Shown: positions 1 through 64,000 of the stretch, one piece after another | Layout: each line of letters opens with the position of its first letter | How positions within the stretch are numbered: the first letter of the stretch is position 1 | Assembly (NCBI RefSeq): GCF_900111835.1 | Contig: NZ_FOJP01000003.1 | Span: 62,001 to 126,000 of the forward strand | DNA: 64,000 nucleotides | Reading direction: 5' to 3' | Source of the DNA: Metapseudomonas otitidis | GTDB taxonomy: Bacteria > Pseudomonadota > Gammaproteobacteria > Pseudomonadales > Pseudomonadaceae | Notes under the pieces: generated by a model | Database searches by the model: none | What the model saw: the letters and a program-made list of their open reading frames with translations, nothing else | What the model was told of the DNA's origin: nothing | Position numbers and translations under genes: made by a program

Positions 1-406
1 CCGGGTCCTCGGCGATAGGGCCTTCGGCTTCGCCACGGGGGACATGGCCCAGGGCATGGCGCCCGACAAGGTCCAGCAGCACGCGAGGCTCGAAAGGCTT
101 GACCAGGTAATCCGCCGCGCCCTGGCGGATCGCATCCACGGCACGTTCGACGGCGCCGTAGGCGGTCATCAGCAGGACGGGGAGCTGCGGATACCGCGTG
201 CGGATCAGGGCCAGCAACTGGTGCCCATCCATGCCCGGCATGTTCACGTCGCTGATGACCATGCCGAAGTGCTCTTCGCCCAGGGCCACCAAGGCGGCCT
301 CGGCGCAATCGGCCTCACGGTAGGTGTAGCCGCCGAGGGCCAAGGTATCGGCCAGGGCTTCGCGCAGGGCGCGGTCGTCTTCGACCAGCAGGATCTTGAC
401 GGTCAT
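1..406 (-). CDS. fleR: FleR, sigma-54-dependent flagellar response regulator (5' part only)
   Basis: Only the first 135 codons lie in the window; the AAA+ and DNA-binding parts are beyond base 1. What is visible is a complete CheY-like receiver: acidic pocket D10-D11, phospho-acceptor D53 in ISDVNMPGMDG, T81 and K103 in VKPF. In Pseudomonas FleR is phosphorylated by FleS and, with RpoN, activates class III genes for basal body and hook (flgBCDE, flgFGHIJKL), both of which are in this window with sigma-54 promoters. The ATG at 404-406 lies 4 bases after the fleS stop, so the two are co-transcribed. Identification rests on the receiver sequence and its position after fleQ and fleS. Confidence 0.93.
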   Translation of the reverse strand, partial: MTVKILLVEDDRALREALADTLALGGYTYREADCAEAALVALGEEHFGMVISDVNMPGMDGHQLLALIRTRYPQLPVLLMTAYGAVERAVDAIRQGAADYLVKPFEPRVLLDLVGRHALGHVPRGEAEGPIAEDP

Positions 407-410
407 GGAA

Positions 411-1622
411 TCACTCCTGTTTAGCCGGCTGTGCCGCCAGCAGCGGCAGAACCAGGGTGGCGCAGGTACCCAGCCCCACGCGCGAGCGCAACGTCAGCTC
501 GCCCTGGTGGGCACGTGCCACGGCCTTGACCACGGCCAGGCCGAGGCCGGTTCCGGTGGTCTTGGTGGTGAAGAAAGGCTCGCCCAGACGCGCCAGGGTG
601 GCGGGCTCGATGCCGGGGCCGTTATCGCTGACGGACAGGTGCAGGGCGTTGCCACGGGCAAAGAGGTGCACCTTCAGGCGCAGCCGCGGGCCGGCGGCCT
701 GGGTGGCGTTTTCGATCAGGTTCAACAGTGCACCGACGAGGGTGTCGCGGTTGCACAGCACCTCTCCCCCACTGATGTCGCACTGCCAACGCACCTGGGC
801 GCCGGCGAGGTGGGGTTCAGCGGCCGAGCGCAACGCGGCGAACAGCATCACCGGCGCAAGGCGATCCGGCAGCGGCAGGTCGCCCCGGGCGAACACCAGC
901 ATGTCGCGCACCTGGTGCTCCAACTCATGGAGGCGTTCCTTGAGGCGGCTGGCAAAGCGCTGCTGCTGCTCGGTCGGCAGCACCTGCTCAGCCAGGTGGC
1001 TGGCATAGAGCAAGGCGGCGGAAAGCGGGGTGCGGATCTGATGGGCCAGGGAAGCGACCATGCGCCCCAGCGAGGACAGGCGCTCATGGCGGGCCAATTC
1101 GTCCTGCAAGCGGCGGGTTTCCGTCAGGTCGGCCAGCAGCACCAGTTGACCAGGCTCACCGTCGAGGGATCGGGTGGCGATGGAGACGCGACGGCCATCC
1201 TTGAGGGATATCTCATGGCCGTCGTCCTTGCGGGGAGCGAAATTGCGCGCGATGACCTCGCGCCAGAGCATGCCGACCAGGGGGCGCCCGAGCAGGCTGC
1301 AGGCCACCGGGTTGGCCTCGCGGACGACACCCTGCCCATCGAGGACGATGACGCCACCGGGCAGCAGGTCCAACAGGCTCTGCAGGCGCTGGGCCAGGCG
1401 CTCCTTTTCAGCCAGCTCCTGCATGCGCTGGGCACTGACCAATGCCAATTGCCCCTTGAGCTCGGTGACACGCGCTTCGAGCACGTTGTACGACTCACTG
1501 AGCTGAGACGACATCTGGCTGAACATGGCAAACGTCTTTTCGAGGCTGGCACGGCCGGCCTCTTCGACATTCACCCAGGTGTTCTCGTCGTCTTGCTGTG
1601 CGGGGTTGGCTCTTGCGGTCAT
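411..1622 (-). CDS. fleS: FleS, cytoplasmic flagellar sensor histidine kinase
   Basis: This 403-residue protein has no membrane segment, so it acts in the cytoplasm. A coiled-coil-like stretch (about 25-85) is followed by a PAS domain (about 85-165), a dimerisation/phosphoacceptor helix with H194 in SLAHQIRTPLS, and an ATPase domain with the N box (LNLIENATQA, 300-309), G1 box (DNGPGI, 333-338) and G2 box (GTGLGLAVV, 357-365). It is expected to phosphorylate FleR. It sits between fleQ and fleR, as in P. aeruginosa, and has its own sigma-54 promoter at 1675-1691. The signal sensed by the PAS domain cannot be read from sequence. Confidence 0.95.
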   Translation of the reverse strand: MTARANPAQQDDENTWVNVEEAGRASLEKTFAMFSQMSSQLSESYNVLEARVTELKGQLALVSAQRMQELAEKERLAQRLQSLLDLLPGGVIVLDGQGVVREANPVACSLLGRPLVGMLWREVIARNFAPRKDDGHEISLKDGRRVSIATRSLDGEPGQLVLLADLTETRRLQDELARHERLSSLGRMVASLAHQIRTPLSAALLYASHLAEQVLPTEQQQRFASRLKERLHELEHQVRDMLVFARGDLPLPDRLAPVMLFAALRSAAEPHLAGAQVRWQCDISGGEVLCNRDTLVGALLNLIENATQAAGPRLRLKVHLFARGNALHLSVSDNGPGIEPATLARLGEPFFTTKTTGTGLGLAVVKAVARAHQGELTLRSRVGLGTCATLVLPLLAAQPAKQE

Positions 1623-1674
1623 TTCAGTCTCTCGCTCGGCAAACCGTCATCCAACGGTCGTTTCACAAGAGACT

Positions 1675-1691
1675 TAGCAATACCCGTGCCT
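1675..1691 (-). promoter_or_regulatory. Sigma-54 (RpoN) promoter of fleSR
   Basis: Read on the minus strand, AGGCACGGGTATTGCTA has the diagnostic GG (-24) and GC (-12) exactly 10 bases apart. Transcription would start about 43 bases before the fleS ATG. In P. aeruginosa fleSR is a class II operon driven by FleQ and RpoN, which agrees. Confidence 0.85.
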
Positions 1692-1732
1692 AAAAATTAA
1701 TCCATTTAAATCAGCTAGTTAGCAAAAGGACG

Positions 1733-3205
<1,473 letters not shown>

Positions 3206-3294
3206 CGGTCTGTTCTTACTCGAAAGCGGGCGCCACTGGAACGCGGCAAGAAAAACCGACGTACCTCAAGGAGTTCCGCCGGCAATTGGCCAGT

Positions 3295-3323
3295 AGTAAA
3301 GTCAAAAACACCGACTGAGTCAA
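3295..3323 (-). promoter_or_regulatory. Sigma-70 promoter of fleQ
   Basis: On the minus strand TTGACT (bases 3318-3323) and TTTACT (3295-3300) are separated by exactly 17 bases. The predicted start lies about 80 bases before the fleQ ATG. A sigma-70 promoter is expected, since fleQ tops the cascade and does not need RpoN in P. aeruginosa. No clear Vfr/CRP palindrome was seen over it. Confidence 0.65.
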
Positions 3324-3377
3324 ATTTATGGCGTGTATTTTTCAGAAGCCCCGATGACCTCGCGAAAGGCCATGAAA

Positions 3378-3403
3378 GCTGCACCGAGGGGCATCGGTGC
3401 AGC
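3378..3403 (-). terminator. Hairpin terminator after fliT
   Basis: A perfect 10-bp stem (GCTGCACCGA with TCGGTGCAGC) encloses a 6-base loop, starting 12 bases after the fliT stop. On the minus strand it is followed only by TTTC, so the T tract is short. It isolates fleQ from the fliDST unit. Confidence 0.65.
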
Positions 3404-3414
3404 CTGGATTCCAC

Positions 3415-3714
3415 TCAACCGAAGAGCTGGTAGACCTTGGCGCCCTGGCTGGCACGAACGATCTGGCTGAGCTCAGCCGCTACCTCGTCACGCTGTCGCG
3501 CGCAGGATTCAGTCAGTTGGCGATAGACCTCGATCAGTGCCTCGAGCTGGGCACGCAACCCTTCTTCGATATCGCCGCAGTCCAGCATCGCCACATTCAC
3601 CTGTTCACGGCACTGGAGGTCCAGGCGCCCAACGGCCTCCCAGTCCTGGATTTCGAAGGCGGAGACGAGCGCCTCCCGGGTCTCTTCGATCTGCTTGAGC
3701 ATGGTCTGGCTCAT
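3415..3714 (-). CDS. fliT: FliT-like flagellar protein/chaperone
   Basis: This small helical protein of 99 residues, rich in Glu, Gln and Leu, follows fliS after 10 bases, the place held by the FliT/FleP-type gene before fleQ in P. aeruginosa. FliT proteins are export chaperones for the filament cap FliD. Sequence conservation in this family is low, so the assignment leans on position, size and all-helical character. It is the last gene of the unit, with a hairpin directly downstream. Confidence 0.75.
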   Translation of the reverse strand: MSQTMLKQIEETREALVSAFEIQDWEAVGRLDLQCREQVNVAMLDCGDIEEGLRAQLEALIEVYRQLTESCARQRDEVAAELSQIVRASQGAKVYQLFG

Positions 3715-3724
3715 GGTGCTTTCC

Positions 3725-4108
3725 TCAAACGGGCGCGATGGCGTCCCAGCCGGATTTCACTTCGCGCAGCAGCCCTGCCACTTCGTTGACGAGCGCAGGG
3801 TCGTTGACCTTATTGGCCTCGATCAGGCGAGCGATCATGTATTCGTAGAGGCGGTCGAGGTTCATGGCGATCTCGCCACCCTGGGTGGGATCGAGCGCTT
3901 CTCGCAACCCGCCGATGATGGCAATGGACTTGCTGATCAGTTCGCCCTTGAGCGGCGCCTGGTCGCGCATCATCGCACCCTGGGCCTGTGCCATGCGCTC
4001 CAGACCACCTTCCATGAGCATCTGGATAAGGCGGTGGGGGCTGGCTTCGGCAACCTGGGCCTGGACATTGACCCGCTGATACTGCTGCATGGCCATCATC
4101 GCGTTCAT
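3725..4108 (-). CDS. fliS: FliS, flagellin export chaperone
   Basis: The 127-residue protein has the FliS signature near its N terminus (YQRVNVQAQVAEASPHRLIQ) and the helical pattern of the family (LMEGGLERMAQAQG, later LDRLYEYMIARLIEAN). FliS binds the disordered C terminus of FliC in the cytoplasm and keeps it export-competent. The ATG is preceded by a strong ribosome site, GAGGAG, 8 bases upstream. A sigma-28 promoter lies just upstream, so FliS can be made at the same stage as flagellin. Confidence 0.93.
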   Translation of the reverse strand: MNAMMAMQQYQRVNVQAQVAEASPHRLIQMLMEGGLERMAQAQGAMMRDQAPLKGELISKSIAIIGGLREALDPTQGGEIAMNLDRLYEYMIARLIEANKVNDPALVNEVAGLLREVKSGWDAIAPV

Positions 4109-4150
4109 TTGCGCAACTCCTCGTGAACCGGTGTTTCGTCGATGTTCATC

Positions 4151-4177
4151 TTATCGGCCGGTCCTACCAGAGCTTAA
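4151..4177 (-). promoter_or_regulatory. Sigma-28 (FliA) promoter for fliS-fliT
   Basis: On the minus strand TTAA (4174-4177), 15 bases, then a perfect GCCGATAA (4151-4158). It deviates from TAAA-N15-GCCGATAA at one -35 base. It lies in the 121-base fliD-fliS gap, about 43 bases before the fliS ATG. Confidence 0.7.
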
Positions 4178-4229
4178 GCCTCCATCCATCTTTTTTCGCG
4201 ATCAGGAGGCTCGCGCGTCAAACTCAAGA

Positions 4230-5681
4230 TCAGCTGCTGGACGTGCCGGGAAGTTTCTTGAGTTGCTCGGTCAGGTTCGTGCTGGTGCTCTGCATCTGGC
4301 TCAGCAAGCTGTCTAGGGTCGTGAACTGCTTGTAGAGACGGGTTTGCAACACGGTCATGCGCACATCCAGTGCAGCCTTCTGCTTGTCAACGCTCTTGAT
4401 GGTGTCGCGCAAGACCGTACTGCGCTGTTCAAGCACCCCACCTGAAGCCGTGAACGGCTTGGCTCGATTGGTCAAGCGATTGGCCAATCCGTTGTCACCA
4501 GTGAAGAAGTCGGAAATACCCTGCACATCCTTCGCAATCGCTTTGTCGAGCTTGGTGTTGTCCAGCTCGAGGGTGCCGTCTGTCTTGGTCGCGATCCCCA
4601 GGCTTGCAAGCGCCTTGACGGTACCGCCATCACTACTCTGGGTGACCAGCTCCGTGCGCAAGTTCGCCAGCAGACCACGAGCAGTGGAGTCACCAGCAAG
4701 AGCCGCCACAACAGGCTTGCTGCCTTCTACTGCAGTCACTTTGGTCAGACTGTTGATGGTGGAAACCATCTTGTTATAGGCCGTAACGAAGTTCTGGACG
4801 TTGGTTTTCACTGCGCTGGTGTTCTGTGACACCGTGAGCGTCAACGGCTTGCCGACCTCGGTCGCGGCGGTGAGATTCAGGGTCAGCCCTTCGATCGCGG
4901 TGGACACGCTGTTGGAGTCGCTGACCACATTCAGGCCATCAACGGTCAACTTGGCGCTTTGTGCGGTGTTGAGGGTCTTTCCGGCGGCTGCAACGGCAGC
5001 ATTGTACTCGGCAGGCGTGGCGAAGTCGGAGGCGTTGAGGGCTGCGCCAGGGAAGGTCAGCTTGCCCAGTTCAGTGGCGCTGCCCGAGGTACTGGTACCG
5101 GTCATGGTGATGTCCTTGCCATCACCCATCTTGCTGCTGCTCAAGACAAGGCGCGAACCCTGGCTGTCGGTCACGATAGTCGCGCTGAGCCCCTTGGCGG
5201 CACCCTGCTTGTTGATCGCATCTCGGATGCCGGTCAGCGTGTTGTTGGTGCTGTCGACGGAAATGTTGAGGGCATCCTCACCGCCGATCTTGATATCAAG
5301 CGTTCCGGAGTTGAATGTGGTCGTTGCGCCATCGGCGAAAGCTGCCGAGGCGATCTTGCTGCCTTGAGCGAGCTGAGTGACGTTGATGCTGTAGGTGCCT
5401 GCCACAGCGCTTGCAGTAGCGGTAGCGTTAAGTGCAGCCGTATTGGAAGAGACGACACTACGGGACAAGAAGCTGCTCGGACTGTTGAGCAAGGCCATCG
5501 CAGTCTGAAAATCGCTGACGGCGCTCTTGAGGCTACCCAGGGCGGTGAGCTTGGTGGTGGTCTTGGACTCAAGCGAATCCAGCTGGTTCTGTTTCGGCGC
5601 CCTGGCGTTGTTCACCAGTGCCTTGACCGTCGCGTCGATGTCGAGCAGTCCCGAACCCACTGTGCCGATCGTTGTGGCCAT
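4230..5681 (-). CDS. fliD: FliD, flagellar filament cap (HAP2)
   Basis: This 483-residue protein has the usual FliD layout: a conserved N-terminal segment (GLLDIDATVKALVNN), a long Ser/Thr/Ala-rich exposed middle, and a C-terminal coiled coil ending near LYKQFTTLDSLLSQMQ. FliD forms the pentameric or hexameric cap that folds flagellin monomers at the filament tip, and in P. aeruginosa it is also a mucin adhesin. The length fits the family (470-490). It follows flaG, from which it is separated by 79 bases containing a possible sigma-54 site, and precedes fliS. Confidence 0.96.
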   Translation of the reverse strand: MATTIGTVGSGLLDIDATVKALVNNARAPKQNQLDSLESKTTTKLTALGSLKSAVSDFQTAMALLNSPSSFLSRSVVSSNTAALNATATASAVAGTYSINVTQLAQGSKIASAAFADGATTTFNSGTLDIKIGGEDALNISVDSTNNTLTGIRDAINKQGAAKGLSATIVTDSQGSRLVLSSSKMGDGKDITMTGTSTSGSATELGKLTFPGAALNASDFATPAEYNAAVAAAGKTLNTAQSAKLTVDGLNVVSDSNSVSTAIEGLTLNLTAATEVGKPLTLTVSQNTSAVKTNVQNFVTAYNKMVSTINSLTKVTAVEGSKPVVAALAGDSTARGLLANLRTELVTQSSDGGTVKALASLGIATKTDGTLELDNTKLDKAIAKDVQGISDFFTGDNGLANRLTNRAKPFTASGGVLEQRSTVLRDTIKSVDKQKAALDVRMTVLQTRLYKQFTTLDSLLSQMQSTSTNLTEQLKKLPGTSSS

Positions 5682-5742
5682 TTCACACCTCCGTCAAAAA
5701 AACGTCCCGAATCCCCTTCCTGGAAGGATTGGCAGAGCAGCA

Positions 5743-5758
5743 AACAAGAATCGCGCCA
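5743..5758 (-). promoter_or_regulatory. Possible sigma-54 promoter of fliD
   Basis: The minus strand reads TGGCGCGATTCTTGTT. The -24 GG and the 10-base spacing are right and TGG-CG and TTG are kept, but the -12 dinucleotide is GT instead of GC. In P. aeruginosa fliDS is RpoN-dependent, which makes this the best candidate in the gap; it abuts the flaG stop codon. Confidence 0.45.
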
Positions 5759-5760
5759 AC

Positions 5761-6147
5761 TCAAGCCTTTGCTTCGAACATCAGACTGCGGATGTCGTCA
5801 AGCCGTTCAGCAAGCTTGAGAAGCTCCTCCGACGGAATCTGGCGAATCAGCTTGCCCGAGTCGGTGTCGATGACCTTCACCACCACATCGCCAGTGGAGT
5901 CATCCACGCTGAACTCCAACCCGCGCTTGACGGCCTGCACGAAAGACTGAATGTCGGACACCGCCGACTCCAGATCGGCGCCCTGGCCTTTACGGGCATC
6001 CTTGTCGTCCTGGGCGGCCGTGCCGCTGGCTACCGGAACCGCAGTGGGCGTATTCGGGGTGACGCCATTTTGGGAAGGCGTCGTACCGCTGGTGTCCTTC
6101 ACCAACCGAGGGATGGCGTTGACCGACGTTATGCTTGAGATATCCAT
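5761..6147 (-). CDS. flaG: FlaG family flagellar protein
   Basis: The 128-residue protein carries the FlaG domain in its C-terminal half (FVQAVKRGLEFSVDDSTGDVVVKVIDTDSGKLIRQIPSEELL, given here as family-typical blocks around residues 68-112). The N-terminal half is low-complexity, rich in Gly, Thr and Ala, and looks like a linker. FlaG proteins influence filament length and stability; their precise role is not settled. The gene sits between fliC and fliD as in P. aeruginosa (fleL/flaG). A hairpin between fliC and flaG probably lowers read-through, and no clear promoter was found in the 80-base gap. Confidence 0.88.
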   Translation of the reverse strand: MDISSITSVNAIPRLVKDTSGTTPSQNGVTPNTPTAVPVASGTAAQDDKDARKGQGADLESAVSDIQSFVQAVKRGLEFSVDDSTGDVVVKVIDTDSGKLIRQIPSEELLKLAERLDDIRSLMFEAKA

Positions 6148-6174
6148 GTTTTACATACCTCACAATGGCCAAAT

Positions 6175-6201
6175 GGGAGGAAGGGTAAGTCCCTTCCTCC
6201 C
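6175..6201 (-). terminator. Terminator after fliC
   Basis: An 11-bp perfect stem (GGGAGGAAGGG with CCCTTCCTCCC) has a 5-base loop and starts 26 bases after the fliC stop. The following minus-strand bases are ATTTGG, so the U tract is weak. It would allow very high fliC transcript levels with limited flaG expression. Confidence 0.75.
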
Positions 6202-6227
6202 ATCAGTGACTAGGCGCTCCGCCTCAC

Positions 6228-7691
6228 TTACCTCAGCAGGCTGAGGACCGACTGCGGCAACTGGTTGGCCTGGGCCAGGATCGCCGTACCAGCCTGTTGC
6301 AGAACTTGGTTCTTGGACAGCGTAGCGGTTTCGGCCGCGAAGTCAGTGTCCTTGATCCGGCTCCGAGCGGCAGATGCGTTCTCGGAGATGTTCTGCAGGT
6401 TGGAGATGGTGTTGTCGAAGCGGTTCTGCACAGCACCGAGGTCGGCACGCTGGGAGTCGATCGCCGCCAGGGCGCTATCGATTACCGCAATCGCGCGCTG
6501 GGCACCATCGGCGGTGGAGATGTCCACGTTGGCCACCGTGTTCAGAGTCGAGGAACTCTGCGAGAACACCTCGGTGGTAGAGCCGGTTACCGCGAAGGAA
6601 GTCGGGGAGTCCAGCTGCACGTAACCGAAGGCCTTACCGCCGGCAGCCTTGACGTCTGCCGCTGCCCCGAAGGTTCCATCGTTACCTTGGACAGCCACAT
6701 CAATCGTGCCCGCCGAAGAACCGGTCGCAGTGCCGAACTCAATCGTTTCACCAGTAGACGAGGTGATGGTGATCTTGTCGCTCTGCTTGTCGTAGTTGGC
6801 AGTCAGGCCCAACTTACCGGCGTTGGAGTTGATCTGGTTGGTCAGGTCCTCGTTGGAGGTCACACCCACCATCTGCACGGTGTTGCTGCCCACGGTGATG
6901 TTGAAGGTAGCGGCACCGGAGGTGAAGTTCACGTCTGCCTGAACCACGGTACGGGCAGTGGCGGACAGACCAGAGATGGAGCCGTCGAACTTCTGGGCGA
7001 TGCTCTTCGCGCTGTCAGTTGCAGTGATGTCGATGTCTTTGGTCTGGCCGTTACCAACCACGGTCACAGTGCCGGAGCTGAAGGCGCCGCCGCTACCGGT
7101 GATCAGGGTACCGGTCTTGGTGGTGGCTGCAGCGGAAGCACCGGCCGAGTTGGTGGAGGCACCACCGCCGACCTGGTAGGAGCCCAGCTTGCTGGAGGAA
7201 GCATCGCGCAGGGTCACGTCGATGGTCTCGTAGGCTTTGGAACCTACCTGGAAGCTGGTGGTACCGAAGGAGCCATCCAGCAGCTTGCGACCACCGAAGG
7301 TAGTGGTTTCGGCGATACGGGACAGTTCGGCCTGCTGGGCGGTCACTTCTTTCTGCAGGGCGGCACGGTCGTCGGCGCTGTTGGAGCCAGTGGCGGCCTG
7401 GATGGACAGGTCACGGATACGCTGGAGGATCGCGGTGGACTGCTGCAGGGCACCTTCAGCGGTTTGCGCCAGGGAGATACCGTCGTTGGCGTTACGAGTC
7501 GCCTGGTTCAGGCCGCTGATCTGGTTGGTCAGACGGTTGGAGATCTGCAGGCCGGCGGCATCGTCCTTGGCGCTGTTGATGCGGGCACCGGTGGAGAGAC
7601 GTTGCAGCGAGGTGTTCAGCGAGTTGGACGATGCGTTCAGGTTACGCTGAGTGTTGAGCGAAGCGATGTTTGTGTTGACTGTAAGTGCCAT
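6228..7691 (-). CDS. fliC: Flagellin FliC
   Basis: The protein has 487 residues. The N-terminal D0/D1 region (1-160) and the C-terminal region (about 395-487, ending [11 protein letters not shown]) are classic Pseudomonas flagellin; the middle is variable and Ser/Thr/Gly-rich, the part normally exposed and O-glycosylated. The TLR5 contact segment LQRIRDLSI (89-97) is intact. Length is close to the b-type flagellin of P. aeruginosa (488), but the subtype should not be taken as settled. No Cys is present. The ATG follows GGGAGA at suitable spacing. Expression is from a perfect sigma-28 promoter, and the adjoining glycosylation island makes it very likely that this flagellin is decorated. Confidence 0.98.
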
Positions 7692-7783
7692 GGTGGCGTC
7701 TCCCGAAGTACCTAGTATTTGCCTGAGCCTGCGACCTTCAGGACCTGCTGCTCAGGTGCCCCTAGAATTCGCATTCGAACTGT

Positions 7784-7810
7784 TTATCGGCGCTTGTCGG
7801 AGGACCTTTA
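7784..7810 (-). promoter_or_regulatory. Sigma-28 promoter of fliC (proximal)
   Basis: On the minus strand TAAA (7807-7810), 15 bases, then GCCGATAA (7784-7791): a full match to the FliA consensus. The predicted start lies about 85 bases before the fliC ATG. Confidence 0.92.
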
Positions 7811-7875
7811 GGGGAGATTCGAAATTTTTTCTCCCGGGGCTTGCTCAACAAGCACGAACTGTGTCCGTACCAGGG

Positions 7876-7901
7876 TTATCGGCGGGTATGACGAAGCTTT
7901 A
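7876..7901 (-). promoter_or_regulatory. Second sigma-28-like element upstream of fliC (distal)
   Basis: On the minus strand TAAA (7898-7901) and GCCGATAA (7876-7883) both match perfectly, but the spacer is 14 bases rather than 15. It lies 91-92 bases upstream of the proximal promoter. It may be a weak second promoter or a decoy site for FliA. Confidence 0.5.
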
Positions 7902-7937
7902 GGATTTCGCCATACCGTTCGTCGGCTCCTGAAAAAC

Positions 7938-10900
7938 TCAGTCCGGCAGCCACGCCGAACGCCAGCGCTGCAGATTCTCGCCCTTCAGCATCCACTCGCC
8001 GAGCACACGCTCACGCAGCGCATCGCCCTGCCGGGCAGTGGCGTCCAGATCGGCCAGGTGCATGCGCACTGCATCCAGCCAGTCCTTGAAGCGGTTCTTA
8101 ACCCGGGTCACCGGCAGGTCGCCGCGGTAGCAGACGGCGTCAGTGCAGATCACCGGGAAGCCGCAGGCACCGTACTCCAGCAGCCGCAGGTTGCTCTTGC
8201 ACTCGTTGAACAGGTTCGGCTCCAGCGGCGCCAACGCCAGGTCCAGGTCCAGGCTCGCCAGCAGCGCCGGGTACTGCTCGATGGGCACGCCGCCGTGGAA
8301 TTCGTGGATATAGGGCCGGATACGCTCCGGGCACATGCCGAAGAAGACCCACTCCACCTCGTCCTTCAGGGCCTTGACCAGGTCGGTGATCAACTCCAGG
8401 TCGCCCAGGTGGCTGCTCCCCCCCGCCCAGCCGACACGCGGCTTGCGGCCTCGACGGCGCTGGCTGCGCAGGTTGCCCCACCAGTGTTCGGGGAGGAAGT
8501 TGGGCACCACCCGAATGTCCCCGTGCAGGTCGCGCAAAGCCTCGGCCAGCGGCTCGGTGGACACCACGAAGCGATCGGTCAGCGCCACCGCCTGCCTGAG
8601 CGAGCGCAGGATGTCCTTCGGCATGGTGTCGCGGTGCACGCTCTTCAGCGGCAGGTTGGGCAGGTAGTCGTCCAGCTCGTAGACCTTGAATACCGAAGAC
8701 AACGCCTTCACCTCGCGCATGCCCTCGATCTGCGGCTCCATGATCTGCCGCTGGAAGACGATGCTGGTGGCCTGGAAGCGTTCCAGTTCCACCGGGGACA
8801 GGTGCACCCCACTGGCCATGCCCTCCGCCCAACCGGCTGCCTTCAGTGCCGCGAGCGGCTGGCGTACACGGTAATGTCCGCAGCCGGTGATGTCCGCCGG
8901 GTAGCACAGCACCTGCGGCAGCAGCGGATCGCTCACGCGGCGCTCGCCGTACTCGAAGCTGAAGCCCGACCCGGCCAGCGACAGGTTGCGGTTATAGGAC
9001 GGATCGTTCGCCAGCACCGGTAGCCAACGCTGCAGCATCTCCTCGCGCTCGGCCTTCAGTGCCGCCTGCCTTGGCAGCGCGCCTTCAATGGCAAGAATCG
9101 GCAGGTCGATGCCATCGCGCCGAACCACGCTGTGGGGCGTCCACACGTTGAGCAGACCCGAAGCGCGGATGCGCAGGCACAGGTCCACGTCGCCATAGAA
9201 AGCCGACAGCTTCGCCTCGTCCATCCCGCCAACGGCCACATAGGCTTCGCGACGCACCATCAGGCAGGCGCTGCCAACGGCGCTGTAGTTCTGCGTCACC
9301 TGCAGGCGATTGAGGTAGCCCGGAGCCTCGAAAGGTTCACCCACAAAGGCACGCCCCGCGACGTCATGGAGCCCCAGCACGATGCCGGCCTGCTCGACGC
9401 TGTTCATCGCATCCAGCACCTTGGCCCCTACCACCCCCACTTCCGGGCGCTGGGCCTGGTTGACCAGCTCATCCAGCCATTCGGGCTGGACGATTTCCAC
9501 GTCGTGGCCCAGCAGCAGCAGGTACTCGCTCTCCACCGTCATCGCCACCGCGTTGACCATGGCCGAGAAATTGAAGGGGCCGGCAAACCGCCACACCTTC
9601 ACCTGCTCGCTCTGCAAGCCCTCGACCCCCTCCAGCCAACTGAGGGTCGCCGCATCCTGGCTTTCGCAATCCACCAGCAGCAACTCGTAATTCGGGTAGC
9701 GGGTGTGCTCCAGCAGGGTTTCCACGCAGCGCTGCAGCAAGGGAAGGTGATCGCGTACCGCCACCACGATGGAGACCCGCGGCTGCTGCGGGTGCCCATA
9801 GTGGATGTGGTAGCGCCTCGGCATCGGGCTCTCGACCCGCGCCTGGAAGCCGCGCTTCTCCAGGTGCCGTTCGATGGCCACCTGCTCGTAGGGGTTGGCC
9901 TGCAATACCGGAACGGGAGCACTCAGCAGCACCTCGTCGACGTGCTCCAGCCCTTGCAGACCATCGCGTTCCACCAGGCGCAACAGCAACTCCAGCTCGG
10001 GAGCCTCGACGAAGATCGGGTCGAACCCGCCCTCGGCCAGGAACACCTCCCGCCGGAAGAACCAGCGCGGCGCCAGGCTCAGGGGGAAGCTGAGCAGCAG
10101 GTCGAGGTTGAAGTCCGGCTTGAAGCACGCCCCGCGAGCACCGGAGGGCGCGCGCTGGAATTCATCGCCATACACCGCCCGGCACCCTTCCAGCCGCTCC
10201 AGGCGTCGCACCATCGCCAGCAGGCCGCCCGCCGTGAACGTCACGCCCGCCTCCACCACCTGCAACCAGTCCACATCGGCTTCGGCGGCCCAGGCGTTGA
10301 TCGCCTGCAATTGCTCACCCTCGGACACGCACAGGCCCATGACGCCGGCTGGGGCCGGCAGCCCAGCCGTGCTCAGCAGCACCGGGACGACATGGGGATA
10401 GAGATTGGCTGCCAGGCTGTCCAGCGTGGCGGAGACCGCATCGGCATCGCCATGGCGATCCAGCACCACCACTGCCAAGCGGGGCGGCCGCGGCTGTTGG
10501 GTCGCCAGGCTGTCGAGGATGCGCGCCAGCGCCGGCCCTTTCGGCGTACCGGAATCCAGCCAGTCCTGCAGCTGGTCGCTGGCCAGCAAGCGACGGGGTT
10601 CCGGCAGCGCCATGCGGCCCATGAACGCAGCAATGGCCGCCGTCGAGTTGCGCGGCAGGGCCTCCACACAGGCCTTCGCGCGCGCCTGCATCGTTTCGCG
10701 GTGAACGTCATCCGTCAGCAGCCGGCGGATGGCGTCGGCCAGTTCGTCCGCCCCCACGGTGTCGACGCCCTGAGCCGGCACCAGGCCGGGCCCATAGAAG
10801 AATCCGGTCTCGGTCATCAGGTTGAGGGCCGGTGTGCCGACCAGCATGGCCTCCACCTGCAGGCCCGAATCCACGGCCACCAGCACATCGGCGCTGAGCA

Positions 10901-11867
10901 GGAAGGGCAACGGTGCGCCGTCGGCGTAGCGGTAGTCATTGGCACCCAGACCGTACTGGGCCGCCAGCAACTGGACCTGCTCAGGCCCGAAGCGCCCCTG
11001 CGGACGCCGGCCCTTGATGATCACCTGGGCTTCACCACCCAGGGCCCGCACAGCCTCCAGGTAGGCCCGCAGCACCTGCTCGTCGATGGCCAGCTCCGGC
11101 GGCAGGCTGTGCTCGGCCAGCAGCGTGGTGCCCAGCACCACGATGGGCCGCGCGGTATCCAGCCCCAGTTCCTGGCACAAGGCCGCACGGGCACTGGCCC
11201 GTTCTTCGCGGGCGTCGAACAGCGAGTCGAACTGCGGCAGACCCAGCACATGCAGACGCTCCGGGTCGAAGCCGGCGTCGCCGTAGAGGCGGCGGCTGTC
11301 CTCGCTCCACACCACCATCAGGTCGGAGTTCTGCTGGTCGTGCACGGTATAGGGGTAGCAGAGCGTCGGGTTGTGCTCGATGTGCAGAGAGGGGATGCCC
11401 CGCGCCTTGGCCCACGCCACCAAGGTCTTGGAACCGAACATCCAGTCCTCGTTGACGGCGACCAGTTCCACCTCGTAGGTCGCCGCCATCCGGTCCAGCG
11501 CATCCACCAGGGCAAAGGACACCGGCAGGGTTCGCGCGGCCACATCCTTCAGGGTGGTCTCCCAGCCGTCCCACTCCAGGCCGGCGGCCTCCAGGTCGGG
11601 GCGCAGGTCCTGGCGCACGGTGTCGCTGAAGGCCAGCGCCTGGCGCTGGTCGAATTCTGCCTGGGCCGAGGGCATCGCCTGGTCCAGCAAGGGGTCGATC
11701 ACCACCAGCTCGCCGCCATGGCGCTGGACCATGGCCTCCAGCTCCGGGGTCAGGCAGCCCTGGAAGGTGATCAGCGTCCGCGGCTCGTTCTCGCTCAGGT
11801 AGCGTTCCAGCAGTGGAATGTTCTTCGGCCAGAGCTGGGTGATGAGGGCACGTACAGGTTGGGACAT
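7938..11867 (-). CDS. Large multidomain glycosyltransferase, probable flagellin glycosyltransferase
   Basis: From the ATG at 11865-11867 (MSQPVRALITQLWPKN) the protein has 1309 residues. A longer in-frame reading to 12011 runs through the upstream gene and is rejected. Four modules can be read: a GT-B-like N-terminal part resembling CDP-glycerol/surface-polysaccharide transferases (about 1-440); a degenerate GT2-like fold (about 460-690); a second, better preserved GT2 (about 695-925, starting VSIVVAVRDHLPLLQ, with YGDVDLCLRIRASG near 892); and a GT4-like C-terminal part (about 984-1309, GCGHYRVRQPL, then LLEYGACGFPVICT). It is the last gene of the pse operon, directly upstream of fliC. Transfer of the nonulosonic acid and further sugars to flagellin is inferred from context, like FgtA in P. 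aeruginosa. Confidence 0.85.
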   Translation of the reverse strand: MSQPVRALITQLWPKNIPLLERYLSENEPRTLITFQGCLTPELEAMVQRHGGELVVIDPLLDQAMPSAQAEFDQRQALAFSDTVRQDLRPDLEAAGLEWDGWETTLKDVAARTLPVSFALVDALDRMAATYEVELVAVNEDWMFGSKTLVAWAKARGIPSLHIEHNPTLCYPYTVHDQQNSDLMVVWSEDSRRLYGDAGFDPERLHVLGLPQFDSLFDAREERASARAALCQELGLDTARPIVVLGTTLLAEHSLPPELAIDEQVLRAYLEAVRALGGEAQVIIKGRRPQGRFGPEQVQLLAAQYGLGANDYRYADGAPLPFLLSADVLVAVDSGLQVEAMLVGTPALNLMTETGFFYGPGLVPAQGVDTVGADELADAIRRLLTDDVHRETMQARAKACVEALPRNSTAAIAAFMGRMALPEPRRLLASDQLQDWLDSGTPKGPALARILDSLATQQPRPPRLAVVVLDRHGDADAVSATLDSLAANLYPHVVPVLLSTAGLPAPAGVMGLCVSEGEQLQAINAWAAEADVDWLQVVEAGVTFTAGGLLAMVRRLERLEGCRAVYGDEFQRAPSGARGACFKPDFNLDLLLSFPLSLAPRWFFRREVFLAEGGFDPIFVEAPELELLLRLVERDGLQGLEHVDEVLLSAPVPVLQANPYEQVAIERHLEKRGFQARVESPMPRRYHIHYGHPQQPRVSIVVAVRDHLPLLQRCVETLLEHTRYPNYELLLVDCESQDAATLSWLEGVEGLQSEQVKVWRFAGPFNFSAMVNAVAMTVESEYLLLLGHDVEIVQPEWLDELVNQAQRPEVGVVGAKVLDAMNSVEQAGIVLGLHDVAGRAFVGEPFEAPGYLNRLQVTQNYSAVGSACLMVRREAYVAVGGMDEAKLSAFYGDVDLCLRIRASGLLNVWTPHSVVRRDGIDLPILAIEGALPRQAALKAEREEMLQRWLPVLANDPSYNRNLSLAGSGFSFEYGERRVSDPLLPQVLCYPADITGCGHYRVRQPLAALKAAGWAEGMASGVHLSPVELERFQATSIVFQRQIMEPQIEGMREVKALSSVFKVYELDDYLPNLPLKSVHRDTMPKDILRSLRQAVALTDRFVVSTEPLAEALRDLHGDIRVVPNFLPEHWWGNLRSQRRRGRKPRVGWAGGSSHLGDLELITDLVKALKDEVEWVFFGMCPERIRPYIHEFHGGVPIEQYPALLASLDLDLALAPLEPNLFNECKSNLRLLEYGACGFPVICTDAVCYRGDLPVTRVKNRFKDWLDAVRMHLADLDATARQGDALRERVLGEWMLKGENLQRWRSAWLPD

Positions 11868-11872
11868 GGGGT

Positions 11873-12427
11873 TCACTCGGCCGAGAAAGCGTTGAACAGC
11901 GAATCGAGCATGCGCGGGAAGGCCTGGTAGTCCAGGGCGCCGCTGAGGTCCACGCCCCGGTACTGGTAAGCGGCCTTCACTTCCGGCTGACGCTCCCAGG
12001 CCTGCAGGCACTGCAGGGCCACGAAGTCGGTGTGGTACTTGCGATGCCAGCGGCGGAAGGTCGCCCAGTGCTGCTCGCCCAGCAGGGCCGACAGGTCCGG
12101 CAGGCTGGCCAGCGGTGTGGGCTGCGCGCCTTCACGGAAGAACCAGACCACGAAGAGAAAGAAGCGATTGCGCGGACGTGCCAGGTGCGCGGCCAACTGT
12201 TCGGCGAGGGCTTCGCGGCTCAGCTCCGGCTGGCCGGGCAGCGACTCCAGGAAGGCCAGGAAGGCCGCGAATGCCGGGTCGCTGTCGCGATAGCCCAGCC
12301 AACGTCGCCAAAGCGATGGCCAGTAGCCGCAGGGTTGTTCGGGGTCGAAGCCGTTGAAGCCCGCCGGCAGCAGCTGCCGCCAGGCCGGCCGGCCCTGCAT
12401 CGAAGAAGGAAGAACGAGTCCGACCAT
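11873..12427 (-). CDS. Uncharacterised 184-residue protein of the glycosylation operon
   Basis: I do not recognise the family. The start is taken as the ATG at 12425-12427 (MVGLVLPSSMQGRPAW), with AGGTAG a few bases upstream; the frame stays open to 12532 but those residues are Cys-rich and unlike a protein start. The protein is soluble-looking, with many Trp, Phe and Arg (RPAWRQLLPAGFNG; FRRWHRKYHTDF), and has no signal peptide and no clear transmembrane segment, though FFLFVVWFF (about 89-97) is strongly hydrophobic. It ends 5 bases before the glycosyltransferase ATG, so translation is probably coupled. A role as partner or adaptor of the transferase is a guess from position. Confidence 0.75.
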   Translation of the reverse strand: MVGLVLPSSMQGRPAWRQLLPAGFNGFDPEQPCGYWPSLWRRWLGYRDSDPAFAAFLAFLESLPGQPELSREALAEQLAAHLARPRNRFFLFVVWFFREGAQPTPLASLPDLSALLGEQHWATFRRWHRKYHTDFVALQCLQAWERQPEVKAAYQYRGVDLSGALDYQAFPRMLDSLFNAFSAE

Positions 12428-12447
12428 AGCGCTACCTGCCTTATCGC

Positions 12448-12471
12448 AGGCCCGACCATCCGGGCGGGCCT
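12448..12471 (-). other. Hairpin in the 82-base gap inside the glycosylation operon
   Basis: A 7-bp stem (AGGCCCG with CGGGCCT) encloses a 10-base loop. It lies between the oxygenase gene stop and the start of the 184-residue gene, the longest gap in the operon. No T tract follows, so it may be an mRNA processing or attenuation element rather than a full terminator. Confidence 0.35.
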
Positions 12472-12509
12472 TGTACGGAAAATTGACGTTGCAGCCCGTG
12501 GAGCAAGAT

Positions 12510-13280
12510 TCACACCAGCAACTGGATGCCACGCGGTTGGGTCAGCCGCTGCACGGGCTCGGGGAAGCTGAACCCGTCCATGAACAGGTAGCCGCTGCGC
12601 CCGCGGATGAAGTCGATGTACTGGCGGGCATGGGCGTTGTTGCGCGAGGCCATGAAGAACACCGCGTACTTCTCATGCTCCACCGGCACCGGCCCGGTGG
12701 GCCAGCAGGCCTTGTGGTCCAGGCGGGTGTTGAAGATCACCAGGTCGCCGGCCTCGCTGGGAACGCGGTAGCCCTTCTGGCTCTCCTCGTACCAGCGCAT
12801 GTCCACGCGGTGGGAACCGGGGATCACCTCCAGCCCGCCGCCGTATTCCGGCGTATTGGCCTGGAGGTAGAACGCGATCTGCACGATGTCGCAATCCGGC
12901 TCCCAGTGAAAACGATGCCCGGCCTTCTGCTGCGAATCGGTGTCCTTGTGCCAGGTGCCGTAGCCGCGGTGATGCAGGGCGGACTCGGGCAGCAGGACGA
13001 AATCCTCGCCCAGCAGCATTTGCAGCACCGTCAGGAACTCGGAGTCGAAGATGGCTTTCCACACCGCCGGGTAGCGGTTGAACACGTCGATGCGAATGCT
13101 GCCCAGGCTGGGGTTGTCGTAGATGTCGCCGGGGTAGCGGGTCTCGCTGGCGAAGGCCTTCACCAGTTCCTCGCGCAGATGGCGGGTGGTCTCGGGGGCG
13201 AGCAACTGCTTGACCAAGGCGAAGCCGTTGTCCTGGTAGCTCTGGCGCAGCGCCTTGGCGAAGGCTTCGTACTCAGACAC
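12510..13280 (-). CDS. PhyH-family Fe(II)/2-oxoglutarate dioxygenase
   Basis: The 256-residue protein shows the phytanoyl-CoA dioxygenase pattern: H111-x-D113 in TWHKDTDS as the first two iron ligands, a third His candidate at H189 in NTRLDHKA, and the beta-strand context GGLEVIPGSHRVD (148-160). It lacks membrane segments. Such enzymes hydroxylate acyl or sugar substrates. The gene overlaps the preceding methyltransferase by 8 bases and is followed by the unknown gene and the large glycosyltransferase, so a glycan tailoring step (hydroxylation of the sugar or an N-acyl group) is the likely job. The substrate cannot be read from the sequence. Confidence 0.85.
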   Translation of the reverse strand: MSEYEAFAKALRQSYQDNGFALVKQLLAPETTRHLREELVKAFASETRYPGDIYDNPSLGSIRIDVFNRYPAVWKAIFDSEFLTVLQMLLGEDFVLLPESALHHRGYGTWHKDTDSQQKAGHRFHWEPDCDIVQIAFYLQANTPEYGGGLEVIPGSHRVDMRWYEESQKGYRVPSEAGDLVIFNTRLDHKACWPTGPVPVEHEKYAVFFMASRNNAHARQYIDFIRGRSGYLFMDGFSFPEPVQRLTQPRGIQLLV

Positions 13281-14301
13281 GGGCGCCCTCCTCCGGCTTG
13301 CGGGCCATCACCCACATGTGGGACGACATCCCCGACTCCGCCAGGAAGCGCTGGAAGGCCGGGCCCAGCTCGTCCCAGCGGTTGAACAGCACGTCCTGCA
13401 GGAAGGGGTCCAGCTCCGCCTCGCGGCCTTGTGCCTGGACGCCCTTGCGCACCAGCTCGGCATCGAGCTTGCCGGGGGTGAAGCAGGCCAGGGTCTCCAG
13501 CCCGTGGCGCTGCAGCAGCAGCGGCAGCGAGCGGGTGTTGAAGTAGTTCAGGTGCTCATGGTCCACGCAGGGGCTCTCCGGCCCCAGTTGCTGGACATCG
13601 AACCCGGCACCGTTCGGGCAGGTGAGGATCAGCGCGCCCCCCGGACGCAGCAGCGCCGACAGGCTGGCCACCACCTGACCGGGGTCGAACAGGTGCTCGA
13701 TCACCTCGAAGGCTGCGATCAGGTCGAAACGCTGGGCAGTCGAGGCGGCATAGACCTCCACCGGTTGCTCCACCACCTCGAAACCCTGCTCGCGGCAGAT
13801 CGCCGCCAGGTCCGGCGTCGGCTCGATGCCGACGATGCGCTGCCACAGCCCGCGCTGCTGCATCTCGCGGCAGAAGGAGCCGTAGCCCGCCCCCACCTCC
13901 AGCAGGTCGCCACAGGGCAGGCCGATGCGCTGGCACAGCTCCAGCACCCGCTCCACCCGTGGCACGATCACCGACTGGTGGCGCGCCTCGGCCGAGGCCG
14001 GGTAGATGTGCCGCGCCCAGTAGGCGTAGTTCTCGCTCTGGCGGTAGAAGTCCGCCAGCAGGCGCTCGCCGGGCCGGGGATTGACGTAGAAGCTGGTGCA
14101 GTCCAGGCAGTCCACGTAGCGGAAGCCGTTCTTCTCGAAGCGTGGCCGGGCGCGCTCGCTGCCGCAGGCCGGGCACGCGCACTGGACGAACTCTTCATTG
14201 CGGGCCAGCAGGAAGGCGATGTCATGCAGCAGGGCCACACGCTGACCGGCCTGCAGGCGCGAAGGGCGGATGTCGTCTTCTTTCACCGTCGCACTCCTCA
14301 A
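13273..14301 (-). CDS. SAM-dependent methyltransferase with N-terminal zinc ribbon
   Basis: Of 342 residues, the first 80 carry a four-Cys zinc ribbon (C43-x2-C46 and C65-x2-C68, the CPAC and CLDC pairs). A class I methyltransferase follows, with SAM motif I LLEVGAGYGSF (133-143), an acidic residue after strand 2 (IVGIEPTPDL) and a motif with FEVIEHL. This architecture resembles sugar C- or O-methyltransferases acting on nucleotide sugars or glycans. Its ATG overlaps the stop of the amidotransferase gene by 4 bases and its own end overlaps the oxygenase gene by 8, so it belongs to the same operon. Exact target unknown. Confidence 0.85.
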   Translation of the reverse strand: MRSATVKEDDIRPSRLQAGQRVALLHDIAFLLARNEEFVQCACPACGSERARPRFEKNGFRYVDCLDCTSFYVNPRPGERLLADFYRQSENYAYWARHIYPASAEARHQSVIVPRVERVLELCQRIGLPCGDLLEVGAGYGSFCREMQQRGLWQRIVGIEPTPDLAAICREQGFEVVEQPVEVYAASTAQRFDLIAAFEVIEHLFDPGQVVASLSALLRPGGALILTCPNGAGFDVQQLGPESPCVDHEHLNYFNTRSLPLLLQRHGLETLACFTPGKLDAELVRKGVQAQGREAELDPFLQDVLFNRWDELGPAFQRFLAESGMSSHMWVMARKPEEGARV

Positions 14302-15491
14302 CCGGCACGCCGGTATTTCTGCTGCTGCGCCTCGGGCAGGTGCACCGGCCCGTAGGCGCTCGGCTCACCCCAGATGTTGTCCTTCCACCACTGGCCATCC
14401 TCGATCCACCAGACACGCGGCGAGCGGAAGGTGTCGGCCGTCTCCCAGAAGGCCTGCTCGGTCATGCCCACGTAGTCCAGCCAGTGCTGCAGGTCGCTGG
14501 ACACCACAGAGTCCATGCGGCGGACGATCTCGATGCCCTCCTCCCGGGTCAGGTAGCCGGCGCGGATGTCTTTGGAGGCATGGTCGGAGGCGCGGCCGTA
14601 GCCGAACTTGATGAACTTGAGCAGGTCGTGCACGCCGTTCTCGTAACGGTCGTCCAGGTTGGACATCTGCCGGTAGGTGCGCTCGAAGGGCTTGTCGGCC
14701 ATCTTCCAGCCGTAGCGTTCCTGCACCAGGCGGGTGTGCTGGTTCGGGTCCCAGGGGAAGAAGTTGCCGATGTAGATGCCCCGCACCCCCGTCTTGAGGA
14801 TGTCGGCATCGCTGGGGTAGCGCGCCCACAGCAGGTCCTTCTCGCGCAGCGGCTCCTCGGGGTCGTCCAGCATGTCGCTCCACTCGAAGCCGCGCAGGGC
14901 GTGCTCGTGGCGGACGCGCGCGCTGAATTCCACGTAGTCGTCCGGGTCGAACATCCCGGAGATGTCCCAGGCCGTCTCGCCCCAGATGATCAGCGGAATG
15001 TCGAACTTCACCGCCACCTGGATCGGGTAGGTCATGATCCCGCAGTGGGCGTGCCAGTTCATGTCGCCCATCTTGCGGAAGCACAGGCGGTTGAGGCGCT
15101 TGAGCACCTCCACGCTGGGGCCGAAGACCATGTGGTCGGCATCGAATACATGGCGCATGCGGTCGCGGTTGTAGTCCCCCTCGGGCAGGTAGTTGTTGCC
15201 GTGGTAGGTCACCAGCAGCGGCTTGAGGCCGTACTGGGCGGCGATCACATGGGCCTGGTAGTAGCTGTCCTTGCCACCGCTGACCGGGATGATGCAGTCG
15301 TAGTTGTCGTTGCGCTTGCCGGCCCCGGTCTCCTCCAGCACCCGCTCGAAGCGCTTGCGGCGCTCGTCCCAGAAGGTGGGCGGCAGCTGGGCGAACTGCT
15401 CGGCGACCTGGCAGGCCGAGCAGACACCGTGCTCGTCCAGCATCAGGTTGACGCTGGCCCGGGGGTACACGCAGCGGCTGCAATATTCCAT
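14298..15491 (-). CDS. N-acetyl sugar amidotransferase (PseA/WbpG family)
   Basis: The 397-residue protein begins with two zinc-ribbon-like Cys pairs (C4-x2-C7 and C24-x2-C27) and has the PP-loop ATP-pyrophosphatase motif PVSGGKDS (69-76). This family converts an N-acetyl to an acetamidino group, using ATP and ammonia. WbpG in P. aeruginosa O-antigen synthesis works with HisH2/HisF2 as ammonia source; PseA makes the acetamidino form of pseudaminic acid in Campylobacter. Both helpers are encoded directly upstream here, 10 bases away. The likely product is therefore an amidinated pseudaminic acid derivative, though the substrate is inferred. Confidence 0.9.
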   Translation of the reverse strand: MEYCSRCVYPRASVNLMLDEHGVCSACQVAEQFAQLPPTFWDERRKRFERVLEETGAGKRNDNYDCIIPVSGGKDSYYQAHVIAAQYGLKPLLVTYHGNNYLPEGDYNRDRMRHVFDADHMVFGPSVEVLKRLNRLCFRKMGDMNWHAHCGIMTYPIQVAVKFDIPLIIWGETAWDISGMFDPDDYVEFSARVRHEHALRGFEWSDMLDDPEEPLREKDLLWARYPSDADILKTGVRGIYIGNFFPWDPNQHTRLVQERYGWKMADKPFERTYRQMSNLDDRYENGVHDLLKFIKFGYGRASDHASKDIRAGYLTREEGIEIVRRMDSVVSSDLQHWLDYVGMTEQAFWETADTFRSPRVWWIEDGQWWKDNIWGEPSAYGPVHLPEAQQQKYRRAG

Positions 15492-15501
15492 GAAGAGGCT
15501 C

Positions 15502-16308
15502 CTAGAGACTGAGTAGCTGGGGGCTGCGAACGTTCAGCCCCTGCTCGAACAGGTACTTGCGCGCCAGGTAGACGCTCTGGTCGGTGTAATGAAAGATGTT
15601 GGCCGCCGCCACCGCGTCGACGCCGGTCTGCTCCAGGGCCTGGGCCATGTGCGACCACTCCCCCACGCCCCCGAGGGCGATCACCGGGATGTGCACGCTG
15701 GCGCAGACCCGGTCCAGCAGGGCCAGGTCGTAGCCCTGGCGCGCGCCGTCCCGGTCGATGGCATTCACCATCACCTCGCCGGCGCCCCGCTCCTGGGCCT
15801 CGCGCACCCAGTCCTCGACACGGCGGCCGGTGTCGCGACGCCCGCCTTCGGCGAACACGCGGTAGTCGTCACCCTGCTGCAGGACATCCACCGAGAGCAC
15901 GATGCACTGCGAGCCGTATTCGCGGCTGGCCGCCTCGATCAGGTTTGGGTCGTCCAGGGCAGCAGTGTTCAGCGTGACCTTGTCTGCCCCCGTGGCCAGG
16001 CGCCGGGCGATATCGTCCAGCGAGCGGATGCGCCCGCCCAGGGTGATCGGCATGAAGGACGCCCGGGCGACTTCGGCGACGATGGCGTCAATGTCCTGCA
16101 GGTTGCGGCTGCCCAGGTCATCACGGCCCAGGTCGTAGTGGTCGTCGCGGCTGATGTCCAGATAGACCAGCTCGTCGGCGGCCCAGTCGCTGAGCCGGCG
16201 GACGGCAGCGGAGGGATTACCCAGCACCTGGTGGCGGGAAAAGCGCTTGCTCTGCACCAGCTGGCCGTTCTTCAGCAGCAGGACCGGGATGATGCGTTTC
16301 TTCTTCAT
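15502..16308 (-). CDS. HisF-like ammonia-channel subunit (HisF2 type)
   Basis: A (beta/alpha)8 barrel protein of 268 residues with a HisF opening (MKKKRIIPVLLLKNG) and duplicated phosphate-binding half-barrels (LGGRIRSLDDIARRL; LGGVGEWS). True HisF has catalytic Asp at position 11 (CLDV); here the aligned residue is Leu (VLLL), while the second acidic residue survives as D141 in LSVDVL. Loss of Asp11 argues against cyclase activity in histidine synthesis and for a role only in channelling ammonia from HisH2 to the amidotransferase. It overlaps hisH2 by 4 bases. Confidence 0.88.
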   Translation of the reverse strand: MKKKRIIPVLLLKNGQLVQSKRFSRHQVLGNPSAAVRRLSDWAADELVYLDISRDDHYDLGRDDLGSRNLQDIDAIVAEVARASFMPITLGGRIRSLDDIARRLATGADKVTLNTAALDDPNLIEAASREYGSQCIVLSVDVLQQGDDYRVFAEGGRRDTGRRVEDWVREAQERGAGEVMVNAIDRDGARQGYDLALLDRVCASVHIPVIALGGVGEWSHMAQALEQTGVDAVAAANIFHYTDQSVYLARKYLFEQGLNVRSPQLLSL

Positions 16309-16916
16309 GCCAGCTCCAGGAAGTTCTTCAGCAGCTGGGCGCCGGCCCGCTGGCTCTTCTCGGGGTGGAACTGCACGCCCAGCACGTTCTCCCGCCCGAC
16401 CACCGCCGGGAAGCGGCTGCCGTACTCGACGGTGGCGATGACGTCATCGGCCGAGGCCGTGGCGAAGGCGTAGCTGTGCACGAAATAGAAGTCCGGCGTG
16501 GCTTCCAACCCCTGCAACAGGGGGTGGGGCAGCTCCCCCCGGATGTCGTTCCAGCCCACGTGGGGCAGCGGCAGGCCGGCACTGTCCAGCGCCAGCACGC
16601 GACCGGGTATCCAGCCGAGCCCGGCATGCTGGCCGAATTCATGACCCTCGTCGCTGAGCACCTGCATGCCCACGCAGATGCCGAGGAAGGGCTTGCCCTG
16701 TTCGAAGACCGCACGGCGCACACCGTCCAGCGGCAATTGCTGGACGATTCGCGCCATCGCCGCGCCGTAGGCCCCCACGCCGGGCAACACCAGGTGGGTG
16801 GCGTCGGCGATCACCTGGGGATCGTTGGAAACCCGGGTTTCCCCAAGGGTGGCGAACAGGTTCGCCACCGAGCGGACGTTGCCGGAGCCGTAGTCGAGGA
16901 TGCACACCCGGCTCAT
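16305..16916 (-). CDS. HisH-like glutamine amidotransferase (HisH2 type)
   Basis: This class I glutaminase of 203 residues has an intact triad: nucleophile C81 in LGICVGMQ and H184/E186 in VQFHPEKS. The N terminus (ILDYGSGNVRSV) is HisH-like. It should hydrolyse glutamine and feed ammonia through the HisF-like subunit to the PP-loop amidotransferase. It overlaps both pseI and hisF2 by 4 bases (ATGA type), so the three are translationally coupled. Context makes a histidine biosynthesis role unlikely; that pathway normally sits in a his cluster elsewhere. Confidence 0.9.
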   Translation of the reverse strand: MSRVCILDYGSGNVRSVANLFATLGETRVSNDPQVIADATHLVLPGVGAYGAAMARIVQQLPLDGVRRAVFEQGKPFLGICVGMQVLSDEGHEFGQHAGLGWIPGRVLALDSAGLPLPHVGWNDIRGELPHPLLQGLEATPDFYFVHSYAFATASADDVIATVEYGSRFPAVVGRENVLGVQFHPEKSQRAGAQLLKNFLELA

Positions 16917-17977
16917 CGACCGCCTCCCGACAGGTGCCGCCAGGCCAGCGCCTGGCCGCGCTTGAGCGGCTCGCTGGCAACGCAGCGCAGCACCTCGTCC
17001 AGGTGCTTGGGCGGCAGGCCGAGGCCCGGACGGATGGCGCGCACGTTGTCGGCCGTGAAGGGCTCGCCGGCGGCGATGTCACGCACCACGTAGAGGGAAC
17101 GACGAAACACCAGGGACTTGCGCTCGGCCGGCGTGGGCCCGTAGTGGACCTGCCCGAGGGCCTGCCAGGCCCGCTCGGTTTCGCTCACCAGGGCCGCCAG
17201 CTCGGCCGGCTCCAGGGAGAAGGCGGAATCCACCCCGCCCTCGGCACGGGACAGGGTGAAGTGTTTTTCGATCACGCTGGCGCCCAGGGCGACGGCCGCC
17301 ACCGAGGCGCCGACGCCGAGGGTGTGGTCGCTCAGCCCCACTTCGCAGCCGAACAGCTCGCGCATGTGGGGAATGCTGCGCAGGTGGGTGTTGGCCGGGC
17401 TGGCCGGGTAGGTGCTGGTGCATTTGAGCAGCACCAGGTCACGGCAACCGGCGCCGCGTGCCGCGTCGACGCAGTCCTGGATCTCGCCGACGCTGGCCAT
17501 GCCGGTGGAGATGATCAGCGGCTTGCCGGTGGCGGCCACGCGACGGATCAGCGGCAGGTCGACGTTCTCGAAACTGGCGATCTTGTAGGCGGGCACGCCG
17601 AGGGATTCGAGGAAGTCCACCGATGTGGCGTCGAACGGCGTGGAGAAGGCCTCCAGACCGCGCTCGCGGGCGCGGCGGAAGATCGGCTCGTGCCATTCCC
17701 AGGGGGTGTAGGCCTCACCGTACAGACGATAGAGCGAGGTGCCGCTCCACAGGCTGTCGGGGTCGCCGATGTGGAACTCGCCCTCGTCCAGGTCGAGGGT
17801 CATGGTGTCCGGGGTGTAGGTCTGCAGCTTCAGCGCGTGGGCGCCGGCATCGGCGGCGGCATCCACCAGCGCCAGGGCACGCTCCAGGGACTGGTTGTGG
17901 TTGCCGCTCATCTCGGCGATGACGAAGGGCGCCGCATCACGCCCGATGGCTCTGGCGCCGATCCGAAAGGTGCTCAT
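16913..17977 (-). CDS. pseI: PseI, pseudaminic acid synthase
   Basis: The 354-residue protein has a NeuB-type TIM barrel (FVIAEMSGNHNQSLERAL at 18-35; LKLQTYTPDTMTLD; IEKHFTLSR) and a C-terminal SAF/antifreeze-like domain (about 292-350, VVRDIAAGEPFTADNVRAIRPG). It condenses 6-deoxy-AltdiNAc with phosphoenolpyruvate to make pseudaminic acid. The Gly-Asn-His motif and the opening are typical of PseI rather than NeuB or LegI, and the neighbouring PseB, PseC, PseF and PseG settle it. Its ATG overlaps the pseGH stop by 4 bases. Confidence 0.95.
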   Translation of the reverse strand: MSTFRIGARAIGRDAAPFVIAEMSGNHNQSLERALALVDAAADAGAHALKLQTYTPDTMTLDLDEGEFHIGDPDSLWSGTSLYRLYGEAYTPWEWHEPIFRRARERGLEAFSTPFDATSVDFLESLGVPAYKIASFENVDLPLIRRVAATGKPLIISTGMASVGEIQDCVDAARGAGCRDLVLLKCTSTYPASPANTHLRSIPHMRELFGCEVGLSDHTLGVGASVAAVALGASVIEKHFTLSRAEGGVDSAFSLEPAELAALVSETERAWQALGQVHYGPTPAERKSLVFRRSLYVVRDIAAGEPFTADNVRAIRPGLGLPPKHLDEVLRCVASEPLKRGQALAWRHLSGGGR

Positions 17978-19473
17978 CGGCTCTCTCCCTGCAGGGTTCG
18001 TTGAAACACACAGTGACGCTGGGTGAAACCGGCGCGCTCGAAGAGTAACAGCGAGGCGAGGTTGTCAGGGCGTACCCGTGCCTCCACCCCGCTCACCTCC
18101 GGCCAGTGAAGGGCCAGGGCCGCCTCGCCGGCCTGCAGCATGTACAGGCCCCAGCCGGCCGAATCGCGGCCGGGCAGCAGGTAGAGCGAGACCTCGACCC
18201 GCGCCGTCTCGATGCGGTCGTAGCGCAGCACGCCAACCGGGCCGTCCGCCGCCTCGGCCAGCCACAGCAGGTGCTGGTCCGGGCTGGCGAGCACACGCTC
18301 CAGCCAGCGCACATGGGACGACCACTCCACCGGCTCGGTGTTGAGCGACGCCCGTCGCACCGGCTCGGCGTTGCGCCCTTCGAACAGCAGCTGGGCGTCG
18401 TCCAGGGTTGCCGCGCGCATGCGCAGGTCACGGGCCAGCAGGGCCGCGACCACGCGCCGGACGCCACGCCCGTCCACGGTCTCCCGCCCCCGCGCCGCCA
18501 GGCTGCGGCGCAGGCCCGGGTTGCCGAGCAGGATCCGTAGCGCCGCACGGTAATCATCGACCGCCAGGTCGGCAGCCTCTCCCAGGTAGAGGTGCAGGCC
18601 CGCCTCGGCCAGCCGCTCGGCATTGGGGCGCTGGTTGGGCGCCAGGGCCACGCAGAGCGTCGGCAGGCCCAGCGCAGCGCGCTCCCAGGTGGTGCCGCCG
18701 CCGGCGCCGATGCACAGGTCGGCCTGGCGCATCAGCCCGGCAAAGTCGTCGACGTGGCGATGCAGGGTCCAGCGGGGGTGCTGGCTTACCCGCTGCTCCA
18801 GTTCGCCCCACGCCGGGTTGGCAGCGCCGGCGACCACGTCGACCGCCACGTCGGGAAAGGTTTCCAGCGCGGCCAGGGCCTTCAGGGTCTCGCCGCCGAT
18901 GTCCACGCCGCCGAAGCTCACCAGTACCCGCTCCACCCGCTCGGCAACAGCGATCGGCGCGCCCTGGAAAGCCTCGCGCAGGAGCGCGAAGTGAGGCCCG
19001 AGCAGCGGTTGACGGACAGTCGCCAGCGAGTCGTCGTCCAGGCGCTGGCGTGCGGTGGCGTTCTGATCCAGCAGCAGGTCGACCTCATGGGGGCGGTGCA
19101 GCAGGTCGTCGATGGCCATGACCCAGCGGGCACGCAGGCGAACGCCCCGCTCCCACTCGGCGCCGAGGCCGTAGTGGTCCACCACGCACCAGTCGAACGT
19201 CGTGCCAGCGGGCAGCGCCTGCCACAAGGCGGCCAGGTCCTCTGCCCAGGGCAAGGGGGACTCTACGCAGGCGCGCTCATCCTCGACGCCTTCCAGGCGG
19301 TGCACCGGGAACCCCCGGGCGGCGATCAGCGCCAGCCCGTCACCCAGGCCTGGCCGGCAGGCGAACTGCACGTCGCAGCCGGCCTGGCGCAGCGCCTCGG
19401 CCAGGGTCAGGCAGCGCATCACATGGCCGGAGCCGATGCGCAGGGACGCATCCGCCCGCACCAGCACCCGCAT
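17974..19473 (-). CDS. pseG: PseG-PseH fusion: UDP-sugar hydrolase plus N-acetyltransferase
   Basis: The 499-residue protein joins two normally separate enzymes. Residues 1-345 are PseG, a GT-B-fold hydrolase with the catalytic His17 in IGSGHVMRC and nucleotide-binding loop CIGAGGGTTWERAALG (254-269); it releases UDP from UDP-2,4-diacetamido-2,4,6-trideoxy-altrose. Residues 352-499 are a GNAT acetyltransferase (MRAATLDDAQLLF; PDNLASLLLFERAGF) replacing PseH, which acetylates the 4-amino group one step earlier. No frameshift is present, so this is a true fusion. It starts directly after the pseF stop. Confidence 0.93.
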   Translation of the reverse strand: MRVLVRADASLRIGSGHVMRCLTLAEALRQAGCDVQFACRPGLGDGLALIAARGFPVHRLEGVEDERACVESPLPWAEDLAALWQALPAGTTFDWCVVDHYGLGAEWERGVRLRARWVMAIDDLLHRPHEVDLLLDQNATARQRLDDDSLATVRQPLLGPHFALLREAFQGAPIAVAERVERVLVSFGGVDIGGETLKALAALETFPDVAVDVVAGAANPAWGELEQRVSQHPRWTLHRHVDDFAGLMRQADLCIGAGGGTTWERAALGLPTLCVALAPNQRPNAERLAEAGLHLYLGEAADLAVDDYRAALRILLGNPGLRRSLAARGRETVDGRGVRRVVAALLARDLRMRAATLDDAQLLFEGRNAEPVRRASLNTEPVEWSSHVRWLERVLASPDQHLLWLAEAADGPVGVLRYDRIETARVEVSLYLLPGRDSAGWGLYMLQAGEAALALHWPEVSGVEARVRPDNLASLLLFERAGFTQRHCVFQRTLQGESR

Positions 19474-20178
19474 TCAGATGTCCCCTTCCAGCAGCAGCGC
19501 GGTGTACATCTGCTCGGCCCGGTGCCAATCGTCGGGGGTGTCGATGTCCTGTACCAGGAAGCGCGGCAGTACCAACGGCCGCGAATGCGCGGCGTGGATC
19601 GGCTCGCCACGGGTCCAGGCCTCGGTACGCCCCCAGTAGAACTGACCGGCATCGTGGTAGGCCGGCTCCAGGTCCTGGGAGCGGGTTTCGCGGAACTGCG
19701 GGTAGAGCGACTCCACGCCGCCCTCGGCGGTGAGGCGCAGGGCGCGCTGCACCGGCGAAGCGAAATCGGTGACGGTGAAGGCGTAGTGCGCATCGGGGTG
19801 TTGCAGCAGCAGATCCAGCCCGGCCTGCAGGCTGTCGGCCTGGACGAAGGGCGCGGTGGCGTAAAGGCAGCAGACCAGCTCCGGCTGTTGGCCGGCGGCC
19901 GCCAGCTCGGCAACGGCATGCTGGATGACTGCGACCGTGCCGGCATGGTCGTCGGCCAGGGCCGCCGGGCGCATGAAGGGCACCTCGGCACCCAGTTCGC
20001 GGGCCACGCCGGCGATCTCCTCGTCGTCGGTGCTGACGATCACCCGGTCGAACAGCCCGGACAGCAGGGCCGCGCGGATCGGGTAGGCGATCATCGGCTG
20101 GCCCTGGAAGAGCTTGATGTTCTTGCGCGGGATGCGCTTGCTGCCGCCTCGGGCAGGGATGATGGCGACGCGGCTCAT
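19474..20178 (-). CDS. pseF: PseF, pseudaminic acid cytidylyltransferase
   Basis: The 234-residue protein opens with the CMP-sugar synthetase signature IIPARGGSKRIPRKN (6-20) and carries the CTP/metal site pattern with FDRVIVSTDDEEIA. It activates pseudaminic acid to CMP-Pse, the donor for the flagellin glycosyltransferase. The length fits PseF (225-235). The ATG overlaps the upstream methyltransferase stop by 4 bases and the stop directly abuts pseGH. Confidence 0.95.
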   Translation of the reverse strand: MSRVAIIPARGGSKRIPRKNIKLFQGQPMIAYPIRAALLSGLFDRVIVSTDDEEIAGVARELGAEVPFMRPAALADDHAGTVAVIQHAVAELAAAGQQPELVCCLYATAPFVQADSLQAGLDLLLQHPDAHYAFTVTDFASPVQRALRLTAEGGVESLYPQFRETRSQDLEPAYHDAGQFYWGRTEAWTRGEPIHAAHSRPLVLPRFLVQDIDTPDDWHRAEQMYTALLLEGDI

Positions 20179-20795
20179 GGGCGCTTCTCCAGCAGGAACC
20201 AGGTGATGTCGTCGGTGGGGAAGCTCGGGTCACGGCGGTAGACGAAGCCGTAGTCCACCAGGCGCAGGTCCTCGTAGCGGTCGAGCAGCTCGCCGGCGAA
20301 GTCGCGCTTGAACAGCTTGCCCGCGTGCCCCCGGTAGCTCACCTCCACCGGTGAGGGGTTGTAGTACTCGGCGACGAGTACATAGCGCCGGCTGGCCTCG
20401 TACAGCTTGGCGTAGGCCTTGGGCAGCAGCTCGGGCGGCAGGTGGATGAGCACACCACGGGTGAACGCCAGGTCCACCGGCTGGCGCACCGGGTAATCGA
20501 ACAGCGAGCCGTGCCAGACCTCGGCGATGCCCAGCCCCTGGGCGATGGCGTGGGCCTTGGCATTCAGCTCGACGCCATGCAGGGCAGCGTCCGGCAGCAG
20601 CCGGTGCAGCGCCTGGAGGTTGAGCCCGCGGTTGGTGCCCAGCTCCAGCAGGCTGTCGAGCCGCCCGGCACGGCGCAGGGCCTGGGCGAAGAAGGCGGTG
20701 GCGCTGGCCACGTGGCGCTCGCCGTCGTTGCGGTCGACGTAGTCGTCACCGAACTCGCCCTGCCAGAAACGTTCCTGCTCGGTCAGTTCGCGCAT
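20175..20795 (-). CDS. Pseudaminic acid biosynthesis-associated methyltransferase
   Basis: A class I SAM methyltransferase of 206 residues, with motif I LLELGTNRGLNLQAL and motif AFTRGVLIHLPPELL. Its small size and PseC-PseF location match the family named for association with pseudaminic acid clusters. The acceptor is not known; methylation of the nonulosonic acid or of a nucleotide-sugar intermediate is possible. The gene starts 12 bases after pseC and ends overlapping pseF by 4. Confidence 0.88.
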   Translation of the reverse strand: MRELTEQERFWQGEFGDDYVDRNDGERHVASATAFFAQALRRAGRLDSLLELGTNRGLNLQALHRLLPDAALHGVELNAKAHAIAQGLGIAEVWHGSLFDYPVRQPVDLAFTRGVLIHLPPELLPKAYAKLYEASRRYVLVAEYYNPSPVEVSYRGHAGKLFKRDFAGELLDRYEDLRLVDYGFVYRRDPSFPTDDITWFLLEKRP

Positions 20796-20807
20796 GGCGC
20801 GTCTCCT

Positions 20808-21965
20808 TCAGCGCAGGAGGGGGGTCAATGCCTGCACCACCCGCTCCTGCTGGTCATCGGTCATGCCGTGGAAGAGCGGCAGGCTCAGGGCCTCGGCGTA
20901 ATAGCGCTCGGCTTCGGGGAAGTCGCCCGGGGCGAAGCCCAGCCGCTGGTAATGAGGCTGCAGGTGCACCGGGATGTAGTGCAGGTTGACGCCGATGCCG
21001 GCGGCCCGCAGCCCCTCGAATACTTCGCAGTGGCTGCGGCGGATGGCGTCCAGGCGCAGGCGCACCGGGTAGAGGTGCCAGGCCGAGTCGGCCCCCTCCT
21101 GGCGCCCCGGCAGGCGCAGCGGCAGGTCGGCGAGCAACTCGTCGTAGCGCTCGGCCAGGGCACGACGACGGGCGACGAAGGCCTCCAGGCGCTGCAACTG
21201 GGAGAAGCCGAGGGCGGCCTGCAGGTCGGTCATGCGGTAGTTGAAGCCCAGTTCCAGCTGCTGGTAGTACCAGGGGCCGTGGCTGGCTTCAGTCATCGCG
21301 GCCGGGTCGCGGGTGATGCCGTGGCTGCGCAGGCGCCGCAGGCGCTCCGCCAGGTGCGGGTCCTGGGTGGTGAGCATGCCGCCCTCGCCGGTGGTGATGA
21401 TCTTCACCGGGTGGAAGCTGAACACGCTGATGTCGGCATGGGCGCCGCAGCCCACCGGGCGCCCGAGGTAGGCGGCGCCGACGGCGTGGGAGGCGTCCTC
21501 GATCACGCGGAAGCCGTAGCGCCGGGCCAGCGCGGCGATGCGCGCCATGTCGCAGCTCTGCCCGGCGAAGGCCACCGGCACCAGCACCTTGGGCAACCGG
21601 CCGCGCTGCTCGGCCTGGGCGAGGCGAACCTCCAGCAGGTCCACGTCAAGGTTGAGGGTGCGCGGGTCGATGTCGACGAAGTCCACCCGGGCGCCGCAGT
21701 AGAGCGCGCAATTGGCGCTGGCGACAAAGGTGTTGGGGCTGGTCCAGAGCCAGTCCCCCGGGCCCAGGTCGAGGGCCAGGCAGGCGATGTGCAGGGCTGC
21801 CGTGGCGTTGCTGACGGCGATGCCGTGGGCGGCCTCGCAGCGGGCGGCGAAGGTGCCCTCGAAACGCTCGATGGCCGGCCCCTGGGTCAGCCAGTCGGAG
21901 TTGAGGGTCTCGACGACGGCGTCGATGTCCGCCTGGGAAATGCTCTGGCGTCCGTAGGGAATCAT
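20808..21965 (-). CDS. pseC: PseC, UDP-4-amino-4,6-dideoxy-N-acetyl-altrosamine transaminase
   Basis: A DegT/DnrJ/EryC1-type aminotransferase of 385 residues. The PLP Lys is K188 in VFSFHPVKIITTGEGGM, and the cofactor Asp lies in VIEDASHAVGA (154-164). It aminates the 4-keto product of PseB with glutamate as donor. The start MIPYGRQSIS is the family's usual one. It begins 2 bases after the pseB stop. Confidence 0.95.
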   Translation of the reverse strand: MIPYGRQSISQADIDAVVETLNSDWLTQGPAIERFEGTFAARCEAAHGIAVSNATAALHIACLALDLGPGDWLWTSPNTFVASANCALYCGARVDFVDIDPRTLNLDVDLLEVRLAQAEQRGRLPKVLVPVAFAGQSCDMARIAALARRYGFRVIEDASHAVGAAYLGRPVGCGAHADISVFSFHPVKIITTGEGGMLTTQDPHLAERLRRLRSHGITRDPAAMTEASHGPWYYQQLELGFNYRMTDLQAALGFSQLQRLEAFVARRRALAERYDELLADLPLRLPGRQEGADSAWHLYPVRLRLDAIRRSHCEVFEGLRAAGIGVNLHYIPVHLQPHYQRLGFAPGDFPEAERYYAEALSLPLFHGMTDDQQERVVQALTPLLR

Positions 21966-21967
21966 GC

Positions 21968-22963
21968 TCAGGACCAGGCCTCGGCCAGCTCGCGCAGTTC
22001 GGCGACGCTGAGGTAGTGGGGATTGCTGTCTGAGACGTACTCGAAGCCCTCCTCCACGGCCCGCCCGATCCCTCCCAGGCCGTCACAGGCGTAGTCGTAC
22101 TGCATGTTGAAGTTGATGGAGGGGGCGATGACGAAGTGGCTGTCGAATTCCCAGGTGTGGGAGCTGTCATCGCGGGAAATCATCATCTCGTGCAGCTTCT
22201 CGCCGGGGCGGATGCCCACCAGGCGATGGGGCAGGCCCGGTGCGAGGGCCTCGGCCAGGTCGGTGATGCGTGCGGAGGGGATCTTCGGCACGAACAGCTC
22301 GCCGCCCTGCATGCGCTCGAAGCTGCGCATGACGAAGTCGACGCCCTGGTCGAGGGTGATCCAGAAGCGGGTCATGCGCGCATCGGTGATCGGCAGCTCG
22401 CGGGCGCCGTCGGCCAGCAGCTTGCGGAAGAACGGCAGCACCGAGCCCCGCGAGCCGACCACGTTGCCGTAGCGGACGACGGCGAAACGGGTCTGGTGAT
22501 CGCCGGTGATGTTGTTGGCGGCAACGAACAGCTTGTCGCTCAGCAGCTTGGTGGCGCCGTAGAGGTTGATGGGGCTGGAGGCCTTGTCGGTGGAGAGCGC
22601 CACCACCTTCTGCACGCCGTTGGCGATGGCGCCGTTGATGATGTTCTCGGCGCCACCGACGTTGGTGCGGATGCATTCGGTGGGGTTGTATTCGGCGGCC
22701 GGCACCTGCTTGAGGGCTGCGGCGTGGACTACCAGGTCGATGCCGCGCAGGGCCTGCTGGACGCGGTCGGCGTCGCGCACGTCGCCCAGGAAGTAGCGCA
22801 TGCAGGGGGCATTGAACTCCTGCTGCATCTCGTACTGCTTGAGCTCGTCCCGCGAGAACACCACCACGCGCTTGGGCTGGTAGCGCTTGAGCAGGCTGCG
22901 GATGAAGGAGCGACCGAACGAGCCGGTGCCTCCGGATACGAATACGGACTTGCCATCGAACAT
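21968..22963 (-). CDS. pseB: PseB, UDP-N-acetylglucosamine 4,6-dehydratase (5-inverting)
   Basis: From the ATG at 22961-22963 the protein has 331 residues; a longer in-frame reading adds nine residues but GGGGAG sits correctly only before this ATG. It is an extended short-chain dehydrogenase with NAD(P)-binding GGTGSFG (11-17), catalytic D126-K127 in STDKASSP and Y135/K139 in YGATK. It starts the pseudaminic acid pathway from UDP-GlcNAc. As first gene of the operon, it is preceded by a sigma-54 promoter about 100 bases upstream. Confidence 0.95.
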   Translation of the reverse strand: MFDGKSVFVSGGTGSFGRSFIRSLLKRYQPKRVVVFSRDELKQYEMQQEFNAPCMRYFLGDVRDADRVQQALRGIDLVVHAAALKQVPAAEYNPTECIRTNVGGAENIINGAIANGVQKVVALSTDKASSPINLYGATKLLSDKLFVAANNITGDHQTRFAVVRYGNVVGSRGSVLPFFRKLLADGARELPITDARMTRFWITLDQGVDFVMRSFERMQGGELFVPKIPSARITDLAEALAPGLPHRLVGIRPGEKLHEMMISRDDSSHTWEFDSHFVIAPSINFNMQYDYACDGLGGIGRAVEEGFEYVSDSNPHYLSVAELRELAEAWS

Positions 22964-23062
22964 GCGTGTTCTCCCCTGCCCTGCCGCCACCGGCTTCGCC
23001 GACGGCCCTGCGCCTGTCGTGCTGACGGAATTATGGCGTTCTATTCGGTTTTCAGGTCACGA

Positions 23063-23078
23063 AGCAAGCATGGTGCCA
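23063..23078 (-). promoter_or_regulatory. Sigma-54 promoter of the pse/glycosylation operon
   Basis: The minus strand reads TGGCACCATGCTTGCT, with GG and GC 10 bases apart and every conserved base present (TGGCAC-N5-TTGCT). The predicted start lies about 90 bases before the pseB ATG, leaving room for a leader. It is as good a match as the flgB and flgF promoters in this window. Confidence 0.85.
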
Positions 23079-23097
23079 ACCCACCGGAATGCAAGGC

Positions 23098-23124
23098 GGC
23101 GCCGTGTCCCAGGGACAGGGCGCC
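23098..23124 (-). terminator. Possible terminator hairpin after flgL
   Basis: GGCGCC at both ends plus TGTCC/GGACA inside give an imperfect stem of 11-12 pairs, 24 bases after the flgL stop and just upstream of the pse promoter. No T tract follows, so termination may be partial. Confidence 0.45.
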
Positions 23125-23147
23125 ACCAGCGGTGCAAAGAAGGTCGA

Positions 23148-24452
23148 TCAGTTGAGGAAGTTGAATAGGCTCAGGCCGTTGATCTTGACGAAGCTCTGCT
23201 GGGCCGCCTGCAGGATGGTGGACTGCATGGTGAGGCGCGAGATGGCCTCGGCATAGTCCAGGTCCTCCAGCTCGGATTGCACGGCCTTGTTCACCAGACT
23301 GACGTCGTCGACGAACCCTTCGGTGGTCTCCAGGGTGTTCAGGCGCGCACCGATGGAGCCCTGCACGGCAAGTACCTTGGTATTCACTGCTTCGAGGTTG
23401 GACAGTGCCACCGCCACCGAATCACGAATCTGCAGGTTCCCAACCGGGCCATCAGAGGAGGATTGAAGGGCCTTGCGCAGGTCGGAGACCACGTTCAGCA
23501 GCCCACGCTTCTCCTGGGAAGGGTTGCGGTTGATGCTGAAGTCGTCGCCGGTGGCAGGCTTGCCGTCGATCTGCACCTTGACGCCACCGTAGGTGACGAA
23601 ATTAGGGGTGGCGGTATTGGTATCGAACGCCCCGGTGGCCAGTTGGCCGGTGGGCGGCGTGGCCGGGTTGTAGGTGGCCCAGTTGTAGCCCGGTGGCAGA
23701 GTGGCCGGGTTGTAGACCACATAGTTCTGCGAGTCGAGGAAATGGATGCCGATGGCATCGGTGGCCGCTGGCGGGTTGCTGGCGGGGAAGATGGTGTCGT
23801 AATCGACCTTGTCCACCACCAGGCCCTGGGCGATGCGCGCGGTACTGCCGGTACCGACGGTCCCCTGGGAGGTGGTAACGCGGTTGGCGTTGAACACGTC
23901 CTCGAACAGCGCCTTGCCGTTGTCACCTAGGGCGAGGAAGGTGCTGCTGGCCACCTGCACTTCGCGCCGCCCCTCGTCACCCAGGTAGCTGTAGGTGCCG
24001 TCGGCATTGCGGACGAACGGCGCGGTGTCGGCCTGGGAGCCGCCAAACAGGTACTTGCCGCTGGAGTCACGGCTGTTGAGCAGGCTGAGCAACTCGTCCT
24101 CGCGCTGTTGCAGCTCGGTGCCCAGAGCTGCCTTGTCGGTGGAGTCCTGGCCACCGTCGCCCGCCTGTACGGCAATCTCGCGGATGCGCTGCAGCACGTT
24201 GCCCACCGAGGTCAGGACGGCCTCTTCGGCATTGAGGCTGTTCTTGGCGGCGGTGATGTTCGACTTGTACTGGCCGTTCAGCGACTCCTCCTGGCTGAGC
24301 TGCAGGAGGCGCACGGACGCCACCGGGTCGTCAGCCGGCGTGAGGAGGCGCTTGCCGGTGCTGATCTGTTCCTGGGTGCGGGTGACGTTGGAGTAGTTTC
24401 GCTGCAGGCCGGCAACCTGGTTGTTGAAGGCCTGGATGGTGGAGATTCTCAT
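23148..24452 (-). CDS. flgL: FlgL, hook-filament junction protein (HAP3)
   Basis: The 434-residue protein is flagellin-like at both ends: N-terminal MRISTIQAFNNQVAGLQRNYSN-type helix (1-60) and C-terminal helix ending QAAQQSFVKINGLSLFNFLN-type sequence. It joins the FlgK ring to the filament. The variable centre contains two adjacent 14-residue copies of a YNPAT-x-PP motif. It ends the flgFGHIJKL operon and starts 12 bases after flgK. Confidence 0.95.
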   Translation of the reverse strand: MRISTIQAFNNQVAGLQRNYSNVTRTQEQISTGKRLLTPADDPVASVRLLQLSQEESLNGQYKSNITAAKNSLNAEEAVLTSVGNVLQRIREIAVQAGDGGQDSTDKAALGTELQQREDELLSLLNSRDSSGKYLFGGSQADTAPFVRNADGTYSYLGDEGRREVQVASSTFLALGDNGKALFEDVFNANRVTTSQGTVGTGSTARIAQGLVVDKVDYDTIFPASNPPAATDAIGIHFLDSQNYVVYNPATLPPGYNWATYNPATPPTGQLATGAFDTNTATPNFVTYGGVKVQIDGKPATGDDFSINRNPSQEKRGLLNVVSDLRKALQSSSDGPVGNLQIRDSVAVALSNLEAVNTKVLAVQGSIGARLNTLETTEGFVDDVSLVNKAVQSELEDLDYAEAISRLTMQSTILQAAQQSFVKINGLSLFNFLN

Positions 24453-24464
24453 ATCGCATCAGCC

Positions 24465-26489
24465 TCAGTTGAAGGCGCCGATCAGGGTATCGAACAGCGC
24501 CCGCGCAACTTGAATGACCTGGGCATTGGCATTGTAGTACTGCTGAAACCGGATGAGGCTGGCGGCCTCTTCGTCCAGGCTCACGCCCGACAGGGAGTCA
24601 CGGCTGTCCTGAGCCTGCTTCTGTACCGCCTCGGAAGAAGCCGCATTGACCCGTACCTGGGACGTGAGCGCACCGACCTTCTCCACCAGGGCGCTGTAGG
24701 AGTCGTTGTAGGTGGCGCTGGTGGCACCGATGTTGACCGTCTGCTTGGTCTGCAACCCCACCAGGGCGAGGCCGTTGCGGTTGTCTGCGGTGCCCTTGGT
24801 GTTGAAGGCCAGGGTGAAGCTGTCGCCGCCCTGGGGAATGCCCGAGACGGTGAACTCGTAGGTATAGCTGTTGTTGGTGGACGGGTCGGTGTAGTTCAGC
24901 CGCAGGGTGTTGTTCTGCCCGGGCGTCAGCGCCGTGGTGGACGGCGAGACGTAGCTCAGGGTCGCGCCGGGCGGCAAGGTGCCGGTCAGGGTGTTGGTGG
25001 TCGAATCGAACGTCAGCTTGCGACCGGTGGTGCCGAACAGGTCCTGCAGGTCGGTGAGGTCGATGGGCGACGGGCCGTTCACCAGCGCCGGCTGCCCGAT
25101 GGCGCCGGTACCCCGGTTGTTGGTGGTGGCTTCGGCGCGGGCCGAACCGGCGAACGCCAACTGGTCGGCGGACTGCAGCGTCGCGCCGAAGTCGGCAGCG
25201 CCGCGACGGGTCGGCTGCAGGGTGAAACGGTCACCGGCGGCCGGCAGTGCGTTCAACTGCACCTGGAAACCCTGGTTGACGCCCGAGGCGTCGGCGAAGC
25301 TCAGGGTGTAGGGGCCGGTGCCGGTGACCGTGACGGTCATGCTGGCGTTGTCGGACAGGCGCAGCGCGGTGAAGTTGGTGCCGTCGAAGTCCAGCCGGTA
25401 GTCGCTGGAGGTCATCTGGCTGGTGTTGGTGATGTTGAGGACACCACTGGCCGTACCGGTGTTGGTGGTAGCCGCCAGTACACGCAGGGATGCCGCCTGG
25501 GCCGAGTTGATATTGGCGAAGAGCGGGCTGCCGGCCCGACCAACCAGGTCCAGGCCCTGGCCCAGTTGCTTGTTGACCGTGTCGCTGATGGTGATGGCGA
25601 GCTGGCCCAGGGCGTTGTAGGACTGGTCCAGCGCGGTATCACGGTAGGCAATCAGCCCGCCCATCTCGCCGCCGGTCACCTGGTCGGTGACGATCTGCGA
25701 GACGCCGCCGGTGATGAGCTCGATCTGGTAGCGCGACGGATCGTTGACGCCCGGCGAGGCTTTCAAGGTGGAGGCGGAGTTGCCCACCACCAGCGGCTGG
25801 CCGGTGCCGATGAACAGGCTGAGGGTGCCGTCCTTCTGCTCAAGGGTCTTCACGCCGACCATCTCGGAGATCTGCCGGATCGCCTCTTCGCGAGCGTCCA
25901 GCAGGTCGTTGGGCTCGGCGCCGTTGGCACGCGCCTTGGCGATGGCGTCGTTGTAGGAGGCGACGTTGGCGGCCAGTGAGTTGATCTGGGTGGTCAGCGC
26001 ACCGAGCTGGCTGTTGATCTGTTCGTTCTGCTTGTCGAACTGGCTGTAGAGCGTGTTGAAGGTGTCCGAGAGGCTCTTGGCCTGGGACAGCACGGCCTCG
26101 CGCCCGGCCAGGGAAGCCGGGTCCTGGGAGGCGGTCTGCAGCGAGGTGAAGAAGCTCTTCAGCGCCGGGCTGATGCCGGTGGTGGTGCTGGACAGCAGCG
26201 AGTCGAGCTGTTCGATCTGGCTCTTGAATGCCTGCAGCTCGCTGTTCTGGCTGGTGGCGGTGCGCAGCTGCGAGGTGAGGAACTCGCTGGCCAGGCGGCG
26301 CACATCCGTCACCTGGCTGCCGGAACCGATGTAGCCGCCGCCGGTGAACTGCGGGAGGTTGGTCTGCTGCACCGTCTGCTGGCGTGAAAAGCCGGGCGTG
26401 TTGACGTTGCTGATGTTGTGTCCGGTCGTGGTCAGCGAGGTCTGCGTGCTGCGCAGGCCGGACAGGCCGATGTAGAGAAGGTCAGCCAT
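24465..26489 (-). CDS. flgK: FlgK, hook-filament junction protein (HAP1)
   Basis: At 674 residues it is close to P. aeruginosa FlgK. The N terminus has the rod/hook-family signature (GLSGLRSTQTSLTTTGHNIS, then NVNTPGFSRQ) and the C terminus the matching helix (EEAASLIRFQQYYNANAQVI). The long middle forms the exposed domains. FlgK is exported through the flagellar type III apparatus and forms the first junction ring on the hook. It lies 9 bases after flgJ. Confidence 0.96.
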   Translation of the reverse strand: MADLLYIGLSGLRSTQTSLTTTGHNISNVNTPGFSRQQTVQQTNLPQFTGGGYIGSGSQVTDVRRLASEFLTSQLRTATSQNSELQAFKSQIEQLDSLLSSTTTGISPALKSFFTSLQTASQDPASLAGREAVLSQAKSLSDTFNTLYSQFDKQNEQINSQLGALTTQINSLAANVASYNDAIAKARANGAEPNDLLDAREEAIRQISEMVGVKTLEQKDGTLSLFIGTGQPLVVGNSASTLKASPGVNDPSRYQIELITGGVSQIVTDQVTGGEMGGLIAYRDTALDQSYNALGQLAITISDTVNKQLGQGLDLVGRAGSPLFANINSAQAASLRVLAATTNTGTASGVLNITNTSQMTSSDYRLDFDGTNFTALRLSDNASMTVTVTGTGPYTLSFADASGVNQGFQVQLNALPAAGDRFTLQPTRRGAADFGATLQSADQLAFAGSARAEATTNNRGTGAIGQPALVNGPSPIDLTDLQDLFGTTGRKLTFDSTTNTLTGTLPPGATLSYVSPSTTALTPGQNNTLRLNYTDPSTNNSYTYEFTVSGIPQGGDSFTLAFNTKGTADNRNGLALVGLQTKQTVNIGATSATYNDSYSALVEKVGALTSQVRVNAASSEAVQKQAQDSRDSLSGVSLDEEAASLIRFQQYYNANAQVIQVARALFDTLIGAFN

Positions 26490-26498
26490 TGCTCATCC

Positions 26499-27677
26499 TC
26501 ATGAGTTGGGCACCGAACCGACCGATGCGACGGCCTGGTAGGTCTGCATCTGGCGCGCGATCTGCGTGACCTTGCGGGCGTACTGCGGGTCGGTGGCGTA
26601 GCCGGCCTGCTGCAGTTCGCGCACGAAGCGCTCGGGTTTGTCGGTCACGGCCAGTGCGTCCTGGTAACGGTCATTCCCCTGCAGGAAGCTCACGTAGTCA
26701 CGGAAGCTCTGCCGGTACGAGTCGTAGGCGCGGAACGAGGCCGCTTCCTTGACGGCTTCGCCGTCCTTGTATTCGGTGGTCACGGCGCGGGCCGACTGGC
26801 CGTCCCAACCGTGGGACTTGATGCCGAACAGGTTGTGGCTGCTGCTGCCGTCCTGCTGGCGGATGATGGATTTGCCCCAGCCGGTCTCCAGTGCAGCCTG
26901 GGCCACCAGGAAGCGCGGATCGACGCCGATGCTCTTCGCCGCTTCCTGGGCCATGGGCATCATGGTGTCGATGAATTCCTGAGGCGAACTGAAGGCAGGC
27001 TTGCCCGGTGCCAGCGGCGTTTGGGCGATGCGCCGGCCAATCACCGCGTTGTCGCCGTCCACCGAGGCCACGCCACGCTCGGGCGCGCCATAGGACTTGG
27101 CCGGCAACCAGTCGGAACCGGCCAGGGCCTGCTTGCCGTCTGCGGCACCCGCGGGCGGGACGATGCCGGCCAACAGGCGGTCGGTGAAACGGCTGGGCAG
27201 GCTGATACGGCGCTGGGCCAGCAGTTTGGAATCGTCCCGGCCCGCCTCCGGCGCAGCCACCGGGCTGCTGCCCTTCTGCGGCCACTGGGCTCCGGCGGTC
27301 TCGGCCACCTGGGCGAAGGGGTTGGCCTTGCCGGTGGACTTGGTCTTGCTCAACTGGCGGGTCAGCACATCGGCCAGGCCGATGCCGTGGCCCTTGGAGA
27401 TGGTGACCGCAAGCTGCTGGTCGTACATGTCGCGGTAGGTCTTGCTCTCGTTGCTGTTGAGGAAGTTGCCTTCGGCGAAGACGTCGCCAGCGGCACGCAT
27501 GGACTTCAGCATCTCGTTGACGAACAGCGACTCGAACTCCTGGGCGACCTTCTTGACGTTTTCCTCGCCGTCGCGCCCCTTGCCCACCTTGAACTGGGCC
27601 ATGCGGTTCAGGTCGGTGAAGGCACCGGAGTCGATGGCCCCGCGCGTGGCGAGGCCCGTAGTGAGCCTGGAGTCCAT
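26499..27677 (-). CDS. flgJ: FlgJ, rod cap and peptidoglycan hydrolase
   Basis: The dual-domain form of 392 residues. The N-terminal rod-scaffolding domain (about 35-105; EFESLFVNEMLKSMRAAGD) is joined by a Pro/Ala-rich linker to a glucosaminidase-type domain (about 230-380) with the catalytic Glu as E264 in AALETGWGKS and NLFGIKS. It caps the growing rod and cuts a hole in peptidoglycan in the periplasm. It lies between flgI and flgK. Confidence 0.95.
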   Translation of the reverse strand: MDSRLTTGLATRGAIDSGAFTDLNRMAQFKVGKGRDGEENVKKVAQEFESLFVNEMLKSMRAAGDVFAEGNFLNSNESKTYRDMYDQQLAVTISKGHGIGLADVLTRQLSKTKSTGKANPFAQVAETAGAQWPQKGSSPVAAPEAGRDDSKLLAQRRISLPSRFTDRLLAGIVPPAGAADGKQALAGSDWLPAKSYGAPERGVASVDGDNAVIGRRIAQTPLAPGKPAFSSPQEFIDTMMPMAQEAAKSIGVDPRFLVAQAALETGWGKSIIRQQDGSSSHNLFGIKSHGWDGQSARAVTTEYKDGEAVKEAASFRAYDSYRQSFRDYVSFLQGNDRYQDALAVTDKPERFVRELQQAGYATDPQYARKVTQIARQMQTYQAVASVGSVPNS

Positions 27678-27687
27678 GATCGCTACC

Positions 27688-28788
27688 TCAGATCACGATC
27701 AGGTCAGCCTGGAGAGCGCCGGCTTGCTTGAGCGCCTCGAGGATGGCCATCAGGTCGGAAGGAGACGCCCCCACCTGGTTGACCGCGCGGACGATCTCGT
27801 CCAGCGAGGTACCGGGAGCGAACTTGAACATCGGCTTCGCCTCCTGGTCGGCCTTGACCTTGGAACGCGGTACGACGGCCGTCTGCCCGCCGGACAAGGC
27901 GCCCGGCTGGCTGACGATGGGGTCTTCGGTGATGGTGACGGTGAGGCTGCCGTGGGTGACGGCGGCCGGCTGCACGCGCACGTCCTGGCCGATGACGATG
28001 GTGCCGGTGCGCGAGTTGATGATGACCTTGGCCACGGCCTTGCCGGATTCGATTTCCAGGTTCTCGATCACCGAGAGGTAGTCCACGCGCTGGTTCGGAT
28101 CCAGCGGGGCGCTGACCCGTACCGAACCGCCGTCGATGGCCTGGGCAACGCCTGGGCCAAGCAGTTCGTTGAGCTTGTCGACGATGTTCTTGGCGGTGGT
28201 GAAGTCCGGGCGGTTGAGGTTCAGGGTCAGGGTGTTGCCCTGGTCGAAGCCGCTCGGCACCGGGCGCTCGACAGTGGCACCGGCGGGAATCCGGCCGGAC
28301 GACGGGACGTTGACGGTGATCTTGGAGCCGTCGCTGCCCTGGGCGTCGAAGCCCCCCACCACCAGGTTGCCCTGGGCGATGGCGTAGACGTTGCCGTCGA
28401 TGCCCTTCAGCGGGGTCATCAGCAGGCTGCCGCCGCGCAGGCTCTTGGCGTTGCCGATGGAGGAGATGGTCACGTCCAGGGTCTGGCCGGGCTTGGCGAA
28501 GGGCGGCAGGTCGGCATGGATGGAGACGGCGGCGACGTTCTTCAGCTGCACGTTGCCCGAACCCGCCGGCACCTTGATGCCGAACTGGGCCAGCATGTTG
28601 TTGAAGGTCTGCAGGGTGAAGGGCGTCTGGGTGGTCTGGTCGCCGGTGCCGTTGAGGCCCACCACCAGGCCGTAGCCGATCAGCTGGTTGTTACGCACGC
28701 CCTGAATACTGGCCAGGTCCTTCAGCCGCTCGGCATGAGCGAGGGTGCTGGCAAGCAACAGGCAAAGGGCTGCGGTGAATCGTTTCAT
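27688..28788 (-). CDS. flgI: FlgI, periplasmic P-ring protein
   Basis: This 366-residue protein has a cleavable signal peptide ([19 protein letters not shown]) and the highly conserved FlgI start of the mature protein ([31 protein letters not shown]-type; blocks at 20-50). It assembles the P ring in the peptidoglycan layer around the rod. The gene follows flgH after 14 bases. Length is that of the family (365-370). Confidence 0.96.
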
Positions 28789-28802
28789 GTCGCGCTACCT
28801 GC

Positions 28803-29516
28803 TCAGAACGGCCACAGCGGGCTCATGAAGAAGCGGTCGAACCAGCCCGGCTGGCTGGCGTCGGCGAAGGCGCCGGTGCCCGAGTAGGTGATACGGGCGT
28901 CGGCCACGCGGGTGGAAGACACGGTGTTGTCGGTGCCGATGTCGTCCGCACGCACCAGGCCGGCGATGCGCACCAGTTCGTCGCCGGTGTTCAGGGTCAG
29001 CCACTTCTCGCCGCGTACTGCGAGGATGCCGTTGGGCATCACCTCGGAGACCGTGACGGTGATGGAACCGGTCAGGCTGTTGCTCTGCCCTACCTTGGAG
29101 GTGCCGTTGGCGTCACGGGTGCCGTTGTAGCCGGCGGACAGCGTGAGGTCTTCGGCTTCCAGGGGGTTCAGCTTGGTGCTGGGGTTGCTGATCGAGACGC
29201 CGCCGCCGAACAGGGAGGTCAGGCCGATGTTGGCCTTGCTGTTCTTCTGGATCTGCGAGTTGGCGTTCTTGCTGGCCTGGGTCCGCTCGTTGAGGGTGAT
29301 GGTGATGATGTCACCCACGCGGTAGGCCTTGCGGTCGTTGTAGAGGTTGGTCTCGAACCCGGGCTGGTAGATGGCGCCGTTGTTCTGCGCGGCCGGCATT
29401 GGGGTGCGGGGCAGCACCGGCGCGTAGTACGGGTCGTTCGGCTTGGGCGGCGGCGCGACGCACCCGGCGAGGAGCTGGGTGGCGAGCAACGGGGCGATGA
29501 TGAGCAGCCGGTTCAT
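28803..29516 (-). CDS. flgH: FlgH, outer-membrane L-ring lipoprotein
   Basis: The 237-residue protein has a lipoprotein signal with the lipobox LLAG-C19. The mature part includes the conserved [19 protein letters not shown] block and GRVRADDIG-like region ([22 protein letters not shown]). It forms the L ring in the outer membrane. Position between flgG and flgI is standard. Confidence 0.95.
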
Positions 29517-29535
29517 GACAACTTACCTCGGGGCG

Positions 29536-30321
29536 TTACAGGTTCTGCGAGATGTAGCCGAGCATGGAGTCGGCGGTGGAGATGACCTTGGAGTTCATCT
29601 CGTAGGCACGCTGGGTGGTAATCATGTCCACCAGCTCCTCCACCACGCTGACGTTGGAGTTCTCCAGGGTGTTCTGCAGGACGTTGCCGAGGCCGGTGAG
29701 GCCCGGGGTGCCGACCTGCGGCGCACCGCTGGCGGCGGTCTCCAGGAACAGGTTGTTGCCGATGGCCTGCAGGCCGCTGTAGTTGACGAAGTCGGCGGTC
29801 TGGATGTTGCCGATCACCTGGGGCGTGGGGTTGCCGAAGGTGGTCACCGAGGCGGTGCCGTCCTCGCCGACGGTGAAGGTCTGGACCTGGGCGGGCAGGA
29901 CGATGGCCGGCTCCAGGGGGTAGCCCTGGCTGGTGACGATCTGCCCGTCGGAGTTCAGGTGGAAGCTGCCGTCGCGGGTGTAGGAGACGGTGCCGTCCGG
30001 CATGAGGATCTGAAAGAAGCCGCGCCCATTGATGGCCAGGTCCAGCGGCTGCTCGGTGGTCTGCAGGCTGCCCTGGGTGAAGATCTTCTGGGTGCCGGCG
30101 ATGCGCACACCGGTACCCAGCTGCAAGCCGCTGGGCAGTTGGCTGTCCTGGGTGCTCTGGGCGCCGGGCTGGCGGCGGATCTGGTAGAGCAGGTCCTGGA
30201 ATTCGGCGCGGTCGCGCTTGAAGCCGGTGGTGGAGACGTTGGCCAGGTTGTTGGAGATGGTGGTCAGGTTCATGTCCTGAGCCGCCAAACCCGTCTTGCT
30301 GACCCAAAGTGCCGGAATCAT
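29536..30321 (-). CDS. flgG: FlgG, distal rod protein
   Basis: The 261-residue protein carries the flagellar basal-body rod motif NLTTISNNLANVSTTGFKR and the C-terminal helix VVEELVDMITTQRAYEMNSK. An ATG two codons further upstream (30325-30327) sits only one base after the GAGGAG ribosome site, whereas the chosen ATG (30319-30321) has a 7-base spacing and gives the usual 261 residues starting MIPALWVSK. FlgG forms the distal rod through the P and L rings. Confidence 0.95.
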   Translation of the reverse strand: MIPALWVSKTGLAAQDMNLTTISNNLANVSTTGFKRDRAEFQDLLYQIRRQPGAQSTQDSQLPSGLQLGTGVRIAGTQKIFTQGSLQTTEQPLDLAINGRGFFQILMPDGTVSYTRDGSFHLNSDGQIVTSQGYPLEPAIVLPAQVQTFTVGEDGTASVTTFGNPTPQVIGNIQTADFVNYSGLQAIGNNLFLETAASGAPQVGTPGLTGLGNVLQNTLENSNVSVVEELVDMITTQRAYEMNSKVISTADSMLGYISQNL

Positions 30322-30367
30322 CGTCATTCTCCTCGGGCGCCGAAGTCATGGCGCCGCGTACTGGTTG

Positions 30368-31108
30368 TTAGCTGAGCTGCATGACCCGTGCCATCGCCGC
30401 GGCGTCGTCCTCGGCGGTGCGCATCATCTTCACGTGCAGTTCGAATTGACGGGACAGGGAGAGGATCGCAGTCATCTCCTCGACGGCATTGACGTTGCTC
30501 GCCTCGAGGAAGCCCGAGGTGAGCTTGACCGTGCCATCCACGTCCGCCGGCTGTTTGTTCTTGGTGTGGATCAGGCCATCGAGGCCCTTCTCCAGCTGCT
30601 TGGGATCGGGGTTGACCAGCTTGATGCGGTCCACCTCGGCCATCACGTTGGGGGCCTCGCCCAGGGCGCGGATGCTGATGGTGCCGTCGGAACCGATCTC
30701 CACCTTCTGCTCCGGCGGGATGGCGATCGGCCCGGCGTTGCCGATAACCGGCAACCCATTGCCGGCTCGCAGCTGGCCGTTGGCGTCCACCTGGAGGCTG
30801 GCGGTGCGCACGTAGCCTTCGCTGCCGTCCGGCGCCTGCACGGCGATCCAGCCCTCCCCGCCGATGGCGATGTCCATGTCGCGCCCGGTCTCCTGCAGGG
30901 CACCGGGGGTGAAGTCGGTCCCGGGACGTTCGCTCATGGCGAACACGCGCGCCGGGAAGGTGTCGCCGAACACGGGCATGGAACGCGCCTGTTCGAAGTC
31001 GCGACGGAACCCGGTGGTGGACACGTTCGCCAGATTGTTGGCATGAGCGCGCTGGGCCAGGGTGTTCTGGCTGGCACCGGTCATGGAGATGTAGAGCATC
31101 TTGTCCAT
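30368..31108 (-). CDS. flgF: FlgF, proximal rod protein
   Basis: The start at 31106-31108 (MDKMLYISMTGASQNT) gives 246 residues, the family length; a longer in-frame opening would run through the promoter. It has the rod motif AHANNLANVSTTGFRRD and the C-terminal NAVEEMTAILSLSRQFELHVK. First gene of flgFGHIJKL, with a sigma-54 promoter 50-70 bases upstream. Confidence 0.95.
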   Translation of the reverse strand: MDKMLYISMTGASQNTLAQRAHANNLANVSTTGFRRDFEQARSMPVFGDTFPARVFAMSERPGTDFTPGALQETGRDMDIAIGGEGWIAVQAPDGSEGYVRTASLQVDANGQLRAGNGLPVIGNAGPIAIPPEQKVEIGSDGTISIRALGEAPNVMAEVDRIKLVNPDPKQLEKGLDGLIHTKNKQPADVDGTVKLTSGFLEASNVNAVEEMTAILSLSRQFELHVKMMRTAEDDAAAMARVMQLS

Positions 31109-31159
31109 GGAGGTCTCCAAGGTGGGCTTTTGACGCCCGCATTGCTTTGCAGGGTCTAC

Positions 31160-31175
31160 AGCAATTGCTGTGCCA
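31160..31175 (-). promoter_or_regulatory. Sigma-54 promoter of flgFGHIJKL
   Basis: The minus strand reads TGGCACAGCAATTGCT: perfect -24 (TGGCAC) and -12 (TTGCT) with GG and GC 10 bases apart. Predicted start about 40 bases before the flgF ATG. Matches class III control by FleR and RpoN. Confidence 0.9.
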
Positions 31176-31220
31176 GGCCTGCAAAATCGAGACAACTCAT
31201 TGACGAATAAGGAAAAAGCA

Positions 31221-31249
31221 AAAAGAAAAAGGCCTCACATGGAGGCCTT
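31221..31249 (-). terminator. Rho-independent terminator after flgE
   Basis: On the minus strand AAGGCCTC, a 5-base loop, GAGGCCTT, then TTTCTTTTT. It lies 77 bases after the flgE stop and ends the flgBCDE unit just before the flgF promoter. Confidence 0.9.
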
Positions 31250-31325
31250 GGAATGCCGTGGCGGCGAGGGGATGCCGCCAGCGGCAAGGTCGCCGCCACC
31301 CTTTTGACGGGCGGCGGCCACTCAC

Positions 31326-32639
31326 TCAACGCAGGTTGATGATGGTCTGGGTCACCGCGTTCTCGGTCTCGATGGTCTTGGCGTTGGCCTGGTAGTTGCG
31401 CTGCGCCACGATCAGGTCGACCAGCTCGGTGGAGATGTCCACGTTGGAGGACTCCAGGGCACCGGACTGGAGAGCCCCCAGGGTGCCGGCACGCGGGGTG
31501 CCAATCACCGGCGCACCGGATTCGGAGGATTCGACCCAGGAGGTCTTGCCCACCGGGGTCAGGCCCTGGACGTTGGCGAAGTTCGCCAGGACGACCTGGC
31601 CCTGGAGCTGGGTCTGACCGTTGGTGTAGCGGGCGTAGATCATGCCCTTGTCATCGATCTGCAGACCGGCCAGCTGGCCGGTGGTGTAGCCATCCTGGGC
31701 CACGCTGGCAACAGCGAAGGCGCTGGAGAACTGGGTGGAGCCGCGGATATCGAAGGTGATGCTCGGGGCGGCAGCGGCACCGTTGGCACTCCACACCGGC
31801 GGGGTGGCGCCGTTGGACACGGCCGGCACCCAGCCGTTGATGCCCAGGGTGCCGTCGGCGTTGACGGCAAAGCCGCCGGTGTTGGCGAAGGTGGAGGTGT
31901 CCAGCTGGCCGGAGGTGGTGAAGCCCACCGGCGTGCTCATGGGCGTGGTGGAGGCCGGGTTGGTGGGATTACGGCCATCGATCAGCACGTTCATGGTCCA
32001 GGTGTTCGCCGGTGTGGCCGATTTGACGAAGTACTGGGTCATGACGTGGGGGTTGCCCTGGGAGTCATAGATGTTGACCGAGGTCGAAGAGTTGTAGCTC
32101 TTCGGGTCGGCCGGGTTGAACGGCGACACCGTCGGCGGGGTGTTGCTGGAGTTCAGGTTGAACGGCTGGGTGATGGTGGCGGTGGCCTTGGGCTGCTGGT
32201 TGTTGGTCTTGATGGTGAGGTCACCCACCACACCGCTTTGCAGCGCACCACTGGCATCTACCGTGTAACCCTGGAGACGGTAGCCGTTGTTGTCGACGAT
32301 GAAGCCGTTCTTGTCGGTACCGAAGTAGCCGGCACGGGTGTAGCTGATGGCGCCGTTGTTGCTGGTGACGAAGAAACCGTTGCCGTTGATGGCCAGGTCG
32401 AGGGCGTTTTCGGTGTAGTCGATGGTGCCCTGGTTATAGAGCTGGGCGACGTTGGCCAGCAGCACGCCGCTGCCGATGGTCTTGCTGCCGGAGCCCAGCA
32501 CGGACGCCGAGTACAGGTCCTGGAACTCACCACGGGACTGCTTGAAGCCCACGGTCCCGGCGTTGGCGATGTTGTTGCCAGTGATATTGAGGTCACTGGA
32601 GGCGGCGCGGATGCCGCTGAGGCCGATGTTGAACGACAT
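31326..32639 (-). CDS. flgE: FlgE, flagellar hook protein
   Basis: The 437-residue protein starts MSFNIGLSGIRAASSDLNIT and carries the rod/hook motif NITGNNIANAGTVGFKQSRGE; the C terminus has SSNVDISTELVDLIVAQRNYQANAK. The middle D1/D2 region is Thr/Asn/Pro-rich and variable. It builds the hook and is exported by the flagellar type III system until FliK stops it. It follows flgD after 33 bases and ends the operon. Confidence 0.96.
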   Translation of the reverse strand: MSFNIGLSGIRAASSDLNITGNNIANAGTVGFKQSRGEFQDLYSASVLGSGSKTIGSGVLLANVAQLYNQGTIDYTENALDLAINGNGFFVTSNNGAISYTRAGYFGTDKNGFIVDNNGYRLQGYTVDASGALQSGVVGDLTIKTNNQQPKATATITQPFNLNSSNTPPTVSPFNPADPKSYNSSTSVNIYDSQGNPHVMTQYFVKSATPANTWTMNVLIDGRNPTNPASTTPMSTPVGFTTSGQLDTSTFANTGGFAVNADGTLGINGWVPAVSNGATPPVWSANGAAAAPSITFDIRGSTQFSSAFAVASVAQDGYTTGQLAGLQIDDKGMIYARYTNGQTQLQGQVVLANFANVQGLTPVGKTSWVESSESGAPVIGTPRAGTLGALQSGALESSNVDISTELVDLIVAQRNYQANAKTIETENAVTQTIINLR

Positions 32640-32672
32640 GGGATGCTCCTGTTGCGCCGACAGCGTCGACGA

Positions 32673-33350
32673 TTACTTACCGATGACCTGGACCTTGGAA
32701 AGCGCGATGCTGCCGAGCCCTGCGAGGTTGAGCGTCATTTCCCCGCCGTTCTGGCCCAGGGTGACGCTGTCGACGTTGGCCGGGAGGACAGTGCCCATGG
32801 CGACTGTCTTGCCATCGACCCCGGCCTCGGCCTTGAAGGTGTAGGTGCCCTTGGCAACGGCGTTGCCGCTGGAGTCCTTGCCATCCCAGGTGAAGCTGAC
32901 CGCACCGGCCTTCTGTGCACCCAGGTTGACGCGGTTGACGGTGTTGCCCTTCTCGTCCAGCACGTTGACGTAGAGGTTGGACGTGGAACTGGTGAGGCTG
33001 ACGGTGCCGGTGAGCCCTTCGGCAGGATCGACCACGGCCTTGCTGGAGGGGACCATGACCTTGCGCCCGACCAGAGAGGACGCCTGCAGCGCCTGGGAAG
33101 ACTGGGTGCTGGAGAGGATGGTGTTGACGCTCTTGTTCAGGTTGTCCAGGCCTTCGACGGTACTGAACTGGGCAAGCTGCGCCACGAACTCGCTGTTGGT
33201 CTGCGGGTCCAGCGGGTTCTGGTTGTTCATCTGTGCCACCAGCAACTGGAGGAACTGGTCCTTGCCCAGCTCCTTCGACTTGGTGGTTTCCTTGAGCTTG
33301 TATTGATCCAGTACCGAAGAACTGGTGGTGGCGCCTACGTCAACGCTCAT
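32673..33350 (-). CDS. flgD: FlgD, hook-capping protein
   Basis: The 225-residue protein has the conserved N-terminal half (GKDQFLQLLVAQMNNQNPLDPQ; EFVAQLAQFSTVEGLDNLN) and a C-terminal tudor-like/FlgD-Ig region (FTWDGKDSSGNAVAKGTY). It caps the growing hook and is removed when the hook is complete. Gap to flgC is 20 bases. Confidence 0.96.
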   Translation of the reverse strand: MSVDVGATTSSSVLDQYKLKETTKSKELGKDQFLQLLVAQMNNQNPLDPQTNSEFVAQLAQFSTVEGLDNLNKSVNTILSSTQSSQALQASSLVGRKVMVPSSKAVVDPAEGLTGTVSLTSSTSNLYVNVLDEKGNTVNRVNLGAQKAGAVSFTWDGKDSSGNAVAKGTYTFKAEAGVDGKTVAMGTVLPANVDSVTLGQNGGEMTLNLAGLGSIALSKVQVIGK

Positions 33351-33370
33351 CTTGTCGCTCCCTCACGCAC

Positions 33371-33823
33371 TCACTGACCCAGGGTCAGCACGCGCTGCAT
33401 CATCTGCTTGGCGGTGTTCATCATTTCGACGTTGGTCTGGAAGGCTCGGCTGGCGGAGATCATGTCCGCCATTTCCTCGACCACGTTGACGTTGGGGTAG
33501 TACACGTAGCCGTCCGCGTTGGCGGCGGGATGGTTCGGCTCGTAGCGCGGCACCAGCGCGCTCTGGTCTTCGACCACGCCCAGCACCTGGACACCACGAC
33601 CGGACTCGTCTTCGGGGGCGAACAGGGAGCCCTGGTCGTTGCCCTGGCCGTTGAGCTGGCTCTGGTACATGGTGGCGAACACCGGGTGGCGGGCGCGGTA
33701 GGTCTTGTCGATGCTGGAGGACACGGTCTCGGCGTTGGCGATGTTGCTGGAGACGGTGTTCAGCCGGGTGCTCTGGGCACTCATGCCGGTGCCGGCAATG
33801 TTGAAGACGCTGGACAGGGACAT
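33371..33823 (-). CDS. flgC: FlgC, proximal rod protein
   Basis: At 150 residues it has the N-terminal rod motif (MSAQSTRLNTVSSNIANAET) and the C-terminal helix NVNVVEEMADMISASRAFQTN. Together with FlgB and FlgF it builds the proximal rod. It starts 11 bases after flgB. Confidence 0.95.
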   Translation of the reverse strand: MSLSSVFNIAGTGMSAQSTRLNTVSSNIANAETVSSSIDKTYRARHPVFATMYQSQLNGQGNDQGSLFAPEDESGRGVQVLGVVEDQSALVPRYEPNHPAANADGYVYYPNVNVVEEMADMISASRAFQTNVEMMNTAKQMMQRVLTLGQ

Positions 33824-33834
33824 GGTCGTTCTCC

Positions 33835-34242
33835 TTACTCGCCGCGCAGTGCGCTGACGAGCCCTTTGAACTTGCTGTTGAGCAGGGTGAAGCTGGCCTG
33901 GAACTGCACGGAGTTCTCGGTGTAGCTGGACTGTTCCTGCTGCAGGTCGACGGTGTTCTGGTCGATCGAGGGCTGGAACGGGGTGCGGTACTTGAGGGAC
34001 TCATCCAGCATGCCGGTGCCTTCGGCCGCGATATGGCGCGCGTTGGTCAGCGTGGCCTGGAAGGTGCCCTTGGAAGCCTTCTCCGCCTGCTCGGCGAGCA
34101 CGGAGGAGAAGTCCAGGTCACGCGCCTTGTAGTTGGGCGTGTCGGCGTTGGCGATGTTGTTGGCCAGCACTTCGGCACGCTGGGTGCGGAACCGCAGGGC
34201 CGACTCGTGGATGCCAAGGGCGCTTTCGAAACTGATGCTCAT
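33835..34242 (-). CDS. flgB: FlgB, proximal rod protein
   Basis: The start is placed at 34240-34242 (MSISFESALGIHESALRFRT), giving 135 residues, the P. aeruginosa length; the open frame extends 16 codons upstream without homology. It has RAEVLANNIANADTPNYKARD, the family signature. First gene of flgBCDE, with a sigma-54 promoter about 50-65 bases upstream. Confidence 0.95.
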   Translation of the reverse strand: MSISFESALGIHESALRFRTQRAEVLANNIANADTPNYKARDLDFSSVLAEQAEKASKGTFQATLTNARHIAAEGTGMLDESLKYRTPFQPSIDQNTVDLQQEQSSYTENSVQFQASFTLLNSKFKGLVSALRGE

Positions 34243-34292
34243 CTCTTCCAACCTTTGCCGTGCGGCAATGACGGTTTGTCTGCCGGACATTC

Positions 34293-34308
34293 AGCAAGGG
34301 CTGTGCCA
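34293..34308 (-). promoter_or_regulatory. Sigma-54 promoter of flgBCDE
   Basis: The minus strand reads TGGCACAGCCCTTGCT, a perfect TGGCAC-N5-TTGCT with correct spacing. An AT-rich run (AAAGGATTTTAAAAAT) lies just upstream, which may help bending or activator access. Confidence 0.9.
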
Positions 34309-34466
34309 ATTTTTAAAATCCTTTTAAAACAAAGGGTTGAGATGAATTCAGGACGACAGAACGGAGATCAGCGGTAAGGGCTTGCCGCTTTGCCAAGGTC
34401 AGGGTGGCAAGGCGGCAGAGGCGATTGCCGCCCAGCGGCAAAAGGCGGCACGACCGAATGGCAGGC

Positions 34467-34493
34467 ACAAAAAAGGAGGCTTGCGCCTCCTTT
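34467..34493 (-). terminator. Rho-independent terminator after cheR
   Basis: On the minus strand AAAGGAGGC, a 4-base loop, GCCTCCTTT and a further TTT form a classic intrinsic terminator, 16 bases after the cheR stop. It separates cheVR from flgBCDE. Confidence 0.92.
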
Positions 34494-34508
34494 CAGGATC
34501 ACCACCGG

Positions 34509-35354
34509 TCACTTCACCTTGTAGATGATGCCCGGGTTGCACTGGACCATCTGGTAGAGGTCCGGCAGGCCGTTCAGCGCCTCGGAGGCCCCGAGGAACA
34601 GGTAGCCACCGGGTTTCAGGGTCGCGTGGATGCGGGTGAGGATGTCCTTCTTCACATCGGCGGAGAAGTAGATCAGCACGTTGCGGCAGAACACGATGTC
34701 GAACTTGCCGAGGGAGGCGTAGCTGTCCAGCAGGTTCAGGGCACGGAATTCCACGCGATTGCGAATCGCCGGCTTGACCACCCAGCGTCCCGGCCCTTTC
34801 GGGTCGAAGAAGCGGGTGAGCCGCTCCTGGGACAAGCCACGCCCCATCGCCAGGCTGTCGTATTCGCCAGCACGGCAGGCCGCGAGCATCGCCGTGGACA
34901 GGTCGGTGGCGACGATGCGCACACCGGCCTTGAGCTGGCCCAGGTTGGTCCGCTCGAACTCGTCGATGGCCATGGAGATGGAGAACGGCTCCTGCCCGGA
35001 GGAGCTCGCCGCCGACCAGATCCGCAGGGGCTGGTTCGGGTTGGCCTTGATCAGCTCGGGCAGGATGCGGCCCTTGAGCACTTCGAAGGGGTAGGTATCC
35101 CGGAACCAGAGCGTTTCGTTGGTGGTCATCGCATCCACGACCTGCTCTCGCAGGCCGCTGCGCGGGGCGTTCTGGATCTTCTGAACCAGTTCGCTCAGCG
35201 TCTTGATGCCGTTCTGTTCCATCAGCTTGTTCAGACGGCTGGAAACCAGGTACTGCTTATTGCTTCCCAGCAATATGCCGCAGGTTTTTTCCAGGAAAGT
35301 CCGGAACTGCTCGAAATCCAAGTTACCTGAAGACACTAGGGCCGCCTCATTCAT
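34509..35354 (-). CDS. cheR: CheR, chemotaxis protein glutamate methyltransferase
   Basis: From the ATG at 35352-35354 the protein has 281 residues; a GTG 10 codons upstream is possible but overlaps the cheV stop. The N-terminal helical CheR domain precedes a SAM-binding domain (LRIWSAASSSGQEPFSISMA; IVATDLSTAMLA) with the FDIVFCRNVLIYF motif. It methylates chemoreceptor glutamates for adaptation. It lies 26 bases after cheV, probably in the same transcript. Confidence 0.95.
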   Translation of the reverse strand: MNEAALVSSGNLDFEQFRTFLEKTCGILLGSNKQYLVSSRLNKLMEQNGIKTLSELVQKIQNAPRSGLREQVVDAMTTNETLWFRDTYPFEVLKGRILPELIKANPNQPLRIWSAASSSGQEPFSISMAIDEFERTNLGQLKAGVRIVATDLSTAMLAACRAGEYDSLAMGRGLSQERLTRFFDPKGPGRWVVKPAIRNRVEFRALNLLDSYASLGKFDIVFCRNVLIYFSADVKKDILTRIHATLKPGGYLFLGASEALNGLPDLYQMVQCNPGIIYKVK

Positions 35355-35380
35355 ATCTGTACCTGGGGAAGGAATCCCCC

Positions 35381-36313
35381 TCACGCCCCGTCCGCAATCC
35401 TGATCCGCTCGATCACCCTCGAAGCCAGCTCGTCAGGTCGGAACTTGGCGAGGAAGTCATCCGCGCCAACTTTCTTCACCATCGCCTGGTTGAATACGCC
35501 GGAGAGCGAAGTATGCAGGAGGATGTGCAGCTTCTGCATTCTCGGATCGCCACGGATCTCCGCCGTCAGGGTGTAGCCGTCCATCTCCGGCATCTCGATG
35601 TCGGAAATGATCATCAGGAGTTCTTTCTCCGGCGCCTTGCCCTGCTCGACCAGGTCATGCAGGTAGTTGTACGCCTGGCGGCCATCGTTCAACGAGACCA
35701 CCTCCACCCCGACCGTCTCCAGGCAGCGGACCAGCTGCTTGCGCGCCACGGACGAGTCATCGACGATCAGCACGCGCTTGGTGACGGCACTGGCCTGGGT
35801 CTCGTGATCGATCACGCCTTCGGAGATGACCTCCGAGGTCGGCGCGACTTCGGCGAGGATTTTCTCCACGTCGATGATCTCTACCAGGTTCTTGTCGACG
35901 CGCGTGACCGCGGTCAGGTAATGCTCACGCCCGGTGCCCTTGGGTGGCGGATGGATTTCTTCCCAGTTCATGTTGATGATGCGCTCCACCGAGCGCACCA
36001 GGAACCCCTGAACCTTGCTGTTGTACTCCGTGATGATCACGAAGCTGTTCTTGAGATCACTCAGCGGCCTGCGCCCCGTCGCCATGGACAGGTCGAGGAT
36101 GGGGATGGTCCCCCCGCGGATATTCGCCACGCCCCGAACCACCGGGCTGGACTTGGGCATGATGGTGAGCTTGGGGCACTGGAGCACCTCCTTCACCTTG
36201 AACACGTTGATCCCGTAGAGCTGGGGTCCATCCAGCCGGAACAACAGCAACTCCAGGCGGTTCTGCCCCACCAGTTGCGTACGCTGGTTAACCGAATCCA
36301 ATACACCGGCCAT
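35381..36313 (-). CDS. cheV: CheV, CheW-receiver coupling protein
   Basis: This 310-residue protein has a CheW domain (about 18-158) fused to a receiver (about 178-305) with acidic pocket D185-D186 and phospho-acceptor D238 in IISDIEMPEMDG. It couples receptors to CheA and can be phosphorylated to help adaptation. GGGGAGAG precedes the ATG. It is divergent from flgA with an 80-base gap. A weak sigma-28-like arrangement (TCAA, 15 bases, GCCG) is present on the minus strand but its -10 is poor. Confidence 0.95.
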   Translation of the reverse strand: MAGVLDSVNQRTQLVGQNRLELLLFRLDGPQLYGINVFKVKEVLQCPKLTIMPKSSPVVRGVANIRGGTIPILDLSMATGRRPLSDLKNSFVIITEYNSKVQGFLVRSVERIINMNWEEIHPPPKGTGREHYLTAVTRVDKNLVEIIDVEKILAEVAPTSEVISEGVIDHETQASAVTKRVLIVDDSSVARKQLVRCLETVGVEVVSLNDGRQAYNYLHDLVEQGKAPEKELLMIISDIEMPEMDGYTLTAEIRGDPRMQKLHILLHTSLSGVFNQAMVKKVGADDFLAKFRPDELASRVIERIRIADGA

Positions 36314-36365
36314 GCCAGGACTCTCCCCTTTTGAGCTTCAGGACGCTTCGCCATAGATTAGCAGG

Positions 36366-36381
36366 CGGCACGAGCCTTGCT
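36366..36381 (+). promoter_or_regulatory. Sigma-54 promoter of flgA
   Basis: CGGCACGAGCCTTGCT has GG and GC exactly 10 bases apart and keeps GGCACG and TTGCT. It ends 12 bases before the flgA ATG, so the transcript would have almost no leader. flgA is a FleQ/RpoN class II gene in P. aeruginosa. Confidence 0.75.
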
Positions 36382-36393
36382 TTTTTGAATTGC

Positions 36394-37155
36394 ATGAATC
36401 CGATAACGACGCTTTTCCGACACTTGATAGCACATCGCCGCCACCGGTCATGGGCCTTTTTACCCGTTTTGTTCTGCCTGAGCCACAACGGCGCACAGGC
36501 AGAAGGACTCACGCCGCCCGAAGTCCTTATCGGCTCCACCGAAGGGTTTCTTGAGTTCAAGGTAGAGGAATATCTCCAGAATAGCGGCATCGAGGGACGC
36601 TATGAGATCCAGGTGAGCCGATTGGACCCACGCCTGCGCCTCGCCACTTGCGACAGGGATTTGACGGTCAGCCTGGAGAGCCCGGCACAGCCGGTCGGAC
36701 GGGTGACGGTCAAGGTTCGCTGCGAAGGCAGCACTCCTTGGTCGGTCTTCGTCCCTACCCAGGTCCGGCTTTTCCGCAATGTAATAGTCGCAGCGCGCCC
36801 GATGCGCAAAGGGGAAGAACTGTCCTCCCGTGATTACAACCTGGTCGAACGTGATGTGGGGCTGCTCTCCCAGGGCTACCTTACGGCGCCTTCCCAAGCG
36901 GAAGGCTACAAGCTCACGCGCCCTGTCCTGGTCGATCAGATCCTGACGCCGACCCACGTAGAAATGGCCGAGGTAGTCCACAAGGGTGATCAGGTGGTAA
37001 TCAGTGCCGGAAGTTCCACCGTCCAGGTCAAGATGCCGGGCGAGGCACTTTCCGCGGGGGCCATAGGTGACCAGATACGCGTACGCAACCTCAACTCCAA
37101 ACGCGTGGTCAAAGCCCGCGTAACCGGCCCTGGGCAAGTGGAAGTCGCCATGTAG
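36394..37155 (+). CDS. flgA: FlgA, periplasmic P-ring assembly chaperone
   Basis: From the ATG at 36394 the protein has 253 residues, with a signal peptide after a long basic N region (HRRHRSWAFLPVLFCLSHNGAQA) and a mature part carrying the SAF domain (about 125-185, VRLFRNVIVAARPMRKGEEL). FlgA helps FlgI polymerise into the P ring. The start is uncertain: the sigma-54 promoter lies so close that a TTG at 36424, which would give a more usual signal peptide, is an alternative. The C-terminal segment (GDQVVISAGSSTVQVKMPGE) is typical. Confidence 0.93.
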   Translation: MNPITTLFRHLIAHRRHRSWAFLPVLFCLSHNGAQAEGLTPPEVLIGSTEGFLEFKVEEYLQNSGIEGRYEIQVSRLDPRLRLATCDRDLTVSLESPAQPVGRVTVKVRCEGSTPWSVFVPTQVRLFRNVIVAARPMRKGEELSSRDYNLVERDVGLLSQGYLTAPSQAEGYKLTRPVLVDQILTPTHVEMAEVVHKGDQVVISAGSSTVQVKMPGEALSAGAIGDQIRVRNLNSKRVVKARVTGPGQVEVAM

Positions 37156-37246
37156 GCACGACTCTTGTATGGCATGGAGTCAATTCGTGTAGAGTGCCGT
37201 TTTTCCAGCGCCACACCGCATCCGGGAATTTTTTCGGAAGTTGCCC

Positions 37247-37273
37247 TAAAGTTAGTTTGGGCCTGGTCGATAA
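37247..37273 (+). promoter_or_regulatory. Sigma-28 promoter of flgMNZ
   Basis: TAAA (37247-37250), 15 bases, then GTCGATAA (37266-37273), one mismatch to GCCGATAA. It lies about 40 bases before the flgM ATG. FliA-driven flgM is the usual feedback loop. Confidence 0.82.
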
Positions 37274-37311
37274 GGTCGGTAAGCGTCCATAACACCCAGA
37301 GGTTCTGCATC

Positions 37312-37647
37312 ATGGTCATCGACTTCAACCGGCTCAATAATGCCAACACGCCCGCCAGCGCGGGACGTACCGGCAACGCCGGCAAGAACGAAGGCGTTAC
37401 CGCCAACCAGACCAGCGCCAGCCAGACCACCAGCGAGCCGGCTGCCACGTCCCCCCGTAGCGGTGAAAACGTGCAACTGAGCAGCGATGCCCAGCAACTG
37501 CAGAAGGTCACCGACAAGCTGCGCGACCTGCCCACCGTCGACCGGGAGCGGGTCGACAAGATCAAGCAAGCCATCGCCAACGGCACCTACCAGGTAGACA
37601 GCCAGCGCGTGGCGAGCAAGTTGCTCGATTTCGAATCCCAGCGCTAG
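37312..37647 (+). CDS. flgM: FlgM, anti-sigma-28 factor
   Basis: The start at 37312 ([18 protein letters not shown]) gives 111 residues; earlier in-frame starts would overlap the promoter. The N-terminal half is low-complexity and probably unfolded for export; the C-terminal half has the FliA-binding helices ([20 protein letters not shown] and [16 protein letters not shown]). FlgM holds FliA inactive until the hook is finished and FlgM is exported. Confidence 0.95.
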
Positions 37648-37696
37648 TCCAAGGGCAGCGCTGGGGATGTTGGACGCCCGATCCCCAGAGCCCGAA

Positions 37697-38164
37697 ATGC
37701 ACGACACCGAACTGCTCGACCTGCTCAACCACGATATCGACCACGCACAGCGCCTACTTGAGCTGATCGATAACGAATTCAAGGCACTGACCGAACGTGA
37801 CCTGCCGCAACTCGAGCAGATCCTTTCGGACAAGCAACCCCTGCTCGCCCTCCTCGACCAGCACGGCCGCCTTCGCGCCGACGCATTGCATGCGCTCGGA
37901 CTGAGTGTCGATCGCGCCGGACTGGCCGCCCTGGCCGAACGCTCCCCGGTCGGAGCCGACCTGCTGACACGCAGTGCAACGCTGAGCGATGTACTTGAAC
38001 AGTGCCAGGCGGGCAACCTGCGCAACGGCCGTCTGATTCGCGCCAGCCAGACCAGTGTCGACAACACCCTGGCCATCCTCCGCGGCCAGGAAACCCCCAG
38101 CCTCTATGACAGCCGAGGGGGCGCCGCTAAAATCCCGCGTCAGCGCCCGCTCAGCCAGGCCTGA
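37697..38164 (+). CDS. flgN: FlgN, export chaperone for FlgK and FlgL
   Basis: The start at 37697 (MHDTELLDLLNHDI) gives 155 residues, as in Pseudomonas FlgN; an in-frame ATG ten codons earlier lies between flgM and this start without homology. The protein is all-helical and acidic-Leu-rich (RLLELIDNEFKALTERDLPQ). It lies 49 bases after flgM, in the same transcript, and serves the hook-junction proteins encoded at 23148-26489. Confidence 0.92.
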   Translation: MHDTELLDLLNHDIDHAQRLLELIDNEFKALTERDLPQLEQILSDKQPLLALLDQHGRLRADALHALGLSVDRAGLAALAERSPVGADLLTRSATLSDVLEQCQAGNLRNGRLIRASQTSVDNTLAILRGQETPSLYDSRGGAAKIPRQRPLSQA

Positions 38165-38247
38165 AACAATAAGAAGCGCCAGGACATCGGGGCACATTGC
38201 CAGTATGCTGGCGCCCCGAGCCCCATGTGTTTGGAGAGACCTGGACC

Positions 38248-38997
38248 GTGTCCAACGCATTCAACGAAGATGATGGCCCACAACCCCCCAAGGTGTTGAA
38301 GGCACCTGTGGAGATCCAGGCCAATCTTCGCCTCCTGCTGCAAAGCCATGACCCCTTGGTCGTCACCTTCCATGAGCGCAGCCAGCGTTTCCAGAGCTTC
38401 CTGGTGGAAGTCGACAAGGATCGCAAACGCATCGCCCTTGACGAGATGGTTCCCAACGACGGCGAACGATTCATTCGCGCGGGGGAGTACTTCCGCGTGG
38501 AAGGCTTCCATGATGGCGTCAGAATCGCCTGGGAATGCCGCCAGCCCGTGCAGGTAGGCGAGCATCAGGGAGCCCCCTGCTACTGGTGCCCCCTGCCGGA
38601 AGAAGTCACCTATCACCAACGCCGCAACGCCTTCCGCGCGCCCTTGCTGAAAGGGCAGCCCGTCCCCATCGAGCTGGCCGGAGACCGACTGCCCACTGGG
38701 ATCAACGGCGAGATGCTGGATATTTCCGCCACCGGCTGCAAGTTGCGCTTCGCCGGTGACGCCACCCAACAGCTGCAGACAGGCCAGGTCTACGAGCGCT
38801 TCAGCGCTCGCCTGCCATTCGGCACCTTGCTCACCCCCGTTGAGCTACGCCACCTCAGCTACAACGACAAGCTGAACATCACCCTGGCGGGCGTTCGCTT
38901 CTACCGCATGAACGGCCCCGAGCAACGCCTCGTGGAGCGTTTCGTCTACCAGCTCCAACGCGAAGCCCGGCGCTTCGACAAGGACGATCTCTTCTAG
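38248..38997 (+). CDS. flgZ: FlgZ (YcgR-type), c-di-GMP-binding PilZ flagellar brake
   Basis: A GTG start at 38248, after GGAGAG, gives 249 residues beginning [15 protein letters not shown]. The N-terminal YcgR-like domain (about 20-120) precedes a PilZ domain with both c-di-GMP motifs: RRNAFR (125-130) and DISATG (158-163). FlgZ with c-di-GMP acts on the stator to slow swarming and swimming in Pseudomonas. It closes the flgMNZ unit and faces the MFS gene tail to tail. Confidence 0.93.
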
Positions 38998-39004
38998 CCG
39001 TTCT

Positions 39005-39029
39005 CCGCCCGAGCATTCAGCTCGGGCGG
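39005..39029 (+). terminator. Hairpin between flgZ and the MFS gene
   Basis: A perfect 10-bp stem (CCGCCCGAGC with GCTCGGGCGG) has a 5-base loop, starting 8 bases after the flgZ stop and overlapping the stop codon of the convergent MFS gene. No T tract on either side, so it may act only partly, but in both directions. Confidence 0.5.
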
Positions 39030-40327
39030 GGCGCCTCAGGCTCCTCGGGAACTGGGGGTGGCGTGAAAGCCTCCCCAGTCATCTGCTCCTGCACCACCTG
39101 CTCATCCACGCGAGGATCAAGCGCGGCCACCAGCGGCGAGCTGACTTCCGGTGTTGCCACGTGCTGCAACGGAGCCTCGTCCACCCGGTGCAGGCCGGTG
39201 ACCTTGTCGGGACGCACACGCACCACCAGGATCAACGCGCAGACACTGACGAACGCATAGAACATGTTCGGCCCCAGCTGCTTCATCAACGCGCCGGTCA
39301 GCAGCGGGCCGATGCTCGCCCCCACCCCGAAGGTGATCAGCAACATCGCCGTCAGCGACACCCGGCGCTCCGCCTCGATGTGGTCATTGGAGAAGGCCAC
39401 CGCCAGCGGGTAGAGCGTGAATTGCAGCATGCAGACCAGGAACCCCATGGGGAACAGCATCTCCATCGGCACGCTGGGCATCAGCGCCAGCGGCAGGGCC
39501 GCCAGCACCAGCAGCACCGACGCACCACGGATCAGCATGGCGCGGTCGTTACGGTCCGACAGCCAGCCCAAAGGCCATTGCACGAGCAGGCCCGCAAGGA
39601 TGCAGCAGCCCATGAAGAGACCGACCTGCTCGGTGGTCAATCCCTGCCGCGTGGCGTAGAGGGGCGCCAGACCATAGAACGAACCCAGCATCAGGCCCGA
39701 TACCAGCACCGTGGTCATCGACTGCGGCACCCGCCGTATGAAGAAGCGTGGCTCCAGCGGTGCCGGATGCAGAGGCGCCGGGTGGATCTTGCGGGTCACC
39801 GCCACCGGCACCAGGCACAGCGCAAAGCACATCGCCACCAGCATCAGCAACTCCGGACCAAGGCCGGGGTGCAGCACCAGCACAAGTTGCCCCAGCACCA
39901 GGCCGAGGTAGGAGGCCACCATGTAGCCGGCGAACACCTTGCCGCGCTGACCAGGCTCCGCCTGTTCGGTCAACCAGCTCTCGATCACCATGTACTGGCA
40001 CATCATCCCCAGGCCGACCAGCATCCGCAGGAACAGCCAGCCAGGCACCCAGCTCAGCAGGCCGTGCCCCAGCACGGCGGCTGTCACCAGCCCCGCACAG
40101 GCGACATACGCACGGATGTGCCCGACCCGGGCGATCAGCCGGTGTCCCAGCTTGCCGCCGATGATGAGGCCCAGGTAGTTGGCCGCCATCAGCGCACCGA
40201 CCCACAGGCCGTCGACCTTGTCCGCCGCCAGGCGCAGGCCGAGGTAGGTACTGAGCAGGCCGGAGCCGATCAGCATGAGCAACGTTGCGAAATACAGGGC
40301 CCGGAAGGACTTCAGGACTCGACCCAT
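39017..40327 (-). CDS. MFS transporter (YcaD-like)
   Basis: A 436-residue membrane protein with about 12 hydrophobic segments and the opening FRALYFATLLMLIGSGLLSTYLGLRLAADK, typical blocks of the YcaD branch of the major facilitator superfamily. The last ~60 residues are a hydrophilic, Pro/Glu-rich tail in the cytoplasm. The substrate is unknown. It lies downstream of the glutamine synthetase-like gene with a hairpin between, so it may be expressed separately. Confidence 0.85.
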   Translation of the reverse strand: MGRVLKSFRALYFATLLMLIGSGLLSTYLGLRLAADKVDGLWVGALMAANYLGLIIGGKLGHRLIARVGHIRAYVACAGLVTAAVLGHGLLSWVPGWLFLRMLVGLGMMCQYMVIESWLTEQAEPGQRGKVFAGYMVASYLGLVLGQLVLVLHPGLGPELLMLVAMCFALCLVPVAVTRKIHPAPLHPAPLEPRFFIRRVPQSMTTVLVSGLMLGSFYGLAPLYATRQGLTTEQVGLFMGCCILAGLLVQWPLGWLSDRNDRAMLIRGASVLLVLAALPLALMPSVPMEMLFPMGFLVCMLQFTLYPLAVAFSNDHIEAERRVSLTAMLLITFGVGASIGPLLTGALMKQLGPNMFYAFVSVCALILVVRVRPDKVTGLHRVDEAPLQHVATPEVSSPLVAALDPRVDEQVVQEQMTGEAFTPPPVPEEPEAPRPS

Positions 40328-40355
40328 CGGCTTTCCATGCGCTCCTTGAGCAAGG

Positions 40356-40379
40356 GCGGGCCGCTTGAGTGCGGCCCGC
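40356..40379 (-). terminator. Hairpin after the glutamine synthetase-like gene
   Basis: A perfect 9-bp GC stem (GCGGGCCGC with GCGGCCCGC) and 6-base loop lie 64 bases after the upstream gene's stop and about 30 bases before the MFS ATG. The following minus-strand bases are CTTGC, so it lacks a T tract. Confidence 0.4.
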
Positions 40380-40443
40380 GATGAGGGGTAATGCTAGGGC
40401 CTGGCAGATAGGCCGTCGAACGCTGGAACTCTACATTGCCGGA

Positions 40444-41787
40444 TCAAGCCTGGGCTGCCAGAACACGACGCTCCCAGGGCGTGATCTGATCGAAAAAGCT
40501 CGCCAGCTCCATCGTCTTGGTGGCGATGTAGCCTTCGATGAACTCCTCCCCGAACAGTTCCCGTGCCAGGTCGCTGCGCTTCAGACGCTCCAGGGCCGCA
40601 TGCAAGGTACAGGGCAACGACAGAGAATCCGCCACCTCGAACTCCCCCTGGATCGGCGGGCTCGGCTCGATCCCCTGCTCCAGGCCATGAAGCCCCGCCG
40701 CCAGGCTGGCGGCAATCGCCAGGTAGGGATTGGTGTCCGCACCCGGCAAGCGATTCTCCACCCGCCGCGCAACGGGCGCACTGGCCGGGATACGCAGCCC
40801 AGCGGCACGGTTGTCGTGGGACCAGCACGCATTGTTCGGCGACGCGTAAGGGTGGCACAAGCGCTGGTAGGAGTTCACGTTGGGCGCGAACAGGGCGGTG
40901 AAATCCGCCATCGCCGCCTGCTGCCCCCCGATGAAGTGATAGAACGCCGGCGACGGATCGCCATTCGCCTCGGAAAAGATGTTCCGCCCATCCGCACTGG
41001 ACACCACGCTCTGGTGGATATGCATCGAGCTGCCCGGCGTATGCGCCAGCGGCTTGGCCATGCACACCACGGTCAACCCATGTTTCAGGGCGACCTCCTT
41101 CAGCAGGTGCTTAAACAGGAAGGTCTGGTCGGCCAGCAGCATCGCATCGCCATGCAGGAGATTGATCTCGAACTGGCTGACTCCCATCTCGTGCATGAAG
41201 GTGTCACGCGGCATCCCCAGCAGCGCCATGCAGCGGTAGACCTCCTCGAAGAAGGGACGCAGGCCGCTGTTGGAGCTCACGCTGAACGCCGAACAACCGT
41301 CCTCGCGGCGACCATCAAGCCCAACCGGTGGCTGGAACGGCTGGTGGGGATCGGGATTGGGCGCGAACACGAAGAACTCCAGCTCGGTGGCCACCACCGG
41401 CGACCAGCCGCGCTCGGCATAGCGATCCAGTACACGGCGCAGCAAGCCACGGGTGGACAGGCCCGACGCGCGGCCATCCAGCTCCCGGGCATCGCAGATC
41501 GCCAGGGCACGCGGGCTGTCACTCCACGGCAGGTGATGGACCTGTCCGGGGTCGGGCACCAGGGCCAGGTCACCATCGTCACTGCCGTAGAAGCGTGCCG
41601 GCGGATAGCCGCCCATGATGCACTGCAGCAGCACGCCACGCGCCAGCTGCAGACGCCGCCCGGAGAGGAAGCCCTCGCCGGTCATCACCTTGCCCCGCAT
41701 CACGCCATTCAGGTCAGGCGTCACGCACTCGATCTCATCGACTCCAGCCAGGCGCTCTGCCAGCTCGGCCGGGATTCCCGTGTTCAT
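40444..41787 (-). CDS. Glutamine synthetase family protein (gamma-glutamylpolyamine synthetase-like)
   Basis: With the start at 41785-41787 (MNTGIPAELAERLAGV, after AAGGA) the protein has 447 residues. It has the class III/PuuA-type glutamine synthetase layout: N-terminal beta-grasp (CVTPDLNGVMRGK), ATP/Glu site blocks (VATELEFFVF; SSMHIHQSV; NSYQRLCHPYASPN; RVENRLPGADTNPYLAIAA). PuuA/Spu enzymes attach glutamate to polyamines or other amines for breakdown. No other polyamine catabolic genes adjoin it, so the amine substrate is not known. Confidence 0.85.
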   Translation of the reverse strand: MNTGIPAELAERLAGVDEIECVTPDLNGVMRGKVMTGEGFLSGRRLQLARGVLLQCIMGGYPPARFYGSDDGDLALVPDPGQVHHLPWSDSPRALAICDARELDGRASGLSTRGLLRRVLDRYAERGWSPVVATELEFFVFAPNPDPHQPFQPPVGLDGRREDGCSAFSVSSNSGLRPFFEEVYRCMALLGMPRDTFMHEMGVSQFEINLLHGDAMLLADQTFLFKHLLKEVALKHGLTVVCMAKPLAHTPGSSMHIHQSVVSSADGRNIFSEANGDPSPAFYHFIGGQQAAMADFTALFAPNVNSYQRLCHPYASPNNACWSHDNRAAGLRIPASAPVARRVENRLPGADTNPYLAIAASLAAGLHGLEQGIEPSPPIQGEFEVADSLSLPCTLHAALERLKRSDLARELFGEEFIEGYIATKTMELASFFDQITPWERRVLAAQA

Positions 41788-41872
41788 GTTGTTTTCCTTG
41801 TAGACATGGACCGCTGCGAATAGCGGCGCGAACAAAATACTCATCACCTGTTCAATATTTCAAGCACATATG

Positions 41873-41894
41873 AAAACCCCCGCAGATGCGGGGG
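41873..41894 (-). terminator. Rho-independent terminator after the 216-residue gene
   Basis: On the minus strand CCCCCGCA and TGCGGGGG pair around a 2-4 base loop, followed by TTTTC. It lies 30 bases after the stop of the upstream minus-strand gene. Confidence 0.85.
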
Positions 41895-41923
41895 CTCGGT
41901 GATGCAAGGAGGCTGCGGCGAGG

Positions 41924-42574
41924 TCAGCGCCAGTCCTTGAGCGCCTGGGTGGCTGCCTGGTTCATCGGCTGTGCCAGAAGCCCCGTAGGGGACAGGTTGA
42001 CCGCGTAGACCGCCCCATCCGCCATCGGCAGGAAGGTGACGCGCTGCGCCTGGGCGTCGAACAGGAAGAGGTCATGCTGTCCCACCCGCAGCCAGCGCCA
42101 CAGGTCGATGCCGTAAGGGCTGCTGGCCAGTGTCGCCTCGGGGTGTTGCGCCAGCTGCTGGTCCTCGATGGCGAGGAAGCGGCCCGACAGCTTCTCCAGG
42201 CGGTAGCCGGACTGCAGGCCGATCAGGCGCGCCAACCCCTTCAGGTGCAGCAGCCGGGCATCCAGTTGCCACAGGTCGCCATCCAGCAGCACGCTGCGCT
42301 CGCGACCGCCCTCCAGCAGCATCACCTCGTAGCGCTGGGGTCCGAGCGCCTTGAAGCTGAGCGTCACGATGGGCTTGCTGGCGTCCAGATGGTCGTAGCG
42401 GGTCAGGTCCCAGGCAACCGTCCCCACCAGGGCGGCTAAGGCGACAAAGGCAAGGCCCACGGTGCCGCGTAGCCAGCCGAGGAACCAGCTGCGGTCGAAC
42501 AGGATGCGTGCGGCCACCACGACCGCGAGCAGGGCCAGCAGGGCAATGCCCCAGGCCAGGCCGTCATACTGCAT
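41924..42574 (-). CDS. Conserved membrane protein of unknown function (216 residues)
   Basis: Two hydrophobic helices at the N terminus (about 6-24 GIALLALLAVVVAARIL and 36-55 GTVGLAFVALAALVGTVAW) anchor a hydrophilic C-terminal domain of about 155 residues, probably periplasmic, with no recognised motif (RYEVMLLEGGRERSVLLDGD; RWLRVGQHDLFLFDAQ). Similar proteins are annotated loosely as multidrug transporters in Pseudomonas, but nothing here supports transport. It is divergent from the TSUP gene and monocistronic, with a terminator downstream. Confidence 0.75.
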   Translation of the reverse strand: MQYDGLAWGIALLALLAVVVAARILFDRSWFLGWLRGTVGLAFVALAALVGTVAWDLTRYDHLDASKPIVTLSFKALGPQRYEVMLLEGGRERSVLLDGDLWQLDARLLHLKGLARLIGLQSGYRLEKLSGRFLAIEDQQLAQHPEATLASSPYGIDLWRWLRVGQHDLFLFDAQAQRVTFLPMADGAVYAVNLSPTGLLAQPMNQAATQALKDWR

Positions 42575-42673
42575 GGAACCCTTTCCTTCTCCACAAAAGA
42601 GCCGGCATTATGCGCACCTCCCGACGCAGCGACCAGTTGCCGCGCTGCGCAGTCCGCCACAGATCGAGCATTT

Positions 42674-43450
42674 ATGCCCTTCCCCATCGAACTCGCGGTT
42701 GATCCGGCCACCCTGCTGGTGCTCGCCGGCGTCGCGTTCCTGGCCGGTTTCATCGACGCCATCGCGGGCGGTGGCGGCCTGTTGACCATTCCGGCGCTGC
42801 TCACGGCCGGCCTGCCGCCACATCTGGTGCTGGGTACCAACAAGCTCTGCGCCACCTTCGGCTCCGCTACCGCCAGCTACACCTTCTACCGACGCAAGCT
42901 GTTCGAACCGCGCCGCTGGAAGAATGCCCTGCTGGCCACAGCGGTGGGTGCTGCCCTTGGCGCGACCATCGCCCACTGGCTGCCGGCGCATTGGCTCAAC
43001 CAGATGCTGCCGGCCGTGGTGTTCGGCTGTGGCCTGTACCTGTTGTTCGGCCGTACCCCCGACGTGCAGCACGCTGCCGACGCGGCCATTCCCCATGGCC
43101 GGCAATGGCCCCAGGGGCTGGGCCTGGGCTTCTACGACGGTGTTGCCGGCCCCGGCACAGGGGCCTTCTGGACCGTGAGCAGCCTGCTGCTCTACCCGCT
43201 CGACCTGGTGCGGGCCAGCGGCGTGGCGCGCACCATGAACTTCGTCAGCAACGGCGTGGCGCTGGCGGTGTTCATCATCGGCGGCCAGGTGGCCTGGGTA
43301 CTGGGCATCTGCATGGGGCTGGCGCTGATGGCCGGCGCCTTCTTCGGCGCCCGCACCGCCATCAGCGGCGGGGCGAAGCTGATCCGCCCGGTGTTCATCT
43401 GCGTGGTACTGGCGCTGACTGCGCGACTAGCCTGGCAGCACTGGTTCTGA
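42674..43450 (+). CDS. TSUP (TauE/SafE) family membrane permease
   Basis: This 258-residue protein has about eight hydrophobic segments and the family repeats [19 protein letters not shown] (25-43) and [15 protein letters not shown] (152-166), each at the start of a half. TSUP proteins export or import sulfite, sulfoacetate and related sulfur or carboxylate compounds; the substrate here cannot be told. Its 3' end overlaps the convergent nudC gene by 24 bases. Confidence 0.9.
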
Positions 43451-44260
43451 CAAGCCCAGGCGGCGCGCCACGTAGAGGTCGATGAGGTAGCGGGCAATGG
43501 ACTTGCTGGCCGGCAGTGGCGGTAGCGCATGGATGGAGAACCAGCGCGCATCCTCGATTTCGCCCGGCTGAGGGACGATCTCACCGGAGCGGTATTCGGC
43601 GTGGTAGCCCAGCATCAACGAGTGCGGGAACGGCCAGTTCTGGCTGGCAATGTAGCGAGGCTCGCCGATCTCGACCCCGACCTCCTCGCGCACTTCGCGG
43701 GCCACGCACTCCTCCACCGTCTCGCCAGGTTCGACGAAGCCCGCCAGCGTGCTGTAGACGCCGCTGACAAAGCGCGGCGAGCGCGCCAGCAGCAGCTCAT
43801 CACCACGGGTCACCAGCACGATCATGCTGGGCGACAGGCGCGGGTAGTGGTGCACACCACAGCTTTCGCAGTGCATCGCCCGCTCGCTGGCCACCTGGAC
43901 CATGCGTGCGCCGCAGCTGCCGCAGAAACGGTGGTGGTCGGCCCAGGTCCCGATCTGGGTGGCGAAACCCAGCATGCGGAAGATCTCGGCATCACCTTGC
44001 ATCATCAGTTGGCGCAGGCCGACCCAGGCCGCGCCGGGTACGTCGGCGGGGCGCGCCAGTTCGAGGAGAAAGACTTCGTCATCACCGAAGTGACCGATGC
44101 CATGCTCGGCGAGGATGGGCAGGTCCTGGCGCTTCAGCCAGTCACGGGGGAACAGCACGCCATTGCCGTCCGCCAGGAAAGTCTGGCGGCAGTGCGCCAG
44201 CGCCCAGCCACCCGGCCGGGCCGCATCCAGAAAGCTCGAACGCCAGCGCGGATCGGCCAT
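43427..44260 (-). CDS. nudC: NudC, NAD(H) pyrophosphatase / RNA deNADding Nudix hydrolase
   Basis: With ATG at 44258-44260 the protein has 277 residues. A four-Cys zinc ribbon (FCGSCGARM and CESCGV) precedes the Nudix box [20 protein letters not shown], and the NADH-specific tail motif SQNWPFPHS follows, as in NudC. It cleaves NADH to NMNH and AMP and removes NAD caps from RNA. It starts 1 base after the fimL stop, so the two are co-transcribed. Confidence 0.95.
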
Positions 44261-44261
44261 C

Positions 44262-45941
44262 TCAGGCTGCCACCTGCAGGCCCAGGGCCCGCACGCTGTC
44301 AGCGGCCAGGTCGAGCACATCGGGCTGGGCATCCGGGCGCAGCACCGCGCCGCCTTCGAGGTAGTACTCGAGGCTGGTCAGGGCGTCGGCCAGGGTCTCC
44401 AGCATCTGCTCGGAGGGCATCTGCGCGGCCTCCAGCATCTGCTTCTGGATGAACTCGCCACAAGCGCCCACCAGGTTGCCGGCGCGCTCCTGCCCGAGGA
44501 ACCACAGGCCACCGCGCACGGCCTGCAAGGTGCTGGGCACGTTGGCCAGGTGCAGCTTGTCGCCGTTGGACTCGAGGTAGGCGGTAATGGCCCGCTTGGC
44601 CATCGCCAGGCCGCCCTGGGCCTCGTCGATGACCACGATGCGCGCCTCGGTCAGTTGGTGCTGGGCGAAGGACTCCGCCTCGGTCATCACCGGGGTGGCC
44701 GCTTGGCGGGTATCACGGCGCTCGCCGCGCTCCAGGTCCGCCACCATGCTCTCGACATACAGCACGGCGTCGGCAAGCCGGTTGAGCGACTCCGGCGATA
44801 CCGCTTCGCCTTCGGCCCAGCTGCCAACGGCAGGCAGCTGCGCATGCAGCGCATTGGCGGCAGAAGTCAGGCCGACCATGCCGAGGGTCTTGGCCAGCTT
44901 GCCCAGCAGGGCGTGCAGGCTGCCGAGGCTTTCGGGCTGGGCGGTGCCACGCTCGATCAGGTCGAGCACGTCCTTCACGCTGGCCAGCTCCTCGCGGATC
45001 GCCGAGGACAGCGAGCGCATGACGGCCTGGCCGGGGCCGGCCAGGCGCTGGTATTCCTCTTCCAGCAGGTGGTCGGTGAACGGCATCGCCGTCATCCCGA
45101 ACACGCTGCGGACCTCGGTGGCACGCGGGCCCTGGCTGTCCGCCAGGGCCACCAGGTAGAGCAGCTCCTTCTGCAGGCTGCGCGGCGCTTCGTAGTGCTC
45201 GTTGGCCAGCAGCTGCTTGAGTTCACGGTCGATGCGGGCGAACAGCTGCTTGCGCGACTTACGCGCGATCAACTGCCCGTCCACCATCGCCTCCAGCGCC
45301 GCAGCGCCGATCCAGCACAGGCGCGCACGCGGGTCGATGGCGTAGAGGCTGTCCAGGCGTGCCAACGCGCGCCCCATGAGCTTCAGGCTGGGTTGGGGGC
45401 TCTGCTCGCGGATGAAGCCCAGCAGGCCCACCTGGTACATCTGCCGCAAGCGCCGCGCCATCAGGTACTGGGCGCTGACCTCAGGCAGGCTGGAGGCGGA
45501 CGGCACGCGAGCCTGGTCCAGGCGCACGCTGAAGAAGAAGCTCTCCGGCAGCGGCTGTTGCCCGGCGGACTGGCGCAATTCGTTGATCGCCGGCAGCAGC
45601 AGCTCGGGCATTTCCTGCCGGTGGGCATCGACGTTTTCCAGGTAGCGGCGCAGCACGTAGAGTGCGTTGCTCAGGGCGGCCAACTGGTTGTCACGCTCCT
45701 CCCCCACGCCGGCCGGGATGTCGGTGGCCTGCTGGAGGATCTCCTGCGCCAGCAGCTCGGCGCCGGTCAGTTCGATGAGGTTGAGGGTGCCGCGCACCTG
45801 CTGCAGGCTTTCAACCGCCTGTTGCAGCAGGCTGCCGTTGTGGCGGTCGACAATGAACTGTTCGAGGCTCTGTTCGGCCTGCTCGATCGTGGCGAACAGC
45901 TCGTCGCGCACCAGGCTGAGGGAAGTGGCTCCGGTGACCAT
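44262..45941 (-). CDS. fimL: FimL, type IV pilus/Vfr-cAMP pathway protein
   Basis: The 559-residue helical protein has Hpt-like and ChpA-N-terminal-like segments ([24 protein letters not shown]-type opening; [16 protein letters not shown]). In P. aeruginosa FimL links the polar hub FimV and the Pil-Chp system to adenylate cyclase CyaB and so affects twitching and virulence. The length (about 560) and the neighbours nudC and the crotonase match the P. aeruginosa locus. The domain lacks enzymatic motifs. Confidence 0.9.
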
Positions 45942-45980
45942 GGGTCTAGCGCGCCTCCCGCGCGAAATACTGGTACGGCA

Positions 45981-46793
45981 TCAGTCGGCGAATTCCGGTT
46001 TCTGTTTGTTCATGTGGGCGGCCATGGCCACACGCAGGTCGTTGGACTGGAGCATGGCGGCGTTCCAGGTGGCGATGTACTCAAGGCCATCGTCCACGCG
46101 GTGGTCACGCATGTAGCGGATCATTTCCTTGGTGCCGCGGATCGCCACCGGCGACTTGGCGGCGATGTCCCGGGCCAGGGCGAATACGCCTTCCATGAGT
46201 GCGTCGCGGTCGGCGTAGGTGCGATTGACCAGGCCGATGTTGCGCGCTTCCTCACCGTCTACGGTGCGGCCGGTGTAGGCCAGTTCGCGCATCATGCCGT
46301 CGCCGATGATGTGCGGCAGGCGCTGCAGGGTGCCGACGTCGGCGGCCATGCCGATGTCGATCTCCTTGATGGAGAACTGAGCATCGACGGTGGAATAGCG
46401 CATGTCGCAGGCGGACACCAGGTCGATCGCCCCGCCCAGGCAATAGCCCTGGATCGCAGCGATCACCGGCTTGCTGCAGAGGTCGACGGCATTGAAGGAG
46501 GCTTGCAGTTCGAGGATCTTGCGCCGCAGCACCAGGGCATTGCGGCCCACGTCCTTGCCCAGCTGGGCGCCGACGGATGCCAGCAGCATCAGGTCGATGC
46601 CGGAGGAGAAATGCTTGCCGGCACCACTGAGGATTACGACCCGGACCTCGTCCGTTTCATCGATCCAGCGGAAGATCTCGACGATCTCGGCCCAGAAATC
46701 GGCGTTCATCGCGTTGATCTTCTCGGGGCGGTTGATCTCCACGTGGGCGATCTTGTCCGTCAGCTCAACGCGAAAGGCTTTGTAGTCGGGCAC
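45981..46793 (-). CDS. Crotonase family, delta(3,5)-delta(2,4)-dienoyl-CoA isomerase-like
   Basis: A GTG at 46791-46793, preceded by GAGG 8 bases away, gives 270 residues; longer in-frame readings lack a ribosome site. The crotonase fold is clear: oxyanion-hole blocks GAGKHFSSGIDL and YCLGGAIDLVSACDMRY, and the acidic pair in FSIKEIDIGMAADVGTLQRL matches the Glu/Asp pair of ECH1-type dienoyl-CoA isomerases. It would shift double bonds in unsaturated fatty acid degradation. It precedes fimL by 40 bases. Confidence 0.88.
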   Translation of the reverse strand: MPDYKAFRVELTDKIAHVEINRPEKINAMNADFWAEIVEIFRWIDETDEVRVVILSGAGKHFSSGIDLMLLASVGAQLGKDVGRNALVLRRKILELQASFNAVDLCSKPVIAAIQGYCLGGAIDLVSACDMRYSTVDAQFSIKEIDIGMAADVGTLQRLPHIIGDGMMRELAYTGRTVDGEEARNIGLVNRTYADRDALMEGVFALARDIAAKSPVAIRGTKEMIRYMRDHRVDDGLEYIATWNAAMLQSNDLRVAMAAHMNKQKPEFAD

Positions 46794-46919
46794 GAAAATT
46801 ATCCTCGCCAGTTCTGCTGCTGGGCTATGAAAAGTGCGGAATTCCAAACCCGGCAACTATAACAAGCGGCCACCGAAAGTCGAAGACGACCACTGTGATG
46901 CAGGCCACGCCATCGGCCT

Positions 46920-48278
46920 TCAACCGCTCGCCCGCGCGTCTTCCACGCGGTTTCGCCACTGCCGCCAGCTGTACAGCGGAATCCCCGCCATCAACACCAG
47001 GAAGCCCCAGAAGATCGCCTGCTCGCCGGTGCCGTACAGCGCCCAGATGGCGTACACGAACCCCAGCGAGCCGAGGAGCAGCGCCCAGCCCCGCTCACGT
47101 TCGGTGAACGCCTCGGGCTTGACTGCCAGCCACTGCAGCAGCGCGGCGGTGCAGAAGGCGTAGGGCACGACGCCGGTCATGGTGCCGAGCAGGATGATCA
47201 CGTTGAACACATCCACCAGCTCGCCCTGGCCATCGACGAACACCAGGGCGGTCACCAGCACCGCCGAGACCAGCAGCCCATTGGCCGGCGCGCCCCAGCG
47301 GTTGGTTTGTCCGAGCGAATGGGGCAGCAGCCCGTCGCGGGCGGTGGCCATGGGGATCTGCCCCTGCAACAGCACCCAGCCATTGAGCGCCCCCAGGCAG
47401 GCGATCACCGCCCCGGCCGCGACCAGGTGGTAGCCCCACTCCCCTACCAGCACCCGCGCCGCATCGGCGAACGGCGCGCTGGAGCGCGCCAGCTCCTCAG
47501 GCGGCAACACGCCCTGCACGGCGGTGATGGAGAGGATGTACACGGCCGCCGCTACCAGGGTGCCGAACACCGTGGCACGGGGAATGGTGCGGCGCGGGTC
47601 GCGCACGTCGTCCGCCGGAACGGTGGCCGACTCCAGGCCGATGAAGGACCACAGCGTCAGCGCCGCCGTGGTGGCAATGGCCTTGGCGTAGCCGCCGGTT
47701 CCCGGCGGCAGCTCCTCCGGTGCGGGGATGCGCAGGTACTCGGGGTGGAACGAGAACCAGCCGAGAATGCCCACCAGCAGCAGCGGGATCAGCTTCAGCG
47801 CGGTGAGGATGTTCTGCGCCACGCCGAAGGCGCCGATGCCCCGCAGGTTGATCAGGGTGCACAGCCAGATGGCACCGATGGCCACCAGCACAGTGAGCAC
47901 CGGGTCGCGCAAGGCCGGGAAGAACACCTGCAGGTAGCCCACCAACGTCACGGCGATAGCCGCGTTGCCGATCCAGGCCGCCTTCCAGTAGGTCCAGGCG
48001 CAGAGGTAGCCGGCGAACGGACCGAAGCCATCACGGGTGTAGGCGTAGGGGCCGCCCGCCCCGGGCGCGAGCCGCGCCAGCCGGGCGAAGGTGAGCGCGA
48101 GGATGACCGCGCCGGTGCTGGAGATCAGCCAGCCGAACAGGCTGAGCCCGCCATAGGCCGCCAGGCTGGAGGGCAACAGGAAAACGCCCGACCCGATCAT
48201 GTTCCCCACCACCAGGGCGGTGCAGGTCCAGAACCCCATGCCACCGCCCCGGCGCACCGCCGCTCGCTCGTCGCTCAT
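46920..48278 (-). CDS. APC-family amino acid permease/antiporter (AdiC-like)
   Basis: From ATG 48276-48278 (MSDERAAVRRGGGMGFW) the protein has 452 residues and about 12 membrane helices. The substrate-binding GNMIGSGVF motif of the arginine/agmatine antiporter group is present in the first helix. It starts 17 bases after ldcA, so the pair probably exchanges lysine or arginine for the decarboxylated amine, giving acid resistance or polyamine balance, as CadB does for CadA. Confidence 0.88.
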   Translation of the reverse strand: MSDERAAVRRGGGMGFWTCTALVVGNMIGSGVFLLPSSLAAYGGLSLFGWLISSTGAVILALTFARLARLAPGAGGPYAYTRDGFGPFAGYLCAWTYWKAAWIGNAAIAVTLVGYLQVFFPALRDPVLTVLVAIGAIWLCTLINLRGIGAFGVAQNILTALKLIPLLLVGILGWFSFHPEYLRIPAPEELPPGTGGYAKAIATTAALTLWSFIGLESATVPADDVRDPRRTIPRATVFGTLVAAAVYILSITAVQGVLPPEELARSSAPFADAARVLVGEWGYHLVAAGAVIACLGALNGWVLLQGQIPMATARDGLLPHSLGQTNRWGAPANGLLVSAVLVTALVFVDGQGELVDVFNVIILLGTMTGVVPYAFCTAALLQWLAVKPEAFTERERGWALLLGSLGFVYAIWALYGTGEQAIFWGFLVLMAGIPLYSWRQWRNRVEDARASG

Positions 48279-48295
48279 CGCGCCCCCAGGCCGAG

Positions 48296-50551
48296 TCACT
48301 CCTTGATGCAATCAACGGTATAGCAGCGGCCCTGCGGGGTGTCCTGCTGCTGCAGGCCGTGCACATCGGAGTCGAAACCGGGGAAGGACTCGTCGAATGT
48401 CCGGGCGAAGGCCAGGTAGTCGATGATCGAGCGGGCCTCTTCGGTGAAGCGCTCCCCCGGCATGATCAGCGGGATGCCCGGCGGATAGGGCACCAGCATC
48501 ACCGCCGCGATGCGCCCTTGCAGCGCATCCAGCGGCACCGCCTCCACGTCGCCGCGCACCAGCTTGTCGTAGGCGTCCGCCGGTTTCATGGCGGCCACCG
48601 GCAGGGTGGTGTACATGCGCCGCATCGCCCGCGCGGTGCCGTTGTCGCGGTAGCAGCCGTGGAGTTCGTCGCACAGGTCACGCAGGCCGAGCCCCTGGTA
48701 GCGGGCACCGCCGGCACGGGCGATGGACGGCAAGGCGGTGATCAGCGGCGCGTTGGCGTCGTAGAGCCGTTTGAACTCCAGCAACTCGGTGAGCAACGTA
48801 CTCCACTTGCCCTTGGTAATGCCCATGGAGAACAGCACCAGGAAGGAATACAGGCCGGTCTTCTCCACCACCAGCCCGCGCTCCCAGAGGAACTTGCCGA
48901 CCACCGCCGCCGGAATGCCGCGTTCGCCCAAACGCCCGTCGGCAGTCAGGCCCGGCATCACCAGGGTGACCTTGATCGGGTCGAGCAGCACATAGTCGTC
49001 GGCTACCTCGCCGAAGCCGTGCCAATCGGCCTGGGGCTGCAACAGCCAATCGGGGGTGCTGACCTGGTCGCGCCCTTCCACCTTCGGTGGCTGCCAGATG
49101 CTGAACCACCAGTCGTCCTCGGCCAGGTTCTGCCCGACGTTGGCCAGGGCACGGCGGAAGCTCAGGGCCTCGTCGAAGGTTTCCTGGATCAGCGAGCGCC
49201 CGGCGGGGCCTTCCATCATGGCGGAGGCCACGTCCAGCGAGGCGATGATCCCGTACTGGGGCGAGGTGGAGATGTGCATCATGAACGCCTCGTTGAAGCG
49301 ATCACGGTCCAGCTGGCGGGTCTCGCCGTCCTGCACGTGGATCATCGAGGCCTGGCTGAAGGCCGCCAGCAGCTTGTGGGTGGAGTGGGTGGTGAATACC
49401 AGCGGGCCGCCCGCCCCTCGCGCGGTACCCATGCCATAGCGGCCGGCGTAGAACTCGTGGAAGGCCGCGTAGGCGTACCAGGCCTCGTCGAAGTGCAGTA
49501 CCTCGACGCTGTCGCCCAAGGTCTGCTTGATCAGCTCGGCGTTGTAGCAGAGCCCGTCGTAGGTGGAGTTGGTCACCACCGCCAGGCGCACCTTCGGCTC
49601 GCGCCCACGGGCCAGCGGGCTGGCGTCGATCTTCGCCTGGATCGATTCGCGGCTGAATTCGCTCAGGGGGATCGGGCCGATGATGCCCAGCTCGTTGCGC
49701 TCCGGCATCAGGTACAGCGGGATCGCGCCGGTCATGATGATCGAGTGGAGGATCGACTTGTGGCAGTTGCGGTCCACCAGTACCAGGTCATCGCGGCCGA
49801 CCATGGAGTGCCAGACGATCTTGTTGGCAGTGGAAGTGCCGTTGATGACGAAGAAGGTGTGGTCCGCGCCGAAGTTCCGCGCCGCCCGCGCCTCTGCCTC
49901 GGCCAGCGGCCCGGTGTGATCCAGCAGCGAGCCCAGCTCGGGCACCGACACCGAGAGGTCGGAACGCAGGGTGTTCTCGCCGAAGAACTGGTGGAAGGCC
50001 TGCCCCACCGGGCTCTTGCGGTAGGCCACGCCACCGCCGTGGCCGGGCGTATGCCAGGAATAGTTGGACTGCGCGGTGTGCTCCACCAGCGCGCGGAAGA
50101 ACGGCGGCAGCAACCCCTCCAGGTAGGTGCGCGCAGCCCGTGCCACCTGGCGCGCGAGGAACGGCACGGTGTCTTCGAACAGGTACAGCAAGCCGCGCAG
50201 CTGGTTGAGGTCGGCCATCGCCTCGGCGGGGGCGTTCTCGATGGTGACCTGTTCACCCAGGGCGAAGATCGGCAATTGCGGCGCTCGCACCCGGGCGACG
50301 CGGATCAGTTCGACCACGTCATGCAGCAGGCGCTGGTTCTCCCCGGCGCCCTCCGCGGCCACCAGGATGCAGGCCAGCCCGTGGTGGGTGGAGGCGACGA
50401 TGCGCCCCTCGGCGGAACTGGCGGTGGAGAGGATGACGAAACCGTCCCGCTCCAGTTCGTGGGCGATGCCGCGCACGCGCTCCCCCGCGACGGTATCGGC
50501 CTTGATATCGCGGTGGACGATGAGGATGGGGAACTTCAGGTCTTTGTACAT
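48296..50551 (-). CDS. ldcA: LdcA, lysine/ornithine/arginine-type PLP decarboxylase
   Basis: ATG 50549-50551 (MYKDLKFPILIVHRD) gives 751 residues, the length I recall for P. aeruginosa LdcA. The N-terminal response-regulator-like wing domain is followed by the type I aminotransferase-fold core with TPGHGGGVAY, the PLP Lys in HSTHKLLAAF, and DEAWYAYAAF. In P. aeruginosa it decarboxylates lysine to cadaverine and is under ArgR control. Two GC-rich hairpins lie in the 5' leader (50607-50630 and 50568-50584). Confidence 0.93.
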   Translation of the reverse strand: MYKDLKFPILIVHRDIKADTVAGERVRGIAHELERDGFVILSTASSAEGRIVASTHHGLACILVAAEGAGENQRLLHDVVELIRVARVRAPQLPIFALGEQVTIENAPAEAMADLNQLRGLLYLFEDTVPFLARQVARAARTYLEGLLPPFFRALVEHTAQSNYSWHTPGHGGGVAYRKSPVGQAFHQFFGENTLRSDLSVSVPELGSLLDHTGPLAEAEARAARNFGADHTFFVINGTSTANKIVWHSMVGRDDLVLVDRNCHKSILHSIIMTGAIPLYLMPERNELGIIGPIPLSEFSRESIQAKIDASPLARGREPKVRLAVVTNSTYDGLCYNAELIKQTLGDSVEVLHFDEAWYAYAAFHEFYAGRYGMGTARGAGGPLVFTTHSTHKLLAAFSQASMIHVQDGETRQLDRDRFNEAFMMHISTSPQYGIIASLDVASAMMEGPAGRSLIQETFDEALSFRRALANVGQNLAEDDWWFSIWQPPKVEGRDQVSTPDWLLQPQADWHGFGEVADDYVLLDPIKVTLVMPGLTADGRLGERGIPAAVVGKFLWERGLVVEKTGLYSFLVLFSMGITKGKWSTLLTELLEFKRLYDANAPLITALPSIARAGGARYQGLGLRDLCDELHGCYRDNGTARAMRRMYTTLPVAAMKPADAYDKLVRGDVEAVPLDALQGRIAAVMLVPYPPGIPLIMPGERFTEEARSIIDYLAFARTFDESFPGFDSDVHGLQQQDTPQGRCYTVDCIKE

Positions 50552-50642
50552 GAGGACGTCCCGGTACGGCGGGTCCATCCCGCCCAGGACGCCAGGGTAG
50601 AAGCTCGCCGGGAGTCGCGTAACCCCCGGCGCTAGCACCTGT

Positions 50643-50673
50643 AAGAAAAGGTCGCGCCGGTGAAATCGGCGCG
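50643..50673 (-). terminator. Rho-independent terminator after dnaQ
   Basis: On the minus strand CGCGCCG, a 7-base loop, CGGCGCG, then ACCTTTTCTT. It begins 2 bases after the dnaQ stop. Confidence 0.8.
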
Positions 50674-50675
50674 GG

Positions 50676-51413
50676 TCACGCCTCGGGCGTGGCCGGTGCT
50701 TCCAGTTTGGCCCACAGGGCCGGACCGCCCGAGGCCTTCTCGATCACTGCCAGCCGCTCCAGGTGGGCCGCCAGTTCCGCTTCGCTGGCCCGCAGCACGC
50801 GGCCGGGCACACGGCCCTGGATGCGGCGGATGGGCGAGGCCTGGGGCCGGCCGCCCTCATCACCGCCCTCGCCCGCCAGGGACAGGTTGGTCTGGCCGCC
50901 GGTCATCGCCAGGTAGACGTCGGCGAGGATCTCGGCGTCGAGCAGTGCGCCGTGGAGGTCACGGCCGGAGTTGTCGACGTCGTAGCGCTTGCACAGGGCG
51001 TCGAGGTTGTTGCGCTGACCCGGATGGCGCTCGCGCGCCATCATCAGGGTGTCGATCACGCCGCAGTGCTCGGCGATGTCGGAACGGTCGCTCTGCCCCA
51101 GCAGGGCGAACTCGTTGTTGATGAAGCCGATGTCGAACGCCGCGTTGTGGATGATCAGCTCGGCGCCCTTGATGAATTCGAAGAATTCGTCGGCGACGTC
51201 CTTGAAGCGCGGCTTGCCCACCAGGAACTCGTTGGTGATGCCGTGGACGGCGATGGCGCCTTCGTCCACTTCGCGGTCGGGCTGCAGGTATTGGTGGAAG
51301 TGGCGACCGGTGAGGCGGCGCCCTTCAAGCTCGACGCAACCGATCTCGATGATGCGGTGGCCATCGGTCACCGGCATGCCGGTGGTTTCGGTATCCAGTA
51401 CTACGTAACGCAT
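50676..51413 (-). CDS. dnaQ: DnaQ, DNA polymerase III epsilon proofreading subunit
   Basis: The 245-residue protein has the three exonuclease blocks: Exo I LDTETTGM (D7 and E9), Exo II with HNAAFDIGF, and Exo III with NLDALCKRYDV and HGALLDAEILADVY. It edits mispaired bases within the replicative polymerase core. A C-terminal tail (about 180-245) binds the alpha subunit. It follows rnhA by 58 bases, the order also found in P. aeruginosa. Confidence 0.96.
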   Translation of the reverse strand: MRYVVLDTETTGMPVTDGHRIIEIGCVELEGRRLTGRHFHQYLQPDREVDEGAIAVHGITNEFLVGKPRFKDVADEFFEFIKGAELIIHNAAFDIGFINNEFALLGQSDRSDIAEHCGVIDTLMMARERHPGQRNNLDALCKRYDVDNSGRDLHGALLDAEILADVYLAMTGGQTNLSLAGEGGDEGGRPQASPIRRIQGRVPGRVLRASEAELAAHLERLAVIEKASGGPALWAKLEAPATPEA

Positions 51414-51471
51414 GTTCGATGCCCGTGGGGTGGAGGGTCTGGATCAGGAGGCGGTATTGCGATGGCGCATT

Positions 51472-51915
51472 CTAACGGGGGCCCAGCTCGCTGACACCCC
51501 GGTTCGCCAACTGGTCGGCACGCTCGTTGCCAGGATGGCCGGTGTGCCCGCGCACCCACTGCCATTCCACCTGGTGACGGCTGACCTGCTCGTCCAGCAA
51601 CTGCCACAGGTCGGCGTTCTTCACCGGTTGCTTGGCGGCCGTCTTCCAGCCGCGCTTCTTCCAGTTGGGGAGCCACTCCTGGATACCGCGCATCACGTAT
51701 TCGGAGTCGGTGACCAGACGCACCTGGCACGGCCGCTTGAGCGCCACCAGGCCGGCAATCGCGGCCATCAGCTCCATGCGGTTGTTGGTGGTGTCGTGCT
51801 CGCCCCCCCAGAGCTCCTTCTCGGCGCCCTTGTAGACGAGCAATACGCCCCAGCCACCGGGACCGGGGTTACCCTTGCAGGCCCCGTCGGTGTACATCTC
51901 GACCCGTTCTGTCAC
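51472..51915 (-). CDS. rnhA: RnhA, ribonuclease HI
   Basis: A GTG start at 51913-51915 gives 147 residues ([20 protein letters not shown] read with initiator Met). The catalytic acids are in place: D10 in YTDGA, E48 in NRMELM, D70 in TDSEYV, and the C-terminal Asp in NERADQLAN. It removes RNA from RNA-DNA hybrids. The upstream methyltransferase stop touches this start (TAA next to GTG), so translation is coupled. Confidence 0.96.
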
Positions 51916-52680
51916 TTATGCCTCGTGTTTCGAATCGCGCCGGCTGACCTTCGCCACCGGCATGGGAATCAGCTTGCCCATGGGCTCGCGTCGACTCTGG
52001 CGCAACGGGCGCAGGCCGACCACCAGCTTGCGCGCCACCAGCAGATAGAAGCCGGCACCGAACCACTGCCCGGCGCCGCCCCAGCGCTCCAGCCAGGCCA
52101 GGCGCGATTGCCAGGCCGGTGAAGCGAGCGGCGGACGATAGCACCCGAAGCGGCGTTTCTCCAGCGCGAAGCCCAGCAGGTTGAGCCAGTCGGCGACCCG
52201 GCTCGGCGCGATGCAGCGGGCCTTGCCCAGGGCGTCCCCGGCGAAGTAATGACGCACGCCCCAGGCGCTCCAGGGGTTGACCCCGACGATCAGCAGGTGC
52301 CCGCCAGGGCGCACACTGCGCGCGGCTTCACGCAGCAGGCCATGGGGCGAGAGGCTGAAATCCAGCCCATGCTGCAGCACCACCACATCGGCGGCATGTT
52401 CGGAGAGGGGCCAGGCGTTCTCGTCGCAGGCGATCTCCACCCCCGGCAACGGTGCGCCGAGATGGACGCTGCGCTGGATCTGCCGCGCACCCGGCGGCAG
52501 TTCGGCACGGGGGCCGTAGTGAACCAGGTAGCCGCCGAAATAACGCCCCAGTTCGTCCTCGAGCAGGCGCTGCTCCTCGAACAGCATCAGCCCACCCAGC
52601 GGGCCGGAGAACCAGGTGCGGGCGTCCTCGATCAACTCGAGCCAGGCGGGATCGGCCTGGGCGATGGGTGGCCTGTTCAC
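51916..52680 (-). CDS. SAM-dependent methyltransferase, uncharacterised
   Basis: A GTG start at 52678-52680 follows an ideal ribosome site (AGGAGG, 5-base spacing), giving 254 residues. It is a class I methyltransferase fold lacking a canonical glycine-rich motif I but with the acidic strand-2 end (GVEIACDENAWPL), DVVVLQHGLDFS and the post-motif RSVRPGGHLLIVGVNPWS. Substrate unknown. It lies between rnhA and divergent gloB, as in P. aeruginosa. Confidence 0.85.
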   Translation of the reverse strand: MNRPPIAQADPAWLELIEDARTWFSGPLGGLMLFEEQRLLEDELGRYFGGYLVHYGPRAELPPGARQIQRSVHLGAPLPGVEIACDENAWPLSEHAADVVVLQHGLDFSLSPHGLLREAARSVRPGGHLLIVGVNPWSAWGVRHYFAGDALGKARCIAPSRVADWLNLLGFALEKRRFGCYRPPLASPAWQSRLAWLERWGGAGQWFGAGFYLLVARKLVVGLRPLRQSRREPMGKLIPMPVAKVSRRDSKHEA

Positions 52681-52808
52681 GGAAACCTCCTGGTGATGGA
52701 CACGGGGCCGCCGATCCGGGCAGCACGACGGGCACTGCCCACACCGGCTCGACGCCCCGGGGCACGGCCCCTAAGATGCGCTTTTGCTGACAGACAGGCG
52801 AGCGGCCC

Positions 52809-53588
52809 ATGATACAGATCGACCCCATCCGTGCCTTCTCCGACAACTATATCTGGCTGTTGCAGGATGCGACCGAACGACGCTGTGCGGTGGTCGACCC
52901 CGGCGATGCCGCCCCCGTGCTGGCCTGGTTGGAGGCACACCCCGGCTGGACCCTCAGCGACATCCTGATCACCCACCACCACGGCGACCACGTGGGTGGG
53001 GTGGCCGAGCTGAAGGCTCGCACCGGTGCCACGGTGTACGGGCCGGCCCACGAGACCATCCCGGCGCGGGACCGGGCGCTGGAAGACGGCGAGCGCATCG
53101 AGGTGCTCGGCCTGACGTTCGAGGTGTTCCACGTCCCCGGCCACACCCTGGGCCATATCGCCTACTTCCACGACGATGCCACCGCACCGGTCCTGTTCAG
53201 CGGCGACACCCTGTTCGCCGCCGGTTGCGGTCGGCTCTTCGAGGGCACCGCCGAACAGATGCACACGGCCCTGTCTCGCCTCGCCGCCCTCCCCGCCCCG
53301 ACCCGCGTCTACTGCACCCACGAATACACCCTCGGCAACCTGCGCTTCGCCTGCGCCGTCGAGCCGGGCAACCCGGCGATCGAACAACGCTTCGAGGCGG
53401 TAAGCCGCCTGCGCGAGGAAGACGGCGTCAGCCTGCCCTCCAGCATTGCACTGGAACGCGAGACCAATCCGTTCCTGCGGGTCGGGGAAGCCTCGGTGAT
53501 CGCCGCAGCCGACAAGCGGAGCGGCAGCCGCCACACCGCCCCGGCAGCGGTGTTCGCCACCCTGAGGAGCTGGAAGGACACGTTCTGA
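52809..53588 (+). CDS. gloB: GloB, hydroxyacylglutathione hydrolase (glyoxalase II)
   Basis: This metallo-beta-lactamase-fold protein has 259 residues and the dinuclear metal motif [10 protein letters not shown] (H56, H58, D60, H61) plus [28 protein letters not shown] and [10 protein letters not shown]. It hydrolyses S-lactoylglutathione to lactate and glutathione in methylglyoxal detoxification. It is divergent from the methyltransferase and precedes mltD, which has its own promoter. Confidence 0.96.
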
Positions 53589-53623
53589 AACGCCCTTCAG
53601 GTCACATTCGAGCTGGTGAAAAC

Positions 53624-53652
53624 TTGACCACCCCCGGGTCGGTTCCTAGAAT
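53624..53652 (+). promoter_or_regulatory. Sigma-70 promoter of mltD
   Basis: TTGACC (53624-53629), 17 bases, TAGAAT (53647-53652). The predicted start lies about 30 bases before the mltD ATG. A short stem (GGTCGG with CCGACC followed by T6) overlaps the start region and could be an attenuator or gloB terminator. Confidence 0.75.
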
Positions 53653-53688
53653 CGCCCGACCTTTTTTCCCGGAAAAGCCCAGCGACCA

Positions 53689-55272
53689 ATGCCGTCTACG
53701 CCGCCGAAAACCCTTGATCTAGACGCATTGGCAAGAGCCGTAAGGGCTGTATTGCTGGTCTCCGCCGCCGCCCTCACCGGCTGCCAGAGCATGGGTCATC
53801 GCCCCGAGGACGACAGCCAGGAGAAGGCGCTGGCCGCCAAGCTGCACCAGCAGACCCAGTGGCAGGAAGAGGTGCAAGTCGAGCAGGAACCGCAGGACAT
53901 CTGGGAGCGCATGCGCAAAGGCTTCGCCCTGCAGGACGAGATCGGCGTCAACCCGCGAATCGAACAGCAACGCCTCTGGTTCGTCAGCAACTCGTCCTTC
54001 GTCGAGAAGGCCTCGCAACGCAGCAACCCCTACATCCACTACATCGTCGAGCGCCTCGAAGAACGCGAGATGCCGCTGGAGTTGGCGCTGCTGCCGGTCA
54101 TCGAGAGCGCCTACAACCCCTTCGCTTACTCCCGTGCGGACGCGGTGGGCCTGTGGCAGTTCATTCCCTCCACCGGTCGTCACTTCAACCTGCGCCAGAC
54201 CAACTGGTACGACGGCCGTCGCGACATCACCGCCTCGACCAACGCCGCCCTCGATTACCTCGGGCGCCTGCACGAGATGTTCAACGGCGACTGGCTGCTG
54301 GCCCTGGCCGCCTACAACGCCGGCGAAGGCACGGTGAGCCGCGCCATCGAGCGCAACCAGAAAGTGGGTCTGCCCACCGACTACTGGAACCTGCCGCTGC
54401 CCCAGGAAACCCGCGACTACGTGCCCAAGCTGCTGGCCCTGTCGCAAGTGGTCCTGGCCCCCGACGCCTACGGCATCGCCCTGAGCCCCGTGGCCAACGA
54501 GCCCTATTTCGAGGTGGTGGAACTCAAGCAGCGCATGGACCTGTCCCGCGTGGCGGCGATGGCCGACCTGGACGCGGACGAGCTCTACCAGCTCAACCCC
54601 GCCTTCAAGCGCCGCATCACCATGGACGGCCCGCAGCAACTGCTGGTGCCGACCCAGAAGGCCGAGCAACTGGTGGCCAGCCTGTCCAGCCTCGCCCCCC
54701 AGGACCTGGTGGAGTGGCAGGAGTACCGGGTGCGCAACGGCGACAACCTGCAGGCCATCGCCAACCGCTACCAGGTGAGCGTCGCCAGCATCAAGGAAAT
54801 CAATGGCCTCTCCGGGAACCGCCTGCGGGTGGGCCAGAGCCTCAGCATCCCCGTGGAAGCCGGCCGCGCCCCGACCCAGCCGGTGTTCCAGAACCTGGCC
54901 CGCAACGAGCCGGCCGCCAAGGCGCGTACCTACAAGGTCCGCAACGGCGACAACCTCTGGCAGATCGCCAAGCAGACCGGCGTCGATGTGAATGACCTCA
55001 AGCGCTGGAACCGCCTGAACGGTACCCACCTGAAGGTCGGCCAGACCCTCGCCCTGCAGGGCGCCAGCAGCACCCGCACTACAACCCGTACCGTGGCGAT
55101 GGCCGACAAGGCCGGCCGCGACGCGGTGACCTACTACAAGGTGAAGGAAGGGGATTCGCTGTACGTCATCGCCAAGCGCTTCAACGTGGAGATGAAGCAT
55201 ATCCAGCGCTGGAATCCCCGCAGCGGCCACGCGCTCAAGCCGGGCCAGACCCTGACCCTCTACCTCCCCTGA
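53689..55272 (+). CDS. mltD: MltD, membrane-bound lytic murein transglycosylase D
   Basis: The 527-residue lipoprotein has lipobox LTG-C32, a lytic transglycosylase domain with catalytic E139 in PVIESAYNPFAYS and GLWQFIPSTG (154-163), and three C-terminal LysM peptidoglycan-binding repeats (about 345-391, 413-458 and 481-527). It cleaves glycan strands in the periplasm, anchored in the outer membrane. The 3' end overlaps the convergent HDOD gene by 13 bases. Confidence 0.96.
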   Translation: MPSTPPKTLDLDALARAVRAVLLVSAAALTGCQSMGHRPEDDSQEKALAAKLHQQTQWQEEVQVEQEPQDIWERMRKGFALQDEIGVNPRIEQQRLWFVSNSSFVEKASQRSNPYIHYIVERLEEREMPLELALLPVIESAYNPFAYSRADAVGLWQFIPSTGRHFNLRQTNWYDGRRDITASTNAALDYLGRLHEMFNGDWLLALAAYNAGEGTVSRAIERNQKVGLPTDYWNLPLPQETRDYVPKLLALSQVVLAPDAYGIALSPVANEPYFEVVELKQRMDLSRVAAMADLDADELYQLNPAFKRRITMDGPQQLLVPTQKAEQLVASLSSLAPQDLVEWQEYRVRNGDNLQAIANRYQVSVASIKEINGLSGNRLRVGQSLSIPVEAGRAPTQPVFQNLARNEPAAKARTYKVRNGDNLWQIAKQTGVDVNDLKRWNRLNGTHLKVGQTLALQGASSTRTTTRTVAMADKAGRDAVTYYKVKEGDSLYVIAKRFNVEMKHIQRWNPRSGHALKPGQTLTLYLP

Positions 55273-56711
55273 GGCTTGCCGATCGCCGCCAGGCATCGCC
55301 CGGACAACTGGGCGAAGCGCTGGAAGGCGACGAACTGCTCGTGCTTCAGCGCACGCCCCGAGGGCCGGCAATCGGCGTAGATCACCCCGATCGGGCGTGC
55401 CCCGGCGAACAACGGGGCAATGAAGAACATTCCCTGGCCGAACCAGCGGCGCATGGGCTGGGTCATCAGGTCGTTCAGGGTGCACGTGGCAGGAATGCCC
55501 ATCCACAGAGGCTCGCGGCTGCGCAGCACATAGCTGAACAGGTGGGGCTGCTCCGGCTGCTCGACCGGTAGCTCGAAGCCCTGTTGCCAGTCCGCCGTCC
55601 CCTCGCCGGCCACCCGCTTGATGCGGAAGCAGGTCTGGCGGTCGGCCAGCACCGCCACCATCACACGCTCCAACCCCACGCCAAGGTGCAGGCCGCGCGT
55701 CAGCGTGTCGAGAATCAGGCCGACATCCGCCTGGCGGGACACCATCATGCCCAGGTCCTGCAGGGCCTGTTGCATCAGCAGCAGGTCGGGCTGGAGCTGG
55801 CGTGCCTTGCGCTGGGCTTGCTGCACCAGCAGTTGCTCGGGGTCGGTGGGCGGGATGAGCGCGCACAGGCGGCTGGCACCGAAGGTCGCCGCCACCTTCA
55901 CCGACTCGTCGGCACTGGCCAGCACCTGCTGCATCGCCTCCTCGGGGGACACACCGATGAACTGCGCCATCTGCTGGACCAGCGTCGCCATCTGCGGCGA
56001 GTCCCAGCCCTCCAGCGCCGCCTCGCTGACCTGCACCCCAAGCGTCACGGCCCTGACGGCCGGATCGGCCTGAGCACCACCACCGCGGGCCAGCGCCGCC
56101 ACCTCGCCCAGGTTCCAGCTCTTGATCAGCCCGGTGGTGAGGTGGCGGAAGCTGGTACCCAGTACCTCGCGCACCGTCTGTTCCTCATCCGCACCGGGCT
56201 GAGCAAGGGCCTGGGCCAGCTCGTCGGCCTGGTCTCCGGCGCAACCCCAGAACGCAAGCTCCCCAAGGCGATAGAGCAGCGCGGCGATGAACACCTCTTC
56301 CTGGTCACGGCTGATCACGTAGCCGGCGATGTTGCGCGCCTGCACGGCGGCATGGAAGGAGCGCGCCAGCAGCTCCTGCAACTGCTCACGAGGGGCACGG
56401 GTCAGCAGGCCATCGATCAGGCTCAGGGACAGGCCGATGAGGCGAACGTTCTCGAAACCCACCAGCACGATGGCGCGGGAGATCGTACGAATCGGCTCCT
56501 GGGAAGGGTTGTAGTAGGCGCTGTTACCGACCCGAAGGACCTTGGAGGTCAGCGCGGCATCGCGCAACAGCACGTCGGCCAGTTGCTGGACGGACGCGTG
56601 ATCGCGCTGGGCGAGGCTGTGGAGGTCGAACACGACCGCCGCGAGAGCAGGCAGATCCGCCTGAGTGAGCCTGTCGATCCATGACTGCAAACCATGGCTG
56701 CGTAAACCCAA
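55260..56711 (-). CDS. HDOD-domain signalling protein with C-terminal GAF-like domain
   Basis: The HDOD domain spans about residues 15-215 (LPALAAVVFDLHSLAQRDH; VLRVGNSAYYNPS; TISRAIVLVGFENVRLIGLS), and a GAF-like domain lies near 310-475 (GLERVMVAVLADRQTCFRI; FIAPLFAGARPIGVIYAD). The start is doubtful: the frame stays open to an ATG at 56888, but the first 59 residues look non-coding. I chose a TTG at 56709-56711 behind GGGGG, giving 483 residues. HDOD proteins act in signalling and motility or biofilm control without a known catalytic site. Confidence 0.82.
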   Translation of the reverse strand: MGLRSHGLQSWIDRLTQADLPALAAVVFDLHSLAQRDHASVQQLADVLLRDAALTSKVLRVGNSAYYNPSQEPIRTISRAIVLVGFENVRLIGLSLSLIDGLLTRAPREQLQELLARSFHAAVQARNIAGYVISRDQEEVFIAALLYRLGELAFWGCAGDQADELAQALAQPGADEEQTVREVLGTSFRHLTTGLIKSWNLGEVAALARGGGAQADPAVRAVTLGVQVSEAALEGWDSPQMATLVQQMAQFIGVSPEEAMQQVLASADESVKVAATFGASRLCALIPPTDPEQLLVQQAQRKARQLQPDLLLMQQALQDLGMMVSRQADVGLILDTLTRGLHLGVGLERVMVAVLADRQTCFRIKRVAGEGTADWQQGFELPVEQPEQPHLFSYVLRSREPLWMGIPATCTLNDLMTQPMRRWFGQGMFFIAPLFAGARPIGVIYADCRPSGRALKHEQFVAFQRFAQLSGRCLAAIGKPQGR

Positions 56712-56939
56712 GATGAGGAACCCCCGCACGTTTTGGAAAAGTGTAGTCAAAATGCTGGCCAGCCCCACTCGGGACGGACCTTTTTCCAGTGGATACAAGC
56801 TGTTACTGTACCGGCCAGAACGCCCGTCCCGCAGCCCTTTCGGCGATGCGAGACGGCTGATACCGCCCGAGGTTTTCATGCCCCGCACGGCTCACGGCAC
56901 GCCCCCTTCCCAGCGCACCACGGACCGGATTCCCACCTG

Positions 56940-58769
56940 ATGCGTCACCTCATACTCCTGCTGATCGGCCTGTTCGCCAGCGCCGCCGCGAGCGCGACAA
57001 TCAGCGAGAGCCATGGCTATGCCCAGTTCGGCGGCCTCAAATACCCCGCCAATTTCAGCCATTTCGACTGGGTGAACCCCGACGCCCCCAAGGGCGGAAC
57101 CCTGCGGCTGATGGCATTCGGCACCTTCGACACCCTCAACCCCTACACCTTCAAGGGCACCAGCCCGGTAGCCACGCCGAACTTCCTGCAGTACGGCATC
57201 TCCGAGCTGAACGAGCCGCTGATGGTCGGCACCGGCATCTATGACCCTTCGGGGGACGAGCCCGCCTCCAGCTATGGCCTGATCGCCTCCAGCGTCGAGT
57301 ACAGCGAGGACCGCAGCTGGGTGGTCTTCAACCTGCGCCCGGAAGCACGCTTTCACGACGGCAAGCCGATCACGGCCTACGACGTGGCCTTCTCCTACCG
57401 CACGCTGGTCGGCAGCGGCCACCCCCAGTACCGCACCAGCCTGCAAGAGGTGGAGCGGGTCGACATCCTCAACCGCCACCGCATCCGCTTCGTCCTCAAG
57501 CGCGCTGGCAACCCGCTGCTGATCCTGCGCCTCGGCGAGCTGCCGGTACTGCCGCAGCACTACTGGAAGGATCGTGATTTCAAGGCCACCACCTTCGAGC
57601 CCCCGCTGGGCAGCGGCCCCTATCGCATCATCCAGGTCCGCCCCGGACGCGGGCTGGTGTTCGAACGGGTCAAGGACTGGTGGGGCAAGGACCTGCCGGT
57701 GAACCGGGGCAAGTACAACTTCGATCGGATCGAAGTGGAGTTCTACCGCGACGCCAACGTCGCCTTCGAAGCCTTCAAGGCCGGCGAGTTCGACTTCTAC
57801 ATCGAGCACCAGGCGAAGAACTGGGCCAACAGCTACCGCTTCCCGGCCGTGGCCCGAGGCGATGTGATCCGCGCCGAGATTCCGCACCAGATCCCCACCC
57901 AGACCCAGGCCCTGTTCATGAACACCCGCCACAAGGTGTTCCAGGACCGCCGCGTGCGCGAGGCCATGGGGCTGATGTTCGACTTCGAATGGACCAACCG
58001 CGCCCTGTTCAACAACGCCTACCTGCGGGCCGCCAGCTACTACCCCAACAGCGAATTCACCGCCACCGGCAAGCCCGAGGGACAGGAATGGCTGCTGCTC
58101 TCGCCGTATCGGGGGCAGCTGCCGGCCCAATTGTTCACCGAGCCGTTCAAGGTGCCGACAACCGACGGGCGCGGCATCCCGCGTGAAACCCTGCGCCGGG
58201 CGCTGGGTCTACTGGGCGATGCCGGCTGGAAGCTCTCCGGCCAGCGCCTGTTGAACACACGCGGCGAGCCGCTGCGCTTCGAGATCCTGCTGGTCAACCC
58301 CAACCTCGAGCGCATCCTCCAGCCCTACGCCGAGAACCTGGCGGGCATCGGCATCGACGTCACCCTGCGAACCGTCGACCGCGCCCAGTACAAGCAGCGC
58401 CTGGACCACTTCGACTACGACATGATCCTCATGACCCTGCCCCAGAGCCTCAGCCCCGGACTGGAACAGTCGCTGTACTTCCATTCCAGCCAGGTCGGCG
58501 TGAAGGGCAGCAAGAACTACGCCGGCGTCGCCGATCCGGTGGTGGACGCCCTGCTGGAGCGCCTGCTGGGCGCCCGCACCCGCGACGAGCAGGTGGCCGC
58601 CGGCCGCGCACTGGACCGCACGCTGCTGTGGCAGCACTACAGCATTCCCAACTGGTACCTCAACTACCATCGCCTGGCGTACCGCAACCGGTTCGCCTTC
58701 GTCACCACGCCGCCCTACACCCTGGGCCTGCGTGCGTGGTGGCAGAAGCCCACGGAGAACACCCGATGA
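56940..58769 (+). CDS. nppA1: Peptide ABC transporter substrate-binding protein (NppA1-like)
   Basis: ATG at 56940 gives 609 residues starting with a clear signal peptide (MRHLILLLIGLFASAAASA). It is a family 5 solute-binding protein of the YejA type ([47 protein letters not shown]). In P. aeruginosa the npp system imports peptides and peptidyl-nucleoside antibiotics. It is followed by a paralogue with 4-base overlap. The gene name is by position and family, from memory of the P. aeruginosa cluster. Confidence 0.9.
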   Translation: MRHLILLLIGLFASAAASATISESHGYAQFGGLKYPANFSHFDWVNPDAPKGGTLRLMAFGTFDTLNPYTFKGTSPVATPNFLQYGISELNEPLMVGTGIYDPSGDEPASSYGLIASSVEYSEDRSWVVFNLRPEARFHDGKPITAYDVAFSYRTLVGSGHPQYRTSLQEVERVDILNRHRIRFVLKRAGNPLLILRLGELPVLPQHYWKDRDFKATTFEPPLGSGPYRIIQVRPGRGLVFERVKDWWGKDLPVNRGKYNFDRIEVEFYRDANVAFEAFKAGEFDFYIEHQAKNWANSYRFPAVARGDVIRAEIPHQIPTQTQALFMNTRHKVFQDRRVREAMGLMFDFEWTNRALFNNAYLRAASYYPNSEFTATGKPEGQEWLLLSPYRGQLPAQLFTEPFKVPTTDGRGIPRETLRRALGLLGDAGWKLSGQRLLNTRGEPLRFEILLVNPNLERILQPYAENLAGIGIDVTLRTVDRAQYKQRLDHFDYDMILMTLPQSLSPGLEQSLYFHSSQVGVKGSKNYAGVADPVVDALLERLLGARTRDEQVAAGRALDRTLLWQHYSIPNWYLNYHRLAYRNRFAFVTTPPYTLGLRAWWQKPTENTR

Positions 58770-60634
58770 GCACGAACCCCCTGCGCACCTGGTGCCTGGC
58801 CGGCTGCGGCGCCCTGCTGCTCGGCCTCGCCGGCCTGGCCCACTGCGAACCTCGGCACGCCATCACGCTGTATGACGAAGCCCCCAAGTACCCGGCGGGC
58901 TTCAAGCACTTCGAGTGGGTCAACCCGGACGCCCCCAAGGGCGGCACCCTGCGTCTGGCCAGCTACGGTGGCTTCGACAGCCTCAACGACTTCATCCCCA
59001 AGGGCACGTCGGCCAGCCAGTTGGGCCTGATCTACGACTCCCTGACCTTCCACTCCCCGGACGAGCCGTTCACCGAGTACGGCCTGCTGGCGGAGAAGAT
59101 CGAGAAAGCGCCGGACAACAGCTTCGTGCGCTTCTACCTCAACCCCAAAGCCCGCTTCAACGACGGCACTCCGGTGACCAGCGAGGACGTGGTCTTCACC
59201 TTCCAGACCCTGCTGCAGCACGGCGACCCGATGTACCGCCACTACTATTCCGACGTGGACAAGGTGGTGGCCGAAGACGCCCAGCGCGTGCGCTTCGACT
59301 TCAAGCACCCGGGCAACCGCGAGCTACCGCTGATCCTCGGGCAGATACAGGTCCTACCCAAGCATTGGTGGAGCACCCGCGACTTCGCCAAGGCCTCCCT
59401 GGAGCCGCCCCTGGGCAGTGGCCCCTACCGCATCGCCCAGGTGGAAGCCGGGCGCTCGATCCGTTTCGAGCGGGTCAAGGACTGGTGGGGCAAGGACCTG
59501 CCGGTGGTCCGCGGCTACTACAACTTCGACGTCATCAGCGTCGACTACTACCGCGACATGTCCGTCGCCCTGGAAGCCTTCAAGGCCGGGCAGTTCGACT
59601 TCAACCTGGAGTACTCCGCCAAGGACTGGGCCACCGGCTACGACTGCCCGGCCTTGCGCAAGGGGCACATCACCCAGACGGCCATCCCCAACCACAACCC
59701 GGTGGGCATGCAGGCCTTCGCCTTCAACATCCGCCGGCCGGTGTTCCAGGACCGCCGCGTGCGCGAGGCCATCGCCTCGCTGTTCGACTTCGAGTGGACC
59801 AACCGCCAGCTGTTCTTCGGCGCCTACAAGCGCACCCGCAGCTATTTCGAAAACTCCGAGATGGCCTCCAGCGGTCTGCCGACCGAAGCCGAGCTGAAGA
59901 TCCTCGAGCCCTTGCGCGGCAAGATCCCCGACGAGGTCTTCACCCAGCCCTTCCAGCTACCGGTCAGCGACGGCAGCGGCATCATCCGCGACCAGAAGCG
60001 CCACGCCTACAAGCTGCTCACCGAGGCCGGCTACCGCATCGAGAACGACCGCATGGTGGGGCCGGACGGCAAGCCGCTGAGCTTCGAAATCATGATTGCC
60101 CAGGCCAACCTGGAGCGGGTGATCCTGCCGTTCAAGCGCAACCTGGCCGAGCTGGGTATCGAACTGGTGATCCGCCGTGTCGATGTCTCCCAGTACATGA
60201 CCCGCCTGCGCTCGCGGGACTACGACATGATTCCCGCCACCTGGGGCCAGTCGAACTCGCCGGGCAACGAACAGATGGAGTTCTGGCACTCCCGCAGCGC
60301 CGAGAGCCCGGGCAGTCGCAACTTCATCGGCCTGCGCGATCCAGCCGTGGACACCCTGGTGGAAGGCCTGATCCGCGCCGACTCCCGGCAGAGCCTGATC
60401 GACCATGCGCGGGCGCTGGACCGCGTCCTGCTGTGGGGGCACTACGCCATTCCCAACTATTACGTCGACACCTGGCGCGTCGCCTACTGGGACCAGCTCC
60501 AGCGCCCCGCTGCAACGCCGCAGTACGACCTCGGCCTGTTCACCTGGTGGCAGAAGCCCGGTGCCACGCCTGCCGCTGAGGCAACGGACACGCCCGAAGC
60601 CCAGGCCACCGAACCGCAACAGGACACCCGCTGA
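58766..60634 (+). CDS. nppA2: Peptide ABC transporter substrate-binding protein (NppA2-like)
   Basis: The 622-residue protein, starting at an ATG overlapping the nppA1 stop (ATGA), has a signal peptide ([18 protein letters not shown] region) and the same YejA-type fold ([20 protein letters not shown]). It is a clear tandem paralogue of the preceding protein. Blocks of exact DNA identity (36 bases at 57666-57701 and 59471-59506; 32 bases at 57936-57967 and 59741-59772) suggest duplication with conversion or strong constraint. The last 30 residues are a Thr/Glu/Pro-rich tail absent from NppA1. Confidence 0.9.
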
Positions 60635-61719
60635 TGCTCGCCTACATCCTGCGGCGCCTGCTGCTGATCATCCCCACCCTGTTCGGCATCCTGCTGATCA
60701 ACTTCATCATCATCCAGGCCGCCCCCGGCGGACCGGTGGAGCAGATGATCGCCAAGCTGGAAGGCTTCGACGCGGCCTCCGGTGGCGCCACCGGGCGCAT
60801 CTCCGGAGGCGGCGGCGAGGTCTCCGTGGCCGGCTCCAACTACCGCGGTGCCCAGGGCCTGGACCCGGAGCTGATCAAGGAAATCGAGAAGATGTACGGC
60901 TTCGACAAGCCGGCACCGGAACGTTTCTGGCTGATGGTGAAGAACTACCTGCATTTCGATTTCGGCAACAGCTTCTTCCGTGATGCCAAGGTCACCGACC
61001 TGATCCTGGAGAAGATGCCGGTGTCCATCTCCCTCGGGCTCTGGAGCACCCTGATCATGTACCTGGTCTCGGTGCCCCTGGGCATCGCCAAGGCTGTGCG
61101 GCACGGCAGCGTGTTCGACGTCTGGACCAGCACCGCGATCATCGTCGGCTACGCGATTCCCGCCTTCCTGTTCGCCATCCTGCTGATCGTGCTGTTCGCC
61201 GGCGGCAGCTACTACGACTGGTTCCCGTTGCGCGGGCTGACCTCCAACCACTTCGACGAACTGAGCCTGGGCGGCAAGGTGCTCGACTACTTCTGGCACC
61301 TGGCCCTGCCGGTGACGGCGCTGGTGATCGGCAACTTCGCCACCCTCACCTTCCTCACCAAGAACAGCTTCCTCGACGAGATCAACAAGCAGTACGTGAT
61401 CACCGCGCGCGCCAAGGGCCTTTCGGAGAACCGCGTGCTGTACGGCCATGTGTTCCGCAACGCCATGCTGCTGATCATCGCCGGCTTCCCGGCGGCCTTC
61501 ATCGGCATGTTCTTCACCGGTTCGCTGCTGATCGAGGTGATCTTCTCCCTCGACGGCCTGGGCCTGCTGAGCTTCGAGTCGGCGGTCAACCGCGACTACC
61601 CGGTGGTGTTCGGCACGCTGTTCATCTTCACGTTGCTGGGCCTCCTGGTGAAGCTCATCGGCGACGTCACCTACACCCTGGTCGATCCGCGCATCGACTT
61701 CGAAAGCCGGGAGGGCTGA
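60634..61719 (+). CDS. nppB: Peptide ABC transporter permease (NppB/YejB-like)
   Basis: The 361-residue inner-membrane protein starts with [20 protein letters not shown], the opening of DppB/YejB permeases, and has the EAA-type loop ([26 protein letters not shown]) that contacts the ATPase. A Gly-rich extracytoplasmic insert (about 45-75, [13 protein letters not shown]) is typical of the YejB branch. Its start overlaps the nppA2 stop by 1 base. Confidence 0.93.
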
Positions 61720-61720
61720 C

Positions 61721-62740
61721 ATGCGCCTATCGCCCATCAACCGCCGTCGCTTCGAGCGCTTCAAGGCCAACAAGCGTGGCTGGTGGTCCCTCTGGCTGTT
61801 CCTCACGCTGTTCGTCCTCAGCCTGGGCGCGGAGCTGATCGCCAACGACAAGCCCCTGGCCATCCGCTACGACGGGGAGTGGTACTTCCCCGCCTTCAAG
61901 CGCTACCCGGAAACCACCTTCGGCGGCGAATTCCCGCTGGAGGCCAACTACCGCAGCCCGTACATGAAGGAACTGATCGCCGCGCGCGACGGCGAGATGT
62001 ACTGGCCGCCGATCCCCTTCAGCTACGACACCATCAACTACGACCTGAAGGTTCCCGCTCCCGCGCCGCCGTCCGCCGACAACCTGCTGGGCACCGATGA
62101 CCAGGCACGCGACGTGCTCGCCCGGGTCATCTACGGCTTCCGCGTCTCGGTGCTGTTCGCCCTGACCCTGACCCTGCTGAGCGCGGTGATCGGCGTCACC
62201 GCGGGCGCCCTGCAGGGCTTCTACGGCGGCTGGGTGGACCTGGCCGGGCAGCGCTTCCTGGAGATCTGGTCCGGGCTGCCGGTGCTCTACCTGCTGATCA
62301 TCCTGGCCAGCTTCGTGCAGCCGAACTTCTGGTGGCTGCTGGGCATCATGCTGCTGTTCTCCTGGATGAGCCTGGTGGACGTTGTGCGTGCCGAGTTCCT
62401 GCGCGGCCGCAACCTGGAGTACGTGCGCGCTGCGCGGGCGCTGGGCATGCAGAACGGCGCGATCATGTTCCGCCACATCCTGCCCAACGCCATGGTCTCC
62501 ACCATGACCTTCCTGCCCTTCATCCTCACCGGCGCCATCGGCACCCTGACGGCACTGGACTTCCTCGGCTTCGGCCTGCCCCCCGGCGCACCGTCCCTGG
62601 GTGAGCTGGTGTCCCAGGGCAAGTCCAACCTGCAGGCGCCCTGGCTGGGCATCAGCGCGTTCGCCGTGCTGGGCCTGATGCTGACGCTGCTGGTGTTCAT
62701 CGGCGAAGCCGCCCGCGATGCCTTCGACCCGAGGAAGTGA
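61721..62740 (+). CDS. nppC: Peptide ABC transporter permease (NppC/YejE-like)
   Basis: The 339-residue inner-membrane protein starts 1 base after nppB. After the first helix (WWSLWLFLTLFVLSLGAELIAND) comes the large YejE-type periplasmic loop (WYFPAFKRYPETTFGG), then the permease core with the EAA loop (LEYVRAARALGMQNGAIMFRHILPN). It pairs with NppB to form the channel. Confidence 0.93.
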   Translation: MRLSPINRRRFERFKANKRGWWSLWLFLTLFVLSLGAELIANDKPLAIRYDGEWYFPAFKRYPETTFGGEFPLEANYRSPYMKELIAARDGEMYWPPIPFSYDTINYDLKVPAPAPPSADNLLGTDDQARDVLARVIYGFRVSVLFALTLTLLSAVIGVTAGALQGFYGGWVDLAGQRFLEIWSGLPVLYLLIILASFVQPNFWWLLGIMLLFSWMSLVDVVRAEFLRGRNLEYVRAARALGMQNGAIMFRHILPNAMVSTMTFLPFILTGAIGTLTALDFLGFGLPPGAPSLGELVSQGKSNLQAPWLGISAFAVLGLMLTLLVFIGEAARDAFDPRK

Positions 62741-62741
62741 G

Positions 62742-64000
62742 ATGAGCGAGAACCTGATCGAAATCCGCGACCTCTCCGTCGCCTTCAGTGCCGGCAACAC
62801 GACCCAGACGGTGGTGGAAGGGGTGAGCTTCGACATCCGCAAGGGCGAAACACTGGCCCTGGTGGGCGAGAGTGGCTCCGGCAAGTCGGTGACAGCGCAC
62901 TCCATCCTGCGCCTGCTCCCCTACCCGCTGGCCAGCCACCCGAGCGGGCATATCCGCTATGGCGGCGACGACCTGCTCCGGCTCCCGGAGGCGCGCCTGC
63001 GCGGCATCCGTGGCAACCGCATCGCCATGGTGTTCCAGGAGCCGATGACCTCACTGAACCCGCTGCACTGCATCGAGAAGCAGATCAACGAGGTGCTGGC
63101 CCTGCACAAGGGCCTGACCGGCAAGGCGGCCACCCGACGGACCCTGGAGCTGCTGGAGCTGGTGGGCATTCCCGAGCCGGCGAAGCGCCTGCGTGCCCTC
63201 CCCCACGAGCTGTCAGGCGGGCAGCGCCAGCGGGTGATGATCGCCATGGCCCTGGCCAACGAGCCGGAACTGCTGATTGCCGACGAACCCACCACCGCTC
63301 TAGACGTGACCGTGCAATTGAAGATCCTTGACCTGCTCAAGGACCTTCAGGCACGCCTGGGCATGGCAATGCTGATCATCAGTCACGACCTCAACCTGGT
63401 GCGCCGCGTGGCCCACCGGGTGTGCGTGATGCAGCGCGGGCGCATCGTCGAGCAGGCCGATTGCCAGGCGCTGTTCAAGGCCCCCCAGCACCCCTACACC
63501 TGCGAGCTGCTGGCAGCCGAACCCAGCGGCGGCCCCGTGCCGGCCAGCGAAGGACCGGCCATGCTGGAAGTGGACGACCTCAAGGTGTGGTTCCCGATCC
63601 GCAAGGGCCTGCTGCGCCGGACCGTGGACCATGTGAAGGCAGTGGACGGCATCGGCTTCACCCTGCGCCAGGGGCAGACCCTGGGCATCGTCGGCGAGAG
63701 CGGCTCCGGCAAGTCGACCCTGGGCCTGGCCATCCTCCGCCTGCTGGGCAGCCAAGGCGCGATCCGCTTCCAGGGGCAGGCGCTCGAAGGGCTCTCGCAG
63801 AAGGAGGTGCGACCACTGCGCCGGCAGATGCAGGTGGTCTTCCAGGACCCCTTCGGCAGCCTCAGCCCGCGCATGTGCGTGGGCCAGATCGTCGGCGAGG
63901 GGCTGCGCATCCACGGCATCGGCAGCGAGGCGGAGCAGGAAGCAGCGATCATCGAAGCCCTGCGCGAGGTGGGCCTCGACCCCGAGACCCGGCACCGCTA
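62742..64000 (+). CDS. nppD: Peptide ABC transporter double ATPase (NppD/YejF-like), 3' end cut
   Basis: Open from ATG 62742 to the end of the window (419 codons). The first nucleotide-binding domain is complete: Walker A GESGSGKS (42-49), Q-loop VFQEP (97-101), signature LSGGQRQR (157-164), Walker B LLIADEPT (177-184) and H-loop LIISHDLNL. The second begins near 264 (MLEVDDLKVWFPIRKGLLRR), has Walker A GESGSGKS and Q-loop VFQDPFGSLSPRM, and is cut before its signature. It energises NppB/NppC. It starts 1 base after nppC. Confidence 0.95.
   Translation, partial: MSENLIEIRDLSVAFSAGNTTQTVVEGVSFDIRKGETLALVGESGSGKSVTAHSILRLLPYPLASHPSGHIRYGGDDLLRLPEARLRGIRGNRIAMVFQEPMTSLNPLHCIEKQINEVLALHKGLTGKAATRRTLELLELVGIPEPAKRLRALPHELSGGQRQRVMIAMALANEPELLIADEPTTALDVTVQLKILDLLKDLQARLGMAMLIISHDLNLVRRVAHRVCVMQRGRIVEQADCQALFKAPQHPYTCELLAAEPSGGPVPASEGPAMLEVDDLKVWFPIRKGLLRRTVDHVKAVDGIGFTLRQGQTLGIVGESGSGKSTLGLAILRLLGSQGAIRFQGQALEGLSQKEVRPLRRQMQVVFQDPFGSLSPRMCVGQIVGEGLRIHGIGSEAEQEAAIIEALREVGLDPETRHR

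Follow-up and report, generated by a model that had tools for sequence, protein, structure and literature searches.

The window analysed here, a stretch of 64,000 nucleotides from Metapseudomonas otitidis (contig NZ_FOJP01000003.1), contains a set of 13 genes that lies between flgL and fliC, entirely on the minus strand (7938–22963), in the order pseB, pseC, pseMT, pseF, pseGH, pseI, hisH2, hisF2, wbuX, ZnMT, phyH, unk, and gGT (Table 1). The first-pass annotation had described an operon of this extent for a tailored, amidinated pseudaminic acid (Pse), and every gene that it listed is present at the place and on the strand assigned. Its end at 22963 matches the pseB start (MFDG, 331 aa), an opening shared by the relatives compared, and the limits of unk and gGT follow start positions conserved in relatives. 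Only its description of the junctions as mostly 4–8 base overlaps was too strong: five of the 12 overlap (four by 4 bases and one by 8), while six are separated by 0–12 bases and one by 82. The search that it proposed for the same gene order elsewhere recovered all genes, identically ordered, in four other genomes, including G007, whose operon is on two contigs, and G008, whose gGT lies in two frames. The operon is therefore not a chance arrangement.

Table 1. Features of the flagellar island in the window (positions are those of the window).
Feature	Position	Strand	Basis
sigma-54-like -24/-12 site upstream of pseB	23064..23078	-	TGGCAC-N5-TTGC pattern
pseB, UDP-GlcNAc 4,6-dehydratase (inverting)	21968..22963	-	TIGR03589 over cut-off; start MFDG
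pseC, aminotransferase	20808..21965	-	TIGR03588 over cut-off
pseMT, Pse-associated methylase	20175..20795	-	TIGR03587 over cut-off
pseF, CMP-Pse synthetase	19474..20178	-	TIGR03584 over cut-off
pseGH, hydrolase fused to GNAT acyltransferase	17974..19473	-	PseG over, PseH below cut-off
pseI, Pse synthase	16913..17977	-	TIGR03586 over cut-off
hisH2, glutamine amidotransferase	16305..16916	-	TIGR01855 over cut-off; GICVG and QFHPE motifs
hisF2, ammonia-relay subunit	15502..16308	-	second hisF-family gene; below three HisF-type cut-offs
wbuX, PP-loop N-acetyl sugar amidotransferase	14298..15491	-	TIGR03573 over cut-off; Cys pairs, VSGGKDS
ZnMT, zinc-ribbon SAM methyltransferase	13273..14286	-	Methyltransf_23, E 4.3e-23
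phyH, PhyH-type Fe/2-oxoglutarate oxygenase	12510..13280	-	PF05721, E 2.9e-10
unk, orphan helical protein, 184 aa	11873..12427	-	no Pfam/NCBIfam match
gGT, giant glycosyltransferase	7938..11867	-	N-terminal GT-B-like module (~residues 1-430), GT2, C-terminal GT
two sigma-28-like sites upstream of fliC	7784..7901 (from 7901 and 7810)	-	pattern match to the consensus
fliC, flagellin, presumed acceptor	6228..7691	-	Flagellin_N and Flagellin_C

All five of the pathway proteins PseB (542.7 bits vs a cut-off of 407.75), PseC (553.9 vs 423.5), PseF (336.9 vs 205.7), PseG (274.9 vs 153.55), and PseI (492.6 vs 340.25) score above their NCBIfam equivalog cut-offs, and the Pse methylase exceeds its NCBIfam cut-off as well (296 vs 112.05). 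The PseH half of pseGH falls below its own (35.4 vs 93.1 bits) though a GNAT domain is present, so that the acyl group is uncertain; this half may use another acyl donor. pseI is the sole NeuB-family match at E 0.001 in its own genome. As judged from family membership, PseB, PseC, PseGH, PseI, and PseF would together yield CMP-Pse.

The three genes that follow form an amidination trio. WbuX (314 bits vs 203.2) and HisH2 (217.9 vs 105.4) score above their NCBIfam cut-offs, and HisF2 stays below those of three HisF-type models (WbuZ, 255.8 vs 299.7; hisF, 226.9 vs 294.55; HisF2/AglZ, 208.2 vs 310). Together they constitute the WbpG/PseA-type set, that is, a WbuX-family amidotransferase with its dedicated HisH and HisF. 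An authentic hisF is located elsewhere (contig C37) and encodes RIIPCLDVDNG at the position of RIIPVLLLKNG in HisF2, which has lost an Asp that we take to be catalytic. WbuX has a solved relative (8wex, E 2.4e-37). By family membership, HisH2 would free ammonia from glutamine, HisF2 would relay it, and WbuX would convert an N-acetyl into an acetamidino group. A possible recoding event in wbuX, raised by one TGA in G051 and G061, was rejected: this TGA is the natural stop of wbuX, and the aligned stretch ends one codon beyond it.

Candidate tailoring genes lie downstream of the trio (ZnMT and phyH) and between pseC and pseF (pseMT). ZnMT may methylate the amidine or its carbon, pseMT may place a methyl group at another position, and PhyH may act as a hydroxylase. 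The motifs of HisH2, WbuX, and PhyH, including the HxD and distal His of the latter, are retained in all five amidinated genomes; in ZnMT of G007 and G008, the zinc ribbon was matched and the SAM motif pattern was not. The unk protein has no Pfam or NCBIfam match at E 0.001 and nothing in PHROGs under E 0.2, was found in one of 293 genomes of the order (its own), and has an AF2 model (pLDDT 75) whose only PDB match, at E 9.9, is meaningless.

Our sample comprised 398 Pseudomonadaceae genomes, 117 of which contain PseI above the cut-off. The locus survey covered up to 20 kb around one PseI locus in 108 of the 117, and the window and separately found loci for the other nine; the count leaves out a second PseI locus of G334. 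Flagellin genes adjoin 56 of the 117 loci, while the 61 scored as non-flagellar include three shorter than 10 kb and one, L154, with Maf at the contig end, that is probably flagellar. Pse islands next to flagellin genes are common in this family, and the sugar core is ordinary. The whole operon occurs in five of the 398 genomes: the window, G007 (P. alcaligenes MRY13-0052), G008, G051 (P. oryzihabitans NBRC 102199), and G061 (P. rhizoryzae RY24). At the thresholds used, HisH2, HisF2, WbuX, ZnMT, PhyH, and unk are distributed all or none, in 5/5 amidinated vs 0/51 other flagellar Pse loci; because the five islands are related, these are not five independent events. pseMT is more widespread, being present in all five and in 24 of the 51 others. 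Matches to both HisH and HisF were found in nine non-flagellar loci, four of them with WbuX above 100 bits, and none contains ZnMT, PhyH, or unk.

Outside Pseudomonas, WbuX was sought with two short conserved peptides in one genome per species (84,980 species), a scan that is not exhaustive since it relies on these two peptides. It yielded 41 loci, 26 of them with WbuX at least 50% identical; 23 of these are non-Pseudomonas and come from many phyla, with identities of up to 76%. HisH and HisF are both present in 20 of the 23, the other three being on contigs of less than 6 kb, and 16 have a NeuB-family match of at least 120 bits. ZnMT adjoins the trio in five (L058 and L066–L069) and lies inside it in L068, and may therefore methylate the amidine. 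This neighbourhood ties ZnMT to amidination, though not to a particular atom. Alternatively, the enzyme could methylate a carbon or oxygen of the sugar ahead of amidination, its place next to the trio being incidental. Its best solved relative, a D-mycarose 3-C-methyltransferase (E 7.4e-12, methyltransferase core only), and its absence from 18 of the 23 outside loci agree with such a role, but the five loci in which it adjoins or interrupts the trio speak against it, as does its absence (at 100 bits) from 112 of the 117 Pse loci, those without a flagellar amidination block; we give this reading somewhat less than an even chance. PhyH receives no support from the loci outside Pseudomonas. The methyl or hydroxyl groups that the first-pass annotation had added to the sugar are both conjectural, the methyl being suggested by the position of ZnMT beside the trio and the hydroxyl by the family of PhyH.

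No flagellin gene was found in the 23 outside loci within the locus DNA examined, as would be expected if the product of the operon went into a surface polysaccharide and the proximity to fliC were incidental. However, five genomes share the place between flgL and fliC, and gGT-type proteins adjoin fliC in islands for other sugars too, which makes this explanation scarcely credible. An amidinated Pse destined for flagellin, as originally proposed, is a prediction well supported by gene content, position, motifs, and co-inheritance.

Maf proteins are the usual nonulosonate transferases. The Maf domain (PF01973) has no match at E 0.001 in the window's own genome, and we therefore take the N-terminal module of gGT as the putative CMP-nonulosonate transferase. 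Of the 56 flagellar Pse loci, 47 have Maf together with a KAS-III-like gene (families tested on L138, remaining loci assigned by similarity), and none of these 47 contains the gGT N-domain. Nine loci lack Maf: the five of the amidinated type plus L161, L174, L171, and L195. For L171, a gGT with the N-domain is encoded at the opposite end of the only contig of G125 (L209); in L195 (G158), both Maf and the N-domain are missing. When the whole family was searched, 12 of the 398 genomes proved to encode the N-domain, always in a large protein adjoining fliC (the split one of G008 included), and no Maf was found in the 12 stretches examined. A PseI/NeuB-type synthase accompanies it in 11 of the 12 islands, assuming a circular contig for G125; in the exception, G113, the island lacks a synthase, and pseB stands directly before gGT, apparently as the remnant of a deletion. 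The split between Maf and the N-domain is not purely one of genus, since G208 has the N-domain but belongs to g14, the home of Maf islands. A match to gGT was obtained in 14 of the 18 g1 genomes, including the N-domain in four and starting at about residue 430–452 in ten; the latter gave no match to PseI at E 1e-60, although one of them, G002, has a weak NeuB-like ORF (80 bits) at the edge of its locus.

These distributions also bear on whether Pse is attached by the GT2/C-terminal part of gGT, possibly helped by unk, with the N-module adding something else. All 12 N-domain proteins, as far as the gene was seen in full, also contain the GT2 and C parts, and the fold call for the N-domain is weak (pLDDT 62; Foldseek GT-B matches with TM about 0.3; faint GT4-type Pfam matches). 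The same two parts, however, are encoded in the ten g1 islands in which PseI was not matched, and they remain in the backbone during sugar-gene exchange (see below); unk is found in the five amidinated islands only. We consider this assignment unlikely and favor the N-terminal GT-B-like module as the CMP-nonulosonate transferase, a role suggested by its co-inheritance with the sugar genes. A second cluster of G008 encodes a relative of the N-domain (L005/L213, 33 bits) that was not counted as support; this relative itself resembles epimerases and CDP-glycerol transferases, and the N-domain profile also matches a UDP-GlcNAc 2-epimerase family protein in that cluster at 23 bits.

Comparisons between islands of different type revealed blocks of contrasting identity. 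Between G051 (amidinated) and G125 (not), flgL (99%), pseB (99%), pseC (95%), and fleQ (99%) are nearly identical, whereas pseF (71%), pseI (74%), and the N-terminal (34%) and C-terminal (55%) parts of gGT are not. Similarly, G007 and G017 share pseB (96%), pseC (94%), pseMT (92%), and pseF (87%), then diverge in pseG (48%), pseI (40%), and the gGT N-domain (33%), and converge again in GT2 (83%), the C part (88%), and fliC (93%). The left border of this block is the pseGH start, where DNA identity drops within some 200 bases, from 94% to 51%; the right border lies inside gGT, between residues 511–562 (37%) and 703–762 (88%). In g6 the exchanged block covers the whole gGT, so the two halves of the protein are separated by the G007/G017 pair only. 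Trees of eight rows gave conflicting groupings for the two ends. The N-domain tree, in which the included G017 row forms a long branch, places the amidinated types from two genera together (100/100) and rejects a g1 grouping (p-AU 2.65e-05), whereas the GT2 and C tree joins G007 with G017 (99/99) and rejects an amidinated grouping (p-AU 0.022). Faster divergence of the N-terminus could mimic a domain swap, and in the comparisons made across types, the N-domain has indeed diverged further than the C part. Such divergence is nevertheless very unlikely to account for the pattern, given N-domain identities of 64–68% within the amidinated type across genera vs 33–35% between types within a genus, the sharp drop at the pseGH start, and the conflict between the trees. 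Recombination is the preferred reading: the N-terminal half of gGT appears to be exchanged with the sugar genes, while the C-terminal half stays with the backbone.

A giant fused transferase beside fliC is also described for P. aeruginosa PAO1 (PA1088–PA1091), where PA1091 joins two transferases in one protein, the core one of GT2 type, and has core and terminal activity; its mutant has bare flagellin, and mutants of its neighbours carry the core deoxyhexose only (PMC11833859). By the same logic, the N-module of gGT would move the nonulosonate, and the GT2/C-terminal part would put a core sugar on FliC (a deoxyhexose in the PAO1 analogue). The two systems, likened by description, differ in that the terminal group in PAO1 is phospho-N,N-dimethylthreonine, with no nonulosonate. 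Flagellin pseudaminylation independent of Maf is described for Caulobacter crescentus FlmG (PMC7591256), which, again set beside gGT by description, differs in that its N-terminal part binds flagellin and its transferase is C-terminal.

We judge it reasonably probable that the operon makes an amidinated, probably methylated Pse and attaches it to FliC, with the N-module as transferase, and that the sugar genes and this module travel as an exchangeable cassette in a constant flagellar frame. Starting from an oxonium ion of 317.134 for Pse5Ac7Ac (PMC3765264), the calculated values for such a sugar would be 316.150 when amidinated, 330.166 with one added methyl, and 344.182 with two, each hydroxyl adding 15.995; a deoxyhexose core would correspond to a spacer of 146.058. 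Roughly even odds attach to the more specific proposal that the N-module represents another kind of flagellin nonulosonate transferase, next to Maf and FlmG, as a plug-in domain whose specificity fits the local sugar, that cassette swaps change the filament sugar, and that the sugar of the window is N-methyl-amidinated Pse.

Several elements of this scheme have counterparts in other bacteria. C. jejuni flagellin carries acetamidino-Pse, and that of C. coli N-methylacetimidoyl-legionaminic acid (PMC3958885). In both settings, a Pse pathway and an amidotransferase (PseA in Campylobacter) lie beside flagellin genes, but the acetamidino product is predicted here, and maf genes are used there. We do not claim WbuX as a PseA orthologue: Campylobacterota-type WbuX loci are 36–37% identical and have no matches to ZnMT, PhyH, unk, or the gGT N-domain at the thresholds used. 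For the flagellar Pse islands of Clostridium, acetamidino-Pse and methylated Pse are predicted (PMC13317340); these islands are Maf-based and belong to another phylum. PtmH and Legionella ORF8 are described as N-methyltransferases acting on an amidinated nonulosonate (PMC3766260, PMC13306086), and ZnMT is likened to them by description, although their substrate is legionaminic acid. The novelty that the first-pass annotation attributed to this gene combination is therefore narrowed by the abundance of flagellar Pse islands and the Campylobacter precedent. It holds for the amidinated Pseudomonas island, which does not figure in the titles or abstract openings among the matches listed in open PMC full text, subscription papers and preprints lying outside that search. 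Furthermore, a word search of a 2021 review on Pseudomonas flagella finds neither "pseudaminic" nor "nonulosonic" (PMC8036289). What would be new, for a predicted product, is the Pseudomonas setting, the methylase-coupled amidination, and above all the exchangeable, Maf-free transferase module. If correct, flagellin glycans would diversify by swapping a sugar pathway together with its matching transferase domain, with the frame and core transferase held constant and the exchange breakpoint inside one gene. This would offer a testable answer to how nonulosonates are attached without Maf and a possible module for glycoengineering, and ZnMT and PhyH would be candidate enzymes for flagellin sugars not found described in the literature searched.

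With respect to expression, the sigma-54-like pattern TGGCAC-N5-TTGC, which was widened after the sequence had been seen (a narrower first version missed the site upstream of pseB), occurs three times in the window vs 0.16 expected from mononucleotide shuffles. The site is identical over 15 bases at the G007 and G008 loci. A strict sigma-28 pattern gave no promoter for the operon itself. None of the five g6 loci scanned contains a match to the sigma-54 pattern; by eye, in a post hoc reading, they show TGGC and TTGC with the same spacing as in the site upstream of pseB.

Judged from WbuX, a single amidination trio (HisH2, HisF2 and WbuX) appears to have spread widely: metagenome-assembled genomes from many phyla, Patescibacteria and Omnitrophota among them, carry this protein at 50-76% identity (loci L048-L073). 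In two of these loci, L051 and L052, the trio is immediately followed by radical SAM genes, with a B12-binding domain in one, which may provide further tailoring. Four non-flagellar pseudaminic acid (Pse) clusters (L043, L044, L045 and L046) contain HisH, HisF and WbuX-like genes in duplicate sets, as if two sugars were amidinated.

The giant glycosyltransferase (gGT) beside fliC is a single frame in P. alcaligenes MRY13-0052 and is made up of two overlapping frames in G008, a relative with an amidinated island and a finished genome; sequencing error, decay and switching are alternative explanations of this split. In two islands of genus group g6 that lack amidination (L174, and L209 in a second stretch of G125), a methyltransferase-like stretch, judged by eye, lies within gGT after its N-terminal GT-B-like module (N-domain). 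In L174, pseI is followed by a separate methyltransferase gene.

Genome G113 retains the order flgL-pseB-gGT-fliC, with the remaining Pse genes absent. L197, L216 and L217 represent a second type of island with the N-domain, in which PseI is divergent; L197 also contains WbqC-like and flavin amine oxidase-like genes. In the islands of genus group g14, Maf, the usual nonulosonate transferase, and a KAS-III-like gene occur together between pseI and fliC (L138; corresponding positions in the 47 Maf-containing flagellar loci).

Coordinates of the features within the extracted loci
Locus	Positions	Feature
L051	11228-12343	radical SAM
L052	11189-12754	radical SAM
L036	13483-17993	split gGT (G008)
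L174	9258-13979	gGT with methyltransferase-like stretch
L209		gGT with methyltransferase-like stretch
L215	1145-8558	flgL-pseB-gGT-fliC (G113)
L138	8121-10529	Maf and KAS-III-like gene
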